From Armatimonadota bacterium (GTDB lineage Bacteria; Armatimonadota; Fimbriimonadia; Fimbriimonadales; Fimbriimonadaceae): 64,000 bases of DNA. This document shows positions 1 through 64,000 of this stretch, one piece after another; the first letter of the stretch is position 1, and every line of letters begins with the position of its first letter. The stretch covers positions 57,179 to 121,178 of the forward strand of contig JACRPN010000008.1 in NCBI GenBank assembly GCA_016223145.1, given 5' to 3'. A program made the translations under genes and the position numbers. The notes beneath the pieces were generated by a model. The model was given only the letters and a program-made list of their open reading frames with translations. It made no database searches and was not told the origin of the DNA.

Positions 1-784
1 CGGCCTTCAGGATCTGGCTAGGATCGCTCTTGCCAATCAAGTTGACGACTTCCACTTGCTCCCGGAAACGCGCCACGTCGAGCAGGCTGAGATTCTTTAA
101 GATGGGTCGCCATGAGGCCGACTCCAACACCCGCATATCTGCGTCCACGCCTCTTTCTTTTAGGCTCAAAAACGCGTCTCCCGCCCGGTGGCCCTTCGCT
201 TCCGTCCCCGCCAGAACGAGCCATCGCAGCCCAGGGTTCGCAATCATGTTGAGCACGACCTTCTCGATGCCAATGTTCTCGGTGTCGCACCGGCCCGCGA
301 TCGCGACTCCCGAGGCGTTCCGGCTTGCAAGCAGCGCGGGCAGTTCACGATCGGAAAGGGTGCAGACGGCCACCGAACCTTCTGCATCGCCAAGCGTGTA
401 GTCTCCGGGATAGGGCGGCCAGGGAGCTTCCTTGACAATAGACCGCCGGTCCACGGGCAGGTCTTTCTCGGAAGGCGGGCCTCCCTCGCAGCCTCCCAAC
501 TCCACGCCCTCAAAGCTCTCGGCAAGCTTGATGGTCGCATCGGCACCCCAGCACTTCTTGCACCCGATGCAATCGTAGGCAAGGGGCTCCATCCTCACCT
601 GTTGTTCGCGGATGAGCGACACGAGGTTCCCAATCTGTGTCTCCTCAGAAAGCCCGAATGCCGCTTCGGCTTGATCGAGAGCGGTCTTCATGCACCCGCA
701 CTTACGGCACTTCTTGAGCGCCATGCCGCGTTCGATTTCGGCGATGGCGGGCTGGGCGATCTTCGGGATCAAGCTATCCTTCAT
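1..784 (-). CDS. MtrA-like methyltransferase subunit A family protein, partial (C-terminus off left edge)
   Basis: The frame starts at ATG 784 and stays open to the window edge, giving at least 261 residues. Its N-terminal third has two Cys clusters, CRKCGC near residue 26 and CIGCKKC near 75. The remainder carries motifs like the A subunit of tetrahydromethanopterin S-methyltransferase: PWPPYPGDYTLGD, then GRCDTENIGIEKVV and GTEAKGHRAGDAF. In methanogens MtrA binds a corrinoid; bacterial homologues are of uncertain function. The Cys-rich front suggests a bound metal or iron-sulfur cluster. The start overlaps the end of the upstream metal-sensor gene by 11 bases, so the two are probably co-transcribed and this gene is metal-regulated. 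The family call is from motif memory only. Confidence 0.7.
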   Translation of the reverse strand, partial: MKDSLIPKIAQPAIAEIERGMALKKCRKCGCMKTALDQAEAAFGLSEETQIGNLVSLIREQQVRMEPLAYDCIGCKKCWGADATIKLAESFEGVELGGCEGGPPSEKDLPVDRRSIVKEAPWPPYPGDYTLGDAEGSVAVCTLSDRELPALLASRNASGVAIAGRCDTENIGIEKVVLNMIANPGLRWLVLAGTEAKGHRAGDAFLSLKERGVDADMRVLESASWRPILKNLSLLDVARFREQVEVVNLIGKSDPSQILKA

Positions 785-1136
785 GGTCGGCAATCAGCTT
801 CCGCCCCTCGTCGGCAAGCGAGTAGTAGACCATCTTCCCGTCGCTCCGGCGCTCTACCAGCGACAGGCTTCGAAGCAATCTCAATTGGTGTGATACAGCG
901 GAAGGTGACCGGCCCAGCACGTGCCCGATATCGCAGACGCAAAGCTCCCCATAGGCCAGCGCCAGGAGAATCTTCAGCCGCCAAGGATCGCTCAAAGCGC
1001 CATGAAGCTCGGAGCGCCGACGAACCACGGCCTCATTGGGCAGCGAGGCCCTAATCTGGTCAACCAGCTCCACATTAAAGCAAGGAACCGGGCAAGTCTC
1101 AGCAAGGGCACTCGGTCGGGGCTCAGCAATACTCAT
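774..1136 (-). CDS. ArsR/SmtB-family metal-sensing repressor (CadC-like)
   Basis: This 120-residue winged-helix repressor has the alpha-3 metal motif ELCVCD with Cys66 and Cys68. A second pair, Cys15 and Cys19, sits near the N-terminus (TCPVPC). This is the arrangement of the alpha-3N thiolate site of CadC, which binds Cd, Pb or Zn and releases DNA. The recognition helix (SPSAVSHQLRLLR) and beta-wing (DGKMVYYSLAD) are intact. It overlaps the MtrA-like gene downstream and diverges from the CmtR-type regulator at 1242. An inverted repeat TGAA-N6-TTCA lies just upstream of the start and may be its operator. Metal specificity is inferred. Confidence 0.88.
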   Translation of the reverse strand: MSIAEPRPSALAETCPVPCFNVELVDQIRASLPNEAVVRRRSELHGALSDPWRLKILLALAYGELCVCDIGHVLGRSPSAVSHQLRLLRSLSLVERRSDGKMVYYSLADEGRKLIADHEG

Positions 1137-1241
1137 ATGAACGACTCTTCAAGTGATCAAACGAGACATGCGGGCAGCGAGTTCCGAAAGTAGCTACATT
1201 CCCCAACATCTTCGTCATTCAAGGGCGGTAACATATAAAGG
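1137..1241. promoter_or_regulatory. Divergent regulatory region with candidate ArsR-family operator
   Basis: These 105 bases separate two divergent ArsR-family genes, so both promoters must lie here. An imperfect inverted repeat TGAA-N6-TTCA occupies 1138-1151, directly beside the minus-strand start codon. SmtB/CzrA-type operators have the same TGAA/TTCA half-sites around a short spacer. An AT-rich stretch (AACATATAAAGG) ends immediately before the plus-strand ATG and could hold its -10 element and ribosome site. I see no strong -35 box. Confidence 0.35.
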
Positions 1242-1592
1242 ATGGGTTATACGACAGCCCCCTCACCCGTAGAAATAGCTGCAAACCCCGCGCTTCAAGC
1301 CAAGCTGTTCCGAGGCTTTGGCGATACCTCCCGTCTTTCGATTCTCCAGACGCTGAGATTTGGCGAGCAGCCGGTTGGTGCAATCGTTCAGGCAACGGGA
1401 CTCTCCCAGCCCAACGTCTCGGCGCATCTCGCGTGCCTTCGGGATTGCGGCCTCGTCGTCGGGCGGCAGGAGGGGAGGTCCGTCTATTACTCCCTTGCCG
1501 ACGAGCGCATCGAGGACCTTTTTCTTCTGGCTCAGGACATCCTGGCGCGGATCGGCGGGCCCATTGGCGGGTGCCCGAGGTACGAAAAGTGA
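1242..1592 (+). CDS. cmtR: CmtR-type Cd(II)/Pb(II)-sensing ArsR-family repressor
   Basis: This 116-residue ArsR-family winged-helix protein has the recognition helix HLACLRDCGLV, with Cys65 and Cys69 four residues apart, and a C-terminal Cys111 (GGCPRYEK). Mycobacterial CmtR senses Cd and Pb through exactly such a set (Cys57, Cys61, Cys102), and the wing EGRSVYYSLAD also matches. The stop codon overlaps the GTG start of the FTR1-family permease, so the regulator leads an operon that probably runs on to the CadA ATPase. It differs from the neighbouring divergent repressor in its metal site, so the locus appears to have two different sensors. Confidence 0.88.
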   Translation: MGYTTAPSPVEIAANPALQAKLFRGFGDTSRLSILQTLRFGEQPVGAIVQATGLSQPNVSAHLACLRDCGLVVGRQEGRSVYYSLADERIEDLFLLAQDILARIGGPIGGCPRYEK

Positions 1593-2599
1593 GCGCTACC
1601 TCGCTCGAAGCCGCTGTTCTCAGCCGGACCGCCAGGTTCACCTTTTGGAAATGGCTTTGGATCGGACTCGGCCTTGCATTGGTCGTCGGCATTCTGATTT
1701 GGCAGGCAATCGGCATGAGCGGCACGCCTGACCCAACCGCGCATGGGATAAGCCGAACATCGGCGGTCATGGGCAGCGCGATCCTGGTCTTCCGCGAGGG
1801 ACTTGAGGCGATCTTGGTCCTTGCTGCTGTGACGGCGGGCCTCGCCCGCTATCGGCAGGGCTACTGGCCGCCCGTTCTGGCAGGGATCGGCGCGGCGCTC
1901 GCAGCAAGCATCGCCACTTGGTTTATCGCCATCGCCCTCATTGGCTCGGTCAACGCCTCGGAACTCGCAATTCAGGCGGGAACGGGCCTGCTTGCCATCG
2001 TCGTGCTGCTGGTCGTGATGAACTGGTTCTTCCACAAGCTCTATTGGACCGGCTGGATCTGCCATCACTGCAAGCGACGGGACCGCATCTTCGAGGAGCC
2101 GGGCGCTACCGCCTCACGCGTCTACTTGGGGCTCGCGTTGCTGGGCTTCACGGCGATCTACCGCGAGGGCTTTGAGATCGTGCTTTTCCTGCAAGACTTG
2201 CGGCTCAAGGCAGGCAGCGGCGTCGTCATGAACGGCGTCGGTTTCGGCTTGGTGCTGACTTCCGTGGTCGCCGCGCTCACCTTCACCGCGCACCGCCGCA
2301 TGCCCTACAAGAAGATGCTGGTCTGGACTGGGATTCTGCTGGCGGGCGTGCTGATCGTGATGGTCGGAGAGAGCGCCCAGGAGATGCAGCTTGCCGGATG
2401 GCTCCCGACGCATCCGCTACCGCTTCCGATCCCGGACTGGATGGGAGTGTGGTTCGCGACGTTCCCCAACATCGAGGGCCTGGCCTCGCAGCTTCTCGCG
2501 GCCCTGCTCGTTGTGGGCTCATTCCTCTGGGTGCGGAGCAAGGTGCCGCGCACCAAGTCCGGCGAGCTCGTCACGGCCAAGTGCGAGGTGAGCCCTTGA
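1589..2599 (+). CDS. FTR1-family high-affinity metal permease (PbrT-like)
   Basis: This is a 336-residue polytopic membrane protein. The GTG at 1589 overlaps the cmtR stop and was preferred over upstream in-frame starts lying inside cmtR. Two REGxE motifs characteristic of the FTR1/EfeU family are present: REGLE near residue 69 and REGFE near residue 192. In FTR1 these glutamates carry iron across the membrane. A cytosolic loop holds WICHHCKRRD, a possible Cys/His metal site. The context of a CmtR sensor and a CadA ATPase is unlike iron uptake and resembles lead-resistance operons that encode the FTR1-family importer PbrT. Lead or cadmium as substrate is inference. Confidence 0.85.
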   Translation: MSATSLEAAVLSRTARFTFWKWLWIGLGLALVVGILIWQAIGMSGTPDPTAHGISRTSAVMGSAILVFREGLEAILVLAAVTAGLARYRQGYWPPVLAGIGAALAASIATWFIAIALIGSVNASELAIQAGTGLLAIVVLLVVMNWFFHKLYWTGWICHHCKRRDRIFEEPGATASRVYLGLALLGFTAIYREGFEIVLFLQDLRLKAGSGVVMNGVGFGLVLTSVVAALTFTAHRRMPYKKMLVWTGILLAGVLIVMVGESAQEMQLAGWLPTHPLPLPIPDWMGVWFATFPNIEGLASQLLAALLVVGSFLWVRSKVPRTKSGELVTAKCEVSP

Positions 2600-2610
2600 G
2601 TCAGATTCTC

Positions 2611-2790
2611 ATGAGCCTTTGGCGTGCCTTTCGGAGGCTGCTCGTCTTGCCCAGCCTGCTGAGTGCCCAGTGCTGCCGCCAGGAACACGTGCGCTCCAAA
2701 GAACAGAAGCTGGAGGGGGCTGGCATATCCGCACCAAAGGAGAGAGCGTATCGCAACACTCTTGCCCCTGGAAATTCGCGCTTCGCGTAA
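2611..2790 (+). CDS. Possible small protein between permease and ATPase genes
   Basis: A 59-codon reading frame begins at ATG 2611, 12 bases after the permease gene. It has a basic, hydrophobic N-terminus (RRLLVLPSLLSAQCC) that could be a short signal or anchor, then a polar tail. There is no clear ribosome site and I recognise no family. It may be chance coding in the 230-base gap before the ATPase gene. Confidence 0.2.
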   Translation: MSLWRAFRRLLVLPSLLSAQCCRQEHVRSKEQKLEGAGISAPKERAYRNTLAPGNSRFA

Positions 2791-2832
2791 GCTCGTTCCT
2801 TCGCGCTCTTACTAGGAAGAGACCCAGTCGTC

Positions 2833-4932
2833 ATGCCGGAAAGCACCTTCACTATCGAAGCCATGGATTGCCCCACCGAGGAGCAGATCATCCGCAACTG
2901 CTTCAAGGTCGTGAAGGAGGTCGAGAACCTGGAGTTCGACCTGATGAGCCGCAAGCTCACGGTCCGACACTGCTTCGCCGACGACAAGCCGCTTCTGAAA
3001 GCTCTGAAGTCCGTCGGGATGGAACCCAAGGCAAAAGGGGCCGACAAGCAAGAGCATGGTCCCGCCGTGCCCGTGAAAGAGCGCTGGCTCATGGGAATCT
3101 CGGGAGCCCTGGCCTTTGGGGCGGAAATCGCCTCATGGGTCACGGGCAAGGAAACGTCCTCGCCGGTGATTGCCGCCGCCGTCCTCTCAATCGTTCTTGG
3201 CGGGCGGACCACGATTCGGAAGGGCATCGTCTCCCTCAAGACCTTCACCCTGAACATCAACTTCCTCATGACCCTCGCCATCATTGGCGCGGTCTCGATA
3301 GGCGAATGGCCCGAGGCGGCAATGGTCACGTTTCTCTTCGGGGTCGCGGAGATGACCGAGGCTTTCTCGCTCGATAGGGCCCGCCATGCGATCCGGTCCC
3401 TCATGGAGCTTTCGCCCGAGCTTGCATGGGTGAAATCGGGTTCCGAATGGAAAGAGGTCCAAGCCTCGGAAGTTCAGGTCGGTCAAGTAGTGCGGGTTCG
3501 CCCCGGAGAGCGCATACCCCTCGACGGTCTCGTAGTTTCAGGCTCCTCGACCGTCAATGAAGCGCCGATCACCGGCGAAAGCATGCCGGTCTCCAAGTCG
3601 GAAGGCGCGAAGGTCTTTGCCGGAACCGTAAACGAGAAGGGATCGTTCGAATTCGAGGTAAGCGCCAACACGGACCAGACGACGCTCGCCCGGATTATCC
3701 GAGCCGTCCAACAAGCCCAAGGCCAAAAGGCGCCAACCCAACGGTTCGTCGACCAGTTTGCCAAGGTCTACACGCCGACGGTGGTGGTTCTGGCGATCCT
3801 CGTCGCCGCCTTGCCGTCCCTGCTGTTTTCTCAGCCCTTTGTTCCTTGGCTTTACAAGTCACTTGTGCTCTTGGTGATCGCCTGCCCTTGCGCGCTCGTC
3901 ATTTCGACCCCGGTCACGGTCGTCAGCGCCTTGGCTTCGGCAGCTCGTCGAGGCATTCTGGTCAAGGGCGGGATCTACATGGAAGAGGGACGAAAGCTCA
4001 CGACCATTGCGCTTGACAAGACCGGAACCATCACGTTCGGAAAGCCCAAAGTGACGGACATCGAGCCGCTGAATTCGGTTCCGAAGGACGAAGTGCTCCG
4101 GATTGCAGCAAGCCTAGAAGCTCTCTCTGAACACCCCGTTGCGTCGGCGATCATAGCGGCTTTCGAGGCAGAGCCCGCCAGAGTGGAGGGCTTCGATTCG
4201 ATCACGGGGCGGGGCGTCAAAGGCACTGTAGGGGGCAAGATGTACTTCCTCGGCAACCACCGGCTCGCACATGAAGAGAACTACTGCAGTCCCGAGGTCG
4301 AGGCGAAGCTCGAACGCCTCGAAGAGCAGGGCAAAACGGTCGTGATTCTCGGGGATAGCGACCGCGCCCTTGGAGTCCTGGCTGTGGCAGACACCGAACG
4401 GGAGACGAGCATTGAGGCGATCCGGGAGCTTCACCGGCTCGGGGTCAAGACCCTGATGCTGACCGGGGACAACTCTCGCACCGCGAAGGCAATCGCGGCG
4501 CAAGTCGGGATCGACGACGCACGTGGAGACCTCTTGCCGGAGGACAAGCTCCGCATCATCGAGGAGCTAGCGAAAGAGGGCCGGCACGTCGGCATGGTTG
4601 GCGACGGCATCAACGATGCACCGGCCCTGGCCAAGGCGAACATCGGCTTCGCGATGGGCGCTGCGGGAACCGATACTGCGATCGAGACCGCCGACGTGGC
4701 GCTCATGCACGACGACCTTCGCAAGGTCCCCGAATTCATCCGCTTGAGCCGCAAGGCAAGCCGCGTCCTGCGGCAGAACATCGCGATCGCGCTTGGGATC
4801 AAGGTTGTGTTCTTTGGCTTGGCGTTCTTTGGAGTCGCGACGCTTTGGATGGCGGTCTTCGCCGACATGGGCGCGAGCCTGATCGTGGTCGGCAACGGGC
4901 TAAGGCTCCTTCGGACTCCGAATGGCAGCTGA
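2833..4932 (+). CDS. cadA: CadA/ZntA-type heavy-metal P1B ATPase
   Basis: This 699-residue P-type ATPase should export Zn, Cd or Pb. An N-terminal HMA-like domain carries MDCPTEE (Cys13), the single-Cys variant common in Zn/Cd pumps, instead of CxxC. The intramembrane metal site CPC is near residues 351-353, the phosphorylation motif DKTGT near 395, and the hinge GDGINDAP near 589-596. The actuator loop is TGES. The gene follows the CmtR regulator and FTR1-family permease on the same strand, so Cd/Pb induction is likely. CPC with the HMA variant points to class P1B-2, not a copper pump. Confidence 0.93.
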   Translation: MPESTFTIEAMDCPTEEQIIRNCFKVVKEVENLEFDLMSRKLTVRHCFADDKPLLKALKSVGMEPKAKGADKQEHGPAVPVKERWLMGISGALAFGAEIASWVTGKETSSPVIAAAVLSIVLGGRTTIRKGIVSLKTFTLNINFLMTLAIIGAVSIGEWPEAAMVTFLFGVAEMTEAFSLDRARHAIRSLMELSPELAWVKSGSEWKEVQASEVQVGQVVRVRPGERIPLDGLVVSGSSTVNEAPITGESMPVSKSEGAKVFAGTVNEKGSFEFEVSANTDQTTLARIIRAVQQAQGQKAPTQRFVDQFAKVYTPTVVVLAILVAALPSLLFSQPFVPWLYKSLVLLVIACPCALVISTPVTVVSALASAARRGILVKGGIYMEEGRKLTTIALDKTGTITFGKPKVTDIEPLNSVPKDEVLRIAASLEALSEHPVASAIIAAFEAEPARVEGFDSITGRGVKGTVGGKMYFLGNHRLAHEENYCSPEVEAKLERLEEQGKTVVILGDSDRALGVLAVADTERETSIEAIRELHRLGVKTLMLTGDNSRTAKAIAAQVGIDDARGDLLPEDKLRIIEELAKEGRHVGMVGDGINDAPALAKANIGFAMGAAGTDTAIETADVALMHDDLRKVPEFIRLSRKASRVLRQNIAIALGIKVVFFGLAFFGVATLWMAVFADMGASLIVVGNGLRLLRTPNGS

Positions 4933-5321
4933 ACCCATCAGATCATCGTGAAACCTCTGCTTGAGGTCCAAATCCGTAGCAGTCACTACGAGGATCAAGC
5001 CTAGTTCGAAGATCATGATCGGGTGCGAGAAAGTCGTGGCTCGAAAGTTAATCGGCTTCACCTGCAAGAGTGACGCTGAGGCGGCCGGACTCGGCGAGCA
5101 CGGGGTTGCTGTGCGCCCGGATCACGGCCCATCCTGCACGAAGAAGAAGTCCTCCCCGATAGTCGGCGTCTTCACTTCAGTGCGACGCAGCGCTCGGTCC
5201 TGCGCTGCCGGTCGGCGCGAAGGCCATGCGGATACCCATCGAGCTGCAGCTGTATCGGCCCCTGGCCTTCTCGGCGCAATACTCCGGAACCAACTCGCTT
5301 CCGGAGTGTTGCGGAGGACGC
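4933..5321. other. Intergenic region between convergent genes
   Basis: These 389 bases separate the plus-strand ATPase gene from the minus-strand lipoprotein gene. An open frame from 4961 on the plus strand is Arg/Ser-rich with no recognisable domain, and I take it as chance. The only clear structure is the long hairpin at 5275-5313. Confidence 0.5.
5275..5313. terminator. Strong hairpin between convergent genes, probable bidirectional terminator
   Basis: The arms at 5275-5289 and 5299-5313 form a 15-base-pair stem with one G-T wobble and a 9-base loop. It sits just past the stop of the minus-strand lipoprotein gene and downstream of cadA. Neither side has a proper T-tract, so termination would depend on stem strength or Rho. 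Confidence 0.5.
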
Positions 5322-6440
5322 CTACCTCCCGATCATCACCCGCCGGGCGGTGAGGACGCCCGTGCCGGGATCATAGACACCCGAAACCATCACGAACGCG
5401 CCCTGCGCCAGGTCCGCAAAAGCCGCATTGCCGCCCATCATGCCGCCGCCCATGCCTCCCGTTCGGAAGACCGTGTTCGCGTCCGTCTGAACCGTCAGGG
5501 AAGTGCCGCCCGGCTGGAAGTGCTCGGTCCAGGCGGGGGTCATCGTGAAGCGCAGCGCGCCCGCGTCGATCGCATCAACCGATCCCTGCGCCCCGGCGTG
5601 ATCGTACTGGCCGCCCTGGGCGGTCTCGATCCGGACGATGTTGGCGGTGAGGGTCATGGCGGCGGGGTCCATCGCGCCCTGGACCTCGACGCGCTGGCCG
5701 TTGGCGAGGGTCGCACCCGCGCCGTTCTCGCCGAAGATCTCTGTGGAGGCATCGAGGAGGACCCTGACGCCCCGCATCGGGCCCATCATCATGCCGCCGC
5801 CCATGGTGAGGTCGAAGCTGACGCCGGGCACGAGGTTGGCGACCGTGCCTTCGAGGTCGCCTCGTCGCTGCATCATGCCGAAGCGCCCTGAGTCCATGGG
5901 GAGGACCGACATGCGGACCTTGCCGCCCATCATCTGGAAGCCGGCCAGGTCGAAATCAATGGCCATGTTGGCCATCTGGCCCATGCCGACGGAGAGGGGC
6001 ATGTTCATGGTGAAGGTGAATTTTCCGCCGAAAGCCGTGCCGCCGGTGGGATCGACGGGGACATCGCTGGGCACGTTGCCGACTTTGGTGACGAGATGGA
6101 ACTGGTCGCCGATGGTGACTCTCGCCTTGGTGTATTGGCCCGAAGCCATGCTCATCGCGCCCATGAACTGCGCGGTGTTCGAGAGCGTGCAGAGGTTCAT
6201 CGGCGTGCCGCTCGTGCTGTCGAAGACGGTTTGATAGTCGGTTCCGTCGGCGGACGCCTCGACCCGGTAGAGGGTCATCCATACTTGGTTGTAGTCGCCT
6301 CCGAAATCGTCGCCGATGAAGACGCCGACGGTTCCTCCCCCGCCGATTCCGCCGCCGCCGCAGCCGGCGATCAGTGCGCCGAAGGCAAATAGGGCAGCCG
6401 CCAGTATGAGCAGTCCGCGAGCGATTGAATTCAGTTTCAT
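5322..6440 (-). CDS. Met/Gly-rich lipoprotein with DUF4382- and DUF5666-like domains
   Basis: This 372-residue predicted lipoprotein starts at ATG 6440, chosen because it leaves a compact signal peptide with lipobox LIAGC (Cys27). The next stretch (VGVFIGDDFGGDYNQVWMTL) resembles DUF4382. The C-terminal half has repeated beta motifs of the type VEVQGAMDPAAMTLTANIV, as in DUF5666. Runs of Met and Gly (MGGGMMMGPM, GGMGGGMMGG) could bind Cu(I) through thioethers, fitting the metal-resistance surroundings. It is convergent with cadA. No enzymatic motif is visible, so a surface or periplasmic metal-binding role is inference. Confidence 0.72.
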   Translation of the reverse strand: MKLNSIARGLLILAAALFAFGALIAGCGGGGIGGGGTVGVFIGDDFGGDYNQVWMTLYRVEASADGTDYQTVFDSTSGTPMNLCTLSNTAQFMGAMSMASGQYTKARVTIGDQFHLVTKVGNVPSDVPVDPTGGTAFGGKFTFTMNMPLSVGMGQMANMAIDFDLAGFQMMGGKVRMSVLPMDSGRFGMMQRRGDLEGTVANLVPGVSFDLTMGGGMMMGPMRGVRVLLDASTEIFGENGAGATLANGQRVEVQGAMDPAAMTLTANIVRIETAQGGQYDHAGAQGSVDAIDAGALRFTMTPAWTEHFQPGGTSLTVQTDANTVFRTGGMGGGMMGGNAAFADLAQGAFVMVSGVYDPGTGVLTARRVMIGR

Positions 6441-6763
6441 TTCGAGCACCTAGATAAAGTCTACGAAAGGCGAAGAGTGATCGTGGGCTTCGCCTCACGC
6501 TGTGCTTCGAGTGTTTCATGAACGAGGAACACCGTTGTATGCGCGGGATCATAGGGAGCGCACTTATTGGAGCTTCCAGTCAGGCCCATCATCCAGAATC
6601 CTGGGTCCAGATGCGCAGGAAGATGCTTGGCGACGTATGTGGTGGCGCGTCGGCGGTCTTTGCGATTGTGAAGTCATTCTATACCTTACAGAAAAGTACA
6701 TGATAGGAATCATGGAACTTGTATCATAATAGGATCGTTACGTGACATAGAGGCTGCAAGGCA
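6441..6763. promoter_or_regulatory. Divergent intergenic region with AT-rich inverted repeat
   Basis: These 323 bases lie between the minus-strand lipoprotein gene and the plus-strand Cys-rich protein. The right half is unusually AT-rich for this window. It contains an inverted repeat ATGATA (6700-6705) and TATCAT (6722-6727), spaced 16 bases, about 40 bases before the downstream start codon. This could be an operator or part of a promoter. Short frames here lack recognisable features. Confidence 0.3.
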
Positions 6764-7192
6764 TTGAAGCCAACATCACTGAAGCTACCGTTCGCTTTGC
6801 TAGTGGCACTGGCGCTGCTTGCGCCGGTGTTTGTGGGCAAGGCTTGCGGAGTTTGCGCGGTCCCGATGCAGGGAAATGCATCGCACCGTGCCGAGCTTCA
6901 GGCCCTCAAATCGGATTGTGATCAGACCGATCTGATGCATGGGAAATCCTGCTGCGGCAAAGGCGCAAAGTGCCAGTGTTCAGTGCGGCCGGCCCCGAAT
7001 TCAGTCCCGCTTACGGCAGCCGCAACGGCTTCCATTCCCAATGGGATCTCGATTGCCGCGCTCCCCCAGCCCCTCGAGCTTCCCCAGCAAGCCCTACCGA
7101 CGACGCAGTCCGTTGTCCATTCGTCGGATTCAAGTCCGCCTCACGACTTAGGCCATGTTCCCGATCTTGGCCGTGCACCTCCGGCTGTCTGA
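6764..7192 (+). CDS. Small Cys-rich exported protein, metal-locus paralogue 1
   Basis: This 142-residue protein begins at TTG 6764 with a signal peptide (LPFALLVALALLAPVFVGKA). The mature N-terminus is Cys-rich (CGVC, then CCGKGAKCQC around residue 65-72), followed by a Pro/Ser-rich tail ending PDLGRAPPAV. A second protein with the same plan is at 15192: TTG-AAG start, signal peptide, Cys cluster, Pro-rich tail ending in RAPP. Short exported Cys/His-rich proteins with an arginine-proline terminus are common beside copper efflux genes. A periplasmic copper-binding or sensing role is inferred. Confidence 0.6.
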   Translation: MKPTSLKLPFALLVALALLAPVFVGKACGVCAVPMQGNASHRAELQALKSDCDQTDLMHGKSCCGKGAKCQCSVRPAPNSVPLTAAATASIPNGISIAALPQPLELPQQALPTTQSVVHSSDSSPPHDLGHVPDLGRAPPAV

Positions 7193-7263
7193 GAACCGCC
7201 ACTTGAGCCTTTAGCTCGCGTGTGCCCTCAACGTTCTCACCCCAAGACATCCCGGAGGTCATC

Positions 7264-8124
7264 ATGTTTCAAAGACTTCGCGACGCATGGTCCAATCTGT
7301 GCAACCTACAAAAGCTGTTCTATGGAAGTCCCGCGTTCCGCGCCGTTGGCAACAGCGTCGCCGGGTACCTCACTCGCCCCTCGCCATCAGCTTGGGAGCT
7401 GTTTTACAAGGAAGATGAACAACCTTCCTCAAATGGTAGCGTGTCGACGCTTGGCCATCAGCCTAGTGCCCAAAGTTGGACACGGCTTCACTTTCATCGG
7501 GACCTGCCTTCCCACGACGGCGATTTCGAACCGCTAACAAGCCGAGCCGAGCCGATCTACTCCCACCGGATTGGGGTGTTGGGCTCCACCGCCACAGAAT
7601 TCAGTCCATCGGTGGCGGACGCTTGTTTCCGGCTTGGCAAGGCCGTTGCAAGGTCCGAGGCCTGCCTGCTGACTGGCGCATGCCCGGGGCTACCCCATCT
7701 TGTGGTTCTTGGCGCCAAAGCGGAAGGCGGCCACGTCATCGGCATTTCCCCCGCGACCAGGCTCCGGGAACACGCCGGAAAGTACGAGTCGCCGTTTAAG
7801 GAATACGACGCCATGGTCTACACGGGCCTTGGCGTCTCCGGCAGCGAGCTGATCACTATTCGCAGCAGCGACATCGTGATTCTCGTCGGCGGCCGCTCGG
7901 ACACACCCAACGAGTTCGCGGCCGCATATCAAGAAGGCAAGCTCATCGGAGTGCTGATGGGGGTGGACGGTCACACCGCATCGCTTCCCAAGCTGGAACC
8001 TCATCTCGACAAGACCACAGGCGCGCACGTGCTCTACGACGGCGTGCCTGAGCGGCTGGTCGAGCGACTCATCGCGCAAAGGGAGATTGGTGAGTCTCTC
8101 TTCGTGTCTTCACCCAGGAAGTGA
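7264..8124 (+). CDS. SLOG/LOG-like Rossmann-fold nucleotide-binding protein
   Basis: The protein has 286 residues; the ATG at 7264 follows a GGAGG site. After about 100 unassigned residues comes a Rossmann-like domain of the SLOG superfamily: IGVLGST, then LLTGACPGLPHLVVLGAKAEGG, then DIVILVGGRSDTPNEFAAAYQEGKLIGVL. LOG proteins and their relatives bind nucleotides or sugar-nucleotide ligands and some cleave nucleotides. The PGGxGTxxE motif of LOG phosphoribohydrolases appears only as the looser GGRSDTPNEF, so ligand binding without that activity is possible. Its place in a metal-resistance cluster is unexplained. Confidence 0.7.
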   Translation: MFQRLRDAWSNLCNLQKLFYGSPAFRAVGNSVAGYLTRPSPSAWELFYKEDEQPSSNGSVSTLGHQPSAQSWTRLHFHRDLPSHDGDFEPLTSRAEPIYSHRIGVLGSTATEFSPSVADACFRLGKAVARSEACLLTGACPGLPHLVVLGAKAEGGHVIGISPATRLREHAGKYESPFKEYDAMVYTGLGVSGSELITIRSSDIVILVGGRSDTPNEFAAAYQEGKLIGVLMGVDGHTASLPKLEPHLDKTTGAHVLYDGVPERLVERLIAQREIGESLFVSSPRK

Positions 8125-8472
8125 GGTGCGAGGAATGAGACCCATGGCCCCTTTGCGAAGCGGACGGCGACATCACAGAGTTGTGATTGTGCCATCGGCG
8201 CCTGAGTTCGTCCCAGGCATGGCCGAGCCGTATGTCGAGGACCATCACGTTGCGGACGAATGCTGTTGGCCGACTCCCAAAGAGGTGAAGTTTGCCAGAC
8301 TGCTTCCCGCATCTGCGGTCTCACCCCATCCTATTTCCTGTCCCTCCCCCAAGCCCCCGGGTCGTTCGGCAAAGACGCTGGGCGGCCCGGCCCTACCTAC
8401 AGTGCTTTTCCCGCAATGGGCAAGGCAAGAACAGCTAGCAGCTCCGATGCTGCGGCTCCGGAGATCAAGCAA
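8125..8472. other. Intergenic region without confident gene
   Basis: Between the SLOG-like gene and the first cupredoxin gene lie 348 bases. A plus-strand frame from ATG 8135 is open to 8476, but its sequence is Pro/Arg-rich with no domain and no family resemblance. No convincing terminator or promoter is visible. Confidence 0.4.
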
Positions 8473-8898
8473 ATGAAACGACAGATTACTATTATCGTCC
8501 TTGGCGGGATTGCCGCCCTCTCGATCTATGCCTTCACTGCACCGTCACCCCAAGGCTGTGGCAATCACGGCGGCGCGATGCAACACGAGGAGCACCAAGC
8601 CCAGAAACCCTCGAAAGCAAAGATCGTCAAGGGCGTCCAGGTCGCAACGATCAAGGTGGATTCCGGCAAGTATTCCCCATCGTCGATCGCGGTCGTGAGG
8701 GACAAGCCGGTCGAGCTCACCTTCAAGTTGGGGCGCAAACCAGGATGCGCGAGCGAATTGGTCATCGAAGACCTCAAGTTCCGCGAGACGATCGACCCTA
8801 AGAAGGGGACCATTGTCAAGTTCACGCCAAGCAAGGAGGGCGCCATCAAGTTCGCTTGTGGCATGGGAATGCAGAGCGGCACGATCATCGTCCAGTGA
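8473..8898 (+). CDS. Exported cupredoxin-like metal-binding protein A
   Basis: This 141-residue protein starts at ATG 8473 and has an N-terminal signal or anchor (ITIIVLGGIAALSIYAF). A short Cys/His/Met stretch (GCGNHGGAM, HEEH) follows, then one cupredoxin-like domain with core motifs YSPSSIAV, CASELVIEDL and FACGMGMQSGTIIV. Classical blue-copper ligands (His, Cys, His, Met) are replaced here by a Cys in each of two loops plus Met. This suggests Cu(I) or soft-metal chelation over electron transfer. The same domain recurs in the proteins at 9736 and 23244 and at the end of the adaptor at 17435. Confidence 0.78.
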   Translation: MKRQITIIVLGGIAALSIYAFTAPSPQGCGNHGGAMQHEEHQAQKPSKAKIVKGVQVATIKVDSGKYSPSSIAVVRDKPVELTFKLGRKPGCASELVIEDLKFRETIDPKKGTIVKFTPSKEGAIKFACGMGMQSGTIIVQ

Positions 8899-8905
8899 CA
8901 TCGCC

Positions 8906-8931
8906 GGTCCCGTAAGCCCGTGTGCGGGACC
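8906..8931 (+). other. Intergenic hairpin between cupredoxin A and STN-protein genes
   Basis: GGTCCCG (8906-8912) and CGGGACC (8925-8931) form a 7-base-pair stem with a 12-base loop, just after the stop codon. There is no T-tract, so it may protect the mRNA end and not terminate transcription. Confidence 0.35.
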
Positions 8932-8962
8932 ACAGGACCTAACCCCGACTGGAGGTGCAGAT

Positions 8963-9649
8963 GTGAAATCGACATTAAGAACTATCATCGGCGTCGCTGC
9001 GGTCCTCACTGCCAGCGCTCTCCCCACTTACGTCCTCGCGCAAGATCCGCAGAACACGATCATCGAGCGAATGGAGCTCGAACAGGCGGATGTGCGCGAG
9101 GCGCTGAAGATCCTGTTCAAGCAGGTTGGCGATGTCTCCTACAGCATCGATCCTGCCGTGCAAGGCACTGTTACCGTGAGCCTGAAGAAGGTGCCGTTCG
9201 AAACGGCTCTTCAGCACATCCTCAAGCAGGTCGACGCGACCTATCGGCGCGAAGGCCCGATCTACACGATCATCAAACGGGAAACGGAGGTCATACCGAA
9301 GTCCGAGACCCAATCGACCCCCAATGCGCCAACTGCCAAGAACCCCATTCGGCGAATCAAGATTCGTTCAGCCGACCCGCTCTTCATCATGTTGATGCTC
9401 CAGGGAACCCAGTCTACGCGGATTTATCCCGAAATGAGCTCGCTGTTTAACTCTCGTAGAGGCGGCGGCAATGGAGGCGGCTACGGCGGCGGAGGCTATG
9501 GCGGTGGAGGCTACGGCGGCTTCGGAGGCGGTGGCTTCGGAGGTGGCGGCTTCGGAGGCGGTGGATTCGGCGGCGGAGGCTTCGGAGGCGGCGGCTTCGG
9601 CGGCGGTGGCTTCGGCGGCGGCGGTTATGGAGGTGGCCGCGGCTTCTAA
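8963..9649 (+). CDS. STN (secretin/TonB short N-terminal) domain protein with Gly-rich tail
   Basis: The protein has 228 residues. The GTG at 8963 lies 4 bases after a GGAGGTG site, and a signal peptide ending near Ala-Leu-Ala-Gln follows. Residues about 35-105 match the STN fold (LEQADVREALKILFKQ, then VPFETALQHILKQ), which in secretins and TonB receptors sits at the N-terminus. No secretin or barrel domain follows. A linker leads to about 65 residues of almost pure Gly with Tyr/Phe (GGYGGGGFGGGG repeats). It lies between two cupredoxin genes on the same strand. Function unknown; an envelope scaffold or adhesion role is only a guess. Confidence 0.7.
   Translation: MKSTLRTIIGVAAVLTASALPTYVLAQDPQNTIIERMELEQADVREALKILFKQVGDVSYSIDPAVQGTVTVSLKKVPFETALQHILKQVDATYRREGPIYTIIKRETEVIPKSETQSTPNAPTAKNPIRRIKIRSADPLFIMLMLQGTQSTRIYPEMSSLFNSRRGGGNGGGYGGGGYGGGGYGGFGGGGFGGGGFGGGGFGGGGFGGGGFGGGGFGGGGYGGGRGF
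9461..9646 (+). repeat. In-frame Gly-(Tyr/Phe) coding repeat
   Basis: GGCGGC/GGAGGC-type units of 9-15 bases recur across the 3' end of the STN-protein gene, alternating GGTGGC TTC and GGAGGC TAT codons. The repeats are coding, not CRISPR, since they have no spacers. Such tracts change length by slippage, so the copy number may vary between strains. Confidence 0.75.
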
Positions 9650-9672
9650 GAAGGACACTCGAAGCCATACGT

Positions 9673-9700
9673 GGAACGGGCCGGTTCCCAGGCCCGTTCC
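9673..9700 (+). other. Perfect 10-bp hairpin upstream of cupredoxin B gene
   Basis: Arms 9673-9682 and 9691-9700 are perfectly complementary (GGAACGGGCC) around an 8-base loop. The hairpin ends 35 bases before the GTG start at 9736. No T-tract follows, so it is probably a processing or stability element or a weak attenuator. Confidence 0.45.
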
Positions 9701-9735
9701 AAAGTCCCCAACGGCATCGCCCAAAGGAGGATTAT

Positions 9736-10212
9736 GTGAAACGCGTCAACGCAACCTACATCGCCCTGCTATTTGTTGTCGGGCAGGTTCTTCCGCTTCT
9801 CTCGACGCCCGCGATCGCCCAGCACCCCGAGCAATGCTCCGGATGCGCAAACTGCGAAATGCAAACGGCACCGAGAGCGAAGAAGAGCGGCCAAGTGCAA
9901 CAGGCAACCATCGTCATCGAGGAGCGTCAATTCAACCCGGCTGATATCGTCGTCGAGCCAAACGTTCCTGTGGAACTCACTTTCAACCGGAATGGCTTCT
10001 GGGAGTGTTCGGACCAGGTTTTCATTCCTGACCTGCGCGTCCGCAAGTCCCTTGAGACTGGCCAGAAGGTCACTGTCAAATTCACGCCGACTAAGCTCGG
10101 TGTGATCCCCTTTACGTGCGGCACAGGCAGGCTCAAGGGGAAGATCCTTGTAGAGACTCCCGACGCCAACACCTTGACCAGAGATCTCTCATGCACTGGA
10201 GGATTGCAGTGA
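9736..10212 (+). CDS. Exported cupredoxin-like metal-binding protein B
   Basis: This 158-residue protein starts at GTG 9736 after an AAAGGAGGA site. A signal peptide ends near AIA-QHP. The mature N-terminus is HPEQCSGCANCEM, a CxxCxxC cluster. The cupredoxin-like domain follows (FNPADIVV, ECSDQVFIPDL, FTCGTGRLKGKILV). Compared with paralogues the last loop reads CGTGRL, lacking the Met residues of CGMGM or CPMKM, so its metal site may differ. A 20-residue tail follows the domain. The stop overlaps the GTG of the downstream lipoprotein gene. Confidence 0.76.
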   Translation: MKRVNATYIALLFVVGQVLPLLSTPAIAQHPEQCSGCANCEMQTAPRAKKSGQVQQATIVIEERQFNPADIVVEPNVPVELTFNRNGFWECSDQVFIPDLRVRKSLETGQKVTVKFTPTKLGVIPFTCGTGRLKGKILVETPDANTLTRDLSCTGGLQ

Positions 10213-10748
10213 AAACCAAGCACTTGTCATTCCTCTTCGCAATGTTCGCATTCCTTGTCGTCGGCTGCGGCGGCGCGAGTATGGGTATGGACGATGCTCT
10301 CCGATCTTCATTCGAAGGACAGTGGGTCGGCACGTACGATTCGCAGTCCGGCGGAGCCAACGGCACACTGAACCTGGCGATCGATGCGGGCGGCCGGGTC
10401 GCCGGTACGATGCACGACGACGTCGCGAGCAACGACGCAACGGTGTCGGGCGTGGTAGCCAGCGACGGCGGAATGAACGTCGAGGCAAGGTTTCCCGACC
10501 AACTGACGTGCTCCCTGAGCGGGCTGATGATGCTCAACCAGGCTGGGCACACCAGCGGCTGCCATGAACTCGGACACATGGTAGGGAACGTCATCCTGCA
10601 CATGGGGCCGGGCAACTATGAGACGGTGGTCCATTTGACTCCGCGCAAACAGCGCTCAGACCAGGAGGCGAGGTTCATCGTCACGGCTTACCACCACTGG
10701 ATGAAATGTCGCGATATAGAGAGACCGTGCCAAGAGGAGGTCGCTTGA
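10209..10748 (+). CDS. Small lipoprotein of unknown function
   Basis: A 179-residue product is predicted from GTG 10209, overlapping the upstream stop (GTGA) and preceded by TGGAGG. A lipobox FLVVGC lies near residue 20. The mature part (FEGQWVGTYDSQSGGANGTLNLAIDAG) resembles the short beta-barrel or lipocalin-like domains often annotated in environmental lipoproteins, and the C-terminus is rich in His and Met. I do not recognise a family. Translational coupling to cupredoxin B links it to the metal-handling cluster. Confidence 0.65.
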   Translation: MKTKHLSFLFAMFAFLVVGCGGASMGMDDALRSSFEGQWVGTYDSQSGGANGTLNLAIDAGGRVAGTMHDDVASNDATVSGVVASDGGMNVEARFPDQLTCSLSGLMMLNQAGHTSGCHELGHMVGNVILHMGPGNYETVVHLTPRKQRSDQEARFIVTAYHHWMKCRDIERPCQEEVA

Positions 10749-10749
10749 A

Positions 10750-12087
10750 ATGCTTTCAATAGCCTTAGCGCTGCTGCTCACCGAGACCCCCCTATCGCAA
10801 GGCGAAATTGTCTTTCGCTCAGCTGCGCCTTCAGTGTGCCGCATTGAGACGCGGACAGCGACGGAGGGAAGCATCGGCTCAGGATTTGTGCTGGCCAAAG
10901 ACCGTGTCGCGACGGCTTGGCACGTGGTTTGGGATGCTGAGGAGATCTGGCTCAGTTTTCCCGGCCAAGTAAAGAAGATGGCCAAAGTCGTCGACGCGAA
11001 TAGTAAGGCTGACCTCGCCATCCTCGCCATAGAAGACGCGCCAAAGCCGTTACAGAACAACCGGAAGAGGCCGGAACCGGGCGAGACCCTCTACGCGATC
11101 GGAGCCCCAAAGGACCTAACAGGATCGATCGTCGAAGGCCTCATGAGCCAGGCGCGGGCGGTCAATGGGGTGACGGTCTACCAGATATCCAATCCGGTGA
11201 CCCACGGATACAGCGGAGGGCCGGTGCTCAACAAATCGGGCCAGGTTGTGGGAATGGTGAGCTGGGGTTATGCGGGAGAGGGAAGCCTGAATTTCGCGGT
11301 ACCCGTTGCAACCATTCTCGGGTCGAGCCTGACGGAGACGCCGACGCCAATTGGAGATTTCCGCGAAAAGAGAATGGCGAATCTTTTATCGCTTCAGTGC
11401 AAGTGGAAGAAAGGCGACGAGTTCACTCAAGAGACGAAGACTTCCATTTCCGTCGACAGCAAAGTCGTCGATCGCGGATTGAGCCTCCACAAAGAGGAGG
11501 TGATTGATGCGCAGCCGGTGGGAGGAGCGACCGTTCGCACGACTTTTACGAAATACCTGTCCATCGATCCGAAAGGAGCGGAAACCCAGCGGCCATTGCC
11601 GGAACCCAAGACCTCGATGCACCACCCGCTGCCGGGTTTCAAGCCGGAGGCCGCCGACAACGTTCCGCCCGATATGCAGACGGAGATGGCCCGGTTCTCT
11701 CGAATCAGCCAGATCTACCGCGCCGAAGACCTGGGCGGGATCGTAAAGGAGGGCCAATCCTGGTCCGTCGAGATTCCAAAGGCGACGGGCACCCGGTTCA
11801 TCCCGGCGGTGAGATTCGAGGGTAAGTTCCTTGGCTTCGAGACATTCAGGGGAGTAAGAACCGCCAAGCTCCAATTTGAAGCAACGGAGAAGGAAGGGGG
11901 CCGCCCAATGAGCGCGGTCCGCACGGTTTGGTACGGCCCTGGGCTGGTCGAACTGCGACAGCTTCACGACATGAAGAACGTTCCAACGCCGTTTGGGATC
12001 GCGGATGCCTTGGTGGACACGAATTTGGTCTTATGGCGGTTTGCCCCAAAGTCGTTCCTCCCTTCGACTGGTGGCGAGAAGCAATGA
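10750..12087 (+). CDS. Exported trypsin-like serine protease (S1C/HtrA-type fold)
   Basis: This 445-residue protein begins with a short hydrophobic signal (LSIALALLLTE). A chymotrypsin-like protease domain spans about residues 20-200, with the triad His58 (TAWHVV), Asp88 (KADLAIL) and Ser155 (GYSGGPVL) intact. No PDZ domain is evident. The remaining 240 residues form a beta-rich region without a family I know. It starts 1 base after the lipoprotein gene, so they are likely one operon. A role in envelope quality control under metal stress is plausible but inferred. Confidence 0.85.
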   Translation: MLSIALALLLTETPLSQGEIVFRSAAPSVCRIETRTATEGSIGSGFVLAKDRVATAWHVVWDAEEIWLSFPGQVKKMAKVVDANSKADLAILAIEDAPKPLQNNRKRPEPGETLYAIGAPKDLTGSIVEGLMSQARAVNGVTVYQISNPVTHGYSGGPVLNKSGQVVGMVSWGYAGEGSLNFAVPVATILGSSLTETPTPIGDFREKRMANLLSLQCKWKKGDEFTQETKTSISVDSKVVDRGLSLHKEEVIDAQPVGGATVRTTFTKYLSIDPKGAETQRPLPEPKTSMHHPLPGFKPEAADNVPPDMQTEMARFSRISQIYRAEDLGGIVKEGQSWSVEIPKATGTRFIPAVRFEGKFLGFETFRGVRTAKLQFEATEKEGGRPMSAVRTVWYGPGLVELRQLHDMKNVPTPFGIADALVDTNLVLWRFAPKSFLPSTGGEKQ

Positions 12088-12105
12088 GGGCGTGAGGACA
12101 GAAAA

Positions 12106-12552
12106 ATGCCAATCGTCATTACTTTCCACCTGAAAGGCGCCGGGCCCGCAACAAGAAACCGGATGCAGTGCTTCTTCGAACGATTGGGCTGGCAGAACTT
12201 GGGTGGCTCCGCCTTTCGGTATCCAAAGTTGGCCGACCAACGACAAAACCCGATGGAGGATTGGTTTAACCACGTGATTCCAGCTCTGATGCTGTTGCGA
12301 AGCGCAGTCTTGAATCAAAACCTGCAAATGACCAAGTTCACCATAGATGTTCAATCATCGACAGGCTTTGAACTTGGCGCCCATGGCTCCCCGCCGATGT
12401 CTGTTGGCGCCGAAGATCTGTTTCGGCCGTCGACCATTGAATTTGGAGAGCAGAAGCTCGTTGATTGGATAAATGGGATTGGATACCCATACGCACCTGA
12501 TATCACACGAGCCTCTGCCGACCCAGAATCCACAAAACGGGGGCCTTCCTGA
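12106..12552 (+). CDS. Hypothetical protein
   Basis: This 148-residue soluble protein has no signal peptide. It starts 18 bases after the protease gene, with AGGACAG upstream of the ATG. It is rich in aromatic and charged residues (CFFERLGWQNLGGSAFRYPKL, then WFNHVIPAL). Composition looks coding, but I recognise no family or motif. Confidence 0.55.
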   Translation: MPIVITFHLKGAGPATRNRMQCFFERLGWQNLGGSAFRYPKLADQRQNPMEDWFNHVIPALMLLRSAVLNQNLQMTKFTIDVQSSTGFELGAHGSPPMSVGAEDLFRPSTIEFGEQKLVDWINGIGYPYAPDITRASADPESTKRGPS

Positions 12553-12650
12553 ACGCCTCTGGGCGCCATCAAAGCCTCGCGCAACACGGCTTGCCCTGGC
12601 GGGTCAATCCTGAGCCTGGGCAGAATCAAACGCACAATAGGAGCAAGACA

Positions 12651-12920
12651 ATGAAGAGAGCCCTAAAGAAGGCCGCAATATCGGCGGCATTCCTCCTCAA
12701 CCTCGGCCTCCTCGCCGCGAGCGCTTCGGCGCAATGCGGCGGGGGCGGCTACTCATATGGCGGCTACGGCTATGGCGGCTCCGGCCTTTCCTTCGGATAT
12801 GGCTCCAGCCACTGGCGCCGCTATGACTTTGGCACCGTCCACGGCTTCGGCTACGGCGGCTACGGCTACTGGTATCCCAGCGCCCGAAGGGGCTTTGGCC
12901 GTCACGGATACGGTTGGTAA
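12651..12920 (+). CDS. Small exported Gly/Tyr-rich protein
   Basis: The 89-residue product starts at ATG 12651 behind TAGGAGCAAGACA. A signal peptide ends at ASA-Q. The mature chain starts CGGGGYSYGG and is mostly Gly, Tyr, Ser and Arg. It resembles the Gly-rich tail of the STN protein at 8963, so the two may share a surface or matrix role. A good intrinsic terminator follows at 13044. Confidence 0.6.
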   Translation: MKRALKKAAISAAFLLNLGLLAASASAQCGGGGYSYGGYGYGGSGLSFGYGSSHWRRYDFGTVHGFGYGGYGYWYPSARRGFGRHGYGW

Positions 12921-13043
12921 TGGCAGCCCCCTCTCTGCTCGGCGGACCGGAATCCTCAGGCCGCCGGGCCACTCGTTTGACGGCACCGGATGGATTCGGC
13001 ACGCTAGACACGATAGTGCCGCCTAGGCCGGTCTCCGTGTCTG

Positions 13044-13079
13044 GGCGGTGAGAATCATGACGGTCTCACCGCCTTTATT
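13044..13079 (+). terminator. Rho-independent terminator
   Basis: GGCGGTGAGA (13044-13053) pairs perfectly with TCTCACCGCC (13064-13073) around a 10-base loop, followed by TTTATT. It ends the plus-strand transcription unit that includes the Gly/Tyr-rich protein. Confidence 0.8.
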
Positions 13080-13103
13080 CAAGTCTGTGCCCATAGTCAG
13101 AGC

Positions 13104-14864
13104 CTACGGAGCGATCAGTAGCCATTCATTCCAGGACGTTTCCGCCGCAAAGCGCATCAGAGAGTAGTCCAAGCCCGTCGTGCCTGAATTGAACGTGGTG
13201 GCCGATGAAAAGTCGACCGAAACGCCGTGGCTGTTGGGCGAATTCGCGTTGTGGCCCTCCCAAACGACGGCGTTGGCGAGCGCCGAGCGCACGTTAGTGG
13301 CCGCCAATTGGACAGAGGGGATGCCGATCTGCTGATTGATCAGGTCGCAAACGTGGTCCAGATCGCGGTAGACCCGAGAGGCCGTGGGGCTGTAGCTTTG
13401 GGAGGTCGAGCGAATCGAGATGATCTGCTGACCAATGGTTGCGACGTTTGCCGAAAGCTGCGTTCCAAGGGCATCAGCCGCGGAGGCCAGAGCCGGCAGC
13501 TTGGCCGTGTCGATCACACTTTGCGTGATCTTGCGGCTCGCGTATGAAGGGACTGCCAGCATTCCGTCCACGAACGCCTTCGATAGGTTCTTGGTGGATT
13601 CCGAGTCACGGTCCCGAAACTCTCGAAAGATCAAGTCGTAAGGATAACCCTCTCCAGGAGGGCTCTCTTCGCTGCCGGCGACAAACTGCGCGTGATCCTG
13701 AATCTCATATGCGACCTCCAGCATCTGCATCAGGCTGGCATCCCAGGCGACAATGTCGAAGCGCGTGTCGCCGAGCGCCTGAGCGAGTTCCGATATCTGG
13801 ATCGAATTGCCCGTCTGATCGTCATAGCTGACGGCTCGGCTCGGCTCTTCAAGCCCCCTGCGCCATCCATTTCCATGGTTCCAGATCACAAGGCAGTACC
13901 GGTCGGCTGGGTAGTAGGTTTTCGCCCAATTGATGAAGCCCAGCATCGTCTCGGGCCGTCCCATATCGACGCCGGTTCCCATATCCTGAAGCAGTTCGCT
14001 GGCGATCGCGGTCGAGGTGTTGAACTTGACCAAATAGCGTCTAGTCCCGTCAAACGAGGACTGAGGGTAGATGTCCTTGGACTGCTTCCACTGAATGACG
14101 AAGCGCACCTGATCGTTATTGGCGACCTTCTCTATCTGGTTCACGTTGAGGTCGCTGAACGTGTAGAGATCATTGGCCGCGTTCAGATATACGATGACCG
14201 TCCACTTGGTGCGAGTGGCGGTGAACGGCGTCACGGTGAAGACGGCACTGCCATTGATCGCCTGAGGCACGTACGTTGCACGTACCGATCCTTGGCCCTC
14301 CGACTCTCCAAGCACTAGGCCGTTCTCGTTCACACTCGCAGTTCCGCCAAGCGTCGTCCAGGAGAGGCTGCCCAGTTCAGTGAAGACGGCCTGCGCCCCG
14401 GAGTTGTAAGGCGTCGCATAGAACTGCTTGCTGTGTTGCACTTCCAGGCTGATCTGTTGCGGATTGACGGTGAGGCTCGCGACGTCGAGGCCGACCGCCG
14501 TGCGGAAGCGGGACTGGAGGCCAACGTCGACCCAGGCGTCGAGTTCTCCCGTCTGCGTCCCGCCCAAATCCCGCTGGGAGAAAAGCTCCACGTGAAGATG
14601 AAACAGCCCTTCTCCAGTGGCGCTCAGCCCAGAGGATTGCAGCCCGTTCGTGTCTTGGTTCACGATTTTGGAGTCAACGAGGCGACCCGTGGAATCGAGT
14701 AGCTGCACACGCTGGGAAAGACCCGTCACGCCTCGGCCTCGTGACGACCAATCGGTTTCATAGGTCAAGCTCTTGCTTCCGCCGTTCCCACCCCCGCACG
14801 AGGATATTGCAGCGCAGAGCAGGACGATGGCCAGAAACCGAACCAAGGAATTGGAGGTGCACAT
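13104..14864 (-). CDS. Clostripain-like (C11) lipoprotein with catalytic Cys replaced by Ser
   Basis: The 586-residue product starts at ATG 14864, giving a lipobox (CAAISSC) near residue 23. An Ig-like domain covers about residues 110-195 (LTVNPQQISLEVQHSKQFYA). A C11-type caspase-fold domain follows. Its His motif WNHGNGW places His330, and the position where C11 enzymes have the nucleophile (DACLMQM) reads DASLMQM, with Ser377 encoded by AGC. The 47-residue His-to-nucleophile spacing matches active C11 proteases. It is therefore either a pseudoenzyme or an unusual serine variant. It is convergent with the Gly-rich gene and divergent from the Cys-rich gene at 15192. Confidence 0.82.
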   Translation of the reverse strand: MCTSNSLVRFLAIVLLCAAISSCGGGNGGSKSLTYETDWSSRGRGVTGLSQRVQLLDSTGRLVDSKIVNQDTNGLQSSGLSATGEGLFHLHVELFSQRDLGGTQTGELDAWVDVGLQSRFRTAVGLDVASLTVNPQQISLEVQHSKQFYATPYNSGAQAVFTELGSLSWTTLGGTASVNENGLVLGESEGQGSVRATYVPQAINGSAVFTVTPFTATRTKWTVIVYLNAANDLYTFSDLNVNQIEKVANNDQVRFVIQWKQSKDIYPQSSFDGTRRYLVKFNTSTAIASELLQDMGTGVDMGRPETMLGFINWAKTYYPADRYCLVIWNHGNGWRRGLEEPSRAVSYDDQTGNSIQISELAQALGDTRFDIVAWDASLMQMLEVAYEIQDHAQFVAGSEESPPGEGYPYDLIFREFRDRDSESTKNLSKAFVDGMLAVPSYASRKITQSVIDTAKLPALASAADALGTQLSANVATIGQQIISIRSTSQSYSPTASRVYRDLDHVCDLINQQIGIPSVQLAATNVRSALANAVVWEGHNANSPNSHGVSVDFSSATTFNSGTTGLDYSLMRFAAETSWNEWLLIAP

Positions 14865-15191
14865 GACAATTTCGGCTGATTGATCGGAATCATGAATTGT
14901 AGTCCATACAAGCGTCCTCGCGTCCGCCGGAGCATTAGCCGATACGGATGGCAGCTGCCGCGCCCCTTCATGCCCGACGGACCGAGGGCCCCAGGTACGC
15001 TGGGCAACAGCGTGAGGTGGCCGCATGGTGCGCGTTATCACACCAATACCGACGGCGAGGGAGACGCGGTCTTAGGTGAGGAAATATGACAAGGAACATA
15101 GACATCCCTTGTACCCAAGCCCATTATGATGCAAAGGACACAGAACCGGATGCCGGAACTAATGCGGCGTTCGGACAGTTAAAGTGAAACG
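14865..15191. promoter_or_regulatory. Divergent intergenic region
   Basis: These 327 bases separate the minus-strand C11-like gene from the plus-strand efflux operon, so promoters for both should be here. A minus-strand TACAAT-like box is near 14890-14900, and TATGAT near 15123 faces the plus strand, but neither has a convincing -35 partner. No gene is apparent. Confidence 0.35.
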
Positions 15192-15635
15192 TTGAAGTTA
15201 TTCGGCCGACTGCTAACGGCAATCATTCTGCTCGCCTCTCAGGTGAGCTTTTCGTTGGCAGTTTGTGTCTGTCCGCCTCTTCAGCAGGCCCCGCCGATCA
15301 AGCCCGCCTCCGTTTGCCCCATGTCAAAGAAGGCAAACTGTGGGTGCTGTCTTTCTGACGGCCCCGGCGGGCGTTCCGGACTTTCGGCTTTGGGCCACGA
15401 CGGCATGTCTTCACATGCCAAATGCCAGGTTGCGGCGAGGGACATGAGCAAAACTCCCAAGTCGGCGGCGGCGGTGCTCTCTGCGAGCACGACGGCCGTT
15501 CTGGCGCCAGCGCCGATTTTGCCGGCTGTCGAGATCAGGTCTGGCGATTATGCTCCGGCAACGCACCTCGTGGTGCATCGGATTCGCCCGCCCGATCCAG
15601 GGCTCAACGGGCTACGTGCGCCTCCTTCCCGCTAG
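15192..15635 (+). CDS. Small Cys-rich exported protein, metal-locus paralogue 2
   Basis: A 147-residue protein starts at TTG 15192 with a signal peptide (LLTAIILLASQVSFSLA). The mature N-terminus has CVCPP and, further on, CPMSKKANCGCC. A His/Met-containing middle (GHDGMSSHAKC) and a Pro-rich tail ending LNGLRAPPSR follow. It repeats the plan of the protein at 6764, including the TTG-AAG start. It lies 103 bases before the Spy-like gene and is probably the first gene of the efflux operon. A copper-binding or sensing role is inferred. Confidence 0.6.
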   Translation: MKLFGRLLTAIILLASQVSFSLAVCVCPPLQQAPPIKPASVCPMSKKANCGCCLSDGPGGRSGLSALGHDGMSSHAKCQVAARDMSKTPKSAAAVLSASTTAVLAPAPILPAVEIRSGDYAPATHLVVHRIRPPDPGLNGLRAPPSR

Positions 15636-15738
15636 TTTCGTCGTCGCCGAGAGTGCGTGGCACCGCTCGGCCATGTGAACTAGCGAGGTATCCATCATCA
15701 AACGCCTTCATCAGGGAAGCTCCGGCGGAAATAGCCGC

Positions 15739-16170
15739 TTGAGCACCCGAAAACCCCGTCCGATCGGACTCGGCACCTTGGCCATGCTGGCAGTGATCGT
15801 CTTGATCGCCGCCTATGGGTTCAGCCAAAGATCCGCGGCAGCCCTGCCAAGCACGAGTCACCTGCCTTCGCCCCAGCGGCCGCTCTCCAAGCCCGAGCCC
15901 TCCCAGCTTTTGTCCAACAGGGCCCTTCGGCTCTCGGAGGCTCAGCGAACCAAGATTGTCGCGATCGACGCCGAATGGCAGCGCTCTAAAGCTGGTCTGG
16001 TAACCGCCATGTCGTCGTTTCAGCCGAAGCAGGGGCAGGTTCAGGAGATCAGCAAGAGCTTGAGAGGGTATTCACAGCTTTCACGCGAGTACGATTCGAC
16101 TCGAGCGCACTACTGGTCCGAGGCGCTCACCGTACTCACACCTTCCCAGCGAAAGGAGGTGCAGCAGTGA
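15739..16170 (+). CDS. Spy/CpxP/ZraP-like periplasmic metal-stress protein
   Basis: This 143-residue protein from TTG 15739 has one N-terminal transmembrane segment (LAMLAVIVLIAAYGF), then a long helical domain. Two LTxxQ-like motifs, LSEAQRTKI and LTPSQRKEV, match the signature of the CpxP/Spy and heavy-metal-resistance (CnrX/ZraP-like) helical hairpin family. It would sit membrane-tethered in the periplasm as a chaperone or metal sensor. Its stop overlaps the GTG of the TolC gene, so translation is coupled. The ribosome site is weak. Confidence 0.6.
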   Translation: MSTRKPRPIGLGTLAMLAVIVLIAAYGFSQRSAAALPSTSHLPSPQRPLSKPEPSQLLSNRALRLSEAQRTKIVAIDAEWQRSKAGLVTAMSSFQPKQGQVQEISKSLRGYSQLSREYDSTRAHYWSEALTVLTPSQRKEVQQ

Positions 16171-17438
16171 GACGACCCCTTATCTTCGCGGCGCTCGTCT
16201 TGACGACTGCTGCCTTTGGTCAACAGCATCTGTCCTTGAGCGAATCGCTCCGATTGGCCCACGAAAAGAGCCCGGTGCTAAGGGCCTCGCAGGCGGACGC
16301 AAACGCTGCCTCGGCTGGAGCCCGGGCTTCTCGGGCGCGCACCCGGCCACAGCTCTCCGCAAACGGCTTCGCAGCCGACGGGAAACAGAGCAGCATTCTC
16401 AGTTCTTCGCCCATGGTCGAGCCACCGGCCTTTATGGCGACGGCTCCAGGGACCTTCTTCGACGGGAACCTCTCGCTAATGTTTCCTTTGATCGCCTCGC
16501 GGTTATCTGCGATGGCTTCCGCTGCCGGTTGGCAGGCCAGGGCGGCAGGAGGGGAGTTCCTTGAGGCTCGGGCAGATCTCGATCTTCGGGTCACCGAAGC
16601 CTATTATCGTGTGCTTCTGGCTCGGCAGATGATTGCAGTGGCCGAGACCAGAAAGGCGGCCGCTACGGAGCTCGTGAAGAACACGCGGGCGCTGTTCGAA
16701 TCCGGCAAAGGCATCGAGGCCGCCGTGCAACGTTCCGAAGCCGAACTTTCATCTGCCCAGCGTGGCCTCACTAGCGCCAAGAACGAAGAGGCAAAGGCGA
16801 TCCTCGACCTAAAGGAGACGATCGGCTTGGACCTCGGAACGGATGTCGTGGTGGACGGTGAGGCATCACCTTTGGTGCCATCGAGTCTGAACGACGCCAT
16901 AGCAGCGGGCAAGCAGAGACGGGGCATGTTGTTGGCCGCACGCGCGAGAGCTTCGGCTGCCCAATCTGACGTGCGAGCCGCAGCCTCCCAACGACTCCCC
17001 CAGCTCTACGGAGTTGCCATGGGAGACACCACGAATCGTCGGGACATGGGTGGCGGCACCATCGGCTTGACGCTTAGCTTTCCGGTTTTCGATAGCGGGA
17101 GGATTTCCGCCGAGGTCGCTCAGGCTCGATCCATGCAAGAGAAAGCCGATGCGCAAGTTCGTCAGGCTGAACTCACGGTCGAGAAAGAGATTCGACAAGC
17201 TTCGCTCGACCTCGAAACCGCTCGCGCAAATGCAGATTCGGCCGAGAGGTCGCTGGTTGGCGCGCAAGCATCCTATGACGTCATCGCGTTACGCGTCGCT
17301 TCAGGCAAGAGCATCCTTGTGGAACAGCTCGATTCGTTGCAGACCTTGACGCAGGCAAAAGCCGATCTGGCACAAGCCCGATTTGACCTGGACCTCGCGG
17401 CAGCCAGGCTCACCCGCGCCGCGGGAGGAAACAAGTGA
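16167..17438 (+). CDS. TolC-family outer-membrane efflux protein
   Basis: This 423-residue protein, starting at GTG 16167 inside the previous stop, has a signal peptide and the internally duplicated helical pattern of the OEP family. Examples are SLSESLRLAHEKSPVL near residue 25 and a matching second-half heptad region (VEKEIRQASLDLETARANAD). It would form the trimeric outer-membrane channel of a tripartite pump with the adaptor and RND protein that follow. Stop and next start overlap (GTGA at 17435), so the pump components are translationally coupled. Confidence 0.88.
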   Translation: MRRPLIFAALVLTTAAFGQQHLSLSESLRLAHEKSPVLRASQADANAASAGARASRARTRPQLSANGFAADGKQSSILSSSPMVEPPAFMATAPGTFFDGNLSLMFPLIASRLSAMASAAGWQARAAGGEFLEARADLDLRVTEAYYRVLLARQMIAVAETRKAAATELVKNTRALFESGKGIEAAVQRSEAELSSAQRGLTSAKNEEAKAILDLKETIGLDLGTDVVVDGEASPLVPSSLNDAIAAGKQRRGMLLAARARASAAQSDVRAAASQRLPQLYGVAMGDTTNRRDMGGGTIGLTLSFPVFDSGRISAEVAQARSMQEKADAQVRQAELTVEKEIRQASLDLETARANADSAERSLVGAQASYDVIALRVASGKSILVEQLDSLQTLTQAKADLAQARFDLDLAAARLTRAAGGNK

Positions 17439-19786
17439 AAAGACTACTTACCCTTTTGTTGCTGGCGCTCGTCGCCATTACATACGCCGTTCAAGGAATG
17501 GCCGGCCCGTATCAGATCGACCTCCGCACGGACCCGGCGATCGTGCCTGTTGGCAAGGCGAAGTTGATCATCAAGGTCACGGCCAACGGCAAACCCGTAT
17601 CCGGTGCCACAGTTAAGGCGATGGCTCAGATGCCCGGAATGAACATGGGTGAACGCGAGGAAACCGCTTCACCAGCTTCTGAGCCCGGTACCTACATAGC
17701 TCCTGCGTCTTTCGCCATGGCCGGAGCCTACCAAGCGACGATCACGATTTCAGGTTCAGCGGGAACCGGTAAGGCCGTGCTGTCTCTCCAAACGGGTGAA
17801 AGCACCGAGGGCGGAGGAGGCGGGTTTCCGCTGGGCACCATCGTCCTCTGGGGTGGGCTGATTGTTATCGCAATCATTGTGGTAAGGCAGATTCGTCGAA
17901 CCGGCCAGCAAGTGAATATCGCCAGCATCTTCAATCGCCAGGTGCTTCTGTCATTGCTTCTGCTCGGTGCGGCACTCGCCGTCGCAGTCTGGTTTGTCAA
18001 CAGCAAGCGCCGAGAAGGTGCGATGACGCCAATGGAAGCTCAAGTGATGGAGATGAACACCCCGGCTCCTGAAGGATCCCTTCCTGTACGGCTTGGGAAA
18101 GTAGAGAGCAAGCCGTTTCAGGCGACCGTCACTTACTCAGGGCAAGCCGTCGGGTTCATCGAGCAGGATGTCGTTCCCCGCGTCACCGGCGCCATCGTTT
18201 GGATGCCGCTTTACGTTGGCGATCGTGTTGTGAAAGGACAAGTACTGGCGCGCCTCGACACGTCTCAACTCGATCCGATGGTCAGCGAGAAGCTTGCCGG
18301 TGTCAGCACGGCCCGGCAAGGCGTGGGCGTTGCCTCGATGGAATATCAGCAAGCCATGAATATGGTGACGCAGGCTCGCGCTGAAGTCAGCATGGCAGAA
18401 GGCGAACAAAGCGAGGCCGAGGCCATGTTGGTCGCGGCGCAACAAGGACGGGGTAGCGCCGAGTCCGAGATCGAGTCTGCGAGGGCTGACATTCAGGCGA
18501 TGCAGGCCGATCTTGTTGCTGCTGAAGCCGACCGAACCTACCAACAGCAAGAACTAGGACGAATGCAAAGCCTCTTTGAGAGGGGAGCGATCTCGAAGGA
18601 TGAACTGCAGCGTGCCCAAGCGGAAGCGAAGAAGGCAGATGCTATGGTCTCCAAGGCTCGCGAAAACGTCAATCGCGCTCGCGCCCAAGCCAACTCAGCT
18701 CAAGCAATGCTAAGGAAAACCGATGCTGAGATCGCGGCGGCAAAACGTAAGGTTCAGCAGGCTGAAGCCAACTTGAGGGCCAAGCAAGCTAGTGTGAAGA
18801 CCGCGGAAGCGGGAGCGAAGGCTTCTAAAGGGAAGATTGGCCAATCCGAAGCGGGGGTTGCGGAAGCGGCTGCTGGCCTTAGGGGAGCGACAACCCAGAG
18901 GGGTTACAGCGAACTTCGATCCGAAGTCGATGGCGTTGTGACTCAGCGCGTCATCAGCCCAGGAACGATCGTCAACCCGGGTCAAACGGTGATGAGGGTA
19001 TCTCAGATCAAGCCGATCCGACTTCAGGCCAACGTACCAGAAGAGGACCTTGCCCGAATTCAATTGGGAGCTAATGTAAAGGTCACCCGACGTGGAAAGG
19101 GCGAGAAGCCGATAGCGGCGAAAGTAACGAGCATCTCGCCTTCACTTGACCCCAGTTCTAGAACCGGGATAGTCGAGGCGCTGTTCGCGAACGAAGACGG
19201 GAGGTTCTCGCCCGGTCAGTACCTGACGATGGAGATTTCTATCGGATCGGGGCAGACGGCTCTCGTGATTCCATCCTCTGCCGTCCTGTCGGAGACTCAG
19301 GAAACCGGACGACAGCACTACGTGTGGGTTGCTGAGCCTATGTCGGGGAGCGAACTCATGGTCTCGCGCAAGGATGTGCAGATCGGCGCCCGTTCGGGAG
19401 ACCTCGTGGAAGTTGCATCCGGGCTGAAAGCCGGCGACCAGGTTGTTCTCGCTCCTCCACAGGGACTGGCCGCGGGCAATCATGTGACGAACGTCAGCGA
19501 GCCGTCCGTCGCGATTGGTGACCAGCCGCAGGTCATCGAGATCACGGAAGCAGGCTATAGCCCCGCCTCCATAGCGGTTCCAGCGGACAAGCCATTCAAG
19601 GTGATCTTCATCAGAAAAGCAGCCGAGAGTTGCGGCACGCAAGTCATCTTCCCCGATCTCGGCATCAAAAGGGACCTGCCACTCAATCAGCCTGTGACGA
19701 TTGAAATCCCGCCCCAGCCTGGCGGCAAATCCTTAAGCTTCACTTGCCCGATGAACATGCTGAAAGGCAAGGCGGTGGTCAAGTGA
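17435..19786 (+). CDS. Periplasmic adaptor (RND MFP) fused to YtkA-like and cupredoxin domains
   Basis: This 783-residue protein is far longer than usual adaptors (about 350-450). In order: signal peptide; a YtkA-like beta domain (about 25-115) with Met motif MPGMNMGE; a Gly linker; two transmembrane segments around 130-190; the HlyD/CusB-type barrel-sandwich half (VVPRVTGAIVWMPLYVGDRVVKG); a very long coiled coil of about 200 residues rich in Ala, Gln and Glu; the second sandwich half, beta-barrel and membrane-proximal domain; and a C-terminal cupredoxin-like domain (YSPASIAV, SCGTQVIFPDL, FTCPMNMLKG). Metal capture at both ends of the adaptor is the likely meaning. It sits between tolC-like and RND genes with overlapping codons. 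Confidence 0.85.
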   Translation: MKRLLTLLLLALVAITYAVQGMAGPYQIDLRTDPAIVPVGKAKLIIKVTANGKPVSGATVKAMAQMPGMNMGEREETASPASEPGTYIAPASFAMAGAYQATITISGSAGTGKAVLSLQTGESTEGGGGGFPLGTIVLWGGLIVIAIIVVRQIRRTGQQVNIASIFNRQVLLSLLLLGAALAVAVWFVNSKRREGAMTPMEAQVMEMNTPAPEGSLPVRLGKVESKPFQATVTYSGQAVGFIEQDVVPRVTGAIVWMPLYVGDRVVKGQVLARLDTSQLDPMVSEKLAGVSTARQGVGVASMEYQQAMNMVTQARAEVSMAEGEQSEAEAMLVAAQQGRGSAESEIESARADIQAMQADLVAAEADRTYQQQELGRMQSLFERGAISKDELQRAQAEAKKADAMVSKARENVNRARAQANSAQAMLRKTDAEIAAAKRKVQQAEANLRAKQASVKTAEAGAKASKGKIGQSEAGVAEAAAGLRGATTQRGYSELRSEVDGVVTQRVISPGTIVNPGQTVMRVSQIKPIRLQANVPEEDLARIQLGANVKVTRRGKGEKPIAAKVTSISPSLDPSSRTGIVEALFANEDGRFSPGQYLTMEISIGSGQTALVIPSSAVLSETQETGRQHYVWVAEPMSGSELMVSRKDVQIGARSGDLVEVASGLKAGDQVVLAPPQGLAAGNHVTNVSEPSVAIGDQPQVIEITEAGYSPASIAVPADKPFKVIFIRKAAESCGTQVIFPDLGIKRDLPLNQPVTIEIPPQPGGKSLSFTCPMNMLKGKAVVK

Positions 19787-22700
19787 AGGAAAAAGTACAA
19801 GGCGCGCTCAATCGCATTCCCCAGTGGTCGATCGAGCACCCCTATGCCGTCATTGCGTTCTTCGTCGCGATGCTTGCTCTCGCCTGGATATCCATTGGGC
19901 GGATGCCGCGTCGCTTTGCTCCCTATGTGGAGAGCCCCATGATTGGGGTTGTCACGATGATGCCGGGCCTGTCGGCGCAAGAAATGGAGCTCTATATATC
20001 CAAGCCCATTGAAGAACAGCTCGTCAACGTAAAGGGAGTTCGCTACATTCGGAGCACGTCGCAAGACGGTTTCTCTATCGTAACGCTTGAGTTCCCGTAC
20101 CAAACGAACATGCAGCGGGCTATCACGGATATCCAATCGCTGATGAACGTGGTGCAGTCCAACCTGCCGGCGACCGGCGCCAACCTGAAGCCGTCGTGGG
20201 TCGTTCCGATTGACCCGCTCAACCTTCCCATCCTCACGCTGTCCTTACACGGCGACGCGTCGCAAGGGTGGACGATGGAGAAGGTCCGGCAGTTTGCGGA
20301 CAACACCGCCATCAATCGCCTCAAGACAGTGCAAGACGTATATTCCGTGGTGCCGTTTGGCGGTTTTCGCAGACAGCTTCAAGTCATTGTGGACCGGGAC
20401 AAACTTGCAGCCTACGGACTTTCAATTCTCGACGTGCGAAACGCAATCGACCGCTCGAATGTGAGCACCTCTGGCGGCACACTAACCGACGCGGAACGCG
20501 AGGGGATCGTCAGGGTCCAGACGCGCGCGAAGGGACCGCAAGATGTCCTCGATTATCCAATCGCAACGGTTACAGGAGGCTCTACAAGCACGGGTCCGCC
20601 GCCAGCAAGCGGAGGAGGCGGAATGGGTATGGGCGGCGGAGCTGCATCGGCACCTTCTCGAAGCGCCGGTGCTCTTGAGAGCGGTACGCCACGCGTAATC
20701 TACATTCGAGACGTTGCCCGGGTCGAGGATTCGCATTGGGAGCAACGTAGCGGATACCACTACCTTGACAACGTAGCCGGCGAAGTGCATCCGTCCATAT
20801 CCGTCAGCGTGATCCAGAATCCAGGGGCGAGCTCAGCTCTCATTGTGCCCGCAGTAATGAAGGTTGTGAAGCAACTGGAATCGGAGAACCCGGGACTTCA
20901 CTTCAATGTGGCTTATGACAACGCGCACTTTGTCGACATTCTCTTTGAGAACGTATGGCATGAGTTGGCGATCGCAGTCCTATTAACCGGACTCGCGCTT
21001 CTCTTCTTCCTTGGTGAATGGCGCGGGACGCTAATTGCGATGGTCACGCTCCCGACGAGCCTTGCCATGGCTGTGCTGCTCATGGTGCCATTTGGAATGA
21101 CTTTTAACAGCGGCACGCTCATAGGTCTGCTGTTGAGCATTGGCCGGCTCGTCGACGACTCAATCATCGACATACACGCTGTAGAGAGACATCTCCGGAT
21201 GGGTAAAGACGCCAAAGCGGCAACGGTTGACGGTATCGCTGAGGTCCGTGTGGCGGTCATCGCTTCAACGCTGATGATCGTGCTCGCATTGCTGCCCCTG
21301 ATCTTTTCTGGCGGCATCGTTGGACTGATGTTTGTCGAACTTGTCTGGCCCCTCATCTTTGGGCTGCTCGCCTCCATGTTCGTTTCGTTCACGCTAACGG
21401 CGCTGCTCGCGTCGAAGCTACTGCGGCCAGAACAAGTGCGAGACGAAGAGCGTCGAAAGCCGGGCCTGAATCTCTTGTATCTGATCCTCGACCCTTGTCA
21501 GCGATTTCTTGTTCGAATGGAACATGGCTATGCGAGGGCGATCACTTGGCTCTTAAAGCACAGGTTCGCGAACTTCACTCGGGTACTCGCAACGCTCATC
21601 CTTGGGTTTAGCTTCTACTACTTTCTCGGCAGCGAAATGATGCCTTTGGCCGATACTGGCCAAGCCTCTGCATTGCTGGAGATGCAGCCTGGAACCTCAT
21701 ATCTCGGTACGCAGAACGCCGTAAAGCAAGTCGAGTCAATCATTCGAAAGCACCCGGAGATAGAAAAGGCAAGCATCGAGATGGGTGCCGAGACGATGTT
21801 TGAAACGTGGTCTCCATTCTTCACCGGCTATCAAATGCCTTCGGTGAGTGGCGCGGCCATGATGCTGACGTTTAGCGACAAGGACTTGCGCAAGCGCAGC
21901 ATCTTTGAAGTCATCGACAGCATACAGAAAGAAGCCCTTCAGACCGTGCCGGGAATCAGGCGGTTTCAGATAAAGGAAATGGGCTCGGACGTCATGGCGA
22001 CCTCCGCGGCACCAATCCACGTTTACGTCTACGGCCCCGACCTAAATGAGCTAGACCGCCTGGGGTCACAGGTTTTGGGCGTAGGGGAGAAAATGCCTGA
22101 GCTCTTCCAGCCAGGAAAAACCTGGTCGATGGGAGTGCCTGACTATCGGGTCAATGTAGATCTGCAGCGAGCGCAAGAAGTTGGCCTCTCACCAGACCAG
22201 ATTGCGCAACAGGCCTACTACGCTACGCGAGGCGGCTTGACCAGCGAGTTCTACAGGATTCCGAATCTCAGGCAGAACACGATCCTGGTGCGCTATGACA
22301 AGGAAGAGCGTAAAACACCCGAAGACCTGGAAAACATGTATCTCACGACGCCGGGCGGAAAGCAGATCCTGCTCAAATCTGTCGCCGGCGTCGAAGAGAC
22401 ATCAGCGCCAACAGCCATCGAACATGACGGCCTGCGCCGGGTTGTTGGCGTCACGGGCTACTACCGCATTGGCAACCTGCCGAGCATGGACGTGGTCATG
22501 AACCTTGTCTCCAATGCCTACGGCGGAAACAAGAAGCTCGGCATCGGGCCCGTCAACTTCCCGCCTGGATACGGCATGGAAATGCGCGGTGACATGACGC
22601 AGATGATGGACAGCTTTAGGCGGCTTATGTCCGGGCTTGGCCTGTCGCTCATCATGATGTACTTGGTTCTGGTCATCCAGTTCCGAGGTTTCCTGCAGCC

Positions 22701-23247
22701 TTTCCAGATGATTGCATCGTTGCCTTTGGAGCTTGCCGGCGTCTTCGTAGCGCTATTCCTTGCTCACCAGTCCTTCTCGACCGTTTCCATTCTCGGAATT
22801 ATCGTGCTCACGGGCATGGACATCACCACGGCTGTCCTCATGATCGACCTGATCATGAAATACCGTGACGCAGGGGTTCCGCGAGAGGAGGCCATTCGAA
22901 GAGCATGCCCAGATCGATTGCGGCCGATCCTCATGACCGCAGGCATCTCACTCGTTGTCATGCTGCCGGTGGCGTTTGCGCCAAAGACCGGCCTCGACGC
23001 TTACCAACCGCTCGCCATGGCGGTTGTGGGAGGACTGATCTCGGGAACGGTCCTCTCACTCTTCGACATCCCGATCATGCACACGTACGTGGACGATTTC
23101 GTCCGCTGGCTCAACAGGACATTCTTGCGACGTGAGTGGAACTGGCCCGTAACCGATCCAGATTCGGACTACGCCATTCCGAGCAACCCACCTCAAGAAG
23201 ATGCGCCTGATCATCCAAGCGACCATAACACAGGAGAAAATCAATGA
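19783..23247 (+). CDS. RND-family efflux transporter
   Basis: The 1154-residue inner-membrane pump starts at GTG 19783, overlapping the adaptor stop. It has the RND layout of TM1, a large periplasmic loop, TM2-6, a second loop and TM8-12. TM4 reads SIGRLVDDSIIDIHAVERH, with the paired Asp of drug-type (HAE) pumps; metal-type HME pumps usually show DGA there. A Gly/Met-rich insert (GGGGMGMGGGAA) of about 30 residues interrupts the first periplasmic region. Cupredoxin partners argue for copper or another soft metal, so motif and context disagree on substrate. Confidence 0.9.
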   Translation: MKEKVQGALNRIPQWSIEHPYAVIAFFVAMLALAWISIGRMPRRFAPYVESPMIGVVTMMPGLSAQEMELYISKPIEEQLVNVKGVRYIRSTSQDGFSIVTLEFPYQTNMQRAITDIQSLMNVVQSNLPATGANLKPSWVVPIDPLNLPILTLSLHGDASQGWTMEKVRQFADNTAINRLKTVQDVYSVVPFGGFRRQLQVIVDRDKLAAYGLSILDVRNAIDRSNVSTSGGTLTDAEREGIVRVQTRAKGPQDVLDYPIATVTGGSTSTGPPPASGGGGMGMGGGAASAPSRSAGALESGTPRVIYIRDVARVEDSHWEQRSGYHYLDNVAGEVHPSISVSVIQNPGASSALIVPAVMKVVKQLESENPGLHFNVAYDNAHFVDILFENVWHELAIAVLLTGLALLFFLGEWRGTLIAMVTLPTSLAMAVLLMVPFGMTFNSGTLIGLLLSIGRLVDDSIIDIHAVERHLRMGKDAKAATVDGIAEVRVAVIASTLMIVLALLPLIFSGGIVGLMFVELVWPLIFGLLASMFVSFTLTALLASKLLRPEQVRDEERRKPGLNLLYLILDPCQRFLVRMEHGYARAITWLLKHRFANFTRVLATLILGFSFYYFLGSEMMPLADTGQASALLEMQPGTSYLGTQNAVKQVESIIRKHPEIEKASIEMGAETMFETWSPFFTGYQMPSVSGAAMMLTFSDKDLRKRSIFEVIDSIQKEALQTVPGIRRFQIKEMGSDVMATSAAPIHVYVYGPDLNELDRLGSQVLGVGEKMPELFQPGKTWSMGVPDYRVNVDLQRAQEVGLSPDQIAQQAYYATRGGLTSEFYRIPNLRQNTILVRYDKEERKTPEDLENMYLTTPGGKQILLKSVAGVEETSAPTAIEHDGLRRVVGVTGYYRIGNLPSMDVVMNLVSNAYGGNKKLGIGPVNFPPGYGMEMRGDMTQMMDSFRRLMSGLGLSLIMMYLVLVIQFRGFLQPFQMIASLPLELAGVFVALFLAHQSFSTVSILGIIVLTGMDITTAVLMIDLIMKYRDAGVPREEAIRRACPDRLRPILMTAGISLVVMLPVAFAPKTGLDAYQPLAMAVVGGLISGTVLSLFDIPIMHTYVDDFVRWLNRTFLRREWNWPVTDPDSDYAIPSNPPQEDAPDHPSDHNTGENQ

Positions 23248-23642
23248 TCAATACTCGAGTCCTCATCGCCCTAGCCGTCGGAGCGGCGACGCTGTCCATT
23301 ACGTCCGCACAAATGTGCGGCGGATGCGGCGGCAGCTCCGCGCCTCAGGGCGCGCCCGTTCAGGTCCAGACCGACAAGAAAGGCGTGCAGAAGGCCACCA
23401 TCGTCGTCGACGGCGGCTTCAGCCCCTCGTCCCTTACGGTCAAGGCCGGCCAGCCGGTCGAGCTGACCTTTGACACCAAGAAGAGAGGCTGCGCCTCGTC
23501 CGTGAACTTCGAAGGGCTCAATCTCAAGAAGGACCTGACCGACGGCAAGAAGACCGTCGTGTCGTTCACCCCCAAGAAAGCGGGCACTTACACATTCGCC
23601 TGCCCCATGAAGATGATCAAGGGAACCCTAATCGTCAAGTAG
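23244..23642 (+). CDS. Exported cupredoxin-like metal-binding protein C
   Basis: This 132-residue protein overlaps the RND stop (ATGA). The signal peptide ends near TSA-QM; the mature chain begins with CGGCGG. One cupredoxin-like domain follows: FSPSSLTV, CASSVNFEGLNLKKDL, and FACPMKMIKGTLIV. It is the closest relative of the domain fused to the adaptor's C-terminus. Coupling to the pump suggests it delivers metal to the adaptor or RND entry site from the periplasm. Ligands are probably the two Cys and the Met residues. Confidence 0.82.
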   Translation: MINTRVLIALAVGAATLSITSAQMCGGCGGSSAPQGAPVQVQTDKKGVQKATIVVDGGFSPSSLTVKAGQPVELTFDTKKRGCASSVNFEGLNLKKDLTDGKKTVVSFTPKKAGTYTFACPMKMIKGTLIVK

Positions 23643-23654
23643 TGGCAGCGTTCC

Positions 23655-23686
23655 GAGGTTCCCCCTTTACCCCAGAGGGGGACCTC
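23655..23686 (+). terminator. Probable terminator of the efflux operon
   Basis: GAGGTTCCCCCT (23655-23666) pairs with AGGGGGACCTC (23676-23686) with one bulged T. A pyrimidine-rich run (ACCCTTCCTTCTT) follows. It lies 13 bases after the last cupredoxin stop codon. Confidence 0.6.
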
Positions 23687-23731
23687 ACCCTTCCTTCTTG
23701 TGATTCGGAGGTGAATCAGGAGACCCAGGCA

Positions 23732-24310
23732 ATGAAGCCCAGTTCCAGAAGATCGGCCCTCTTTAGTCTCCTAGTCCTCGTTGCGCTCGCTGCGTTCTTC
23801 GCCGCGACCTTTCGAACCGTTCGGGTCGTCGGGCCGTCCATGGAGCCCCAACATCCCGATGGAAAGCGGTTCCTCATGACCTCCGACTATTGGCTCGTCG
23901 GGCCCATAAGCAAAGGCGACGTCGTCGTGATCGATGACCCGGAGGGTCCGTCAGGGGAGCTCGTCAAGCGGGTCTATGCGATGCCCGGAGGCGAAGTGCC
24001 CTCAAGCCTCTCGCCGATCGGCATGAAGCAGACCGTCCCCAAGGGCCAGATCTACGTCCTTGGCGACAACCGCGACGAATCCACCGACAGCCGGGACTTC
24101 GGGACCGTGCCCCTGAGTAGCGTCCGCGGCAAATGCGTGCACCTTTGGAGTTGGGATATGAGCATTCCCTTCGTCATTGTCTTTGCCGGCATCGCCCTGA
24201 TCGCAGCCGACTGGCTCCTCCTGCGCCGCCTTTCAAAGCGCTACAGTCAAGGCGATGCAGAAGAATGCGCTCACGACTTTGGTCGAATCTGTGCTGAACT
24301 GTTAGAATAG
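23732..24310 (+). CDS. Signal peptidase I-like (S26) protein
   Basis: This 192-residue membrane protein starts at ATG 23732. An N-terminal TM helix leads to catalytic Ser36 (VVGPSMEP) and general base Lys79 (GELVKRVYA). The box E motif GDNRDESTDSRDFG is intact, and a second TM helix lies near the C-terminus. It should cleave signal peptides at the periplasmic face. Its size and C-terminal TM differ from housekeeping LepB, so it may be an accessory peptidase for this cluster's many exported proteins. It lies 53 bases before the ECF sigma gene. Confidence 0.83.
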   Translation: MKPSSRRSALFSLLVLVALAAFFAATFRTVRVVGPSMEPQHPDGKRFLMTSDYWLVGPISKGDVVVIDDPEGPSGELVKRVYAMPGGEVPSSLSPIGMKQTVPKGQIYVLGDNRDESTDSRDFGTVPLSSVRGKCVHLWSWDMSIPFVIVFAGIALIAADWLLLRRLSKRYSQGDAEECAHDFGRICAELLE

Positions 24311-24362
24311 GCTCGTGGAGTCAGATCGAAAGACCCAACAGGCTGACCTAGGAGGACCAATT

Positions 24363-25094
24363 TTGAGCGAGTTCAGTTGGTCTGAGCAGCAATTCGATGA
24401 CGCCTGTCGTCGAGTCAGGCCCACGCTGATTCGTTGGGTGCGGCGGCGCGTTCGATGTGATGACCATTGCGATGAGGTTGTCCAGAGAGTCTTCTACGCT
24501 CTTGCCAAGAATCGAGACAACTTCGGACCGGCATCCATGGAAGCCTACGCCATGAGAGCCTCCGCGAATGCGGTCAAGAACTACTACGAGCGCGACCTTC
24601 CTCGGTGGTCGAGCCGGATTTCGCTTGAAAACTGGGCAGAAGACTATGGGGTGCAACGCCAGAGCGGGGAGCCGTGTCCTGATCAAGGAATTGGGATGCG
24701 AGACCTTGCCGTGAAGATGTTTGACGAAATGAAGACGTGCTGCTCCCCGATCGAGCGAAGCATCGCCATGCTCTTCTTTCAGGGCGCATCGTTCGATGAG
24801 ATTTCCAAGGACATCCATATGAATGCGGTGACGGTTCGCAGCCACTTCAAGCGGGCTCGTGAGAAGCTGCTTCAGCATCTTTGGCTCAATTCGCCGGACC
24901 TGCTTGGCGGCCAGGACCAGGTTCTGGCTGTGCTCGATACGCTTGTCTTGAGAGGCGAGCTATCAGACCATGAGGCGGAAGCGGTTCGTGAGAGAAAAGG
25001 CGGTGCCTTGCGCCTGCGTGCAGCACTACTTAAGGTTGCCACGCATTTGACAGCCCTGCTGTTCGCCTTGCCTTTGATGGGGGGTAGGAGTTGA
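24363..25094 (+). CDS. ECF-type sigma factor
   Basis: A 243-residue product is predicted from TTG 24363. This start was chosen over GTG 24315 because a perfect AGGAGG lies 7 bases upstream of the TTG. Region 2 is visible (FDDACRRVRPTLIRWVRRRV, then DEVVQRVFYALAKN). Region 4 helix-turn-helix reads ERSIAMLFFQGASFDEISK, then TVRSHFKRAREKL. About 60 extra C-terminal residues end in a hydrophobic segment (LTALLFALPLMGG), unusual for an ECF factor. Its stop overlaps the TTG of the anti-sigma-like gene. Confidence 0.8.
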   Translation: MSEFSWSEQQFDDACRRVRPTLIRWVRRRVRCDDHCDEVVQRVFYALAKNRDNFGPASMEAYAMRASANAVKNYYERDLPRWSSRISLENWAEDYGVQRQSGEPCPDQGIGMRDLAVKMFDEMKTCCSPIERSIAMLFFQGASFDEISKDIHMNAVTVRSHFKRAREKLLQHLWLNSPDLLGGQDQVLAVLDTLVLRGELSDHEAEAVRERKGGALRLRAALLKVATHLTALLFALPLMGGRS

Positions 25095-26407
25095 AAGATG
25101 CCGAAAGAACCGCCATCGAGCAGAAGTGGGGCGAAGCGTTGAACGAGTTGAATCCCACCGGTCCGTGCTTGACAGCAAGGGAGCTCATTGAAGTTGCTGA
25201 GCGGGGAGCTCGCGCGCGGCACTATGATCGTCACATCGAACACCTCGCGCTCTGTAGCGTCTGCCGTGAAGCCGTCCGAGAGATGACGGAGGCCGACCTT
25301 GCCAGCAGGCAGGCAAGATCATCTTTTCCCGATTCCATAGCGAGGTGGTTCACCTTTCCAAGGCTTGCCTTTGCGATCCCGGCCGCCATGGCCGTTGTCG
25401 CATGTGCATTCTTGCTTGCTCGATCAGGATGGTTTGGCGGATCGACTGGTCCTGAGCCCATAGCCTCGCACGACAAGGCAAACGGCGGAGAAAACCAATC
25501 TGATCCAAACGTCAACCCGAGGGGTGTCAATGGGGCGAAGGGTTCGCGCCTGGTTCAGGACGGTCCGGAACAGCAAACCGACCCGGGCAGTATTGTAGCG
25601 CCCGGTAAGGAAGGGTCCTCTGTCAGATCCACGCTAGTGGCAAGCAATTGGACCATTAGTGGCGGGAGGCACATTTACAACGGGATCGACCTTCCCGACG
25701 ACGCACAGCTCTTTGCAAGAGCACTTACCGAAGGGCCAACCGTCGACCGCGGCATTTCGGGAGGCGCACTGCGTGAGCGACCCAATATAAAAGCGGGCTC
25801 CACGGAACCGAAAGTGGTTGCCAACTGGCTCGACGATCCGGTCGAAGGCAATTCGGCGCTCGTAGAGACTAACCCCACTTTCAGACTTGCCTGGGACGAC
25901 GCGGAGAGCAGGACGGTGCGAATCCTTCAGGTCGAGGCGAACGGTAGCAGAACGGAGATCTCTGGAGCGTTGGCCTTTACGGGAGGCGACAAGCCTCGAT
26001 CCCAGTTAGCGGCAGCGCTTCGCGGCGGGTCTTCACTGAAGCGCGGCCACGACTATGTTCTGGAGGTCAGAGCCAAGTCCGATGAGCTTATCGGTGGAAC
26101 CAGGGTCGACTCCGAGAAGACAACCGCCTGGCGCTTTCGTGTATTGAGTGAAAACGAATTGAGCCAATACCGATGGGCCAAGGCCAATGAGGCGAAGCTG
26201 CCTGTCGTCGCCGCGATCGCATACAGCCGCCTGGGCCAATATGGAGACGCCGAGCGGGTTTGCCGTGTCCTGGACAAGCAGTCCTTGAATGGCAAGAGCG
26301 GCGGAAACAGCCAGACTCAACCGATTGAGAGAAGCTCTACATGGCTGCGATGGCGAAAGGCTATTCGCGGCCAATACGAACGGCGGCTCTCCAAACCCGA
26401 GGAATAG
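25091..26407 (+). CDS. Zinc-finger anti-sigma-like membrane protein
   Basis: This 438-residue protein is coupled to the sigma gene by a TTGA overlap. The N-terminal 70 residues contain HIEHLALCSVCREAV, a His-x-x-x-Cys-x-x-Cys arrangement like the ZAS anti-sigma domain. A single TM segment follows (FAIPAAMAVVACAFLLA). The extracytoplasmic part is about 320 residues, beta-rich, with no recognised family. The layout fits a membrane anti-sigma factor sensing the envelope and restraining the upstream ECF factor. It precedes the TPR-CHAT gene by 24 bases. Confidence 0.7.
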   Translation: MKDAERTAIEQKWGEALNELNPTGPCLTARELIEVAERGARARHYDRHIEHLALCSVCREAVREMTEADLASRQARSSFPDSIARWFTFPRLAFAIPAAMAVVACAFLLARSGWFGGSTGPEPIASHDKANGGENQSDPNVNPRGVNGAKGSRLVQDGPEQQTDPGSIVAPGKEGSSVRSTLVASNWTISGGRHIYNGIDLPDDAQLFARALTEGPTVDRGISGGALRERPNIKAGSTEPKVVANWLDDPVEGNSALVETNPTFRLAWDDAESRTVRILQVEANGSRTEISGALAFTGGDKPRSQLAAALRGGSSLKRGHDYVLEVRAKSDELIGGTRVDSEKTTAWRFRVLSENELSQYRWAKANEAKLPVVAAIAYSRLGQYGDAERVCRVLDKQSLNGKSGGNSQTQPIERSSTWLRWRKAIRGQYERRLSKPEE

Positions 26408-26431
26408 GCTCGTTTCAGGAGGGAGCCTATA

Positions 26432-29400
26432 ATGTTGGGAAGCGGCTTGGTGCCGCTTGGGGGAGCCCACATTATGGTTTTGTGCGTGAGAGCCGGATTG
26501 GCTCTTTTCCTGGCATTGGCCCAGCAGGGCACGTCGGGGCAACAAGATGTCCAACTACCCGAGGGCGTCAGTTCAGCCCAATTCTCGTGGCTAAGAGAGC
26601 TGGCCCGTGCCGGGGACCAAGCCAAAACGGATCGGCTGATTGAGGCGCACCCAGATTGGCGCACCCTCGCCTTCTTCGAGCGCGTCTGCAAAGCTTTCGA
26701 CACCAGTGACCCCGGAACGGCGGTCAATTGGCTGCCCGCCACGAATGGTCTGCTGACTTTGGCAGAGCACGTCGTCTATCCAGAGCCTTCCCGACACGTG
26801 TTTCCAACCGACCGCCACTACTCCCTCGCCTATGCTCACTTCAAGGTCGGCGGTATTGCCGCCAGCGCAAGGGACCTCGGGCCTGCCGAACTTCATTACA
26901 GAACTGCAATCTCCCTTTTTCGCGGCAGAGCCGCCGCAGGTCTCCAAGAATCGCTCCGTGATGCAGGCTCATCAGCAAACGAGCTCTTTGGGATACCGGC
27001 AGAGCAGCTCGCGGGAATGTGCCAGCTAAACCTCGGAACTGTCTTTCGCGACTCAGGCGAGCTTCCAAAGGCCCTTCAGGCGTTCGAGGAAGCCCTCGCA
27101 ACTTTGACTGCCTGCAACGACTTGACTCACGCTGCGATGGCGCACGTGGACCTTAGCGACGTGCTGATGAACCTGGGCAACACTAGCCGAGCAATATCTG
27201 AACTTGAAGCCGCAAGAGCCCAGTGTGAAGCCCTCAAGGATGATTCGGGGGTTGCGCAAGCAGAGCTAAACCTTGGAAACCTTTATATTAGGACGAGCAA
27301 GTATGAATTGGCGCTAGCCCAGTTCAAGCTGGCACACAAGGTGTTTGAGGCGTCTGGAGACTTCCTCAATCTTGCCTCGGCCATTTCGGGCGAAGGCGCC
27401 GCCTATCTGAACTTGGGTCGATTCCAAGATGCATGCGCTAGCTTTGAACGAGCTCGCGCAATTAGCGAGAAGCAGAACGATCTCTTCGGTGTCGCACGGG
27501 CGACCATGAACCTAGGCGCCGCCAAGTACTCGATGCAGAGGCCGCTTGAAGCGATCGTGTATTTCGAATCCGCGCGGCAAACAGCTCTGGCAGCGCCGGA
27601 CGAGATCACAGCAGCAAGCTGTCTGAGCAATCTGGGCACCTGCTATCAGGAGTTGGGGATGACAGCCGAGGCGATACCGTGTCTTGAGGAATCGCTCAAA
27701 TATCTCCGGTCGTCGGGGATGATCCAAGAGCTTGCCTCAACCCAGACCTCTATCGGACTTGCCCTTGGCCTGGAAGGTCGGCGCCCCCAAGCGATTCAAG
27801 TGCACTTGCAGGCACTGAAGACCTTTGGTGAACTCAAGGCGCAGAAAGAAGCTGGAGTTTGCCACCTGAACATCGCGCAGCTGTACTTCGACCAAGGCAG
27901 CTTGGCTAAAGCTCAGGAGCATCTGGCCGCTGCGCGCACTGCCCTGTCAGCAACGGAGGCAGCGCCAGACATTGCGCGAGTCGATTTGCTTGCCGGGTTG
28001 CTTGCCGCCAACGCTGATCTGAATGGCGCATTGGCGCAAGTTGGCAGCGCAGTTCGTGTCTTCGATGAACTCGGAATGCCCCTTGACTTTCTCAAAGCCT
28101 CGATGCATCTTGGCGACCTTTATGCTCGGGCTGGTGATCGCAAAGGGAGTTTGCAGTCATACGACAGCGCTCTTGACAAACTAAACGAGCTTCAAACCGC
28201 GCAGTCTGATCCTCTGTCCTCTACGCTCAGCGACGTCGGCTCCTCATTGCTCGCAAAGTACATCGAATCATCCAAGAGGGATGTGAGCCCGGAGGCCGCC
28301 TTTGCCGCGTGCCAGCGCACCAAGGGTGGGCTGCTCAGAGCATCGCTCTTGCAAGAGTCAAGTCTCGAAGTGGCAGTCGGCGCTCAAGATGCAAAGCGCG
28401 TCCGAGAACTCCGCAGCGAGTGCGAGAGACTAGAGAAGGAGCTTCAGAAGAAGCCGTCCGATGCCTCATTGACCGAAGCGAGGGGAAGGGCATTCGCGGC
28501 AATGAACGCTTTTGATCTCTATCTTAGGACCAAATATCCCAGCTTTCGAGCCCTATACTCGAGCCCTGCGACGCTCAGTGAGATTTGCAGAGCGCTCGGC
28601 CCGAATGATGCTTCCGTCGAATACATCTGCGGCGATGAGCGAATCTATGCGTTCGTGGCGCGGATGTTGAATGGCATTCCCATAGTCACACGATTCGATT
28701 TGGGACCTTCGAGTACAGCCAAGACCGCTACGGCCGAATTCTCACTGCAGCTGAAGCGCGCAACCCCGAACGCACAAGCGTTGCGACTTCTCGGGAAGCG
28801 GCTCTACGCACGGCTTGTTCAGCCGCTCCAAGGCTCGCTTAAGGGCATCACTGGTCTGGTCATTTGCCCAGACCGGTACTTGCATGAACTGCCGTTTGGA
28901 GCCCTGGTCGGTCCCGATGGCAGATATGTCATCGAAGCCAATGCTATTGCAGTCGCGCCCTCTGCATCGTCATGGCAAGCCTGCAGGGTCGTTGCTGAAG
29001 CTCGAAGAAGGGAGCGCCCTGGGGCCCCGCTCGTGGTCGGGATTTCCAGGTTCGGCCGGTCGCCTACCTCAGCCCTTCCAAGGCTGCCGCGTTCCATTCG
29101 TTCAGGCGGCAGTCTTGACGCGCTTCCTGCAGCTGCTCAGGAAGCAAAGTCAGTGGCCCAGATTCTCGGGTGTCAGCCAATACTAGAATCCAACGCCACT
29201 ACCTCAGTTGTGACGAAGCGCCTCGAATCTGCGGGGATTCTCCATTTCGCAACTCACGCGTGTGGAAACAGCTTGGCGCCACTCATGGGCTACCTTGTTC
29301 TGGCGCCAGAGACTAAAGACGAGCTTGGCTATCTTTACGCACGGGACATCTATCGAACTCGCACCAAAGCACGACTAGCGGTCCTCTCAGCCTGCAGTAC

Positions 29401-29677
29401 TCTTGGCACGAAGTCTTCTGGCGAAGGCATCTTGGGCCTTAGCTGGGCCTTCCTAGTGGCAGGCTGTCCGAGCACGATCGCGACCCGCTGGGACTTGGAC
29501 GACGCTGCGGCCAAGCTTTGGGTTGACGCATTCTACAAGTCTTACGCCAAGGGGACGCCGGCAGCCGATAGCGCACGAGAGGCCTGCCTTAAGCTCATTC
29601 GAACGCGAGGCCAAAAGCTTGACCGATCGTCACCGGCATTTTGGGCCGCTTGGGCTCTGGTCGGCGACAGCCGCTAG
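26432..29677 (+). CDS. TPR-CHAT caspase-fold protease
   Basis: The protein has 1081 residues; the ATG follows AGGAGG. A hydrophobic N-terminus (LCVRAGLALFLALA) could be a signal or anchor. About 14 tetratricopeptide-type helical repeats span residues 150-620. The C-terminal CHAT domain carries the caspase-type dyad His942 (HFATHACG) and Cys988 (LSACSTLGT), with the typical GEGILGLSWAFL after it. CHAT proteases act in signalling or abortive defence (for example TPR-CHAT with gasdermins or Craspase). Here its partners are an ECF sigma and an anti-sigma-like protein, so the protease may cut a regulator or respond to envelope stress. No gasdermin gene is adjacent. Confidence 0.88.
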   Translation: MLGSGLVPLGGAHIMVLCVRAGLALFLALAQQGTSGQQDVQLPEGVSSAQFSWLRELARAGDQAKTDRLIEAHPDWRTLAFFERVCKAFDTSDPGTAVNWLPATNGLLTLAEHVVYPEPSRHVFPTDRHYSLAYAHFKVGGIAASARDLGPAELHYRTAISLFRGRAAAGLQESLRDAGSSANELFGIPAEQLAGMCQLNLGTVFRDSGELPKALQAFEEALATLTACNDLTHAAMAHVDLSDVLMNLGNTSRAISELEAARAQCEALKDDSGVAQAELNLGNLYIRTSKYELALAQFKLAHKVFEASGDFLNLASAISGEGAAYLNLGRFQDACASFERARAISEKQNDLFGVARATMNLGAAKYSMQRPLEAIVYFESARQTALAAPDEITAASCLSNLGTCYQELGMTAEAIPCLEESLKYLRSSGMIQELASTQTSIGLALGLEGRRPQAIQVHLQALKTFGELKAQKEAGVCHLNIAQLYFDQGSLAKAQEHLAAARTALSATEAAPDIARVDLLAGLLAANADLNGALAQVGSAVRVFDELGMPLDFLKASMHLGDLYARAGDRKGSLQSYDSALDKLNELQTAQSDPLSSTLSDVGSSLLAKYIESSKRDVSPEAAFAACQRTKGGLLRASLLQESSLEVAVGAQDAKRVRELRSECERLEKELQKKPSDASLTEARGRAFAAMNAFDLYLRTKYPSFRALYSSPATLSEICRALGPNDASVEYICGDERIYAFVARMLNGIPIVTRFDLGPSSTAKTATAEFSLQLKRATPNAQALRLLGKRLYARLVQPLQGSLKGITGLVICPDRYLHELPFGALVGPDGRYVIEANAIAVAPSASSWQACRVVAEARRRERPGAPLVVGISRFGRSPTSALPRLPRSIRSGGSLDALPAAAQEAKSVAQILGCQPILESNATTSVVTKRLESAGILHFATHACGNSLAPLMGYLVLAPETKDELGYLYARDIYRTRTKARLAVLSACSTLGTKSSGEGILGLSWAFLVAGCPSTIATRWDLDDAAAKLWVDAFYKSYAKGTPAADSAREACLKLIRTRGQKLDRSSPAFWAAWALVGDSR

Positions 29678-29700
29678 AGCTTGCCGGCTGAACCTGATCT

Positions 29701-29718
29701 GAGGGCTCACCGGCCCTC
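29701..29718 (+). terminator. Weak hairpin after the CHAT gene
   Basis: GAGGGC (29701-29706) and GCCCTC (29713-29718) form a 6-base-pair stem with a 6-base loop, 24 bases past the CHAT stop. Only a mixed pyrimidine run follows, so termination is uncertain. Confidence 0.3.
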
Positions 29719-29844
29719 CGCATCTCCATTTCACACAAATATCTGGTGCATCTGCATCGTGGTCCTGACGTTCGGTGTCTTCCTGCTGCAGTGAGGGCAA
29801 AAAGCCCCTTCCCATCAGAAAGCACTAAGGAGACGGCAGAGAAC

Positions 29845-30402
29845 ATGTACGAAATAACAAGCCCATCCAGCGCACGGTCCAGGACCACCACGATTGTGGA
29901 CCGACGCCCTCGCATTGGCATCTTCCTCGAAGAGAACCTGTTCATTGGCGCCCGCAAGTCCGGCAAGTTTGTGGACCTTGCTGCAATCAGGTCCATGGCC
30001 AGCTCAATTGGCGAGATCGTCCATGCGAGTGCATACCTTTCCTACGATGCGAATCAATCGAGCGGGTCCGCAATGAGCCCGCTCTGGATGGCACTGAGGA
30101 GGGCGGGCTTCCAGGTCATCGCGGAGCCGCGTGGCACGACGGGACGTGGCCAGCAAAAGTCCCGTGTCGACGTTGACATGGCCTATGCGATCGGACGGGT
30201 GACCGTCACCAAGGGACTCGATATGGTCGTGCTAGGAACCGGCGATGGGGACTTCACGAACCTTGTCCGGGACTTAGGTGCCGCGGCTGTCACGACCGTA
30301 ATCCTGTCTCCGGGCCGGGATCAAACCTCTCCCGACCTTCTCATGGCGGCTGCAACTTTCTTCGAAGTTGAGGAGCTGCCTGCGGCTGCATACGCCGCTT
30401 AG
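29845..30402 (+). CDS. NYN-domain (LabA/DUF88-like) predicted nuclease
   Basis: This 185-residue protein starts at ATG 29845 with AAGGAGA upstream. It carries the NYN/PIN-like pattern: RIGIFLEENLFIG at the first strand, KSRVDVDMAYAIGR in the middle, and MVVLGTGDGDFTNLVRDLG near the end. Acidic residues in these positions bind metal in NYN ribonucleases; the first conserved Asp (usually FIDxxN) is here Glu-Glu-Asn. RNA cleavage is therefore possible but not certain. It opens a five-gene run to 33930. Confidence 0.8.
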   Translation: MYEITSPSSARSRTTTIVDRRPRIGIFLEENLFIGARKSGKFVDLAAIRSMASSIGEIVHASAYLSYDANQSSGSAMSPLWMALRRAGFQVIAEPRGTTGRGQQKSRVDVDMAYAIGRVTVTKGLDMVVLGTGDGDFTNLVRDLGAAAVTTVILSPGRDQTSPDLLMAAATFFEVEELPAAAYAA

Positions 30403-30441
30403 GACCGGGCAGGCCAGCAGATTCACAGGAAGCAAACGGAA

Positions 30442-31101
30442 ATGAAGCCAAGCAAGAACAAGTGGTCCACTCCAGATTTCCCACGCCAAGGGACAGATGG
30501 CGCAGCGTCTGCTCGGCTTCAAGAGCCAACATCCAGAGGCAATTGGAACCCGGGGGATGAGTTGATCCGGGCTCTCTACCTGCGGGCCGCTGCTCTGGAG
30601 CGCAGATGGCCGCAAACAAGTGTCTCCGACACCCCTGGCCGGATGGTTGAAGCGGTCCTGCGACATGTGCAGAAACTTCTCGACTCGGCTCAGATGAGCA
30701 TTCAGCAGGCAAAAGACCCCAAGCGCCTGGTCAGGCTTCTGGACTTCGTCTGGATGAGGAACGCCAGGCGCAGCTACGCGCGAAGCAGGTCCAGGGCAAT
30801 TCGTTTTGACCTTGGCTCACTTCAAGCGATGCCATGTGCCATCGAGCGCGTCCATGACAAGCTCCTCATGCGAAATCTGTTCAGCACGCTTTTAGAGGGT
30901 GGCCACCGCAAGGAGGTTGTCTATGGCTACCTGCTTGCAAGTCAGGGGCTTAGTTGTCAGGAAATCAGCGAGAAGCTTGAGGAATCAGCGCGGTTCAAAG
31001 TTAGGCCCTGCACGGTTAGGCAGTGGAAGCGTCGCTCGTTCCCCGCACTCTCAGCCCACCTTCGCAAGTCCCCAGGTCTCTTTTCAATGGAGGTTCGATG
31101 A
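30442..31101 (+). CDS. Divergent sigma-70-like DNA-binding protein
   Basis: This 219-residue protein has a helical central part (NARRSYARSRSRAI). A C-terminal helix-turn-helix-like segment (VVYGYLLASQGLSCQEISEK, then CTVRQWKRR) resembles sigma region 4. The region-2 signature is not clear, so it may be a diverged sigma factor or another HTH regulator. Its stop overlaps the next start (ATGA at 31098), giving translational coupling with the coiled-coil membrane protein. Confidence 0.5.
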   Translation: MKPSKNKWSTPDFPRQGTDGAASARLQEPTSRGNWNPGDELIRALYLRAAALERRWPQTSVSDTPGRMVEAVLRHVQKLLDSAQMSIQQAKDPKRLVRLLDFVWMRNARRSYARSRSRAIRFDLGSLQAMPCAIERVHDKLLMRNLFSTLLEGGHRKEVVYGYLLASQGLSCQEISEKLEESARFKVRPCTVRQWKRRSFPALSAHLRKSPGLFSMEVR

Positions 31102-32624
31102 TGATCAGCACAAGCAATTCGAAATCAAACGGCAAGCTTCCAATGGAGCTCACGATCGTGACCGAATCCAACGGTCATCCTGGCGCGACGGTCAACGCGA
31201 ACGGCTGCTCGTTCGAGCATGACCGGATTGCCCGCCGCCGCGATGAGCATGGCAATCGAATCTCTTTCGGAATCGCCTACATTCCGGCGATTTCAGGAAG
31301 CAAGGACCTGAGGGAAACAGAGCTTTGCAGCCTGCTTGCCGAGATCAAAAGCGCGGAGCCCGTAAAGACCGCTTATCTGGGATCACTCTATCAGGACCGG
31401 CTTCGCCCTGCGTTTCTACGCCTTCAAAGCGTGCGAAGCGAGGTCGAAGATGAGTTGGCCGCCCTACGCCACCGCTCGGTCGAGCTTGACCGTGAGATTG
31501 ACTCGATCGTCAAGGCTCTGGCTGAGGAGCGAGAGTCCGCTCTGATTCCGCTTTTGGCAAAGCTTGAGGCAGTACAGTCCGAGCTGGAGGAAGCGCACAA
31601 GCTTGCAACCGCGCGGGTTTCGGCGGCAGGCAGCTCTTACAACCCCGAAGAACCCAGCGAAGACGCGGTCGTGCGCGTTGAGCGGCTTTCAAGTCCACAA
31701 GCAGCCCACGCGCTTCAGCTTCCTTGGGGTGCCGCTGCTCACGCGTTTCACCTCCCCGCTTGGCTCTCGTGGACGATCACGGCCCTGTGCGGCTGTGTGA
31801 TGGGCATCTCCCTGGGCATCTTTGGCGGCTTCATCGAGGACCTATTCGGCGACCTCTGGATGACCCTCACTTGGATGACCCTCGGGCAGGGCTTCGCGGT
31901 GGCGATGCGAAAGGCGGTCGGCTGGGCCTTCTTCCACTTCGCCGAGAGCTTCTACCTGGGTCGGCCACGACGCCAGCAGGTGTCTTGGGTTTCCGCGGCT
32001 CTGGGCGTTTTCGGATCCCTTTTGGTCGTCGCGATGGCCGTTGACAAGGAGGGCATTCTCAAGCTGGCTCAGTTCCAGGCGCTCCAGAACGGCCTTGACC
32101 AGAAGCAGCTGCCAGCGATGACGATGTGGTGCATGGCGGCGGTTATCACCTTGGGCTACCTCGTCTACGCCGCCTACGACGGCTTGGTCCGAGGTCGCCA
32201 GGACGCGGTCGAGAACGCCGTGGCTGCTGAGATCGAAAGGGACTTTCGAGAGCGATCCGAAGCACGACGAGAAATGCCGATCGTCAGGGAGGCTCTCCAA
32301 GCAGTCAGCTTTGCCCGGGAAAGAATGCGGAAGCTCGCCAAACGCGAGGCGGAGCTCGCAGCCAAAAGCGAAGAGTTCGACCAGCTCATTGTCCGCCAGG
32401 AGTCTCGGCGCATCCCGTATCCAGAGGAGCTGAGCACGGACCAGAAATACCGGGTCCAGGACGCACTCGACAACCTGATCGGCTGCCAGATCGAGCTCGA
32501 TTCGGTGCTTGCCGGCGTGATTGGGGTTTCCGGCAAGGGCGTGAAGCCCACCCAGCAATCTCGCTCTCCAAAGGCGCCGCTTGGGTTCTGGGCGAGGGTC
32601 CGCAAAGCACTACGATCCCGGTAG
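31098..32624 (+). CDS. Coiled-coil membrane protein of unknown function
   Basis: This 508-residue protein starts at ATG 31098, which overlaps the previous stop and follows GGAGG. The layout is a Glu/Ala/Leu-rich coiled coil (about 90-185), a Pro-flanked hydrophobic block with four or so TM segments (about 210-365), then a second coiled coil (about 375-440) rich in Arg and Glu. No enzyme motif is visible. The plan suggests a membrane scaffold or channel with cytosolic coiled-coil arms. I recognise no family. Confidence 0.6.
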   Translation: MMISTSNSKSNGKLPMELTIVTESNGHPGATVNANGCSFEHDRIARRRDEHGNRISFGIAYIPAISGSKDLRETELCSLLAEIKSAEPVKTAYLGSLYQDRLRPAFLRLQSVRSEVEDELAALRHRSVELDREIDSIVKALAEERESALIPLLAKLEAVQSELEEAHKLATARVSAAGSSYNPEEPSEDAVVRVERLSSPQAAHALQLPWGAAAHAFHLPAWLSWTITALCGCVMGISLGIFGGFIEDLFGDLWMTLTWMTLGQGFAVAMRKAVGWAFFHFAESFYLGRPRRQQVSWVSAALGVFGSLLVVAMAVDKEGILKLAQFQALQNGLDQKQLPAMTMWCMAAVITLGYLVYAAYDGLVRGRQDAVENAVAAEIERDFRERSEARREMPIVREALQAVSFARERMRKLAKREAELAAKSEEFDQLIVRQESRRIPYPEELSTDQKYRVQDALDNLIGCQIELDSVLAGVIGVSGKGVKPTQQSRSPKAPLGFWARVRKALRSR

Positions 32625-32665
32625 CGGACCAGATGAAGCTTCAGCAAGGAGGAGTGAAAACAAAG

Positions 32666-33292
32666 ATGAAAATGACAACCCGATTTGGAGTGAGACCGAG
32701 CGTTGGCACCCTGGCCCTGGCAAGCGCAATGCTCGCGAGCCTGACTGGATGTGGCAAGGACCCGGTCTTCCGCATCGTCGGTGTGGACACAAGCGGGAGT
32801 GCTCAGGCAGACCTGGGCAAGTACCGAAGGATCACTTACAAGTTGGTCCGAGAGCTCCGGCCGGGAACAGACGCCGTGCGGGTCATTCGATTCGACTACG
32901 AGCCGCATGAGATCCTGCGCACGCTCGGCCAGAGAAAGGAAGCGCTTTGGACAACGCTGGAAACTCAACTCAAGATACCGGCAGAGCGAAGAGGAACTCG
33001 CCTCGCGCGGTTCTACGACGAGGTGGCACGCTTGCTCGATTCGCCGGAGGCCCAAGACAAGCGGATTGAGTTGTTCATCGCGAGCGACAACGGCAACGAT
33101 GACGGCTCGAAAGCGATGGCTGAGCTGAGCGACCGCGCAGCGCGCAAGATCGCCTCTGATCCCCGAGTGGAGCGAATCCATTACTGGGGAGTGAAGGCGC
33201 GGCTCAGGGAAGAGATTCCGGGAGCCTTCAGCAAGCTCCCAGACTCGGTCCTAATCGTTCAGGGGGCCACTGAGGAGTTCGCCAAGGGATGA
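32666..33292 (+). CDS. vWA-like lipoprotein
   Basis: This 208-residue lipoprotein starts at ATG 32666, 11 bases after AGGAGGAG; an in-frame ATG at 32633 lies upstream of that ribosome site. A lipobox LTGC is near residue 27. The rest resembles a von Willebrand A domain: VDTSGSAQ supplies the DxSxS metal-ion motif, RGTRLARFYDEV gives the Thr, and LFIASDNGNDDG the final Asp. vWA domains bind protein ligands through Mg. Its stop overlaps the CAP-protein start, so a periplasmic or surface pair is likely. Confidence 0.66.
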   Translation: MKMTTRFGVRPSVGTLALASAMLASLTGCGKDPVFRIVGVDTSGSAQADLGKYRRITYKLVRELRPGTDAVRVIRFDYEPHEILRTLGQRKEALWTTLETQLKIPAERRGTRLARFYDEVARLLDSPEAQDKRIELFIASDNGNDDGSKAMAELSDRAARKIASDPRVERIHYWGVKARLREEIPGAFSKLPDSVLIVQGATEEFAKG

Positions 33293-33930
33293 CTACAAGA
33301 TGGCTAGACCTGCGGTATCCGCTCGCAGGAGCCATCGGGCTCCTTCTCCTGTATGTCTCTTGGCAGGTAAGGCTTGCCCTGCTCGCAGCACTCAGCCTTC
33401 TTCTCCTCCTGCTTCTGATCGGAGCGGTCAGGTACGTGGCCGACTCCAGAGCTCGAGCAACGAACGGCGGGGGATTTCCATCCCAGGCGGACCAAGAGCG
33501 CGAAAACGACCATGACTTTGACATTCTCATGCTCGAACAGGACATCCTCACGCGCCTCAATCAGGCAAGGCAAGTACGGGGCGTCGATCCGGTGGGGCTC
33601 CATAGCGAACTTCTGTTTCGAGCCCGCCGCCACAGCCTGCGGATGATCAAGGTTCCCTTCTTTGGCACGAAGGATATTGAGGAGGGCGACCTCTGCGAAC
33701 GAACGGGAACCGAAAGAGGAGCGCAAGCCGTCGCCGCGCTCGTCCTCCGCTTCGGCGACCATAAGCTAAACCCGAGCGAGTATTGCGTTCGAACTTGGCT
33801 CAGGAGCAGGAGAACCAGGAATATCGTGTTCGCAGACTCATTTGCCATCGGCGCCGTCGGCATCGTTCGAAATGCCCATACCCGGACAATTTACGTAACC
33901 TGCTTGCTTGTGTCGCCAAGTTCAATCTGA
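33289..33930 (+). CDS. CAP-superfamily (SCP/YkwD-like) membrane-anchored protein
   Basis: This 213-residue protein begins with two hydrophobic segments (residues about 12-45). It then shows a CAP-like domain: ILTRLNQARQVRGVDPVGLH, then RARRHSLRM, then TWLRSRRTRNIVF and AIGAVGIVRN. These correspond to the helix, AxxHSxxM, W-x-x-S-x-x-HRxNI and strand motifs of SCP/PR1 proteins. The His of the last helical motif is Thr here, so any metal site may be lost. It overlaps the vWA lipoprotein gene by 4 bases and closes this operon. Confidence 0.55.
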   Translation: MTTRWLDLRYPLAGAIGLLLLYVSWQVRLALLAALSLLLLLLLIGAVRYVADSRARATNGGGFPSQADQERENDHDFDILMLEQDILTRLNQARQVRGVDPVGLHSELLFRARRHSLRMIKVPFFGTKDIEEGDLCERTGTERGAQAVAALVLRFGDHKLNPSEYCVRTWLRSRRTRNIVFADSFAIGAVGIVRNAHTRTIYVTCLLVSPSSI

Positions 33931-33984
33931 TCTCTCGGACCATATGACCTCGCACCCTCCCCCACTTCTTGGCAGGCCCACTTT

Positions 33985-35565
33985 TCATTCTGAAAATGCT
34001 CTGTACAGTTCAATGAGACGCTGAATCATTTCTCGATGGGTTGATTGGACAAAGGTCTTCTCGTACTGTGAATTCGGAGTAATGCGGTTCGGTCTTTTGT
34101 GCGCGGGGCGCGCCACACGCGACAATTGAGGCCGCAAAATCCCTTCCCAACCCGTTGGAGGGGTCGGCTTTGCGGTTCGAATGTTGCCTTCAATTTCAAC
34201 GGTTGCACCGCTCGGGAAAAAGAACCGCTGAATGTTCTTCCTGACTGTCAGGTCTGAACCTTTCCAGAGGTGTTGGAGGCTAGACAGGAAGCGCTCACCA
34301 TGGTCGAGCACTGCCTGAATGTTTACGTCGTCGGTACGAAGTTCCTCGAATTGCGTCCGCTTCTCGATAAGCTTCTGTTCTAACTCCTCAATCTGCTCCC
34401 GTGCCAAGGTGTCGGGCAGGACTCCCTGGGCATTTTTGACGGCGATTGCCTTCTGCAGCAATGTCAACGATGCGATCTCACTTTCAAGCTGGCCGCGTCG
34501 TTTGACCCGGGTTTCCTGATCCTCCTCCCATGCCTCCACCAGTGACGCCTTGACTTGCGGCGTCAACTCATACCGGCGCTGGATCTTGCCAAGAAGTTCG
34601 GAGAACTTGGTTTCCACCAGAGCCCGTGCTAAGTTCACTCTTGGGCAATCCTTGCAGCGATAGTACGGGTAGCGTTGGGACCGGCCCTTGGCCCAACAGG
34701 CTGTCAGAAAGTTGCCGCATGGGCACCGGACAGTTCCTCGCAACGGAAAGTCCGGGTGATCCAGTTGATAGGTCCTCGGGCCGCGCCTTGGCCGAAACGC
34801 CTCTCGTGCCTTCAGAAACGTGGCCTCTGTGACCAACGGCAAGAAGGGCGGGGCCGCTTGCCGAGTGGTCCCGAACGCCTCAATGGTGCCAATGTAAGCC
34901 TTGTTGCATATCATCCGGTAGAACTGGGACCGGCTAACTTTGACGCCTTGTTTGGTTAGCCACAACCGGGCATCCAGCGGCCTGGCGTTGCCCGAAGCAA
35001 GCTTCTCGAAGACCTTGGCGACGAGAGGCGCGGTTCCGGGATCAGGCTCGATAGTCGCTTTGTTGCCGATGCGTACATTACGGTAGCCGCGAGGCGCTCC
35101 CCAAGCCCATCTTCCTTGCGAAACGGCTTCTTTCATCCCATTGAAAGCCCGCTCTGATCGAACGTCATTGTCAAACTGGGCTGTGGCCGCAAGCAAGCTC
35201 TCCAAGAATCGGCCTGCGGGCGAGTCGTCGAAGCGCTCGTCAATGGACTCGACCCGAATGCCAAGGTCCCTGAGAAAGCCCTTCAAGAAGTGATAGTCGG
35301 CGGCGTAGCGGGCAAAACGGTCGATTTTGGGGAAGATGAGAACGTCGATCCTCCCTCGATTCTTCTTGCAGAACTGAAGCATCTCCTGGAGCACGGGCCG
35401 ATCATCGGTTTTGGCAGATTCGCCTTCCTCGACGAACTGGCGGAGGAGTTCATAGCTCTTGACCGCAGAGTATTCGAGCACCCGCTTTCTTTGGGTCACG
35501 AGCGAAGTGCCGTCTTTGGCTTGACGGTCGGTAGATACCCGAATGTAGGCTATAGCCCGTTCCAT
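33985..35565 (-). CDS. Large serine recombinase (integrase/resolvase family)
   Basis: This 526-residue recombinase has the N-terminal catalytic domain with AYIRVSTDRQ (Ser11) and the conserved FPKIDRFAR. A recombinase domain (WGAPRGYRNVRIG) follows, then a zinc-ribbon stretch with CPCGNFLTACW and CKDCP, and a long coiled-coil region. This is the layout of serine integrases of phages and ICEs. It is the last gene of a minus-strand operon with a replication initiator and regulator. Only 54 bases separate its stop from the CAP-protein gene, so an attachment site could lie there or the original element end may be nearby. Confidence 0.92.
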   Translation of the reverse strand: MERAIAYIRVSTDRQAKDGTSLVTQRKRVLEYSAVKSYELLRQFVEEGESAKTDDRPVLQEMLQFCKKNRGRIDVLIFPKIDRFARYAADYHFLKGFLRDLGIRVESIDERFDDSPAGRFLESLLAATAQFDNDVRSERAFNGMKEAVSQGRWAWGAPRGYRNVRIGNKATIEPDPGTAPLVAKVFEKLASGNARPLDARLWLTKQGVKVSRSQFYRMICNKAYIGTIEAFGTTRQAAPPFLPLVTEATFLKAREAFRPRRGPRTYQLDHPDFPLRGTVRCPCGNFLTACWAKGRSQRYPYYRCKDCPRVNLARALVETKFSELLGKIQRRYELTPQVKASLVEAWEEDQETRVKRRGQLESEIASLTLLQKAIAVKNAQGVLPDTLAREQIEELEQKLIEKRTQFEELRTDDVNIQAVLDHGERFLSSLQHLWKGSDLTVRKNIQRFFFPSGATVEIEGNIRTAKPTPPTGWEGILRPQLSRVARPAHKRPNRITPNSQYEKTFVQSTHREMIQRLIELYRAFSE

Positions 35566-35732
35566 TGCTTGTAGCTTTGATATATGAGCTGGGCAAGCTG
35601 CTTCGCCCGCTCGCTAGTCAGCTTCGCAGGTTTTTTGGATTTGTCACTAGCCAGATCGTCAGGAGGGTCTACGGGAACGATCCTGATGGAAAACCGCTTT
35701 TGAACAAGCTCCCCAGATTCCTCGACTTTCAT
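35550..35732 (-). CDS. Small protein coupled to the serine recombinase
   Basis: The 60-residue product starts at ATG 35732, whose ATGA overlaps the upstream gene's stop. Its own end overlaps the recombinase start by 16 bases. The sequence is charged (VDPPDDLASDKSKKPAKLT), with a helical, Gln/Tyr-rich end (AKQLAQLIYQSYKQW). Overlaps on both sides support a real gene. The family is unknown; recombination directionality control is one possibility for small genes in this position. Confidence 0.5.
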   Translation of the reverse strand: MKVEESGELVQKRFSIRIVPVDPPDDLASDKSKKPAKLTSERAKQLAQLIYQSYKQWNGL

Positions 35733-35974
35733 GGCCGCAAGGGCTTGCCGCGAACGTCCCCGATTGATAGATTCGAGGCATGGGGAGAATTCCAATCGAA
35801 GTGCTTGAGCAAGTCGAGCGAGAGGTGCCAGAGGTGGTCGATGCAATCCAGCAGCGTCGCAGTGGTCCGATAGTCCTGTTGTTTGCAGACTTTGAGGGCC
35901 AGGAAGATCTGTTCTTCAACACCGTTTGGTACGCCACGTCTCATGGCAGGCAAGTCGTTATCGATCCATCGCAT
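35729..35974 (-). CDS. Small hypothetical protein in the mobile-element operon
   Basis: This 81-residue product starts at ATG 35974, behind GAGGTGG on the minus strand, and overlaps the replication-protein gene by 17 bases. It ends in an ATGA overlap with the next small gene. Sequence: an acidic start (RWIDNDLPAM), then helical segments (EEQIFLALKVCKQQDY, LLDCIDHLWHLSLDLL). I recognise no family. Position in a strictly overlapping operon is the main evidence that it is real. Confidence 0.5.
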   Translation of the reverse strand: MRWIDNDLPAMRRGVPNGVEEQIFLALKVCKQQDYRTTATLLDCIDHLWHLSLDLLKHFDWNSPHASNLSIGDVRGKPLRP

Positions 35975-36524
35975 TGAAGCGGCCACCTCTTTTTTTCAGG
36001 ACTTCCCCTATGTGCTCCCAGTCCTGTTGGGTGGTTTCCGATTTCCGGTTTCCGGATTCAGCATTCTTTTTTCTGGAACAGACAACAGCTTCTTTTGTCA
36101 AAGTGTTTATTGTTGTTCCCGGTTTGTGGATTCGTTTTTTTAGTCTTAAGCGCTTTTGTTTATGCTTCAACCGCTCCAAGTGCAACCGGAAAAACAAGGG
36201 ACCACGGTGTCGGCGGCGCTCGAAGGCGGTTCGCAGCGGCTCGCCCAACCCGTCGTCAATTTCCACCAGACGATTTCGGCACAGGAAGTCAATCGCCGGG
36301 CTGATTGCAGAGCTTGAGCGGCCCGTTCGACGTCGAAGTTGAGAATGAGAGAGCCAGTCCGACTGCTTGGGCTTGCCGTCGCCGGTCTGCCAACCCAAGG
36401 TCTGTCGCACGAGCACGCAGATGAGCCGCCATTCGACATCCCGAAGCCGCGGCATGAGCCGGTCGAGCAGCCAGTCTGGAAAGGGCGTCGTTCCGAATGT
36501 TCGCGGCTTGAATTCACTCCCCAT
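35958..36524 (-). CDS. Phage/plasmid replication protein O-like winged-helix protein
   Basis: The 188-residue protein, with ATG 36524 overlapping the upstream gene by 11 bases, has a winged-helix domain. Its motifs (FPDWLLDRLMPRLRDVEWRL, then RQTLGW, then SQLRRRTGRSSSAISPAIDFL) are typical of the N-terminal DNA-binding domain of replication protein O and related plasmid initiators. The C-terminal third is basic (KHKQKRLRLKKRI) and polar. The helicase-loader-like C-terminal motif usual in such proteins is missing here but present in the separate gene upstream. Confidence 0.68.
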   Translation of the reverse strand: MGSEFKPRTFGTTPFPDWLLDRLMPRLRDVEWRLICVLVRQTLGWQTGDGKPKQSDWLSHSQLRRRTGRSSSAISPAIDFLCRNRLVEIDDGLGEPLRTAFERRRHRGPLFFRLHLERLKHKQKRLRLKKRIHKPGTTINTLTKEAVVCSRKKNAESGNRKSETTQQDWEHIGEVLKKRGGRFNAMDR

Positions 36525-36777
36525 TGGCATAAGCGGGCTTGTCATAGGCGTTTTCGATCGCGGCGATGATCATCGAGGCAGGGCGTCGTGCCGATCGAAA
36601 CGGGAGCCACGAAATCTGCTGTCTGATCTCCGTTTCCGGGAACCGACGTACAAGGCTCTCGGCCTTGCGCAGTGCCACACCAATCTGGACCAGCTCAAGC
36701 ACGAGTTGGTCTCTTTCGCTCAGCGCCACTTCGTCTGGAGTCGGTTCAGGAGCTTGGCGCAGGTGGCGACCGTTCAT
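36514..36777 (-). CDS. Small protein resembling the C-terminal module of replication initiators
   Basis: This 87-residue product (ATG 36777, overlapping the Mrr-like gene by 4 bases) contains LVRRFPETEIRQQISWLPFR followed by SARRPASMIIAAIENAY. In many plasmid and phage initiators a near-identical pattern (arginine-rich helix, WLPxRxARxPAxLLxxAI) forms the C-terminal part of a protein with an O-like winged helix. Here it is a separate gene, upstream of the winged-helix gene and overlapping it. The two products may act together. The match is from memory of the pattern, not a search. Confidence 0.55.
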   Translation of the reverse strand: MNGRHLRQAPEPTPDEVALSERDQLVLELVQIGVALRKAESLVRRFPETEIRQQISWLPFRSARRPASMIIAAIENAYDKPAYANGE

Positions 36778-37520
36778 CTGGCACCTCCGACCAGGGCGGC
36801 AACCAAGAGCGCAACAAGGAGAATCAAGACGATCTGCCACAAGCAGTCTGGCCAGTTCTCCCCAAAGCCAGGACCAACAACCGAGCCGAGCTGAGTAGGC
36901 ATAATCTGCTTGGCAAAATGGGCTCTAGAGCTCCGGTCCTTGAAGCTATAGCCGAGTTGGATCTGGTTCATGCCCCGGAAGAACCACTCCGCGATCTCAA
37001 AGCGGTTTCCAACCCGCTCAATTCCAAGTCCCAGCGCGGCCACCGATCCGGCCAGGCGCGGAGCCGGCCAAAGCACAATCGGCTTACCCTCAAGTTCTCG
37101 TGCAGCTCTTCGAGCACCCGGGAAGAACGAACTCCTGGTCACGATCAGGCCTTGCCGAACTCCAAGTCGAAGCATCCAGCCACGCATCTCATCGACCACT
37201 CGTTTCTGAACCGGAGTCTGCCAATGCCGAATCTGGATCGCAACTCGAGTCCTTGGAGAGTAAGGCGAAATCGCCAGAAAATCCGGACCTCCAGTTGGTC
37301 TTCGACCTCTCGAAGCAGATCTTTTCAGCACCTGAACCTGGCGATAACCCTTGGCGCTAAGCCAAAGAAAAACCAGCGTTCGGAACGCTTGGAAACTCAG
37401 CATTCTTAGCCGAAACGTCAGCTCGCTGTATACTCCGCTGTTGCTGTTACGCTTGCTGTTGCCGCTGTCGTCCCGGCCGCTGGGACCACCTGCCCCAAGA
37501 TCATCAATTCTCTTTCCCAT
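36774..37520 (-). CDS. Mrr-like restriction-endonuclease-fold protein with C-terminal TM segment
   Basis: This 248-residue protein has an Mrr-type core from about residue 40 to 165: FQAFRTLVFLWLSAKGYRQV, then GGPDFLA, AIQIRHW and GLIVTRSSFFPGARRAAREL. In active Mrr enzymes the strand after GGxD reads Q-x-K; here it is Q-I-R, so Lys is replaced by Arg and cleavage is doubtful. A TM segment (LILLVALLVAALVGG) ends the protein. The HTH regulator upstream overlaps it by 17 bases. A membrane-bound Mrr-like protein in a mobile element may sense or bind incoming DNA. Confidence 0.6.
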   Translation of the reverse strand: MGKRIDDLGAGGPSGRDDSGNSKRNSNSGVYSELTFRLRMLSFQAFRTLVFLWLSAKGYRQVQVLKRSASRGRRPTGGPDFLAISPYSPRTRVAIQIRHWQTPVQKRVVDEMRGWMLRLGVRQGLIVTRSSFFPGARRAARELEGKPIVLWPAPRLAGSVAALGLGIERVGNRFEIAEWFFRGMNQIQLGYSFKDRSSRAHFAKQIMPTQLGSVVGPGFGENWPDCLWQIVLILLVALLVAALVGGAR

Positions 37521-37962
37521 CTTGCCTTTCTAGTTCGCTTAAGTCTTCAAGTTCGAAGTTGTCGCCGGTGCAGTGGCCGCGCTCAATCCTTTTGATGCCT
37601 GGCTTGAATAGGCGTGAAGAACCGAGAAAGGCGTCGGCATAGCAGCCCTTGCAGCGGACGAGCATGCAGACATACGGCGTCGGATACGAGCCGTCTTTGG
37701 AAAAGACCTCATCGGGGTTCAGCGGGAAGCTGAGCTCGCGCTCCAGGCACTTGACGACCTGGCTGGCCGTGCTGTATAGAGGGTTAGACTTGCCGCGCAG
37801 CAGATGGCTGATCGTTGACTTCGAAACGCCGACATCGCGGGCAAGGATGGAGGCACCCATTGACCAATAACGGGCCACGTGAATCATGATCGCCCGGATG
37901 CGGTTGTGATGTCTTGGCTTGTTTTCGTTCGCAGCGTTAGCGCTACGCGAGGCATTACCCAT
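37504..37962 (-). CDS. XRE/Cro-like helix-turn-helix regulator with Cys motif
   Basis: The HTH core (MGASILARDVGVSKSTISHL) lies in the first third, after an Arg/His-rich helix. A central part (CLERELSFPLNPDEVF) and a Cys pair (VRCKGCYADAFLG) follow. I start it at ATG 37962 (152 residues); a TTG at 38037 is the longer alternative (177 residues) but lacks a ribosome site. A near-perfect inverted repeat at 37941-37976 spans this start, suggesting autoregulation of both this operon and the divergent plus-strand gene. It likely controls the mobile element's replication and recombinase operon. Confidence 0.65.
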   Translation of the reverse strand: MGNASRSANAANENKPRHHNRIRAIMIHVARYWSMGASILARDVGVSKSTISHLLRGKSNPLYSTASQVVKCLERELSFPLNPDEVFSKDGSYPTPYVCMLVRCKGCYADAFLGSSRLFKPGIKRIERGHCTGDNFELEDLSELERQDGKEN

Positions 37963-37976
37963 GTCCTTGCGTAGCG
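37941..37976. promoter_or_regulatory. Inverted repeat over the HTH regulator start, candidate operator
   Basis: CGCTACGCGAGG (37941-37952) and CCTTGCGTAGCG (37965-37976) are inverted copies with one G-T-compatible mismatch, separated by 12 bases that contain the regulator's ATG. The size and symmetry suit a Cro/CI-type dimer site. If the longer TTG start is used, the repeat would instead be inside the coding region. Confidence 0.5.
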
Positions 37977-38129
37977 TTGACCCTGGGAGCCACTTGGTCA
38001 AGTAGGGAAGAATACGCCGAACTGCATTTGCACTCAATGCGTGGGTGTGTTATCATCCCTGGCCCGATTAGCACGACGGTGGAAGCAACTACATTTGACG
38101 GCATTGGTGCCTATACGTATGCCGAAGGG

Positions 38130-38423
38130 ATGGCAAGCTGCTACCGTTGCGGGAAACCGATCACAGGCCAAGAACTGAGGCAGCGCCGGCAGGTCTACGT
38201 CGGCGAATCCTTTTGGACACTCTACGCTCGGAGGCGTCAGAGCAGCCATCGGCGACACTACGGCATGAGGATCGTCTGCTCAGGTTGTGCGGCCAAGCTG
38301 GACTGGGGCAGAGGCGCCTACCGTTCTCCCGAAGCCAGGCTAAGGTGGTTCCTCACGATGATCGGACTTCTCCTGCTGTTTCTGGCCGGATTCTTCGCCG
38401 CCGTCAGGACATTTTTCAACTGA
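38130..38423 (+). CDS. Zinc-ribbon protein with C-terminal TM segment
   Basis: This 97-residue product from ATG 38130 begins with CYRCGKPITG and later has VCSGCAAKLDWG, a four-Cys zinc ribbon. The middle is basic. One TM segment (FLTMIGLLLLFLAGFFAAV) closes it. Upstream in-frame starts would extend into the divergent promoter and operator region, so the short form is preferred. It is the first plus-strand gene of the element. Function unknown; its plan resembles the zinc-ribbon membrane protein at 54245. Confidence 0.6.
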   Translation: MASCYRCGKPITGQELRQRRQVYVGESFWTLYARRRQSSHRRHYGMRIVCSGCAAKLDWGRGAYRSPEARLRWFLTMIGLLLLFLAGFFAAVRTFFN

Positions 38424-38554
38424 TCAGCGCCAGATCTCCGCCTGGCAAAGCGTTCGGATGGTTGCTCGGACCGAACTCCCTTTGCGGTCTTTGCCCAGCT
38501 TTGAAACCGTGGCGATGACGGACCGCCAATTGGTGGTCTTCAAGGAGGCCTTCC

Positions 38555-39526
38555 TTGTTATCGCACTTTCAAGCATCAGCTCAGACGAGGCGAAACCATG
38601 CTCGCCAGTTGAAGGCCGAGCGACGTACCACCTACCACATCATCACCGATCGGATCATCCAGGCGCTTCAAGCCGGCGTCGTGCCTTGGCGCAAACCTTG
38701 GAGAGGTCATGATCAGCTGCCCTGCAACGCCGTCAGCAAGCGGACGTACCACGGCATCAACCTGCTGCTTCTGTCGCTGACACCCTACACCGACCATCGC
38801 TGGCTGACGCTTCGGCAGGCCAACGAGCTTGGCGGCCACGTTCGTCAAGGCGAACATGCCTCGATCGCCGTGTTCTGGAAGCGGCTGGAAGTGGAGAAGG
38901 AGGACGACAAATATCAGCGCCAGAAGGTCTCGGTTCCTCTGCTTCGGTACTACCCGGTTTTCAACGCCGAGCAGTGTGTTGGCCTGGACTTGCCGGTTCT
39001 AGACGACTGGCATGCAGAGCTCAAAGCCCGCATCGAGTCGGCAGAACGGGTTATCCAGCAGATGCCGAGCCCGCCGAAGATCGTTGAAGGCGGAGCGCTC
39101 GCAGCGTACTTCCCGCCTCAAGACCTGGTTCGGGTACCGAAGATTCAGGACTTCGAATCCCCGGAAGCCTACTACTCGACCCTCTTCCATGAGCTCGGCC
39201 ACTCGACCGGCCATGAGACGAGGCTCAACCGTCCAGGCGTAACCGGACAGATCGTGTTCGGCTCCTGCGACTACAGCCGTGAGGAGCTGGTCGCTGAGTT
39301 GACTTCGGCATTTGTTTGTGCCGAGGTCGGTATCGACAACTCGAATCTTGAGAACGCCGCAAGCTACATCCATGGCTGGCTACACGCCTTGTCGGGCGAT
39401 CCACGAGCTGTCATCGCGGCTTCGGGCCAAGCCCAGCGAGCTGCAAACTACATCCAAGGGAAGCTGGAGTCTGACGAGTCTCCTAACTTGGAATCAGCTC
39501 CAGGACCGGAGGCGGTGGCGCCATGA
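38555..39526 (+). CDS. ardC: ArdC-family antirestriction protein
   Basis: This 323-residue protein starts at TTG 38555 behind AAGGAGG (6 bases spacing). The N-terminal ssDNA-binding domain (IIQALQAGVVPWRKPW, then NAVSKRTYHGINLLLLSL) and the C-terminal zincin-type domain with HELGHSTGHE, plus the later Glu in REELVAELTSAF, match the ArdC family. ArdC proteins on conjugative plasmids protect incoming DNA from restriction. Its presence fits transfer of this element into restricting hosts. It is ATGA-coupled to a 60-residue protein. Confidence 0.9.
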   Translation: MLSHFQASAQTRRNHARQLKAERRTTYHIITDRIIQALQAGVVPWRKPWRGHDQLPCNAVSKRTYHGINLLLLSLTPYTDHRWLTLRQANELGGHVRQGEHASIAVFWKRLEVEKEDDKYQRQKVSVPLLRYYPVFNAEQCVGLDLPVLDDWHAELKARIESAERVIQQMPSPPKIVEGGALAAYFPPQDLVRVPKIQDFESPEAYYSTLFHELGHSTGHETRLNRPGVTGQIVFGSCDYSREELVAELTSAFVCAEVGIDNSNLENAASYIHGWLHALSGDPRAVIAASGQAQRAANYIQGKLESDESPNLESAPGPEAVAP

Positions 39527-39705
39527 CCTTCCAGCGCTGGATGCAAGAGGTCAACGAGATCTGCATGAACAGCTATCTCATGTCGATCTACGACCTGCCG
39601 GACATGCCGTTCTACGATGCCTTCGAAAGCGGCCAAACTCCCGAAGAGTTCATGTCGGACATGATTCCCGATATCGATGCTTTGGCTGAACTCGTCCTAA
39701 GTTGA
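39523..39705 (+). CDS. Small acidic protein (DUF5419-like)
   Basis: A 60-residue acidic protein starts in the ATGA overlap with the ardC stop. It begins TFQRWMQEVNEIC and ends with FESGQTPEEFMSDMIPDID. Similar short proteins (W-x-x-x-V near the start, DLPD then DxFxxGxTPEE) occur on plasmids and phages beside ArdC-type genes and are annotated DUF5419 or unknown. A strong terminator follows at 39727. Role unknown; binding a DNA-processing partner is speculative. Confidence 0.6.
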   Translation: MTFQRWMQEVNEICMNSYLMSIYDLPDMPFYDAFESGQTPEEFMSDMIPDIDALAELVLS

Positions 39706-39726
39706 AGGCTGCCACAGCCCCTTTCC

Positions 39727-39753
39727 AAAGACCCTTGTTCCGCAAGGGTCTTT
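39727..39753 (+). terminator. Rho-independent terminator after ardC operon
   Basis: AAAGACCCTTG (39727-39737) pairs perfectly with CAAGGGTCTTT (39743-39753) around TTCCG. It separates the ardC operon from the restriction-modification operon. It is symmetrical, so it could work on both strands. Confidence 0.82.
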
Positions 39754-39864
39754 CAATCAAAAACTGTCCCTCTCGAGCATTCAGTGAAAGGCCATGTCGG
39801 TAGACCGCCGTTGGACTAGCTCGGGGACACTCTTTGCCAGTCAATCGGGGACCTGAATTGCGGG

Positions 39865-42609
39865 ATGACCCAGATTTTGGTAGAGTTGAACCTGATGCAT
39901 GACTTTGGGACAAATGGTCACGGTACCGAGTCGGAAGCGAACACTCGGCGCAAGCGGATCGATCCAAAGCTGACCGCCCAAGGGTGGTCGGTGGTTGAGT
40001 TTGATCCGATGATCGCCATGTCCCAGCGCTCGAAGCAGGCCGTGGCCGAATATCCGACCGAAAATGGTCCTGCAGATTACGCCCTTTGCGTAAATGGCCA
40101 GGTCCTGGGAGTGGTTGAAGCCAAAAAGGTCACTGTTGGACCGCAGAACGTGTTGACCCAGGCTGAGCGGTACGCCCGAGGTGTTGCAGAGTCAAGGGCC
40201 AAGTACGGTGAAGGGCTCCGGGTCCCATTCCTATACTCGACAAACGGCGAGGTCCTTTGGTTTCACGATGGACGCAAGCCCCTGAACCGTTCTCGCAAGA
40301 TCAGCAGTTTCCACACGCCCAGCGCAATATCTGAACTGATGGGGCGAGACGAGGAAGCTACTTGGGAAAAGCTTCGACAATTCTCGTTCAATCCTGGCTC
40401 AGTTCGTGAATATCAGGAGCGGGCCATTCTTGCCATCGAGCAAGCGATCCGCGATCGCAAACGCCAGATGATGGTCGTGATGGCGACCGGCACAGGCAAG
40501 ACGCGCACCACAATCCAGGAGGCGTACCGGCTAATGAAGTCGGGAGCTGCAAAGCGAATCTTATTCCTGGTGGACCGTCGAGCACTCGCTGCCCAGACCG
40601 TCCGCGCCTTCGCTTCCTTTGAGGCGGAACCTGGAATGAAGTTCGACAAGGCCTACGAAGTCTACAGCCAACGCTTCCAGCAAGGCGATTTCGATGCTGA
40701 CGACAAGTTCGACCCCAAGCTCCTTCCCAATCGTTACCTAACCGATCCCCAAGTTGGTGACGCCTTCGTATACGTAAGCACGATCCAGCGTATGGCGATC
40801 AATCTCTTTGGCCGACAAGGCATGTTTGAGAACCTTGAGGGTGATTCGGGCGAAGGCGACGCCGACCAACTCACCAACATCCCAATACACGCCTTCGACC
40901 TAATCATTGCCGACGAGTGTCACCGTGGCTACTCGGCCAAGGAAGAAGCCATTTGGCGCAACACGCTCGATCACTTCGACGCGATCAAGGTTGGCTTGAC
41001 TGCGACGCCGGCCGCTCACACGGTCGCCTACTTTGGCGATCCGGTCTTTCGCTATAGCTATGAAGAAGCAGTTCGTGACGGCTTTCTGGTGGACTTCGAC
41101 GTGGTCAACGTCAAATCGAATGTTCGAATCGAGGGCGTAACTCTCAAAGAGGGTGAACGCATTGAAGTCGTGGACACGAGGGAAGGCACCACACAGAGCA
41201 TCGACTACTTGGAAGACGAAGTGAAGTACGATTCGTCCCAGATCGAGACCAAGATCACCGCTCCTGATTCCAACCGAAAGATCCTGGAGGAGCTTAAGCA
41301 ACACGCCGAAGCGCACGAAGCCGAATACGGGCGCTTTCCCAAGACGCTCATCTTCGCCGCGAACGACCTTCCGCATACATCGCATGCCGACCAGTTGGTG
41401 CGAACGGCACGCGAACTGTTCGGGCGGGGCGATTCCTTTGTCGCGAAGATCACCGGGCGTGTTGATCGTCCCCTTCAGCGGATCAAGGAGTTCCGGAATC
41501 GGCCAGAGCCCAAGATCGTCGTCACCGTCGATCTGCTTACCACCGGCGTCGACATCCCCGAAATCGAATTCATCGTATTTCTCAGGCCGGTCAAGAGCCG
41601 CATCCTTTTTGAGCAGATGCTTGGCCGAGGAACCCGGCTCTGCGATGACCTCCAGCCAAACAAATCCCACTTTGTCGTCTTCGACTGCTTCGATGGCACT
41701 CTGCTGAAGAGCTTTCGAGAGGCTTCAGCGATGCTTGTCGAAGCCCCCGTCAGCGAGCCAATCCCAATTGCGATGGTCATCGACAACATCTGGAACAACG
41801 AACGCCGCGACTACCACGTCCGGGTCCTTGCCAAGCGGCTCAGGCGAATTGACAAAGAGGTCACGGGAGAAGGCCGGCTCAAGTTCCAAGAACTCACGAG
41901 CGGCCTTGATCTTTCCGGTTTGGCCGAGCAGTTGGACGTGCTCCTTAAGCATAACTTCAACGGCACGATGAACGTTCTCAAGAACCCCGACTTCCAGAGG
42001 CTGCTCATCGATTATCCCCGAGCGAATCGCGAGTTCGTCATCGCGACAGGCGTCCGCGATGAAGTGAGTTCGGAGCGGCTGATCCGTCATGGCGACAAGG
42101 ACCTTCGACCGACCGACTACCTGACCGAATTCACCAAGTTCATCGTTGAGAATCGTGCTCAGCTCGAAGCGCTTCGCATCCTTCTCGATAAACCGGAGGG
42201 ATGGAGTACGGAAGCCCTGCGAGGGCTTCGAGCGGCACTGCGCCAAGCCCAATTCCCCGAGGAAAGGGTTCGAGAGGCCTTTACGATCGCCAAACACAAG
42301 GCGTTGGCGGACATCATTTCGATGGTTCAGAATGCCGCCGATGGGGCCCATCCATTGCTGACCGCCGAAGAGCGCGTCGCTCGGGCGGTCGAGCAGGTCA
42401 CAATGGGAATGGCGCTCACGCCCGAGCAGCAATCTTGGCTGGAGCTGATCCGGCAGCGCCTGGTCGCAGACCTGGCCATCGAGAAGGATGACTTCGAGCT
42501 GCACCCGTTGGACGAGCGCGGCGGCTGGGCCAAAGCGAACCGGGTCTTTGGGGGAATGCTCAGCGACCTCATTGCCGACCTTAACCGTGCGGTCGCCGCC
42601 ACCGCATGA
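39865..42609 (+). CDS. hsdR: Type I restriction enzyme R subunit
   Basis: This 914-residue subunit has the N-terminal nuclease motif (ADYALCVNGQVLGVVEAKK, the D...ExK pattern). The SF2 translocase motifs are ATGTGKTRTT (motif I), DECHRGYS (II), LTATPAAHT (III) and TTGVDIPE plus QMLGRGTRL (V/VI). An EcoEI-type C-terminal domain that binds the methylase core follows. It would cleave unmodified DNA after ATP-driven translocation. It is separated from hsdM by 9 bases, the first gene of a six-gene operon. Confidence 0.94.
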   Translation: MTQILVELNLMHDFGTNGHGTESEANTRRKRIDPKLTAQGWSVVEFDPMIAMSQRSKQAVAEYPTENGPADYALCVNGQVLGVVEAKKVTVGPQNVLTQAERYARGVAESRAKYGEGLRVPFLYSTNGEVLWFHDGRKPLNRSRKISSFHTPSAISELMGRDEEATWEKLRQFSFNPGSVREYQERAILAIEQAIRDRKRQMMVVMATGTGKTRTTIQEAYRLMKSGAAKRILFLVDRRALAAQTVRAFASFEAEPGMKFDKAYEVYSQRFQQGDFDADDKFDPKLLPNRYLTDPQVGDAFVYVSTIQRMAINLFGRQGMFENLEGDSGEGDADQLTNIPIHAFDLIIADECHRGYSAKEEAIWRNTLDHFDAIKVGLTATPAAHTVAYFGDPVFRYSYEEAVRDGFLVDFDVVNVKSNVRIEGVTLKEGERIEVVDTREGTTQSIDYLEDEVKYDSSQIETKITAPDSNRKILEELKQHAEAHEAEYGRFPKTLIFAANDLPHTSHADQLVRTARELFGRGDSFVAKITGRVDRPLQRIKEFRNRPEPKIVVTVDLLTTGVDIPEIEFIVFLRPVKSRILFEQMLGRGTRLCDDLQPNKSHFVVFDCFDGTLLKSFREASAMLVEAPVSEPIPIAMVIDNIWNNERRDYHVRVLAKRLRRIDKEVTGEGRLKFQELTSGLDLSGLAEQLDVLLKHNFNGTMNVLKNPDFQRLLIDYPRANREFVIATGVRDEVSSERLIRHGDKDLRPTDYLTEFTKFIVENRAQLEALRILLDKPEGWSTEALRGLRAALRQAQFPEERVREAFTIAKHKALADIISMVQNAADGAHPLLTAEERVARAVEQVTMGMALTPEQQSWLELIRQRLVADLAIEKDDFELHPLDERGGWAKANRVFGGMLSDLIADLNRAVAATA

Positions 42610-42618
42610 GGACAAAGA

Positions 42619-44037
42619 ATGACTGACGTTGTTTCTAAGCTTTGGGGCTTCTGCCACACTTTGCGCCACGACGGGATCGACTACGGCGACTATATCGAGC
42701 AGATCACGTATCTGCTGTTTCTGAAGATGGCGGACGAAAGGGGCGTCGAGATCCCAAACAAGTGCGACTGGTCATTCCTAAAGAAACTAAGTGGAACCGA
42801 CCTTACGGACGAGTATCCGCGCATGCTGAGGGACCTCGGCAAGGAGCACGGGATCCTTGGGGACATTTTCAGCGGAGCCCAGTCTCGCTTTGCCAATCCT
42901 GTGAACCTTCGCAAGCTTATTGCGCTCATCGACGAAACCGAGTGGACGAGCCTCGATGTGGATGTGAAAGCGGAAGCTTTTGAGGGGCTCTTGGAGAAGG
43001 CTGCCAGTGAAGGCAAAAAAGGCGCAGGCCAGTACTTCACGCCGCGCCTATTGATCCAATGCATGATCCGCTGCACCAAGCCCGATCCCCGAACGAAGTC
43101 GGACTTCATCATCGGCGATCCGGCGTGCGGCACCGGAGGCTTCCTGGTCTCAGCATACGAGTGGCTAAAGGACGAACTTAAGAAGGGCAAGGTAGCCCTC
43201 GATCGTGAGACCCAGAAGCGGGTTCGCGAGAGAACCTACTACGGTCAAGAGTTGGTTGCGCGGCCACGGCGCCTCGCGCTGATGAACCTCTACTTACACA
43301 ACGTTCAGCCACACATCGCCATTGGTGACTCGATCTACGAAACCTACAGCGGGCCGAAGTTCGACGTGGTGCTCACAAACCCTCCGTTCGGAAACCGAGG
43401 GGCAAACCAAGCCCCCGAGCGCGAGGATTTCACCGTCACCACGAGCAACAAGCAGCTCAACTTCATCCAGCACGTCCTGACGATCCTCAAGCCCGGTGGC
43501 CGCGCCGCCGTGGTTGTGCCGGACAACGTGCTCTTTGCCGACCAAGCCGGTGAAGTCTTCAAGATCCTCATGCAAGACTGCGACCTCCATACCGTGCTCA
43601 GGCTCCCGCGAGGGACGTTTACGCCGTACACACCAGGAACCAAGACTTACGTCATCTTCTTTGCCAAAGGCAAACCTACCAAGCAGGTTTGGCTCTACGA
43701 TGCCCGTGCGAACGTTCCCGGGATCACGAAGAAGGACCGGCCTCTCACAGAGAAGCACTTCGAGGATTTCGAGAAGTGCTTTGGCGAAGATTCGAACGGC
43801 CAGTCGCCACGCGTGGAGTCAGAGCGCTTCCGATGCTTTGGCATCGACGAGATCAAGAAGCGCGAATACAAGCTCGACGGCTTCAAGTGGATCAAGGACG
43901 AATCCCTGGACGACGCGGACGACCTTGGGGAACCGGAGGAGATCGTCTCCGAGGCGGTCACCCAGCTTACGGCGGCCATTGACGAGCTGAACCAGGTGCT
44001 CAAACTTCTGGAGAAGCCAGAGAAGGTGGAGGCATGA
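42619..44037 (+). CDS. hsdM: Type I restriction-modification methyltransferase (M subunit)
   Basis: This 472-residue adenine-N6 methylase has the HsdM N-terminal helical domain (GIDYGDYIEQITYLLFLKMAD). SAM motif I is IGDPACGTGGFL and catalytic motif IV is NPPFGNRG. It methylates the target defined by HsdS. The stop overlaps the start of an unusual membrane-protein gene (ATGA at 44034), so that insert is translationally tied to the system instead of being a stray gene. Confidence 0.95.
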   Translation: MTDVVSKLWGFCHTLRHDGIDYGDYIEQITYLLFLKMADERGVEIPNKCDWSFLKKLSGTDLTDEYPRMLRDLGKEHGILGDIFSGAQSRFANPVNLRKLIALIDETEWTSLDVDVKAEAFEGLLEKAASEGKKGAGQYFTPRLLIQCMIRCTKPDPRTKSDFIIGDPACGTGGFLVSAYEWLKDELKKGKVALDRETQKRVRERTYYGQELVARPRRLALMNLYLHNVQPHIAIGDSIYETYSGPKFDVVLTNPPFGNRGANQAPEREDFTVTTSNKQLNFIQHVLTILKPGGRAAVVVPDNVLFADQAGEVFKILMQDCDLHTVLRLPRGTFTPYTPGTKTYVIFFAKGKPTKQVWLYDARANVPGITKKDRPLTEKHFEDFEKCFGEDSNGQSPRVESERFRCFGIDEIKKREYKLDGFKWIKDESLDDADDLGEPEEIVSEAVTQLTAAIDELNQVLKLLEKPEKVEA

Positions 44038-44951
44038 GCGCAAACAGAAAGAATGCTATGACCTGGCAATTAGTCGCGGGAATTCTCTTTGCGATACCAA
44101 TGCCCCTTGCGGTCCTCTATTACCTCTTTCAGGCCCGGACAACTGAAGAGCAAATCTGGAGGCTGTTTATGGTGCTGATCGCCACGACCGGCTGGTCTTT
44201 CCTGCTTCGGAAGAGGCCTGCTTGGCGGCAAGCGTTATTTCCACCTGACAAGTTCACTATTAGAAACGGTGGCAAGCTCGTTTCTCTCATATTTGATAGT
44301 GACCTTGGACCGTTCACGCCAAAACTACATGCGGGGGAGTCTTCCCCGAAGTGGACTGGACCTACTCGCCCTGTCGTTCGAGGATTCTTGGAAGGGACCC
44401 TTGGCCGCCTGCTTTATTGGATGTCACTCCTGTCGTTTAATAATGCGTTTCGGCGCAACAGAACGCTTCATGGTTGGTACATCGACTCCTACGCACTTGG
44501 AACAGTGACGTTGGCATATTGGGCAGCCTTTCAAGGTCGAGGGCCTGAAGTCTGGATAATCGCGATATGGAGGGTCCTTTGCCTGCTTTGCGCAGTCCTT
44601 AGCATCGGACTTGTCCGTTCGCAGATTCGGGCATTACGAGGCGACGGGCCCCCTGCCTCAAATCCAAGGATTGTCCTATTGGGGCTTGTGAACTGGGCTG
44701 AACTTGTGGCGCTGTTCGGACTAATCTACCAAGCGATCAATGGCAGTCGCCGATGGCTGTACAACAGTTTCACGACCCAGGTAACCATGAATCACGCGTT
44801 TGTCGCGAAGAGAGGATCGGGACTAGCAGAAGCTGAGCGCTATGCTGCCGTCGCACAGATTTCCTTGTCTTTGCTCCTCATTTCGACTCTAATCGGGATG
44901 TATGTGGGGCTACTTGCCCCCTCGAAAACGGCTCAAGGGGGAGCGTCATGA
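44034..44951 (+). CDS. Unknown polytopic membrane protein inside the type I RM operon
   Basis: This 305-residue protein has about five to six TM segments: 12-32, 40-57, 125-135 (weak), 150-165, 172-195, 215-240 and a C-terminal one near 275-295. Soluble loops include FDSDLGPFTPKLHAGE, and a long loop runs FTTQVTMNHAFVAKRGSGL. I recognise no family and see no catalytic motif. Base use is somewhat more AT-rich than in hsdM, suggesting later arrival. It could be the membrane effector of a defence function linked to the RM system. Confidence 0.65.
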   Translation: MSANRKNAMTWQLVAGILFAIPMPLAVLYYLFQARTTEEQIWRLFMVLIATTGWSFLLRKRPAWRQALFPPDKFTIRNGGKLVSLIFDSDLGPFTPKLHAGESSPKWTGPTRPVVRGFLEGTLGRLLYWMSLLSFNNAFRRNRTLHGWYIDSYALGTVTLAYWAAFQGRGPEVWIIAIWRVLCLLCAVLSIGLVRSQIRALRGDGPPASNPRIVLLGLVNWAELVALFGLIYQAINGSRRWLYNSFTTQVTMNHAFVAKRGSGLAEAERYAAVAQISLSLLLISTLIGMYVGLLAPSKTAQGGAS

Positions 44952-44976
44952 ATGCTAGCGTGAACGAGGGGCCGCA

Positions 44977-45969
44977 ATGAGTGAGATCATCCTCTACTCA
45001 TCGCCAGACGGCGAGGCCAGGATCGAGGTCACCTACGAGGGAGACACCTTCTGGCTGACGCAAAAGCAGATCGCCGACCTCTTTGCTGTGGATCGATCGG
45101 TCATATCCAAGCACCTTGGCAATGTCTTCGAGGAAGGAGAACTGGACCGCAATTCAGTGTGTGCAGAATTTGCACAAACTGCCGCCGATGGGAAGACGTA
45201 CCAGGTCCAGTTCTACGCTCTCGACGCCATCATCGCCGTTGGCTACCGGGTCAATTCCAAGCAGGCCACCCAGTTCCGAATCTGGGCCACCAACACCCTC
45301 AAGGAGTTCGTCATCAAGGGGTTCGTCCTGGACGATGAGCGCCTCAAGCTCAACAAGCGGTTCGGCAAGGACTACTTCGACGAGCTCATCGAGCGCATCC
45401 GGGAGATCCGGGCGAGCGAGCGCCGCTTCTATCTCAAGATCACCGACCTCTACGAGCAAGCGAGTATCGACTACGACCCGAAGGCGGAGATCACCAAGAC
45501 CTTTTTTGCCACCGTGCAGAACAAGCTGCACTGGGCCGTGAGCGGAAAGACCGCCGCCGAGATCATCGCGGAGCGCGCAGACGCCGGCAAGCCGAGCATG
45601 GGGCTCACCACCTGGAAGAAGGCGCCGCACGGCAAGATCCTGAGAACCGACGTTTCGACCGCCAAGAACTACCTGATCGAAAAGGAGATCAAGGAGCTTG
45701 ACCGCATCGTCGAGCAGTACCTGCTCTATGCCGAGGACATGGCCGCGCGGCAGGTCCCGATGAAGATGACGGACTGGGTGGAGCGGCTCGATGCCTTCTT
45801 GAGGTTCAACGAGCGTGACGTGCTCACCAACCCTGGAACGGTTTCCGCCGAGGTCGCCAAAAAGCTCGCAGAGGAGCAGTACGAGCAGTTCCGCGTAAAG
45901 CAGGACGAGGCGTTCGAGAGCGACTTCGAGCGCGAAGTGAAGAGGATCAGCGGTCAGGAGGGAGAGTGA
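44977..45969 (+). CDS. rhuM: RhuM-family protein
   Basis: This 330-residue protein shows the RhuM pattern: WLTQKQIADLFAVDRSVISK (HTH), then FYALDAIIAVGYRVNSKQATQFRIWATNTLKEFVIKG (split here by the usual conserved Arg-Val), then YLIEKEIKELDRIVEQYL. RhuM proteins are frequent in type I RM loci and pathogenicity islands; their biochemical role is unknown, perhaps DNA-binding regulation or anti-phage. Its stop overlaps the hsdS start (GTGA at 45966). Confidence 0.9.
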   Translation: MSEIILYSSPDGEARIEVTYEGDTFWLTQKQIADLFAVDRSVISKHLGNVFEEGELDRNSVCAEFAQTAADGKTYQVQFYALDAIIAVGYRVNSKQATQFRIWATNTLKEFVIKGFVLDDERLKLNKRFGKDYFDELIERIREIRASERRFYLKITDLYEQASIDYDPKAEITKTFFATVQNKLHWAVSGKTAAEIIAERADAGKPSMGLTTWKKAPHGKILRTDVSTAKNYLIEKEIKELDRIVEQYLLYAEDMAARQVPMKMTDWVERLDAFLRFNERDVLTNPGTVSAEVAKKLAEEQYEQFRVKQDEAFESDFEREVKRISGQEGE

Positions 45970-47270
45970 GCGCAACCACTCCCACTGTGAACCCGCAGGA
46001 TGTCGAAGACTTCGCCGAAAGCGATGGCCTTCCGGCTCACTGGCAAATGATCCCCTTGAAGAACCTGACCAAGCCATCATCCGCGAAGGTCGATCCTACC
46101 GACTACCCAAAGTCTCCCTATCTAAGCCTTGAGCATATCGAAGCGAACACTACCAAGATCGTGGGAGCCGGACTTGGCGAGGACGTGCACTCAACCAAGG
46201 CCGCATTCAGGGCTGGAGATGTCCTCTATGGCAGACTCCGACCTTATTTGAACAAGGTCACAATCCCGAACTTCAACGGAATCTCGTCTACCGACATTCT
46301 GGTGTTCCCGCCGAACGAGGACCTGGATCAGGGCTACCTGATGCGCTTTCTTAACTCCGCGACCGTCGTTGAATACGCTCACCGCCATTCGATGGGCCTG
46401 CAAATGCCGCGCATCGGTTTCGAAGTGCTTGGCGAGATCGAAATTCCCCTTCCTCCCATCGCCGAGCAGCGCGAGATCGTGGCGCGGATCGAAGAGTTGG
46501 TTGAGCAGGTCAATTCGGCACGGGAGCGGCTCGCCTCGATCCCGATCCTCCTCAAGCGCTTCCGCCAGTCCGTCCTCGCCGCCGCCTGCTCTGGCCAGCT
46601 CACCGCCGACTGGCGAGGGACAGAGAACCTTATTGGTTGGGAAGACATCCCGGCTCAGGACGTATGCGGACGTGTGCAAAGCGGGTCGACCCCAAAGGAA
46701 GGCTTTCAAGGAATGCCGGGAATCCCGTTCCTCAAGGTCTACAACTTGGTCGATCAGCGGCTCGACTTCGACTACAAGCCGCAATTTGTCTCCGAATCGG
46801 TGTATGCAACCAAGTCGATGTCGCGCTCGACTGCCATCCCCGGTGACGTACTCATGAACATCGTGGGGCCACCCCTTGGCAAGGTTGTCATAGTGTCCGA
46901 CCAATATCCTGAGTGGACGTTCAACCAGGCCCTGACGATGTTTCGCCCGTCGACGCGAATAACCACGGAATGGCTCTACGTAATTCTCTGTAGCGGGATG
47001 CCGTATGAAGAGATTCTGATGCAGACCCGAGGGTCAGCCGGTCAATCAAACATTTCGCTAACTCAGTGTCGGGAGATGGTGTTGCCGGTCCCGCCTGTCG
47101 ACGAACAAACCGAGATCGTCCGCCGCGTCGATGCCCTCTTCGCCCTTGCCGACTCCATCGAATCCCGCCTCACCGACGCCACCGCCCAGGTCGAGCGCAC
47201 CACCCAAGCCATCCTCGCCAAGGCGTTTCGAGGTGAGTTGGTTCAACCAGGTCCCTGTAGTCCATGTTAG
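45966..47270 (+). CDS. hsdS: Type I restriction-modification specificity subunit
   Basis: The 434-residue subunit starts at GTG 45966. Two target-recognition domains are each followed by the conserved helical region: IPLPPIAEQREIVARIEELV near residue 160 and VLPVPPVDEQTEIVRRVDAL near 375. The tail (QAILAKAFRGELV) is typical. Full length and intact. The last 7 bases overlap the start of the large NTPase gene (ATG 47264), a strong sign of co-expression. Confidence 0.94.
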   Translation: MSATTPTVNPQDVEDFAESDGLPAHWQMIPLKNLTKPSSAKVDPTDYPKSPYLSLEHIEANTTKIVGAGLGEDVHSTKAAFRAGDVLYGRLRPYLNKVTIPNFNGISSTDILVFPPNEDLDQGYLMRFLNSATVVEYAHRHSMGLQMPRIGFEVLGEIEIPLPPIAEQREIVARIEELVEQVNSARERLASIPILLKRFRQSVLAAACSGQLTADWRGTENLIGWEDIPAQDVCGRVQSGSTPKEGFQGMPGIPFLKVYNLVDQRLDFDYKPQFVSESVYATKSMSRSTAIPGDVLMNIVGPPLGKVVIVSDQYPEWTFNQALTMFRPSTRITTEWLYVILCSGMPYEEILMQTRGSAGQSNISLTQCREMVLPVPPVDEQTEIVRRVDALFALADSIESRLTDATAQVERTTQAILAKAFRGELVQPGPCSPC

Positions 47271-50200
47271 AGATCTCCTATGTAGAACCGAGTGCTCTTG
47301 ACCGCTACGTGAACAGCGACGGTCAGCGCTTCACCACGCTCATCAGAAAGTGGGCAGGGGTGTACCTTCCGCGAATTGGCATTACGGGAACAGAGTGGAG
47401 TATTAGCGGGGAGAGCTTCCGAGCCGATGGTGGCGTGGACGGTCTGATCAACGCGGCTTCAATTGCGGACTCAACAGGTTATCTGGCTGCGAGGACCGTC
47501 TTCCAGTTCAAAGCTGGCGACACGAAGGTCGCGAATGCCAAGGAGGAGCTGACGAAGGCACCCAAGAAAGGCCAGCCCCGGATTCGAGACCTGATTGCAG
47601 AAGGCTACCGTCTGGTATGGGTTGTGGCGCGTGGCCGAACTGATATCGAGATTAAGGAGTTTGAAGACGCACTCCACGAGATCGTGAAAGAGATCAAGTC
47701 CGATGCACCAAAGCCGGTCCTCCTCGACTCAAACCGGCTCGCAACGTGCTTGTCCCAGACACCCGTCATCGCTGCGGAAATCGTTGGGCCCAGTGGGATG
47801 TTCATATCGTCCGATATCGCTCTAAAGGAGAAACCGCATTCCTTGCTTCCCAACTATGTTGCACCTTCCTACTTCGCTGCCCTGAAGAGCGACGTAGAGG
47901 GATTTATCGCGAGCCCTGATCCGACTGAGTCCCTGCTGTTCTTTGCTGGTGAGCCGGGGATTGGGAAGTCCCGAGCGATTCTCGAAGTCGTTGAGTCGAT
48001 TCCTGAGCTCAAGGGATGCGCCTGCTACTTTCGGAACCCGCTCAACGCATCTACGTTCTTCAACCTGGCCAGTCAATACAAGTTCCGTGGCGTGTGCGTG
48101 ATCGACGAGTACGCCGCCGATCCTTCCCTCCAGATAGACAAGAACACCGTTCCCAATGGCCTCAAAGTCATCTTGATTGGCCACTCGTTCAAGCACGTCC
48201 GCACGGCGCGAGAACGAAGCGGCCCACTAAGACCGCTTACAGACGACGAGAGCGAAAGGGTCTTCTCAACTGCCTTTCCGGCATTGCTGCCTGCCTCCCG
48301 TTCGGTGGCTATCAAGTATGCGAGAGGGAACCTAAGACTGACGAATTGGCTCTGCGATGCCATTAGGAAGCGCCCAAATCCTGACCTGACATCGGAGGAC
48401 TTGGACCGTGAGGTCTCGAACGAGCTGGACAAGGACTCTTCTGCTAAGCAGGCGATCAAGAGGTTGGCTCTCGTGCCCATGCTCTTGTCCGAGGATGTCG
48501 ATGAGTTCTGTGGGATCACAGGGATCGACGCTTCCGCGTTCCGCGCGAAATGTCGCTCCTCGTGGTCAACGTCGGGTTTTGTTCACTTTAGTGAAAACGT
48601 CCTGTACGTCTCTGGGCCCGCAATCGCTCAAGTTGCGCTTATTCGCTTTTGGACCGAGGAGCCGGACGAGGTCAAACGGATTCTCGCAGCACCAGGCAAG
48701 TTCTTCGAAGCGATGCTACAAGCCGTCAATCGTCTTGCGCCTGGACCGGAGAAGGAGGCGATGCTCCTTTTTTTTAGCTTGCCTCAGTCCGACTTTGGCT
48801 TGGCAAACCTCGTGGACGCAAGGAGTGGCCGACACTTCCTACAGCTCCTGACGGCTGATCCAGACACCTACCTCCCGCAGTTGCACAGGATCATCCAAGA
48901 CAACCTATCCCAGCTTGAGTCGCTTCCATATGAAACCAGAGGCGTTGGAAGGCGCGACATTATCTGGAAGGTCCGGGACCTGGCGCAGTTCGAGGAGTAC
49001 TTCGAGCAAGCGGAGGAGATCGTTCACTGGTTTGCGCTCAAGGAGGTTCCCAGCCCATACGCGAATGTCGCATCATCCTATTGGGTGGACTGGTTTTGGC
49101 CCTACTTTGACTTCACTGAGTACCCGTATGAGAAGCGACTCGATCTATTAGGGGCTCGGATTGAGTCTGGTCAAGACGATGAGCATCGGCTAGTGCTTTC
49201 TGCCCTTGCGAGTCCATTTCCACATAGCAGCTCAAATCTGCCGTCCCCGATTGTTGGAGGTAGAGCGGCCCCACCGAGTCTCCAGTTCATCCATCATCGC
49301 CAGATTGCCTTAGCAGCCCAGCGAATCCCGGACCTGCTCTGCAGTCTGCTGAACAAAGGTAGCGTCGCGGTGCGGGCCGAAGTCGGAAAAGCGATGGAGA
49401 AGTCTCGCTTCAGTTGGCTAGAGCGGCTGAATACCATCGAACCGTATTTGAAGGTGATTTCTCACCCTCTGTTCCCGCAAGATTCATTGCGCGAAATCGT
49501 CGTCGATGCCAGGCACTACTTAAGCATCACTTCCAGTGACAAGGACCAGCGCAAGAGCCGGATGCACGCGATGAGCAAGGAGCTGCTCGAAAGGATCGAC
49601 CAATCGGATCCGATCGTTGACGCCTTAATGCTCGCAGAGCACGGTTACTACCGAAAGGACCAAGAGCCGGCAATTGAAAAGGTCCAAACTCGGGTGCTGA
49701 AAAGGTGCCGAGAAGATGCTGAATTCTTGGGGCAGGTGATCGCGCTCCTAAATGACCCTGCCAAGCACGGTGGGTGGCGTCTTGGAGTCAAGCTAGGTGC
49801 CGTGGTCGAGAAGAGTGTCCTCGACCAGGTGCTTGGGCGACTCAAGGAGTCGGGCCCCAGCCCGTTTGCGCTGGGAATGATCGGCGGCTATCTCGGAAGG
49901 CACCAAGACGAGACTGACCATGTCCTGGGCTCTGTGCGTGAAACCGAGGCGACCAATCCCCACTGGTCGCTGTCCGTTTACCAGGCGATTGGCGACGAGG
50001 TGTACCTCCATGAGTCAGCCCGGATGCTAAACACGACTGACGTTTCGTCGGGCCTGTTTGGGCTACTGTGGCGCGAAATCAAGCTTCCACTTGAGGGTGC
50101 TGCGGCAGAGTTCGTTGAAGCCATTCGCCTTCGTCTTCAGAACGGTGACGCAGAGGCTGTCGGTCCAGCGCTGAGCGTCGTCAACTACTTGAAGAACGCC

Positions 50201-50911
50201 CCTGCTTCACACGAGGCTTTTGACGAATTCGCCCTTCTTGCCTTCAGGACTGAACCGCCGGACCGACGCTCGACGCAGGACGAATATGAGTGGCAGGAGG
50301 TCGCCGAATGGCTCCTTCCGGTCTACCCAAAGGAGATCATTCTGCTTTGTGCAGCGATGGAACAATCGGAGTTCTCTGCCGCAACAGCTGTCCTTAAGGT
50401 TGCAGCAGCAGACCATCCTGAAGAAGTGCTCGACGCCCTGGTTCCAAAGTTAGCTGATCCGTATTCGCCGCCGTTTCTATTTCACGGTTCCGTCACGATG
50501 ATCCTGGAGCTAATTGAGGATGGTGCCTTCAAGACTTGGCTATCAAAGCAGGAATTTAGGGTCGCGATGACGATCGCTGGAAACCTCCCTAAACCTTATC
50601 TCGACGGCAGTGGTCAAGCCAGAGTCCCGCTTGTCACGAGAGCATTTTGGGAAGTCTTTCCGCCATCTGCCCCTGACTTCGACAAGCTACAAGGCGAATT
50701 CAGGGCTCAGACCTTCAGCACCGGCGTCTACTGGGGACATGGAGTGGAGCTTTTTAGCGACCGCATCAAAGTAGCGTGCCAGCTGAAGAACGACCCTAAT
50801 CCGGCCATTCGCGACTGGGCGGCAGGATTTGAGAAGGAAAGCCAGGCAATGCTGAGGGACGCCAAACGAGCTGAAGACCTCGACTCCGCCCAGCAGGACA
50901 TCGGCGACTAA
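47264..50911 (+). CDS. Large STAND-like NTPase with N-terminal PD-(D/E)XK-like domain, candidate defence protein
   Basis: This 1215-residue protein begins inside hsdS. Residues 1-190 look like a restriction-endonuclease fold: FRADGGVDGLI (Asp59) and, one strand later, TVFQFKAG (Gln81, Lys83), the D...QxK pattern of Mrr/Cap4-type nucleases. A P-loop ATPase follows: Walker A GEPGIGKS (229-236), Walker B VCVIDEYA (Asp281-Glu282), and a sensor-like VILIGHS. From about residue 450 to the end it is alpha-helical, consistent with HEAT/TPR-like repeats. This order of nuclease, STAND-type NTPase and repeat sensor matches Avs-like antiviral proteins. I cannot place it in a named Avs class. Confidence 0.72.
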   Translation: MLEISYVEPSALDRYVNSDGQRFTTLIRKWAGVYLPRIGITGTEWSISGESFRADGGVDGLINAASIADSTGYLAARTVFQFKAGDTKVANAKEELTKAPKKGQPRIRDLIAEGYRLVWVVARGRTDIEIKEFEDALHEIVKEIKSDAPKPVLLDSNRLATCLSQTPVIAAEIVGPSGMFISSDIALKEKPHSLLPNYVAPSYFAALKSDVEGFIASPDPTESLLFFAGEPGIGKSRAILEVVESIPELKGCACYFRNPLNASTFFNLASQYKFRGVCVIDEYAADPSLQIDKNTVPNGLKVILIGHSFKHVRTARERSGPLRPLTDDESERVFSTAFPALLPASRSVAIKYARGNLRLTNWLCDAIRKRPNPDLTSEDLDREVSNELDKDSSAKQAIKRLALVPMLLSEDVDEFCGITGIDASAFRAKCRSSWSTSGFVHFSENVLYVSGPAIAQVALIRFWTEEPDEVKRILAAPGKFFEAMLQAVNRLAPGPEKEAMLLFFSLPQSDFGLANLVDARSGRHFLQLLTADPDTYLPQLHRIIQDNLSQLESLPYETRGVGRRDIIWKVRDLAQFEEYFEQAEEIVHWFALKEVPSPYANVASSYWVDWFWPYFDFTEYPYEKRLDLLGARIESGQDDEHRLVLSALASPFPHSSSNLPSPIVGGRAAPPSLQFIHHRQIALAAQRIPDLLCSLLNKGSVAVRAEVGKAMEKSRFSWLERLNTIEPYLKVISHPLFPQDSLREIVVDARHYLSITSSDKDQRKSRMHAMSKELLERIDQSDPIVDALMLAEHGYYRKDQEPAIEKVQTRVLKRCREDAEFLGQVIALLNDPAKHGGWRLGVKLGAVVEKSVLDQVLGRLKESGPSPFALGMIGGYLGRHQDETDHVLGSVRETEATNPHWSLSVYQAIGDEVYLHESARMLNTTDVSSGLFGLLWREIKLPLEGAAAEFVEAIRLRLQNGDAEAVGPALSVVNYLKNAPASHEAFDEFALLAFRTEPPDRRSTQDEYEWQEVAEWLLPVYPKEIILLCAAMEQSEFSAATAVLKVAAADHPEEVLDALVPKLADPYSPPFLFHGSVTMILELIEDGAFKTWLSKQEFRVAMTIAGNLPKPYLDGSGQARVPLVTRAFWEVFPPSAPDFDKLQGEFRAQTFSTGVYWGHGVELFSDRIKVACQLKNDPNPAIRDWAAGFEKESQAMLRDAKRAEDLDSAQQDIGD

Positions 50912-51050
50912 CCAGAACTAACAGCATTCCGCTACGCACTTGCGATCTTGACCCGAAGGCTATGTCACTGATTGCTCTGTGATGTAGTAGCTTCGACTGG
51001 GCTCGCGCACCTACGCCAAGCTTGGCAACCAGAGTGTGAGGCAAAGAAAC

Positions 51051-51069
51051 GAGCCCTCTCAGAGGGCTC
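51051..51069 (-). terminator. Terminator for the DprA-like gene
   Basis: GAGCCCT (51051-51057) pairs with AGGGCTC (51063-51069), extendable by inner pairs. Read on the minus strand it is followed by GTTTCTTTG, and it lies 13 bases past the minus-strand stop at 51082. Confidence 0.6.
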
Positions 51070-51081
51070 TTGGGATGGTCG

Positions 51082-51687
51082 TCAGACCGTTTGCAAGCTG
51101 GACGAAGCCTCAAACAATAGACCTGGCCACCGTCGTCCGACGATCAGGGAGATCATTCGGTCAATCGTGGGATTGTGAGTCGCGAACGTAGGGAGTTTTT
51201 CCGGAGCCCGCCGTGAGATCGCAAGATCTGTCTGTGGATCCCACTTGTACCGCCAGAGCCTTGCGGCCCGGAAGGGTTCCTGATCCAACTTCTCGCTAAG
51301 GTGGTGTTTGAAGCCGCCTGACAAGACGAGAATGCGGGGCGAGCCCCACCTGAGTGGCACGACCGCAGCTCGCTGATGGGCCGGGCTGTGGATGCCGCAG
51401 ACGAGAACCTTGCTGTCCAGTACGTATCGCTCCGCTTCCGCCTCGATCGAGTTCAATTCGGCAAGCGTGTGATGGTTCGATCCCAAGGCACCGGCAACAA
51501 ACGCCAGATGGCCTTGAAGAATCCGCGCGTTGCCGTAAAGCCAGACCTCGCCGTCCTCATAGAAGCCCGGCTCGATTTGGAACGGCATCTCACGTCGAGG
51601 CGGCTTCGGTCCGCGCAAGGGTCTTGGAGCAATCGTGACCTTTCGCTCAACAAGCTCTGGCCCCAACGGCCAATCGAATAGAGACAT
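51082..51687 (-). CDS. DprA-like SLOG-domain protein
   Basis: The 201-residue product starts at ATG 51687 after GGAGGTGAAGGAG. The order of motifs follows the DprA Rossmann domain: VWLYGNARILQGHLAFVAG, then SKVLVCGIHSPAHQRAA (compare GLARGIDxxAH), then RILVLSGGF, then FATHNPTIDRMISLIVG (compare FPxRNRIIxxLS). It lacks the extra N- and C-terminal domains of competence DprA. Such stand-alone DprA-like proteins occur in mobile and defence loci, where SLOG domains may sense nucleotide signals. It is convergent with the NTPase gene. Confidence 0.55.
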   Translation of the reverse strand: MSLFDWPLGPELVERKVTIAPRPLRGPKPPRREMPFQIEPGFYEDGEVWLYGNARILQGHLAFVAGALGSNHHTLAELNSIEAEAERYVLDSKVLVCGIHSPAHQRAAVVPLRWGSPRILVLSGGFKHHLSEKLDQEPFRAARLWRYKWDPQTDLAISRRAPEKLPTFATHNPTIDRMISLIVGRRWPGLLFEASSSLQTV

Positions 51688-51973
51688 CTCCTTCACCTCC
51701 GAGGTGCGAAGAGCCGGCACAAGTCCGACCCTTCGACTCAGCGGTAGAGCCACTTAGGCAGAGGCGCAAATCGGGTGTCGTCAGCGAAACAAAGGTCCGA
51801 GAGCAGAAAGAGGGGAGGTGTTCTTCGAGCAGCTGTTCGAGCAGGCGTTCAAGCAGGGCTGCTTGGGGAGAGTAGGTTCACCGTGAAGGTGACTCCAAAT
51901 CCGACTTTATTCCCTCTGAATTCTTTCTTCTGTCACGCGGGGAGGTGTTGCCGGGCATTACAAGGGTGGGACC
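51688..51973. other. Divergent intergenic region with 12-bp tandem repeat
   Basis: Between the DprA-like gene and the TraD-like gene lie 286 bases. Three imperfect 12-base units (TTCGAGCAGCTG, TTCGAGCAGGCG, TTCAAGCAGGGC) run from 51824 to 51859. A 22-codon frame from GTG near 51819 reads through them but has no good ribosome spacing. Promoters for both flanking genes should be here; none is clear. Confidence 0.35.
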
Positions 51974-53410
51974 ATGAAGAGCATCGTATCCATCATCGAA
52001 GGGGTACTTCTTTTCGCTTCGTCCAGACAGGCGGTTCGAAAGCAGACCAGGTCTCAAACCCCTTCAGATGGAAAGGCCGGGCCGATCGGATGGGTTCTGC
52101 CTAACGGGGATCCGGGTCCACGCTTTCCCCTCGAAATCTCACAAGAGGAGCGAGCCCGCCACCTTTACATCCTCGGCGCCACGGGCAGCGGAAAGACGAA
52201 CTTCATCATGCAGCTCCTGGCGCGAGACATCGCCGATGGGAGGACGGTTGCCGTCATCGACCTCCGCGGCGACCTGGTGGACAAGCTGCTCGACCGGCTC
52301 GATCCGAATCGGCATGAAACCCTCAGCCGGCGAATTCAGCTGCTGGACTTGCGGGACTCTAACCGCATCATTGGCTTTAATCCGTTGGTAGGAAGCGGCG
52401 ATCCTCATTCAAGGGCGTATCTTGTGAAGGACGCCATCAAAGTCCATTCGGACTCGTGGGGCGTCCAGCTGGACGAGACACTTCGAAACGGGCTCATCCC
52501 CCTTGCGGAGGCCAACCTCAGCCTTTTGGAGCTTGAACCGTTCCTTACGGACGGTGCATACCGCCAGAGCATCGTCAGCCAATCCAGCGATCCATCGGTG
52601 ACTTCCTTCTTCAGCCGCTACGATGCCCTTTCGGCCGAGCGTCAGCAGGCCTGGTTCCTTCCCGTGCTCAACAAGGTGACGCCATTCCTGGGCATCCCAA
52701 GGCTGCGACTTCTATTTGGATCTCCAAACTGCCTTGACTTCAAGGCTTCGCTCGACGCTCCAGGCAGAATCCTGCTTGTCTCGCTGGGAGTAGACCGCTT
52801 TCATTCTGCAGCGAAGCTGATCGGCAGCCTCATCATCGGGGCGATCGAAGCAGCAGCTATGGCCCGGGTCGATACAGTTGAGCACAATCGCAACCCAGTG
52901 AACTTCTATGTCGATGAGTTTGAAACGATGGCCACAGAAGCTTTCGCCAGCATCATCGCAGAAGGGAGGCGCTTTGGTCTTGGACTGACCCTTTCGCACC
53001 AGAATCTAAGCCAGGTCAGGAGAGAGCTCCGAGACACGATCCTCAACAACTCCCTCACCCAGATCTTCTTTGCCACGGGTGGCGAAGATGCCCGAAAGCT
53101 CATCTCGTATCTCAAGCTTGGCGATGAGGAAGACCCAGTCCAGCTGCTTCAGTCTCTGCCGATTGGTCAAGCGTTCATGCGAAAGCGCCCAAACGATCCG
53201 GTCTTGATCCGTATCGACGAGAGCAAGGCGCCCAATCACTCTGCCGAGACACTTGCTAATCTGCTCTCACTCGTGCACGAAGGAATGGGATCGCTCTCCG
53301 CGGACGAGGCGCAGTCGAGAATCGCGAATCGCCAAGTCATGACAAATCCAAGCAATGCACCGGCAGAGAATCCCGCAGTGCGGCACACAAGGCGCCCAGG
53401 ACGCAAATGA
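51974..53410 (+). CDS. TraD/VirD4-like coupling ATPase
   Basis: This 478-residue ATPase has Walker A LGATGSGKTNF near residue 74 and Walker B FYVDEFETMA near 315. The C-terminal motif HQNLSQV and the TraG/TraD-like segment around FFATGGEDARKLI are also present. A short N-terminal hydrophobic stretch may anchor it. Such proteins bring DNA to a conjugation pore. It is coupled by an ATGA overlap to the replication-relaxation gene. No mating-pore genes are in the window, so transfer probably uses another element's machinery or a simpler translocation route. Confidence 0.85.
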   Translation: MKSIVSIIEGVLLFASSRQAVRKQTRSQTPSDGKAGPIGWVLPNGDPGPRFPLEISQEERARHLYILGATGSGKTNFIMQLLARDIADGRTVAVIDLRGDLVDKLLDRLDPNRHETLSRRIQLLDLRDSNRIIGFNPLVGSGDPHSRAYLVKDAIKVHSDSWGVQLDETLRNGLIPLAEANLSLLELEPFLTDGAYRQSIVSQSSDPSVTSFFSRYDALSAERQQAWFLPVLNKVTPFLGIPRLRLLFGSPNCLDFKASLDAPGRILLVSLGVDRFHSAAKLIGSLIIGAIEAAAMARVDTVEHNRNPVNFYVDEFETMATEAFASIIAEGRRFGLGLTLSHQNLSQVRRELRDTILNNSLTQIFFATGGEDARKLISYLKLGDEEDPVQLLQSLPIGQAFMRKRPNDPVLIRIDESKAPNHSAETLANLLSLVHEGMGSLSADEAQSRIANRQVMTNPSNAPAENPAVRHTRRPGRK

Positions 53411-54237
53411 AACTCGAGAATGGACCAAAGCGCGAACTCAGGCTTCAGAGCCGAGACTTCGAGGTCGTGAGGACGATCTTCCTTCATCGAATAGCCAGAA
53501 GAGATGACCTATTGGGGCTTGGGTTCTTTGGCTCGGTAGCTCGCTGCAATCAGCGCCTCTCCGATCTCGTCCGAGCGGGGTGGCTTCGACGAGTCGAAGG
53601 GATCAACGGGCTTGCGGGTCACCAGTCCGTCTACGCGCCGGGCAAAGCCGCCGCTGCCTACCTTCGAAGGTCCTTGGACTTGCCTGCAGATGAGATCTCA
53701 CGGCATTGCAGTGCGACCGAAGGGCCGCTTCTTGTCGAGCATGCCCTTAAGGTGCTGGACTTTCGAGTCCAACTGCATCGAGAGGCTGATCGGACGCTGA
53801 ACGAATGGCTGTGTGAGTCCGAGTGCCTGCATGAATTCCAAGTAGCCGCTGGTCAGTCCCCTCTTTGGGCGACGGTTGTCATGAAACCCGACGCGTACTT
53901 TCGCCTCCAAGTCGAGCAGGGGCAACGCCATATCTTTCTTGAAGTCGACCTCGGGAATGTGTCCCTGCCGCGCTTCGAGCAGAAACTGGACCGGTATCGA
54001 ACATACGCAGAATGCGGTGCCTTCTCAGAGGTGTTTGGAGAGGTCCACTTTTCAGTCTTGACCGTAACCGTTGGCGAGCGGCGACTTTCCCATCTGGCAG
54101 ACCTACCGAGCAGGAGCTTCAACCACTTCGTTACGACGTGGCAACGAATTGAGGAGCAGGGGATTCTCGGCTGCATCTGCAACACAACGAGCGGCAGCCG
54201 TGTCTGCTTCGACACGGCGCTTCGAGCTGCCGCCTAA
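53407..54237 (+). CDS. Replication-relaxation family protein
   Basis: This 276-residue protein has an N-terminal winged helix (LQSRDFEVVRTIFLHRIARR, then RCNQRLSDLVRAGWLRRV). A second half contains LVEHALKVLDFRVQL, VVMKPDAYFRL and IFLEVDLGNVSLPRFEQKLDRY, the pattern of the replication-relaxation family found beside TraD-like ATPases on integrative elements. These proteins are thought to start rolling-circle-like DNA processing. It overlaps the ATPase gene by 4 bases. No classical relaxase is visible nearby. Confidence 0.78.
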   Translation: MKLENGPKRELRLQSRDFEVVRTIFLHRIARRDDLLGLGFFGSVARCNQRLSDLVRAGWLRRVEGINGLAGHQSVYAPGKAAAAYLRRSLDLPADEISRHCSATEGPLLVEHALKVLDFRVQLHREADRTLNEWLCESECLHEFQVAAGQSPLWATVVMKPDAYFRLQVEQGQRHIFLEVDLGNVSLPRFEQKLDRYRTYAECGAFSEVFGEVHFSVLTVTVGERRLSHLADLPSRSFNHFVTTWQRIEEQGILGCICNTTSGSRVCFDTALRAAA

Positions 54238-54244
54238 CGAAACC

Positions 54245-54796
54245 ATGAAGTATTGCCTGAATTGCCATCGCCTTTGGCCCGCCCAAGCTAAGATCTGTGG
54301 ATCCTGCCGATGCAGCTTTGGAGGGAGGCTATGCTCCAACAAGCATCTCAACCCGGCCGGGTCAGTTTGCTGCGTCACTTGCGGCAGCCGGAAGCTTCTC
54401 CAATCCGCGAGGTACGTAAACCTCAATATCCCGGTGATGCTTGCGTCTTGGATCATCGGGCTCTTGCTGCTCAAATTGCTGATCTCGAACCTTGGCGCTG
54501 TACTAGGAATCGTGATTGGCGGCCTTGAAGGCATCGGGTCGTTCCTTTTCGGTCAGTCCTTGGGAGCGTTCTTCGGAGGGCTCTTCCAGATCGCAGTTGT
54601 CTGCGCGATAATGTGGCTTGGTTTTCGTCGCATCCTCGGGCAGAACTCGTTACCGGTCAAGGCATTCGAGAACGTGCTGAAGAGCTGTGCGAGGCAGATC
54701 CCTCACCTGCTTCGCTGGTCTGTGAAGGTGTTCATGAGGGCAGTCTCGGGTGCTCCGAAGCAGTCTGGACCCTCATCCGATGCGCGGCGAGATTGA
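54245..54796 (+). CDS. Double zinc-ribbon membrane protein
   Basis: This 183-residue product from ATG 54245 starts with two zinc ribbons (CLNCHRLW, CGSCRCSF, then CCVTCGSRKL). Two or three TM segments follow (SWIIGLLLLKLLISNLGA, GGLFQIAVVCAIMWLGF). A basic tail ends it. It begins 7 bases after the replication-relaxation gene, so it belongs to the same unit. Function unknown; a membrane link for the TraD-like ATPase is a possibility. Confidence 0.65.
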   Translation: MKYCLNCHRLWPAQAKICGSCRCSFGGRLCSNKHLNPAGSVCCVTCGSRKLLQSARYVNLNIPVMLASWIIGLLLLKLLISNLGAVLGIVIGGLEGIGSFLFGQSLGAFFGGLFQIAVVCAIMWLGFRRILGQNSLPVKAFENVLKSCARQIPHLLRWSVKVFMRAVSGAPKQSGPSSDARRD

Positions 54797-54811
54797 CCTT
54801 CGCCTTTTTGA

Positions 54812-55027
54812 ATGCATAAGCCGCAGTGGCAATCCAGCAAGCTCGCCTACACAGTCGAAGAGGCCGGCGACTTGCTTTCCCTCTCCAGAGCGCAAGTCTA
54901 TCGACTCATAGAATTCGGTGACTTGGATTCGATCAAGATCGGCAAGTGCCGGCGTGTCACGTACGCACAATTGGAGGCGTATGTGTCCCGAGTTGAGCAG
55001 AATCACGGCTTTGTTCGCCTGGCATAG
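54812..55027 (+). CDS. Excisionase/MerR-like helix-turn-helix protein
   Basis: The 71-residue protein has the pattern of the excisionase-type HTH family: YTVEEAGDLLSLSRAQVYRL, then IKIGKCRRVTYAQLEAYV. Such small winged-helix proteins act as recombination directionality factors for adjacent tyrosine integrases. Its last 71 bases overlap the 3' end of the integrase gene on the opposite strand. It begins 15 bases after the zinc-ribbon gene. Confidence 0.85.
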   Translation: MHKPQWQSSKLAYTVEEAGDLLSLSRAQVYRLIEFGDLDSIKIGKCRRVTYAQLEAYVSRVEQNHGFVRLA

Positions 55028-56156
55028 GCAAGCCGGCCACCCGCTCAATTCCGTCTCTCAGGATCTGCTGAGACGATGTGAGTGGGCGGGTGTAGTTGAT
55101 CTGGGTAACCCCCTCGCCTGCATGGCCAACGTGCTCTTTCAGGGTCGTGGCGGAGACCTCGGGCATGAGCTTCTCGATCCAGTTGATATGGGTCAGCCGG
55201 CAGTCGTGAGGAGTCATCTCGGCGGGCAGTCCGGTGTCTTTCAGAATCGTTCGCCATGTCGCGTAGACCAGCCCCTGCATTCGCGGCTTGTTTTCCCAGG
55301 CCGCGGACCAGACCACTTGATCCGGCTTCATCCCCGTTGTTACGTCCTTGAGGAGCCGCTTCAGCGTCGGGCACATCACGGCCAGACGTTTCTTTCGCCC
55401 CTTGGGCAGCCCGACGGTTTGGGCGCCGTTCTTTCCCCGTTGAATCGCCTTGTCGATAAAAATCAGGTCCTGATCAAAGAGCAGTTGGTCACACGTCAAG
55501 GCCATTTGCTCGCCAAGCCTGAGACCGGTCAAGAGGAAGACTCCCAGCATGGCTCGCCGCTCGGGGTCCAGTTCTTCGCTTGCGAGAGCGTTCTTCGCTT
55601 GTTCGGGAGTCAGAGCCACTGCTTCCCGAATGGGCGGAGCCTTGACCGTCAGCTTGAAAGGGTTGGCGAGACTGACGCGGCCGTAGGGTGATACCGCTTG
55701 GTTGAACACCCGAACCAAATCGCGCTTGATCTCAAGCACCGTGGCTGCACCGACCCCGTTGTCCCGAAGCTGGCGGAAGAACTGGAACACGCACATGGGA
55801 TCAATCTTGGAAAGTGATACTTGGCCCCACGTTGATCGGACGTGCAGGTTGAACCGCGAAACTCGACCTGCGATGGTCCGCTCAGCCAGAGACGCGGGCC
55901 AATCGTTCTCGGCAAGCCAATCAAACCAGCCCCCCAAGGTCAGCTCCCGATCGCGCTTGCGTGCTTCGATGGTGGCTCCCTTTCGGAGGCCCTGTAGAAA
56001 TGTCTTGCCTTCGGTTTTGTTCGGGAAGAGCCGGGAGACGCGTTTGCGCCTCTCCAGATCGTCTATCAGGGTGAATTGAACGCGCCACTTGCCCTTGTGC
56101 CGTCCCGTCAGGATTTCCCTGCAGGAGCCCTCCCGATTGTCAGCCCGCGTTCCCAT
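54957..56156 (-). CDS. Tyrosine recombinase (integrase)
   Basis: This 399-residue integrase has an N-terminal arm-binding part, a core-binding domain (LGGWFDWLAENDWPASLAER) and a catalytic domain. The Arg (LLTGLRLGEQMAL), the HxxR box (TPHDCRLTHIN), the His (LKEHVGHAG) and the Tyr (QINYTR) are visible. It lies next to tRNA-Val, with its start codon 111 bases from the tRNA's 3' end, and transcribes into the element. The tRNA gene is the likely attachment site. Short repeats at 56157-56241 between the two may be arm sites. Confidence 0.93.
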   Translation of the reverse strand: MGTRADNREGSCREILTGRHKGKWRVQFTLIDDLERRKRVSRLFPNKTEGKTFLQGLRKGATIEARKRDRELTLGGWFDWLAENDWPASLAERTIAGRVSRFNLHVRSTWGQVSLSKIDPMCVFQFFRQLRDNGVGAATVLEIKRDLVRVFNQAVSPYGRVSLANPFKLTVKAPPIREAVALTPEQAKNALASEELDPERRAMLGVFLLTGLRLGEQMALTCDQLLFDQDLIFIDKAIQRGKNGAQTVGLPKGRKKRLAVMCPTLKRLLKDVTTGMKPDQVVWSAAWENKPRMQGLVYATWRTILKDTGLPAEMTPHDCRLTHINWIEKLMPEVSATTLKEHVGHAGEGVTQINYTRPLTSSQQILRDGIERVAGLPMPGEQSRDSAQLGTHTPPIVRT

Positions 56157-56241
56157 AATTGAGAGACTACCATAATTGAGAGACCAATTGAGAGACAGCT
56201 TTGATTCGCTTGGAGCTTCGTCAAGCCTATTTCTCTCAATT
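56157..56241. repeat. AATTGAGAGA repeats, candidate integrase arm sites
   Basis: The 10-mer AATTGAGAGA occurs directly at 56157-56166, 56174-56183 and 56186-56195, and inverted (TCTCTCAATT) at 56232-56241. All four lie between the integrase start and the tRNA-Val 3' end, in an AT-rich patch. Arm-type binding sites of lambda-like integrases have this arrangement. The first copy abuts the integrase start codon, so integrase binding could also repress its own gene. Confidence 0.6.
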
Positions 56242-56266
56242 TAGGTTCAAAATAGAGGAAAAAAGG

Positions 56267-56341
56267 TGGTGGGCGATGACGGGCTCGAACCGCCGACATC
56301 CTCGGTGTAAACGAGGCGCTCTACCGCTGAGCTAATCGCCC
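56267..56341 (-). tRNA. tRNA-Val (anticodon UAC)
   Basis: On the minus strand the 5' end GGGCGAT (56341-56335) pairs with ATCGCCC near the 3' end, followed by discriminator A and an encoded CCA (56269-56267). D-arm GCTC/GAGC, anticodon stem CCTCG/CGAGG with loop TTTACAC (anticodon TAC in DNA), and T-arm GGCGG/CCGTC around TTCGAAC are all present. A run of T (TTTTTTCC) after the CCA serves as terminator. It adjoins the integrase and is the probable integration target. Confidence 0.96.
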
Positions 56342-56434
56342 GGAAGCAACGATTGAGTATACGACGAATAGGGCTCAATGGGCGTATGGGCCGTATCCAG
56401 CATGTCGGTGGAGAAGGAGCCAGGTGGCCGGCTC

Positions 56435-57802
56435 TTACCTCTTCAGATCAGAAAACAGCGCGTAGGTGGGCTGGAACGCCAGGTCTACGATGCCCGTCGG
56501 ACCGTTCCGGTGCTTGGCCACAATCAGATTGGCGACCTCGACTCGATCGGGGCTCATGTCCCTGTCCGGGTGCTCTTCGAGCCACTTCGGGTCGCGCTCG
56601 TTGTAGTGCATTTCCCGATAGAGCAGGAGCACGATGTCAGCGTCGGCTTCGATGGACCCAGATTCGCGCAAATCACTGAGCTGCGGGATGCGCTTGTCGC
56701 GGTTTTCGACCGCGCGGCTGAGCTGCGAGAGCGCGATCACCGGGACGTCGAGCTCCTTGGCCAGAGTCTTGAGCGAGCGCGAGATTTCGCTGATCTCCTG
56801 CACACGGTTTTCCGTCCGTTTCACGCCATGCATGAGTTGGAGGTAGTCCACAACAACCATCGAAAGACCGTGCTCACGCTTCAGCCTCCGGCACTTGCCC
56901 ATCATCTGGAGCGGTGAGCACTCAGAGGTTTCGTCCACATAGAGCGGCAGGCCATAAAGCGTTTCGCATGCGTCTGCCAGTTTCTTGAGCGTCCCGTGGT
57001 CCAGGTTGGGCTTCTTCATGGTGTGGGCGCTCACCTTGCTCAGCATGGAGACCAGCCTTCGTGCAAGCTGTTTGCCACCCATTTCGAGTGAAAAGAACGC
57101 GACGGGGCCGGTCGAAGAAGCCACCTTGAGCGCGGTGCGCAGGACCAGACCTGTCTTTCCCATAGAGGGCCTGGCCGCAATGATGACCAGGTCGCCCCCA
57201 TAGAAGCCCGTCGTCAGATCGTCCAAGTCGACGAAGCCGCTGGGCACGCCAAGCGTTTCTTCGCCGGTATCCAGAATCGTGTCGATGTCCGTCATGACCT
57301 CAGTGGCCAATTGACGCATCGGCAGGAAGTCCTTGCCAAGGCGCTTTGCGCCCACTTGGAAGACCGCCTGTTCGGCCGCGCTGACCTTGTCGTCGACTTC
57401 GAGCTCCGGGTCGCGCACCATCTTGACGATTTGGTGTGCCGAATCTTCGAGCCGTCGCATCGTCGCGTTATCGACCACGATGCGCGCGTAGTAGCTGGCG
57501 TTCGCCGGGCTGGGCACGGCCTGCATCACGCGGATAAGATAGTCCTCTCCGCCGACCTCCTCCAGCCGCCCACGGCGCGAGAGTTCTTGCTTGAGGGTGA
57601 CCAGGTCGATCGCCTTGTTCTCTCGTTGGAGCTGGAGCATGGCGCGGAACAGCTCGCGGTGCGCGGGTACGTACCAGTCGTCTTCACCCAAGGCCGCAAA
57701 GACCTGCTCTGCGGGCCGCTCTCCGTACATCATCGAGCCGAGGGCGCTCATCTCGGCGTCCATGCTGTGAAGGGGAATCAGGATCTCTCGCGCAACGGCC
57801 AT
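56435..57802 (-). CDS. dnaB: Replicative DNA helicase DnaB
   Basis: This 455-residue protein has the normal length and domain order of DnaB: an N-terminal helical domain (PLHSMDAEMSALGSMMYGER) and a RecA-like C-terminal ATPase with Walker A ARPSMGKTGL and Walker B MVVVDYLQLM. DNA-binding loops and ALSQLSRAVENR follow. It forms the hexamer that unwinds DNA at the fork. Together with the tRNA gene it marks return to core chromosome. Two DnaA-box-like sequences lie upstream near 57912-57949. Confidence 0.96.
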   Translation of the reverse strand: MAVAREILIPLHSMDAEMSALGSMMYGERPAEQVFAALGEDDWYVPAHRELFRAMLQLQRENKAIDLVTLKQELSRRGRLEEVGGEDYLIRVMQAVPSPANASYYARIVVDNATMRRLEDSAHQIVKMVRDPELEVDDKVSAAEQAVFQVGAKRLGKDFLPMRQLATEVMTDIDTILDTGEETLGVPSGFVDLDDLTTGFYGGDLVIIAARPSMGKTGLVLRTALKVASSTGPVAFFSLEMGGKQLARRLVSMLSKVSAHTMKKPNLDHGTLKKLADACETLYGLPLYVDETSECSPLQMMGKCRRLKREHGLSMVVVDYLQLMHGVKRTENRVQEISEISRSLKTLAKELDVPVIALSQLSRAVENRDKRIPQLSDLRESGSIEADADIVLLLYREMHYNERDPKWLEEHPDRDMSPDRVEVANLIVAKHRNGPTGIVDLAFQPTYALFSDLKR

Positions 57803-57911
57803 ATCAGTACTCTTGACACCCTATCTTCCCGGAAATGCGGGACCTTTCACAACGGATGGGAAAGCTGTTCACAGGCCCTCTAGGGCTTGTTTCAGGTTCC
57901 AATTTGCCGGA

Positions 57912-57949
57912 CTATCCACATTGCCCACGGGGATAACGTGTGTGGAAAA
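57912..57949. promoter_or_regulatory. Pair of DnaA-box-like sequences upstream of dnaB
   Basis: CTATCCACA (57912-57920) differs from the consensus TTATCCACA by one base. TGTGGAAAA (57941-57949) differs from TGTGGATAA by one base, in opposite orientation. They lie about 110-150 bases upstream of the dnaB start, in the gap before the divergent GH4 gene. They may let DnaA regulate dnaB, but two sites alone do not indicate an origin. Confidence 0.35.
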
Positions 57950-58088
57950 CCCGGCGCTGCCGATAAGCCCCGAAGAAGTAGGAGTATGTCTACTATACGC
58001 TACCAGACAGGGATTCGATTCTTCAGATATGCTTGAGCCTATGGCAGCGTCCGCAACCCAACCACACCGTACCGGTCTCGAAGGCGCC

Positions 58089-59417
58089 ATGCCCAGGAAG
58101 ATCAACGTCACCATGATCGGCGCGGGCAGCTTCTTTACCAACTCCATCTTGAAGGACGTCGTTCTCATCCCTAACTCTCTGGGCGGTGAACTACGGCTCA
58201 TCGATATCGACGACGCCCGGCTTCAGCTAGCCGCCAAGCTCATGCAGAGGATCCTGGAGGAAGCCGGCGAAGCGGACAAATGGACGATTCGGGCCAGCAT
58301 CGATCGCAAGGAGCTTCTTCCGGGCACGGACTACATCGTGAACTCGATCGAAGTGAGCGGCATCGAGTGCGTTCGCTTCGACAACGACATTCCGCTGGAA
58401 TACGGTGTGAGCCAGTGCATCGGCGACACGATCGGCCCTGGTGGGCTGTTCAAGTCGCTTCGCACGATCCCGGTGTGGATCGACATCTTGCGCGACGCCG
58501 AGAGGCTCTGCCCAAACGCCCTGGTCTTGAACTACACAAACCCCATGGGCATGATGTGCCTTGCAGCACAGCGCGCATCCACGATGAAGGTGGTCGGGCT
58601 TTGCCATTCCGTGCAGGGAACGTCCAAACTCCTAGCGAAATATGCGGAGGTCGAATACGGCCAAATGAAGTGGACATGTGCGGGAATCAACCACCTGGCA
58701 TGGTTCACCACGCTTCGGGGGCCGGATGGCACTGATTTGTATGGGACCCTAATGGAACAGGCCCGCAATCGGGAGTCGGAATTCGCCAAAGCCGAGCCCG
58801 TGCGGACCGACATGATGCTTCATTTCGGCGCGTTCATCACAGAGTCGAGTGGCCACCTAAGCGAGTATGTGCCCTATTATCGAACCAGCAAGAAGCTTCT
58901 CGACGCCTACACGATCAAGGGCTATGGGGGCCAAGAGAGCTTCTATGCCGACGAGTGGCCAGGCTGGCGCAAGGGGCAAGACGACATGCGAGCCAAGCTT
59001 ATCGCTGGAGAAGAGCCGATCAAGCTGGATCGAAGCGAGGAGTACGGCGCTTGGATCATCGAGGCGATCGAGAAGAACCGCCCGATCGTGATCTATGGCA
59101 ACGTCGCGCCGAACGAGGGGCTGATTCCGAACCTAATGTCGGACGGATGCGTCGAGGTCGCGTGCCTCATCAATCGAAACGGCGTCCAGCCCACGCGATA
59201 TGGCAGGTTGCCTAGGCAAATGGCCGCCGTGTGCGAATCGAACATGAGAATCTTCGATCTGGGCGTCGAGGCGTGCCTCAATCGCTCCAAGGAGACGGCG
59301 GTTCATGCCCTCCTGCACGATCCGCTGACGTCTGCGGTCTGCTGCCCTGCTGAGATCAAAGAGATGACGATGCGGCTCTTTGAGGCCGAGGCTCAGTGGT
59401 TGGTGGAATACAGGTAG
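58089..59417 (+). CDS. Glycoside hydrolase family 4 (alpha-galactosidase/6-phospho-glycosidase type)
   Basis: This 442-residue protein starts at ATG 58089, so that the chain begins with the NAD-binding KINVTMIGAGSFF. ATG 58041 and 58029 are longer options. GH4 hallmarks follow: IDIDDAR after the second strand, NYTNPMGMM, and the metal-binding Cys-His in VGLCHSVQG with INHLAWF. GH4 enzymes use NAD and Mn in an oxidation-elimination mechanism to cleave alpha- or beta-glycosides. The exact sugar (galactoside, galacturonide or phospho-sugar) cannot be told from the sequence here. Confidence 0.9.
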   Translation: MPRKINVTMIGAGSFFTNSILKDVVLIPNSLGGELRLIDIDDARLQLAAKLMQRILEEAGEADKWTIRASIDRKELLPGTDYIVNSIEVSGIECVRFDNDIPLEYGVSQCIGDTIGPGGLFKSLRTIPVWIDILRDAERLCPNALVLNYTNPMGMMCLAAQRASTMKVVGLCHSVQGTSKLLAKYAEVEYGQMKWTCAGINHLAWFTTLRGPDGTDLYGTLMEQARNRESEFAKAEPVRTDMMLHFGAFITESSGHLSEYVPYYRTSKKLLDAYTIKGYGGQESFYADEWPGWRKGQDDMRAKLIAGEEPIKLDRSEEYGAWIIEAIEKNRPIVIYGNVAPNEGLIPNLMSDGCVEVACLINRNGVQPTRYGRLPRQMAAVCESNMRIFDLGVEACLNRSKETAVHALLHDPLTSAVCCPAEIKEMTMRLFEAEAQWLVEYR

Positions 59418-59460
59418 GGGCGGAGGGACAAAGGGATCTAGAGCAAAGGGATGATCCCTG

Positions 59461-59482
59461 TGGGGCAGATGATCAGTCTGCC
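59461..59482. repeat. Dispersed palindromic repeat, copy 1
   Basis: TGGGGCAGA-TGAT-CAGTCTGCC. It matches the copy at 62361-62382 at 18 of 22 positions; the four differences fall in the centre. It lies between the GH4 gene and the minus-strand gene ending at 59540. The outer arms GGCAGA/TCTGCC can form a small hairpin. Confidence 0.6.
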
Positions 59483-59539
59483 AGTGTAGGCCCTAGACCC
59501 GAAATTGCCCGTAGGGGAGATTGGGCCGGGGCGCTTGCC

Positions 59540-60985
59540 TCAGTCCGCCGTGCTCTTGGACCGGATGACGGGCCGCTCGGAGGCTGCCGGCTGAGGAGCG
59601 ACAAGGTCGAAGTTCGAACCCATATACAACACGTCACCTCGATCGTTCAGCGCATAGGATTGATACAGTCCGGAGGAAAGCGTTGAGCGGATCATGCCCG
59701 CGGGTACGCCCTGGTCATCTTTACCATCAGGACCTACGGAGTAAAGCAGGTACCCGTCGCCCTTTAGCGCATAGTGAAGCACACCCGTCCCAAAAGGATC
59801 TCCGGGCAGATAGAGAGACTGTTTCATGGCTTCCGCGTGTGAAGGGTAGTGCCCAAAGCGCCGCTTATACACCTCAAGCGAGAGCGCCCCGCACACGAAG
59901 GCCAAGTTCAGGTCCGAGTATTTCAGAGTCTGCCAGTACGCAATATGGGCATCAACCTTTGTGCCGTCGCGCAAGCTCAAATAGTAAAACACGGGACCCT
60001 CGGGCCACTTTGGAGGGTTGCTCGTATTGGCGAACTGCGTATCAAGAAGACGCTTCCACCCGTCGTGGTAGGCCGAGAGTTGCTTGGCCAGATGGTTCCG
60101 ATGAGATAGCCAAATGCCAATCGCATCCTTGAGCGGCATTTCGAAGTTGGACACCATTTGCCTTCGCCAGTTGACAGGGGCGGTGAAGGCGCGGATGAAC
60201 CGAAGCTGACGGTTCCTCTCGTCGCGAAAGGTCTGTGCTGCCATGGCTGCACGACTAGGAATGGCGCGCATGCGCCTTAAGGCATCAGCTAGGGCACTTA
60301 GCGAGGCCTTTGGGATCCACATGGGGAATTGTTGAATAGCGCTGTAGGCCGCTTGATTCGATCCGGCGGCGGGCGCGAACCCTCCGTCTTCCAGAAACTT
60401 GGCCTCCAACTGAAGCGCAGTGACACAGGCATCGAGACCGATGTCGGGATCGGGCCTAGAGGGATTAATCCGCGAGCCCAGTAGCATGGGGATGTTCTGC
60501 ATCGTGAGTCCGGAATCGGCGACCTGATCGGGGCGGAGCTGGCTGATGTCGCCGAGAAAAGCGGCTGCATCTCGGCGCGCGATGCGTTCTTTCTCGGCTT
60601 CCGGCAACCTGAAGGGAAGTCTAAGGACCTCCTTTAGCTTGGCATAGAGCCGATCCTTCCTTTCTTGCTCGCGCTTCCGGTAGGGCGCCCATAGAGGCGC
60701 GGTCAGCTTTTCGTAGTCCGCGGCCTTCTGGCCCGGTTGGATGGGGGGCAGAATGGGCGGGTTCGGCACGGGTGTGGCTAGCTCGGCTTCGATGTCCTTT
60801 ACGATGTAGTAGCCAGTTTCTTGCTCGGGTTCCGGGGGAATCAGGCCCTCTTCGATGGCGGGATCGTAGAGGACCCATCCTGCAGCGGCCAGCACAACCA
60901 GCGCGAAGACACCCCATGCGATCTTGGCCGCCCGTCGGCCACCCTTTGCTTGGTTCTGCTCAACCACCTGGCTTTCTTCAGCCAC
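59540..60985 (-). CDS. Membrane-anchored protein of unknown function
   Basis: This 481-residue protein has one N-terminal TM segment (AAKIAWGVFALVVLAAAGWV), then a Pro-rich linker and a large helical extracytoplasmic domain. Near the C-terminus is DPFGTGVLHYALKGDGYLLY followed by SVGPDGKDDQG. That pattern is common in secreted proteins of Planctomycetota, Armatimonadota and related phyla, resembling the C-terminal part of pseudopilin-like proteins, though no pilin signal peptide is present. Function is not predicted. Confidence 0.72.
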   Translation of the reverse strand: MAEESQVVEQNQAKGGRRAAKIAWGVFALVVLAAAGWVLYDPAIEEGLIPPEPEQETGYYIVKDIEAELATPVPNPPILPPIQPGQKAADYEKLTAPLWAPYRKREQERKDRLYAKLKEVLRLPFRLPEAEKERIARRDAAAFLGDISQLRPDQVADSGLTMQNIPMLLGSRINPSRPDPDIGLDACVTALQLEAKFLEDGGFAPAAGSNQAAYSAIQQFPMWIPKASLSALADALRRMRAIPSRAAMAAQTFRDERNRQLRFIRAFTAPVNWRRQMVSNFEMPLKDAIGIWLSHRNHLAKQLSAYHDGWKRLLDTQFANTSNPPKWPEGPVFYYLSLRDGTKVDAHIAYWQTLKYSDLNLAFVCGALSLEVYKRRFGHYPSHAEAMKQSLYLPGDPFGTGVLHYALKGDGYLLYSVGPDGKDDQGVPAGMIRSTLSSGLYQSYALNDRGDVLYMGSNFDLVAPQPAASERPVIRSKSTAD

Positions 60986-61132
60986 TTCTCAGCCATCCCC
61001 TTGAGCGAACGTTGAAGTCAGCGTAGCCCAAGCGTCCCGTCCGGGTGACTCGGGGCCGGCGACTGTAATCGCCGAGCGCAAATCCAACACTTCTCAACGA
61101 TCTCCCTTAAGGGTTCATTCTATCAGGGAAGG

Positions 61133-62266
61133 TCACCCTTCAAGCAAGAATCTCCGTGCCGCCTCGCCTTGACCGGCTTCATCCAAGAGGAACGCATCGT
61201 GGCCGTATGGGAGGTCGATGTTGACCCAGTCGCTCTTGCACCTGGCAGCCAGGGCCAGCCGATGCAGCTCCTCGCTCTGCGAAGGAGGATAGAGCCTATC
61301 ACTAGTAAAGCTAGTGAAGAGATACTCCGTTGTGGAGCCTTCCAGCGACTCATAGCTGAAGGTGTTCATGGCGCGCGTGAGGAGCACGAAGCTGTTGGCG
61401 TCGAACCGTTTTGTGAATTTGTCGCCCTGATAGTTGAGGTAGGACTCGACCTGAAATTGCTGGCGCTGAGTCTCTTCCGCGTTTTCGGATTGGGCCGAAC
61501 AGTCGGACTTGTCGGACAGGTCTGACCCACCTGACCCGTCGGTCGCGTCCAACTGGATCTGAAATCTCCTCCCAAACTTGGCATCAAGGGCTGCCTCACT
61601 CAGAAACATGAGGTGGGCGATCATTCGGGAGACCGCAAGACCCTGCACGGGAGGATCGTCAAGCGGGTAATCGCCGCCAAGATACTTCGGGTCCCGAATG
61701 ATTGCTTGGCGCTGCGCCTCGTTGAAACCGATCTGATTTGCGCTATGCGCCGCGCAGCACGCAGTGAGCCAAGCCCTCCGAATCTCGTTAGGATGCCGAA
61801 CGGTCCAATCCAAGATCTGCATCCCACCCATGCTGCCGCCGGCCGCGCCGTAGAGCTTCTCGATGCCAAGAGCGTGCAGGGCCTTGCGCATTGCCTCGAC
61901 CGTGTCGCGAATCGAAATCTGCGGGAATCGCGACCCCCAGGGCTTTCCGTCCTCGTAGATCGAGCTTGGCCCGGTCGTACCGCGGCACCCGCCAAGGGTG
62001 TTGGTGCAGATGACGAAGAAGCGATCGGTGTCGATGGCTTTGCCCGGCCCAACGATGCGGTCCCACCAACCCGCGGCATTGCTGTCGCCGGTCAGGGCAT
62101 GGCAGACCAGCACCGCATTGTCCCTGGCTTCGTTCAAGGTTCCCCAGGTTTGGTACGCCACCGTCACCGGCCCCCGTCCACACCTGAATCTGCCGATATC
62201 TACAAACTGGCGCTCGTCGGCTTGCGGGGTGAGTCGCTCGTTCTCCTGAAAGAGGGCGGGGTCCAT
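61133..62266 (-). CDS. metX: Homoserine O-acetyltransferase
   Basis: This 377-residue alpha/beta-hydrolase-fold enzyme starts at ATG 62266; upstream in-frame codons encode unlikely Pro/His-rich sequence. The nucleophile elbow is GGSMGG (Ser145), with Asp in FTSDRLYPP and His in LPYGHDAFLLD. Conserved VCHALTG, TNTLGGCRGTTGP and RFDANSFVLLTRAM identify MetX, which acetylates homoserine in methionine synthesis. Residues about 239-269 form a Ser/Asp/Gly-rich insertion encoded by a 9-base repeat, between the usual FGRRFQ and FQVESYL. The active site is intact. Confidence 0.93.
   Translation of the reverse strand: MDPALFQENERLTPQADERQFVDIGRFRCGRGPVTVAYQTWGTLNEARDNAVLVCHALTGDSNAAGWWDRIVGPGKAIDTDRFFVICTNTLGGCRGTTGPSSIYEDGKPWGSRFPQISIRDTVEAMRKALHALGIEKLYGAAGGSMGGMQILDWTVRHPNEIRRAWLTACCAAHSANQIGFNEAQRQAIIRDPKYLGGDYPLDDPPVQGLAVSRMIAHLMFLSEAALDAKFGRRFQIQLDATDGSGGSDLSDKSDCSAQSENAEETQRQQFQVESYLNYQGDKFTKRFDANSFVLLTRAMNTFSYESLEGSTTEYLFTSFTSDRLYPPSQSEELHRLALAARCKSDWVNIDLPYGHDAFLLDEAGQGEAARRFLLEG
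61503..61547. repeat. 9-bp minisatellite inside metX
   Basis: Five imperfect 9-base units run in frame: TCGGACTTG, TCGGACAGG, TCTGACCCA, CCTGACCCG, TCGGTCGCG (plus strand). On the coding strand they encode the SDLSDKSD-type insertion in MetX. The unit length preserves frame, so expansion would only lengthen a loop. Confidence 0.7.
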
Positions 62267-62360
62267 TTGGAGAGGGAAGGGTACCCGCGCGGTGGCGGTG
62301 CATGAGGGTGGGGGAGGGTGCACCAGGATGAAGGATTGTGATCCGTTTGAAGGCGTCTCG

Positions 62361-62382
62361 TGGGGCAGACTCTCAGTCTGCC
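62361..62382. repeat. Dispersed palindromic repeat, copy 2
   Basis: TGGGGCAGA-CTCT-CAGTCTGCC. The arms GGCAGACT and AGTCTGCC form a perfect 8-base-pair stem around three bases. It lies upstream of metX and of the divergent hydrolase gene. The other copy is at 59461-59482. Confidence 0.6.
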
Positions 62383-62467
62383 TTCGTGCCTTCGAAGAGT
62401 GATGCAAAGCAAAAAAGCCATAGAGCCGAGTCGGTGCTCACTCGTCCGCATCCGGTAAAACGTCGCC

Positions 62468-64000
62468 ATGCTGGTCACGGCTCTACTCGTTGCGCTTCAC
62501 ACGTCCCAAACGGCGGCTCCGCCAGAGATCCTGACCGAAGGTCTCGCCATTCGCGGCGTGGTGCGGTCTGGACGTATCCCGTTCCCGACAGACGCCATCC
62601 AGCTTCAGCTTGCCGAGGGCAAGTGGAGCACGCCCAAGGCCGGCGACGAAGTAGAACTCGCGAGCGGCAGCAAGCAATCCTGGACCTCGTTCAAGGCTGA
62701 CGCAAACGGCGCCATCAACCAGGGACCGTTTCAGGGCGGCTATGCGCTTTTCAACGTGGTTCGCGCTCAGCCCGAGATCGTCATTCTCGAAGCCTCGGGA
62801 CATGGCGTCGCCTTGATCAACGGGGTGCCCAGGGCCGGCGACCCCTACGGCAACGGCTATCTCAAGCTCCCGATCCAACTGGAAACCGGCGCCAACACCC
62901 TGCTCTTTGGCGCGGGGCGCGGCAATCTGAACGTGCGGCTTGTCAGGCCTTCGGTTCCCGCAAGCTTCAATATGGCGGACCTGACCGTGCCGGACCTCGT
63001 CGTTGGGCAAGGAGGCGAAATGCTGGCAGGCATCATTGTGATGAACGCGACCGCGTCCGAGATGTCCGGTCTTTCTGTGCAGACCCGGGTCGCCGGCGGC
63101 GCAAAGGTCACCACCGAAGTGCCCCCGATCCCACCGCTTGGGGTTTACAAGGTCCCGGTCAAGCTAAAAGTAGACGCGCCCACGGCGGAGGGCACCGCCG
63201 AAGCCACTTTTGCATTGGTGGGCCCCTCTGGGATGCTCGAGTTCCAGCGGGTGCCGCTTCGGGTTCGGAGCGTCAAGCAGACCCGCAAGGTCACCTTCCT
63301 TAGCGCGATCGACGGCAGCGTGCAGTATTACGGCTTGAACCCGGCGCAGACCCCTGGTATCGGAAAGTCTCTCATTCTTTCGCCGCATGGCGCGGGGGTC
63401 GAGGGTATCGGGCAGGCCGACGCCTATTCGGGCAAAGACTGGGCGCATTTGGCCGCTCCGACCAACCGACGCCCCTTCGGCTTTGATTGGGAGGATTGGG
63501 GCGAGGAGGACGCGATCGAGGTGCTCAAACACGCCCAGACCACACTTGCCACAGACCCGGCCAAGACCTACCTAACGGGCCACTCGATGGGTGGCCACGG
63601 TACCTGGCACCTGGGCGTCACCTACCCCAACCTCTTCGCCGCAATAGGCCCCAGCGCCGGTTGGGTGAGCTTCTTCAGCTATGCCGGATCGCCTCGAAGC
63701 GCCCCGACGAACCCGGTCGAAGAGATCTTCTACCGAGCGATGAACGGCAGCGATACGCTCGCCCAGAAGAAGAACTACTTGAACCAGGAGGTCTACATCC
63801 TCCACGGAGATGCCGACGACAACGTGCCGGTGCGGGAGGCCAGGACCATGAAGGAGCAACTCACCCAGATAGGCGCGAAATTCGGTTACCACGAGCAGCC
63901 GGGAGCGGGGCACTGGTGGGATGGCGACGCCGCGCCCGGGGCCGATTGTGTGGATTGGCCCCCGATGATGAAGCTCTTCCAGGATAGCGCCCTCAAGAAG
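62468..64000 (+). CDS. Secreted alpha/beta-hydrolase (esterase/PHB-depolymerase-like), partial (C-terminus off right edge)
   Basis: The frame opens at ATG 62468 and stays open for 511 codons to the window end. A short signal-like N-terminus (LVTALLVALHTSQTAAPP) leads into about 270 residues of beta-rich sequence. The hydrolase domain then has LILSPHGAGVEG (oxyanion region), the nucleophile elbow GHSMGGHG (Ser373), the acid loop ILHGDADDNVPV and the His motif PGAGHWWDG. This is the pattern of prolyl-oligopeptidase-like or feruloyl-esterase-type secreted hydrolases. Substrate unknown. Being partial, its downstream domains cannot be seen. Confidence 0.85.
   Translation, partial: MLVTALLVALHTSQTAAPPEILTEGLAIRGVVRSGRIPFPTDAIQLQLAEGKWSTPKAGDEVELASGSKQSWTSFKADANGAINQGPFQGGYALFNVVRAQPEIVILEASGHGVALINGVPRAGDPYGNGYLKLPIQLETGANTLLFGAGRGNLNVRLVRPSVPASFNMADLTVPDLVVGQGGEMLAGIIVMNATASEMSGLSVQTRVAGGAKVTTEVPPIPPLGVYKVPVKLKVDAPTAEGTAEATFALVGPSGMLEFQRVPLRVRSVKQTRKVTFLSAIDGSVQYYGLNPAQTPGIGKSLILSPHGAGVEGIGQADAYSGKDWAHLAAPTNRRPFGFDWEDWGEEDAIEVLKHAQTTLATDPAKTYLTGHSMGGHGTWHLGVTYPNLFAAIGPSAGWVSFFSYAGSPRSAPTNPVEEIFYRAMNGSDTLAQKKNYLNQEVYILHGDADDNVPVREARTMKEQLTQIGAKFGYHEQPGAGHWWDGDAAPGADCVDWPPMMKLFQDSALKK

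Follow-up and report, generated by a model that had tools for sequence, protein, structure and literature searches.

An RND adaptor with two predicted copper-chaperone domains and a coiled coil of genome-wide length in an Armatimonadota bacterium

Fusion of a metallochaperone domain to an RND adaptor has been described for SilB of Cupriavidus metallidurans, which carries a CusF-like domain at its C-terminus (PMC4446572). In Helicobacter pylori, CrdA of the CrdAB-CzcBA system (9ll4, PMC9182242, PMC12319023) works beside the RND pump as a separate periplasmic protein. CupA and the N-terminal domain of CopA (4f2e, 4f2f) serve the monoderm Streptococcus pneumoniae as a membrane-anchored chaperone and a P-type ATPase domain. 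Among long coiled coils, the hairpin of Aquifex aeolicus EmrA, an MFS-pump adaptor with no membrane-proximal domain, measures 127 angstroms and has 11 heptads in each helix (PMC4158417). Here, we analyzed an RND adaptor encoded in a window of 64,000 nucleotides (the whole stretch of DNA considered) from an Armatimonadota bacterium. Fused to it are two predicted copper-chaperone domains of kinds that usually occur as separate proteins elsewhere. As for SilB, a copper/silver chaperone domain is found at the C-terminus and the chaperone also exists as a separate protein. By contrast, the SilB domain is an OB-fold CusF whereas a CupA-type cupredoxin is found here, and the present adaptor further differs by a second chaperone domain at the N-terminus, ahead of a transmembrane (TM) hairpin, by its very long coiled coil and by a pump that misfits the CusA model.

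The adaptor gene (17,435 to 19,786, + strand) starts at a GTG and encodes 783 residues, almost double a typical RND adaptor as the sequence-only reading had stated, since AcrA and CusB of E. coli count 397 and 407 residues. Its domain order is signal peptide, YtkA/CrdA-like domain, two-TM hairpin, Met linker, HlyD core and CupA-like cupredoxin. The gene lies between those of a TolC-type outer membrane factor of 423 residues (16,167 to 17,438, +) and an RND permease of 1154 residues (19,783 to 23,247, +), which begins at a GTG overlapping the adaptor stop codon; both junctions are 4-bp overlaps and this arrangement is conserved in relatives. Overlaps of 4 bp also join the TolC gene to the preceding gene for an LTXXQ-motif (Spy/CpxP-like) periplasmic protein (15,739 to 16,170, +; Pfam score below the cut-off) and the RND gene to that of a separate secreted CupA-like cupredoxin of 132 residues (23,244 to 23,642, +), whose Cys and CxMxM ligands are those of the adaptor's cupredoxin. 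The conserved first gene of the cluster (15,192 to 15,635, +) encodes a small secreted Cys-rich protein of 147 residues with a C-terminal LRAPP motif and no match in a Pfam search. This order (Cys-rich, LTXXQ, TolC, adaptor, RND, cupredoxin) is kept in relatives.

For an error of sequencing or assembly joining neighboring genes we found nothing in favor, and we consider it practically negligible: the frame contains no internal stops, and about 26 members of the protein family, from different genomes in four taxonomic families of Armatimonadota, have the full architecture in identical order as one open frame. Full-length single frames were present in eight further genera within the same family (46-64% identity) and on an independent MAG contig. 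A fusion, or separate genes in close relatives, was thus looked for and not found, and the adaptor stands as an intact gene.

The N-terminal part begins with a signal peptide (residues 1-23; 17,435 to 17,503, +), whose probable cleavage site coincides with an invariant AG at residues 23-24. The following periplasmic domain (residues 24-120; 17,504 to 17,794, +) matches Pfam YtkA over residues 24-103 (E 2.3e-14, 54.2 bits for a cut-off of 25.9), and its AlphaFold-predicted fold superposes on silver-bound Helicobacter CrdA (9ll4) with a Z of 12.9 and an rmsd of 2.2 over 100 residues. The Met motif MAQMPGMNMGE spans residues 63-73, and within its part MPGMNMGE (residues 66-73; 17,630 to 17,653, +) M66, P67, G68, M69, M71, G72 and E73 are invariant in 9 aligned orthologs. 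In comparison with the CrdA motif MMXEMPGMXXMXEM, the MPGM core and the following Met and Glu are kept while the outer residues differ. The fold, the MPGM motif and the place beside an RND pump are common to CrdA and this domain, fusion to the adaptor being the difference. Apart from the signal peptide, two TM segments are indicated, both by hydropathy (peaks at about 132-150 and 170-188) and by AlphaFold helices at 133-156 (17,831 to 17,902, +) and 168-190 (17,936 to 18,004, +); from the Arg-rich loop, TM helix 1 would run from periplasm to cytoplasm and TM helix 2 back to the periplasm. A conserved Met linker, RREGAMTPMEAQVMEMNTPAPEG (residues 192-214; 18,008 to 18,076, +), follows at a position like that of the N-terminal Met site of CusB.

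At the C-terminus, Pfam Cupredoxin_1 was found on residues 687-782 (E 8.4e-14, 51.9 bits for a cut-off of 27), and CusF gave no Pfam match in this domain. Alignment and fold matching place the CupA-like domain at residues 689-783 (19,499 to 19,783, +). Its predicted fold matches 4f2e and 4f2f with a Z of 15.4 (rmsd 1.6 over 93 residues for CupA 4f2e). Only single-domain matches of the structure search serve as evidence, whole-adaptor matches having large rmsd because hairpin lengths differ. Pneumococcal CupA has four Cu(I) ligands, and each has its counterpart here: C733 (19,631 to 19,633, +) is equivalent to C74, and in the motif CPMNM (residues 771-775; 19,745 to 19,759, +) C771, M773 and M775 correspond to C111, M113 and M115. 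These four residues are invariant in 9 aligned orthologs. Fold and ligands are thus common to CupA and the CopA domain, the difference being that the domain forms the tail of an RND adaptor here. The N-terminal beta domain with its Met motif, the two TM segments and the C-terminal cupredoxin of the sequence-only reading were all recovered, and the CupA ligands and the predicted CrdA-like fold support its view that whole domains for capture have been built in.

The core between these domains is that of an RND adaptor, with 204.9 bits for the TIGR01730 model (curated cut-off 94.9) and Pfam HlyD_D23 on residues 384-596. Using anchor HMMs with AcrA, EmrA and CusB as controls, we measured 215 residues between the two lipoyl halves, compared to 75, 121 and 52, respectively. 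AlphaFold predicts two hairpin helices of 102 residues each, at residues 281-382 (18,275 to 18,580, +; pLDDT about 90) and 388-489 (18,596 to 18,901, +), which bears out the proposed hairpin region of about 200 residues and corresponds to an arm of about 150 angstroms at 1.5 angstroms per residue. The pTM of this model is 0.35 and the relative placement of domains is not readable from it. A tip of the TolC-docking type, RMQSLFERGAISKDE (residues 376-390; 18,560 to 18,604, +), with R376, L380 and S387 invariant, lies at the exact center of the hairpin, between the lipoyl halves. The exceptional length recalls A. aeolicus EmrA, whose N-terminal hairpin helix counts 84 residues versus 102 here and up to 184 per arm in relatives.

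This long coiled coil is real but not peculiar to the copper adaptor. The other adaptors of the same bacterium have equally long hairpins, so coiled-coil length is a property of the genome rather than a trait of the copper adaptor. Within the adaptor family both arms are equal and fall into classes of 86 to 184 residues with whole-heptad spacing (hairpins of about 130 to 280 angstroms at 1.5 angstroms per residue). Each of the 58 classified members has arms that fit 86, 93, 100, 107, 128, 149, 170 or 184 residues, and one-residue departures from the series occur in a few relatives (family f11, arms 87/86; relative G257, total 200). Across 15 genomes, which are related and not independent points, arm length followed that of unrelated adaptors in the same genome (Spearman 0.90, Pearson 0.97), and the between-genome share of the variance in length of these other adaptors was 0.85 (0 of 5000 shuffles).

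Taken together, we give a probability of about three in four to the reading of an adaptor of a tripartite Cu(I) efflux pump, with built-in chaperones and an arm length that is lineage-wide and most likely matched to periplasm depth. Its observed basis is the gene order, the domains, the conserved ligands and the predicted folds, from which we infer both metal binding by the fused domains and the direction of copper transfer and efflux. The TM hairpin would anchor the adaptor to the inner membrane with both chaperone domains, the N-terminal CrdA/YtkA-type Met domain and the C-terminal CupA-type Cys/Met cupredoxin, facing the periplasm. The secreted cupredoxin would take up periplasmic copper together with both fused domains, and the metal would then move by Cys/Met exchange to the Met-rich RND pump, perhaps by way of the Met linker after TM2, and leave through the adaptor barrel and TolC. 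The two Cys of the cupredoxin could also reduce Cu(II), a reaction reported for CupA. Ag(I) is probably a substrate of the pump as well.

That the pump exports drugs in the manner of the HAE-1 type, copper being its regulator rather than its substrate and the metal domains of the adaptor acting as a sensor or for stability, is improbable in our view, even if several features of the permease point that way. It reached 531 bits with the multidrug (HAE-1) model and 311 with the CusA/CzcA model (cut-off 701). Alignment with E. coli CusA ruled out a Met triad in register, L631, F697 and D736 occupying the columns of Met573, Met623 and Met672 with conserved Met 2-4 residues away, and neither K940 of AcrB nor E939 of CusA has an equivalent. 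The earlier comparison with a normal CusB needs correction on this point, the partner permease not being CusA-type by model or Met register; the adaptor itself gave 42 bits with the CusB model (cut-off 390). However, since all model scores of the permease are below curated cut-offs, it belongs to neither described group. Moreover, 32 of its Met positions are invariant in 10 orthologs, a paralog paired with an HMBD adaptor keeps most of them, and sister adaptors carry these different metal-binding domains, HMBD, in place of the fused ones. Relatives are also accompanied by copper genes: P1B ATPases with Cu-type motifs lie directly 3' of the RND gene in one cluster (L028) and adjoin the operon in another (L034), and the same cupredoxin is found N-terminally on the Cu ATPase of one relative. 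On the cyanobacterial plasmid pSTA7437.01 of Stanieria, an RND that shares 43% identity along its length, and Met-rich stretches, adjoins a DUF411 gene and a separate FixH/YtkA gene, the latter between adaptor and pump. The adaptor there also has a YtkA domain, but at its C-terminus, lacks the cupredoxin and is shorter (612 residues). A link to the Synechocystis CopBAC pump is not claimed, because there was no Synechocystis record among the RND matches at the threshold used.

Copper supply instead of detoxification also seems unlikely. The adaptor domains would then load periplasmic or outer-membrane cuproenzymes, as YtkA/CtaK does in Bacillus, where YtkA-type domains help to assemble the CuA site (B. 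subtilis), and both fused domains are chaperone-like. Against this, a single operon encodes a full RND-TolC export set, no oxidase gene was seen adjoining it, and the L028 cluster includes the Cu-type P1B ATPase.

A deep periplasm is likely the cause of the long arms, judging from sequence comparisons, and we tentatively propose, at close to even odds, that the hairpin is a genome-wide ruler of periplasm depth in Armatimonadota, adaptors and TamB lengthening together in whole heptads with equal arms. TamB length tended to follow arm length over 16 families (Pearson 0.89; 2 of 20000 shuffles); the trend was not significant once the four families with long arms were left out (rho 0.47, p 0.12), the genome-level rank correlation was not significant either, and family f11 runs against the trend with a short hairpin and a long TamB. 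Shared ancestry of these related genomes, or a fit of the arms to a shared TolC-type partner or to the thickness of the peptidoglycan, is a possible, if somewhat less than probable, explanation of the covariation, and the SLH/OmpM coiled coils considered as an independent test gave too few clear proteins. What speaks for depth is that long-armed members are found in each of the two adaptor subfamilies and in different taxonomic families (f6 and f27 in one; f30 and f8/f9 in the other), and that unrelated adaptors of their genomes are long in every case. These unrelated adaptors, and TamB at the family level, lend indirect support to the suggestion of an unusual periplasm depth, although the length is not specific to the copper adaptor; no measured periplasm width for Fimbriimonas was found in the literature searched.

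Two chaperones fused to an RND adaptor would fix the delivery route within one polypeptide, so that point mutants of a single protein could test how copper is handed over from chaperone to adaptor to pump. The chaperone fusion compares with SilB and its CusF domain, and the ruler-like arm length is the newer of the two features. Changes in Lpp length in E. coli reportedly offer an experimental route to the matching of envelope machines and periplasm depth. The arm-length pattern gives a way to ask from sequence how envelope-spanning machines match this depth and predicts which Armatimonadota should have an unusually deep periplasm; if the ruler reading is true, periplasm depth would be readable from sequence.

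The adaptor gene is an uninterrupted frame of 783 codons (17435-19786, forward strand). Three Pfam families scored above their curated cut-offs, YtkA (residues 24-103), HlyD_D23 (384-596) and Cupredoxin_1 (687-782), and hydropathy indicated a signal peptide and two more membrane segments. In the AlphaFold model, built with nine orthologs, we observed a beta domain (21-119), two TM helices (133-156 and 168-190), an antiparallel helix pair (281-382 and 388-489) and a second beta domain (699-782). The mean pLDDT was 80 with a low pTM (0.35), meaning that the single domains are well modelled but not their mutual placement. The layout proposed by the sequence-only reading, an N-terminal beta domain, two TM segments, a hairpin of approximately 200 residues (215 as measured) and a cupredoxin domain, is confirmed. 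That reading had raised the objection of a sequencing fusion. A sequencing or assembly fusion is ruled out by full-length frames at 46-64% identity in eight further genera of the family and by the same frame on an independent contig labelled uncultured Armatimonadetes bacterium. The adaptor with chaperone domains is real.

The cupredoxin domain aligned with CupA (2mry/4f2e, E 3.5e-15) and with the CopA metal-binding domain (4f2f), and its predicted structure superimposed on 4f2e with a Z of 15.4 and an rmsd of 1.6 angstroms over 93 residues. CupA, which is able to facilitate copper reduction, binds through C74, C111, M113 and M115 (PMC5646241). The adaptor's domain has, by prediction, the CupA fold and has equivalents of all four ligands (C733, C771, M773 and M775), invariant in nine aligned orthologs. 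The predicted N-terminal domain matched silver-bound H. pylori CrdA (9ll4; Z 12.9, rmsd 2.2 over 100 residues) and has in common with the CrdA motif, MMXEMPGMXXMXEM (PMC9182242), the MPGM core. Between TM2 and the adaptor core sits RREGAMTPMEAQVMEMNTPAPEG, with M197, M205 and M207 invariant in the aligned orthologs; this putative metal site is reminiscent in position of the metal-binding N-terminus of CusB. The adaptor belongs, as a new variant, to the known kind represented by SilB (PMC4446572). A full-text search returned no description of a cupredoxin-RND adaptor fusion, which is weak evidence of novelty as subscription papers are mostly uncovered.

Overlaps of 4 bp link five successive genes, for an LTXXQ protein, TolC, the adaptor, the RND pump and a cupredoxin, with a small secreted Cys-rich protein gene upstream. 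This order was found again, whole or largely, in relatives with sufficient flanking sequence. Among relatives, the RND gene of L028 is followed by one for a P1B ATPase that bears the Cu-type motifs CPC, YN and MxxSS, such an ATPase gene adjoins the operon in L034, and the Cu ATPase of a relative (L040) has a CupA-like N-terminal domain. The Cys-rich protein (15192-15635), for which no Pfam family was found, also heads the copper operon in relatives and has a conserved C-terminal RAPP motif in common with a second such protein (6764-7192). Two more secreted CupA-like cupredoxins lie a few kb upstream (8260-8898 and 9736-10212), the latter having lost the CxMxM methionines (CGTGR). A signal peptidase gene (23642-24310) directly follows the cupredoxin gene of the operon. 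In the paralogous contig 4 cluster, too, the cupredoxin gene is followed by a signal peptidase gene (L037, 15739-16320; 40% identity), and none was seen in relatives' clusters. Elsewhere in the window, a P1B ATPase (2833-4932) has a last TM motif, MGASLIVVGNGLR, of Zn/Cd-type rather than Cu-type appearance, and its neighbour (1433-2599) reads as an FTR1-like permease. The reverse strand at 13104-15041 encodes a peptidase of the clostripain family (C11) that contains a Big_2 domain. Consecutive genes at 24315-29677 encode an ECF-type sigma factor, a protein that is probably an anti-sigma factor and a large product apparently made up of TPR repeats and a CHAT protease domain.

The RND pump (19783-23247) scored 531 bits against a model of multidrug permeases and 311 against that of CusA/CzcA, each short of the cut-off. 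In an alignment that included CusA and AcrB of E. coli, the three CusA methionines are out of register, with conserved methionines two to four residues off. Thirty-two methionines are invariant across ten RND orthologs, and most are kept in the paralog. The TM4 Asp pair is retained, and TM4 (VDDSIIDIHAVERH) also carries an additional Asp and His; TM10 (GMDITTAVLMID) is without an equivalent of AcrB Lys940 (K940) or CusA Glu939 (E939); this unusual proton-relay region is present in 10/10 orthologs and near-identical in two paralogs. An RND encoded on a cyanobacterial plasmid shares 43% identity with the window pump along its length and adjoins a separate FixH/YtkA gene and a DUF411 gene, and the adaptor of that cluster has its YtkA domain at the C-terminus. 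We conclude that the pump represents an RND group of its own, accompanied by partners of copper type, and we infer copper as its substrate.

A profile search recovered more family members across the phylum, and 58 non-redundant ones were sorted with local HMMs: 26 carried YtkA and cupredoxin, 23 an HMBD module with YtkA undetected, five YtkA alone, three YtkA and HMBD, and one, a fragment, cupredoxin alone. The YtkA counts are lower bounds, since one of the 23 (G213, L080/L111) does carry a divergent YtkA domain by Pfam that the local HMMs missed. The shared-core tree shows at least four changes of the C-terminal module and at least three of YtkA, so the metal module is exchangeable inside the family. 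Both main types occur once each in the window's genome, as the window adaptor and as a contig 4 paralog with an HMBD module and the cupredoxin as a separate gene. Related adaptors (L079, L080, L081 and L082) contain as many as four HMBD heavy-metal modules, which lie within the membrane-proximal domain or follow it.

Hairpin length was measured between the lipoyl halves with identical HMM anchors for all adaptors. The window adaptor reached 215 residues, compared to 75 for AcrA, 121 for EmrA and 52 for CusB. The Aquifex EmrA hairpin, described as exceptionally long, measures 127 angstroms (PMC4158417), compared to approximately 150 for the 102-residue helices of the adaptor. In family hairpins the tip motif is exactly central and both arms are equal wherever the tip could be located. 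All the classified members (58/58) have arms of 86, 93, 100, 107, 128, 149, 170 or 184 residues, and these eight lengths, like that of AcrA (30), are all equal modulo seven. Chemoreceptors follow a similar symmetric heptad rule. Off-series relatives lie outside the 58-member set: hairpins measure 188 residues in members belonging to family f11 (arms 87/86) and 200 in a single G257 member. The model of a member with 170-residue arms (L078) has helices at 304-382, 391-477, 483-566 and 578-655, giving arms of approximately 173 residues, each with a low-confidence break.

Non-family adaptors of the same genomes, measured by the same method, had hairpins of 190-238 residues in the window's genome, 330-392 in G042 (family member 355) and 380-440 in G213 (family member 383). 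Across 15 genomes, the family hairpin correlated with the mean of the other adaptors (Spearman 0.90, p 4e-6; Pearson 0.97), as it did within the ten short-arm genomes only (rho 0.69, p 0.03). Genome accounted for 85% of the length variance in the set of 65 other adaptors (0/5000 shuffles), and neither subfamily lacks long arms, which are spread over several taxonomic families. The unusual periplasm depth suggested from the coiled-coil length draws indirect support from this covariation and, at family level, from TamB, an unrelated envelope-spanning protein. TamB measures approximately 1531 aa in the window's family, and in three families with long arms it reaches 1993, 2177 and 2237 aa (stop-to-stop lengths, hence slight overestimates); it followed arm length across 16 families (Pearson 0.89, 2/20000 shuffles; Spearman 0.76). 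Against it, the TamB trend was not significant once the long families were removed, nor was its rank correlation at the genome level, and families f27 (long-arm, 1731 aa) and f11 fitted poorly. In Deinococcus, a long SlpA coiled coil is linked with a thick periplasm (PMC9388160). Given this precedent and the covariation of adaptors and TamB, a deep periplasm is the leading but unproven cause of the long arms. Overall, the length rule is the part of the finding most likely to surprise a specialist.
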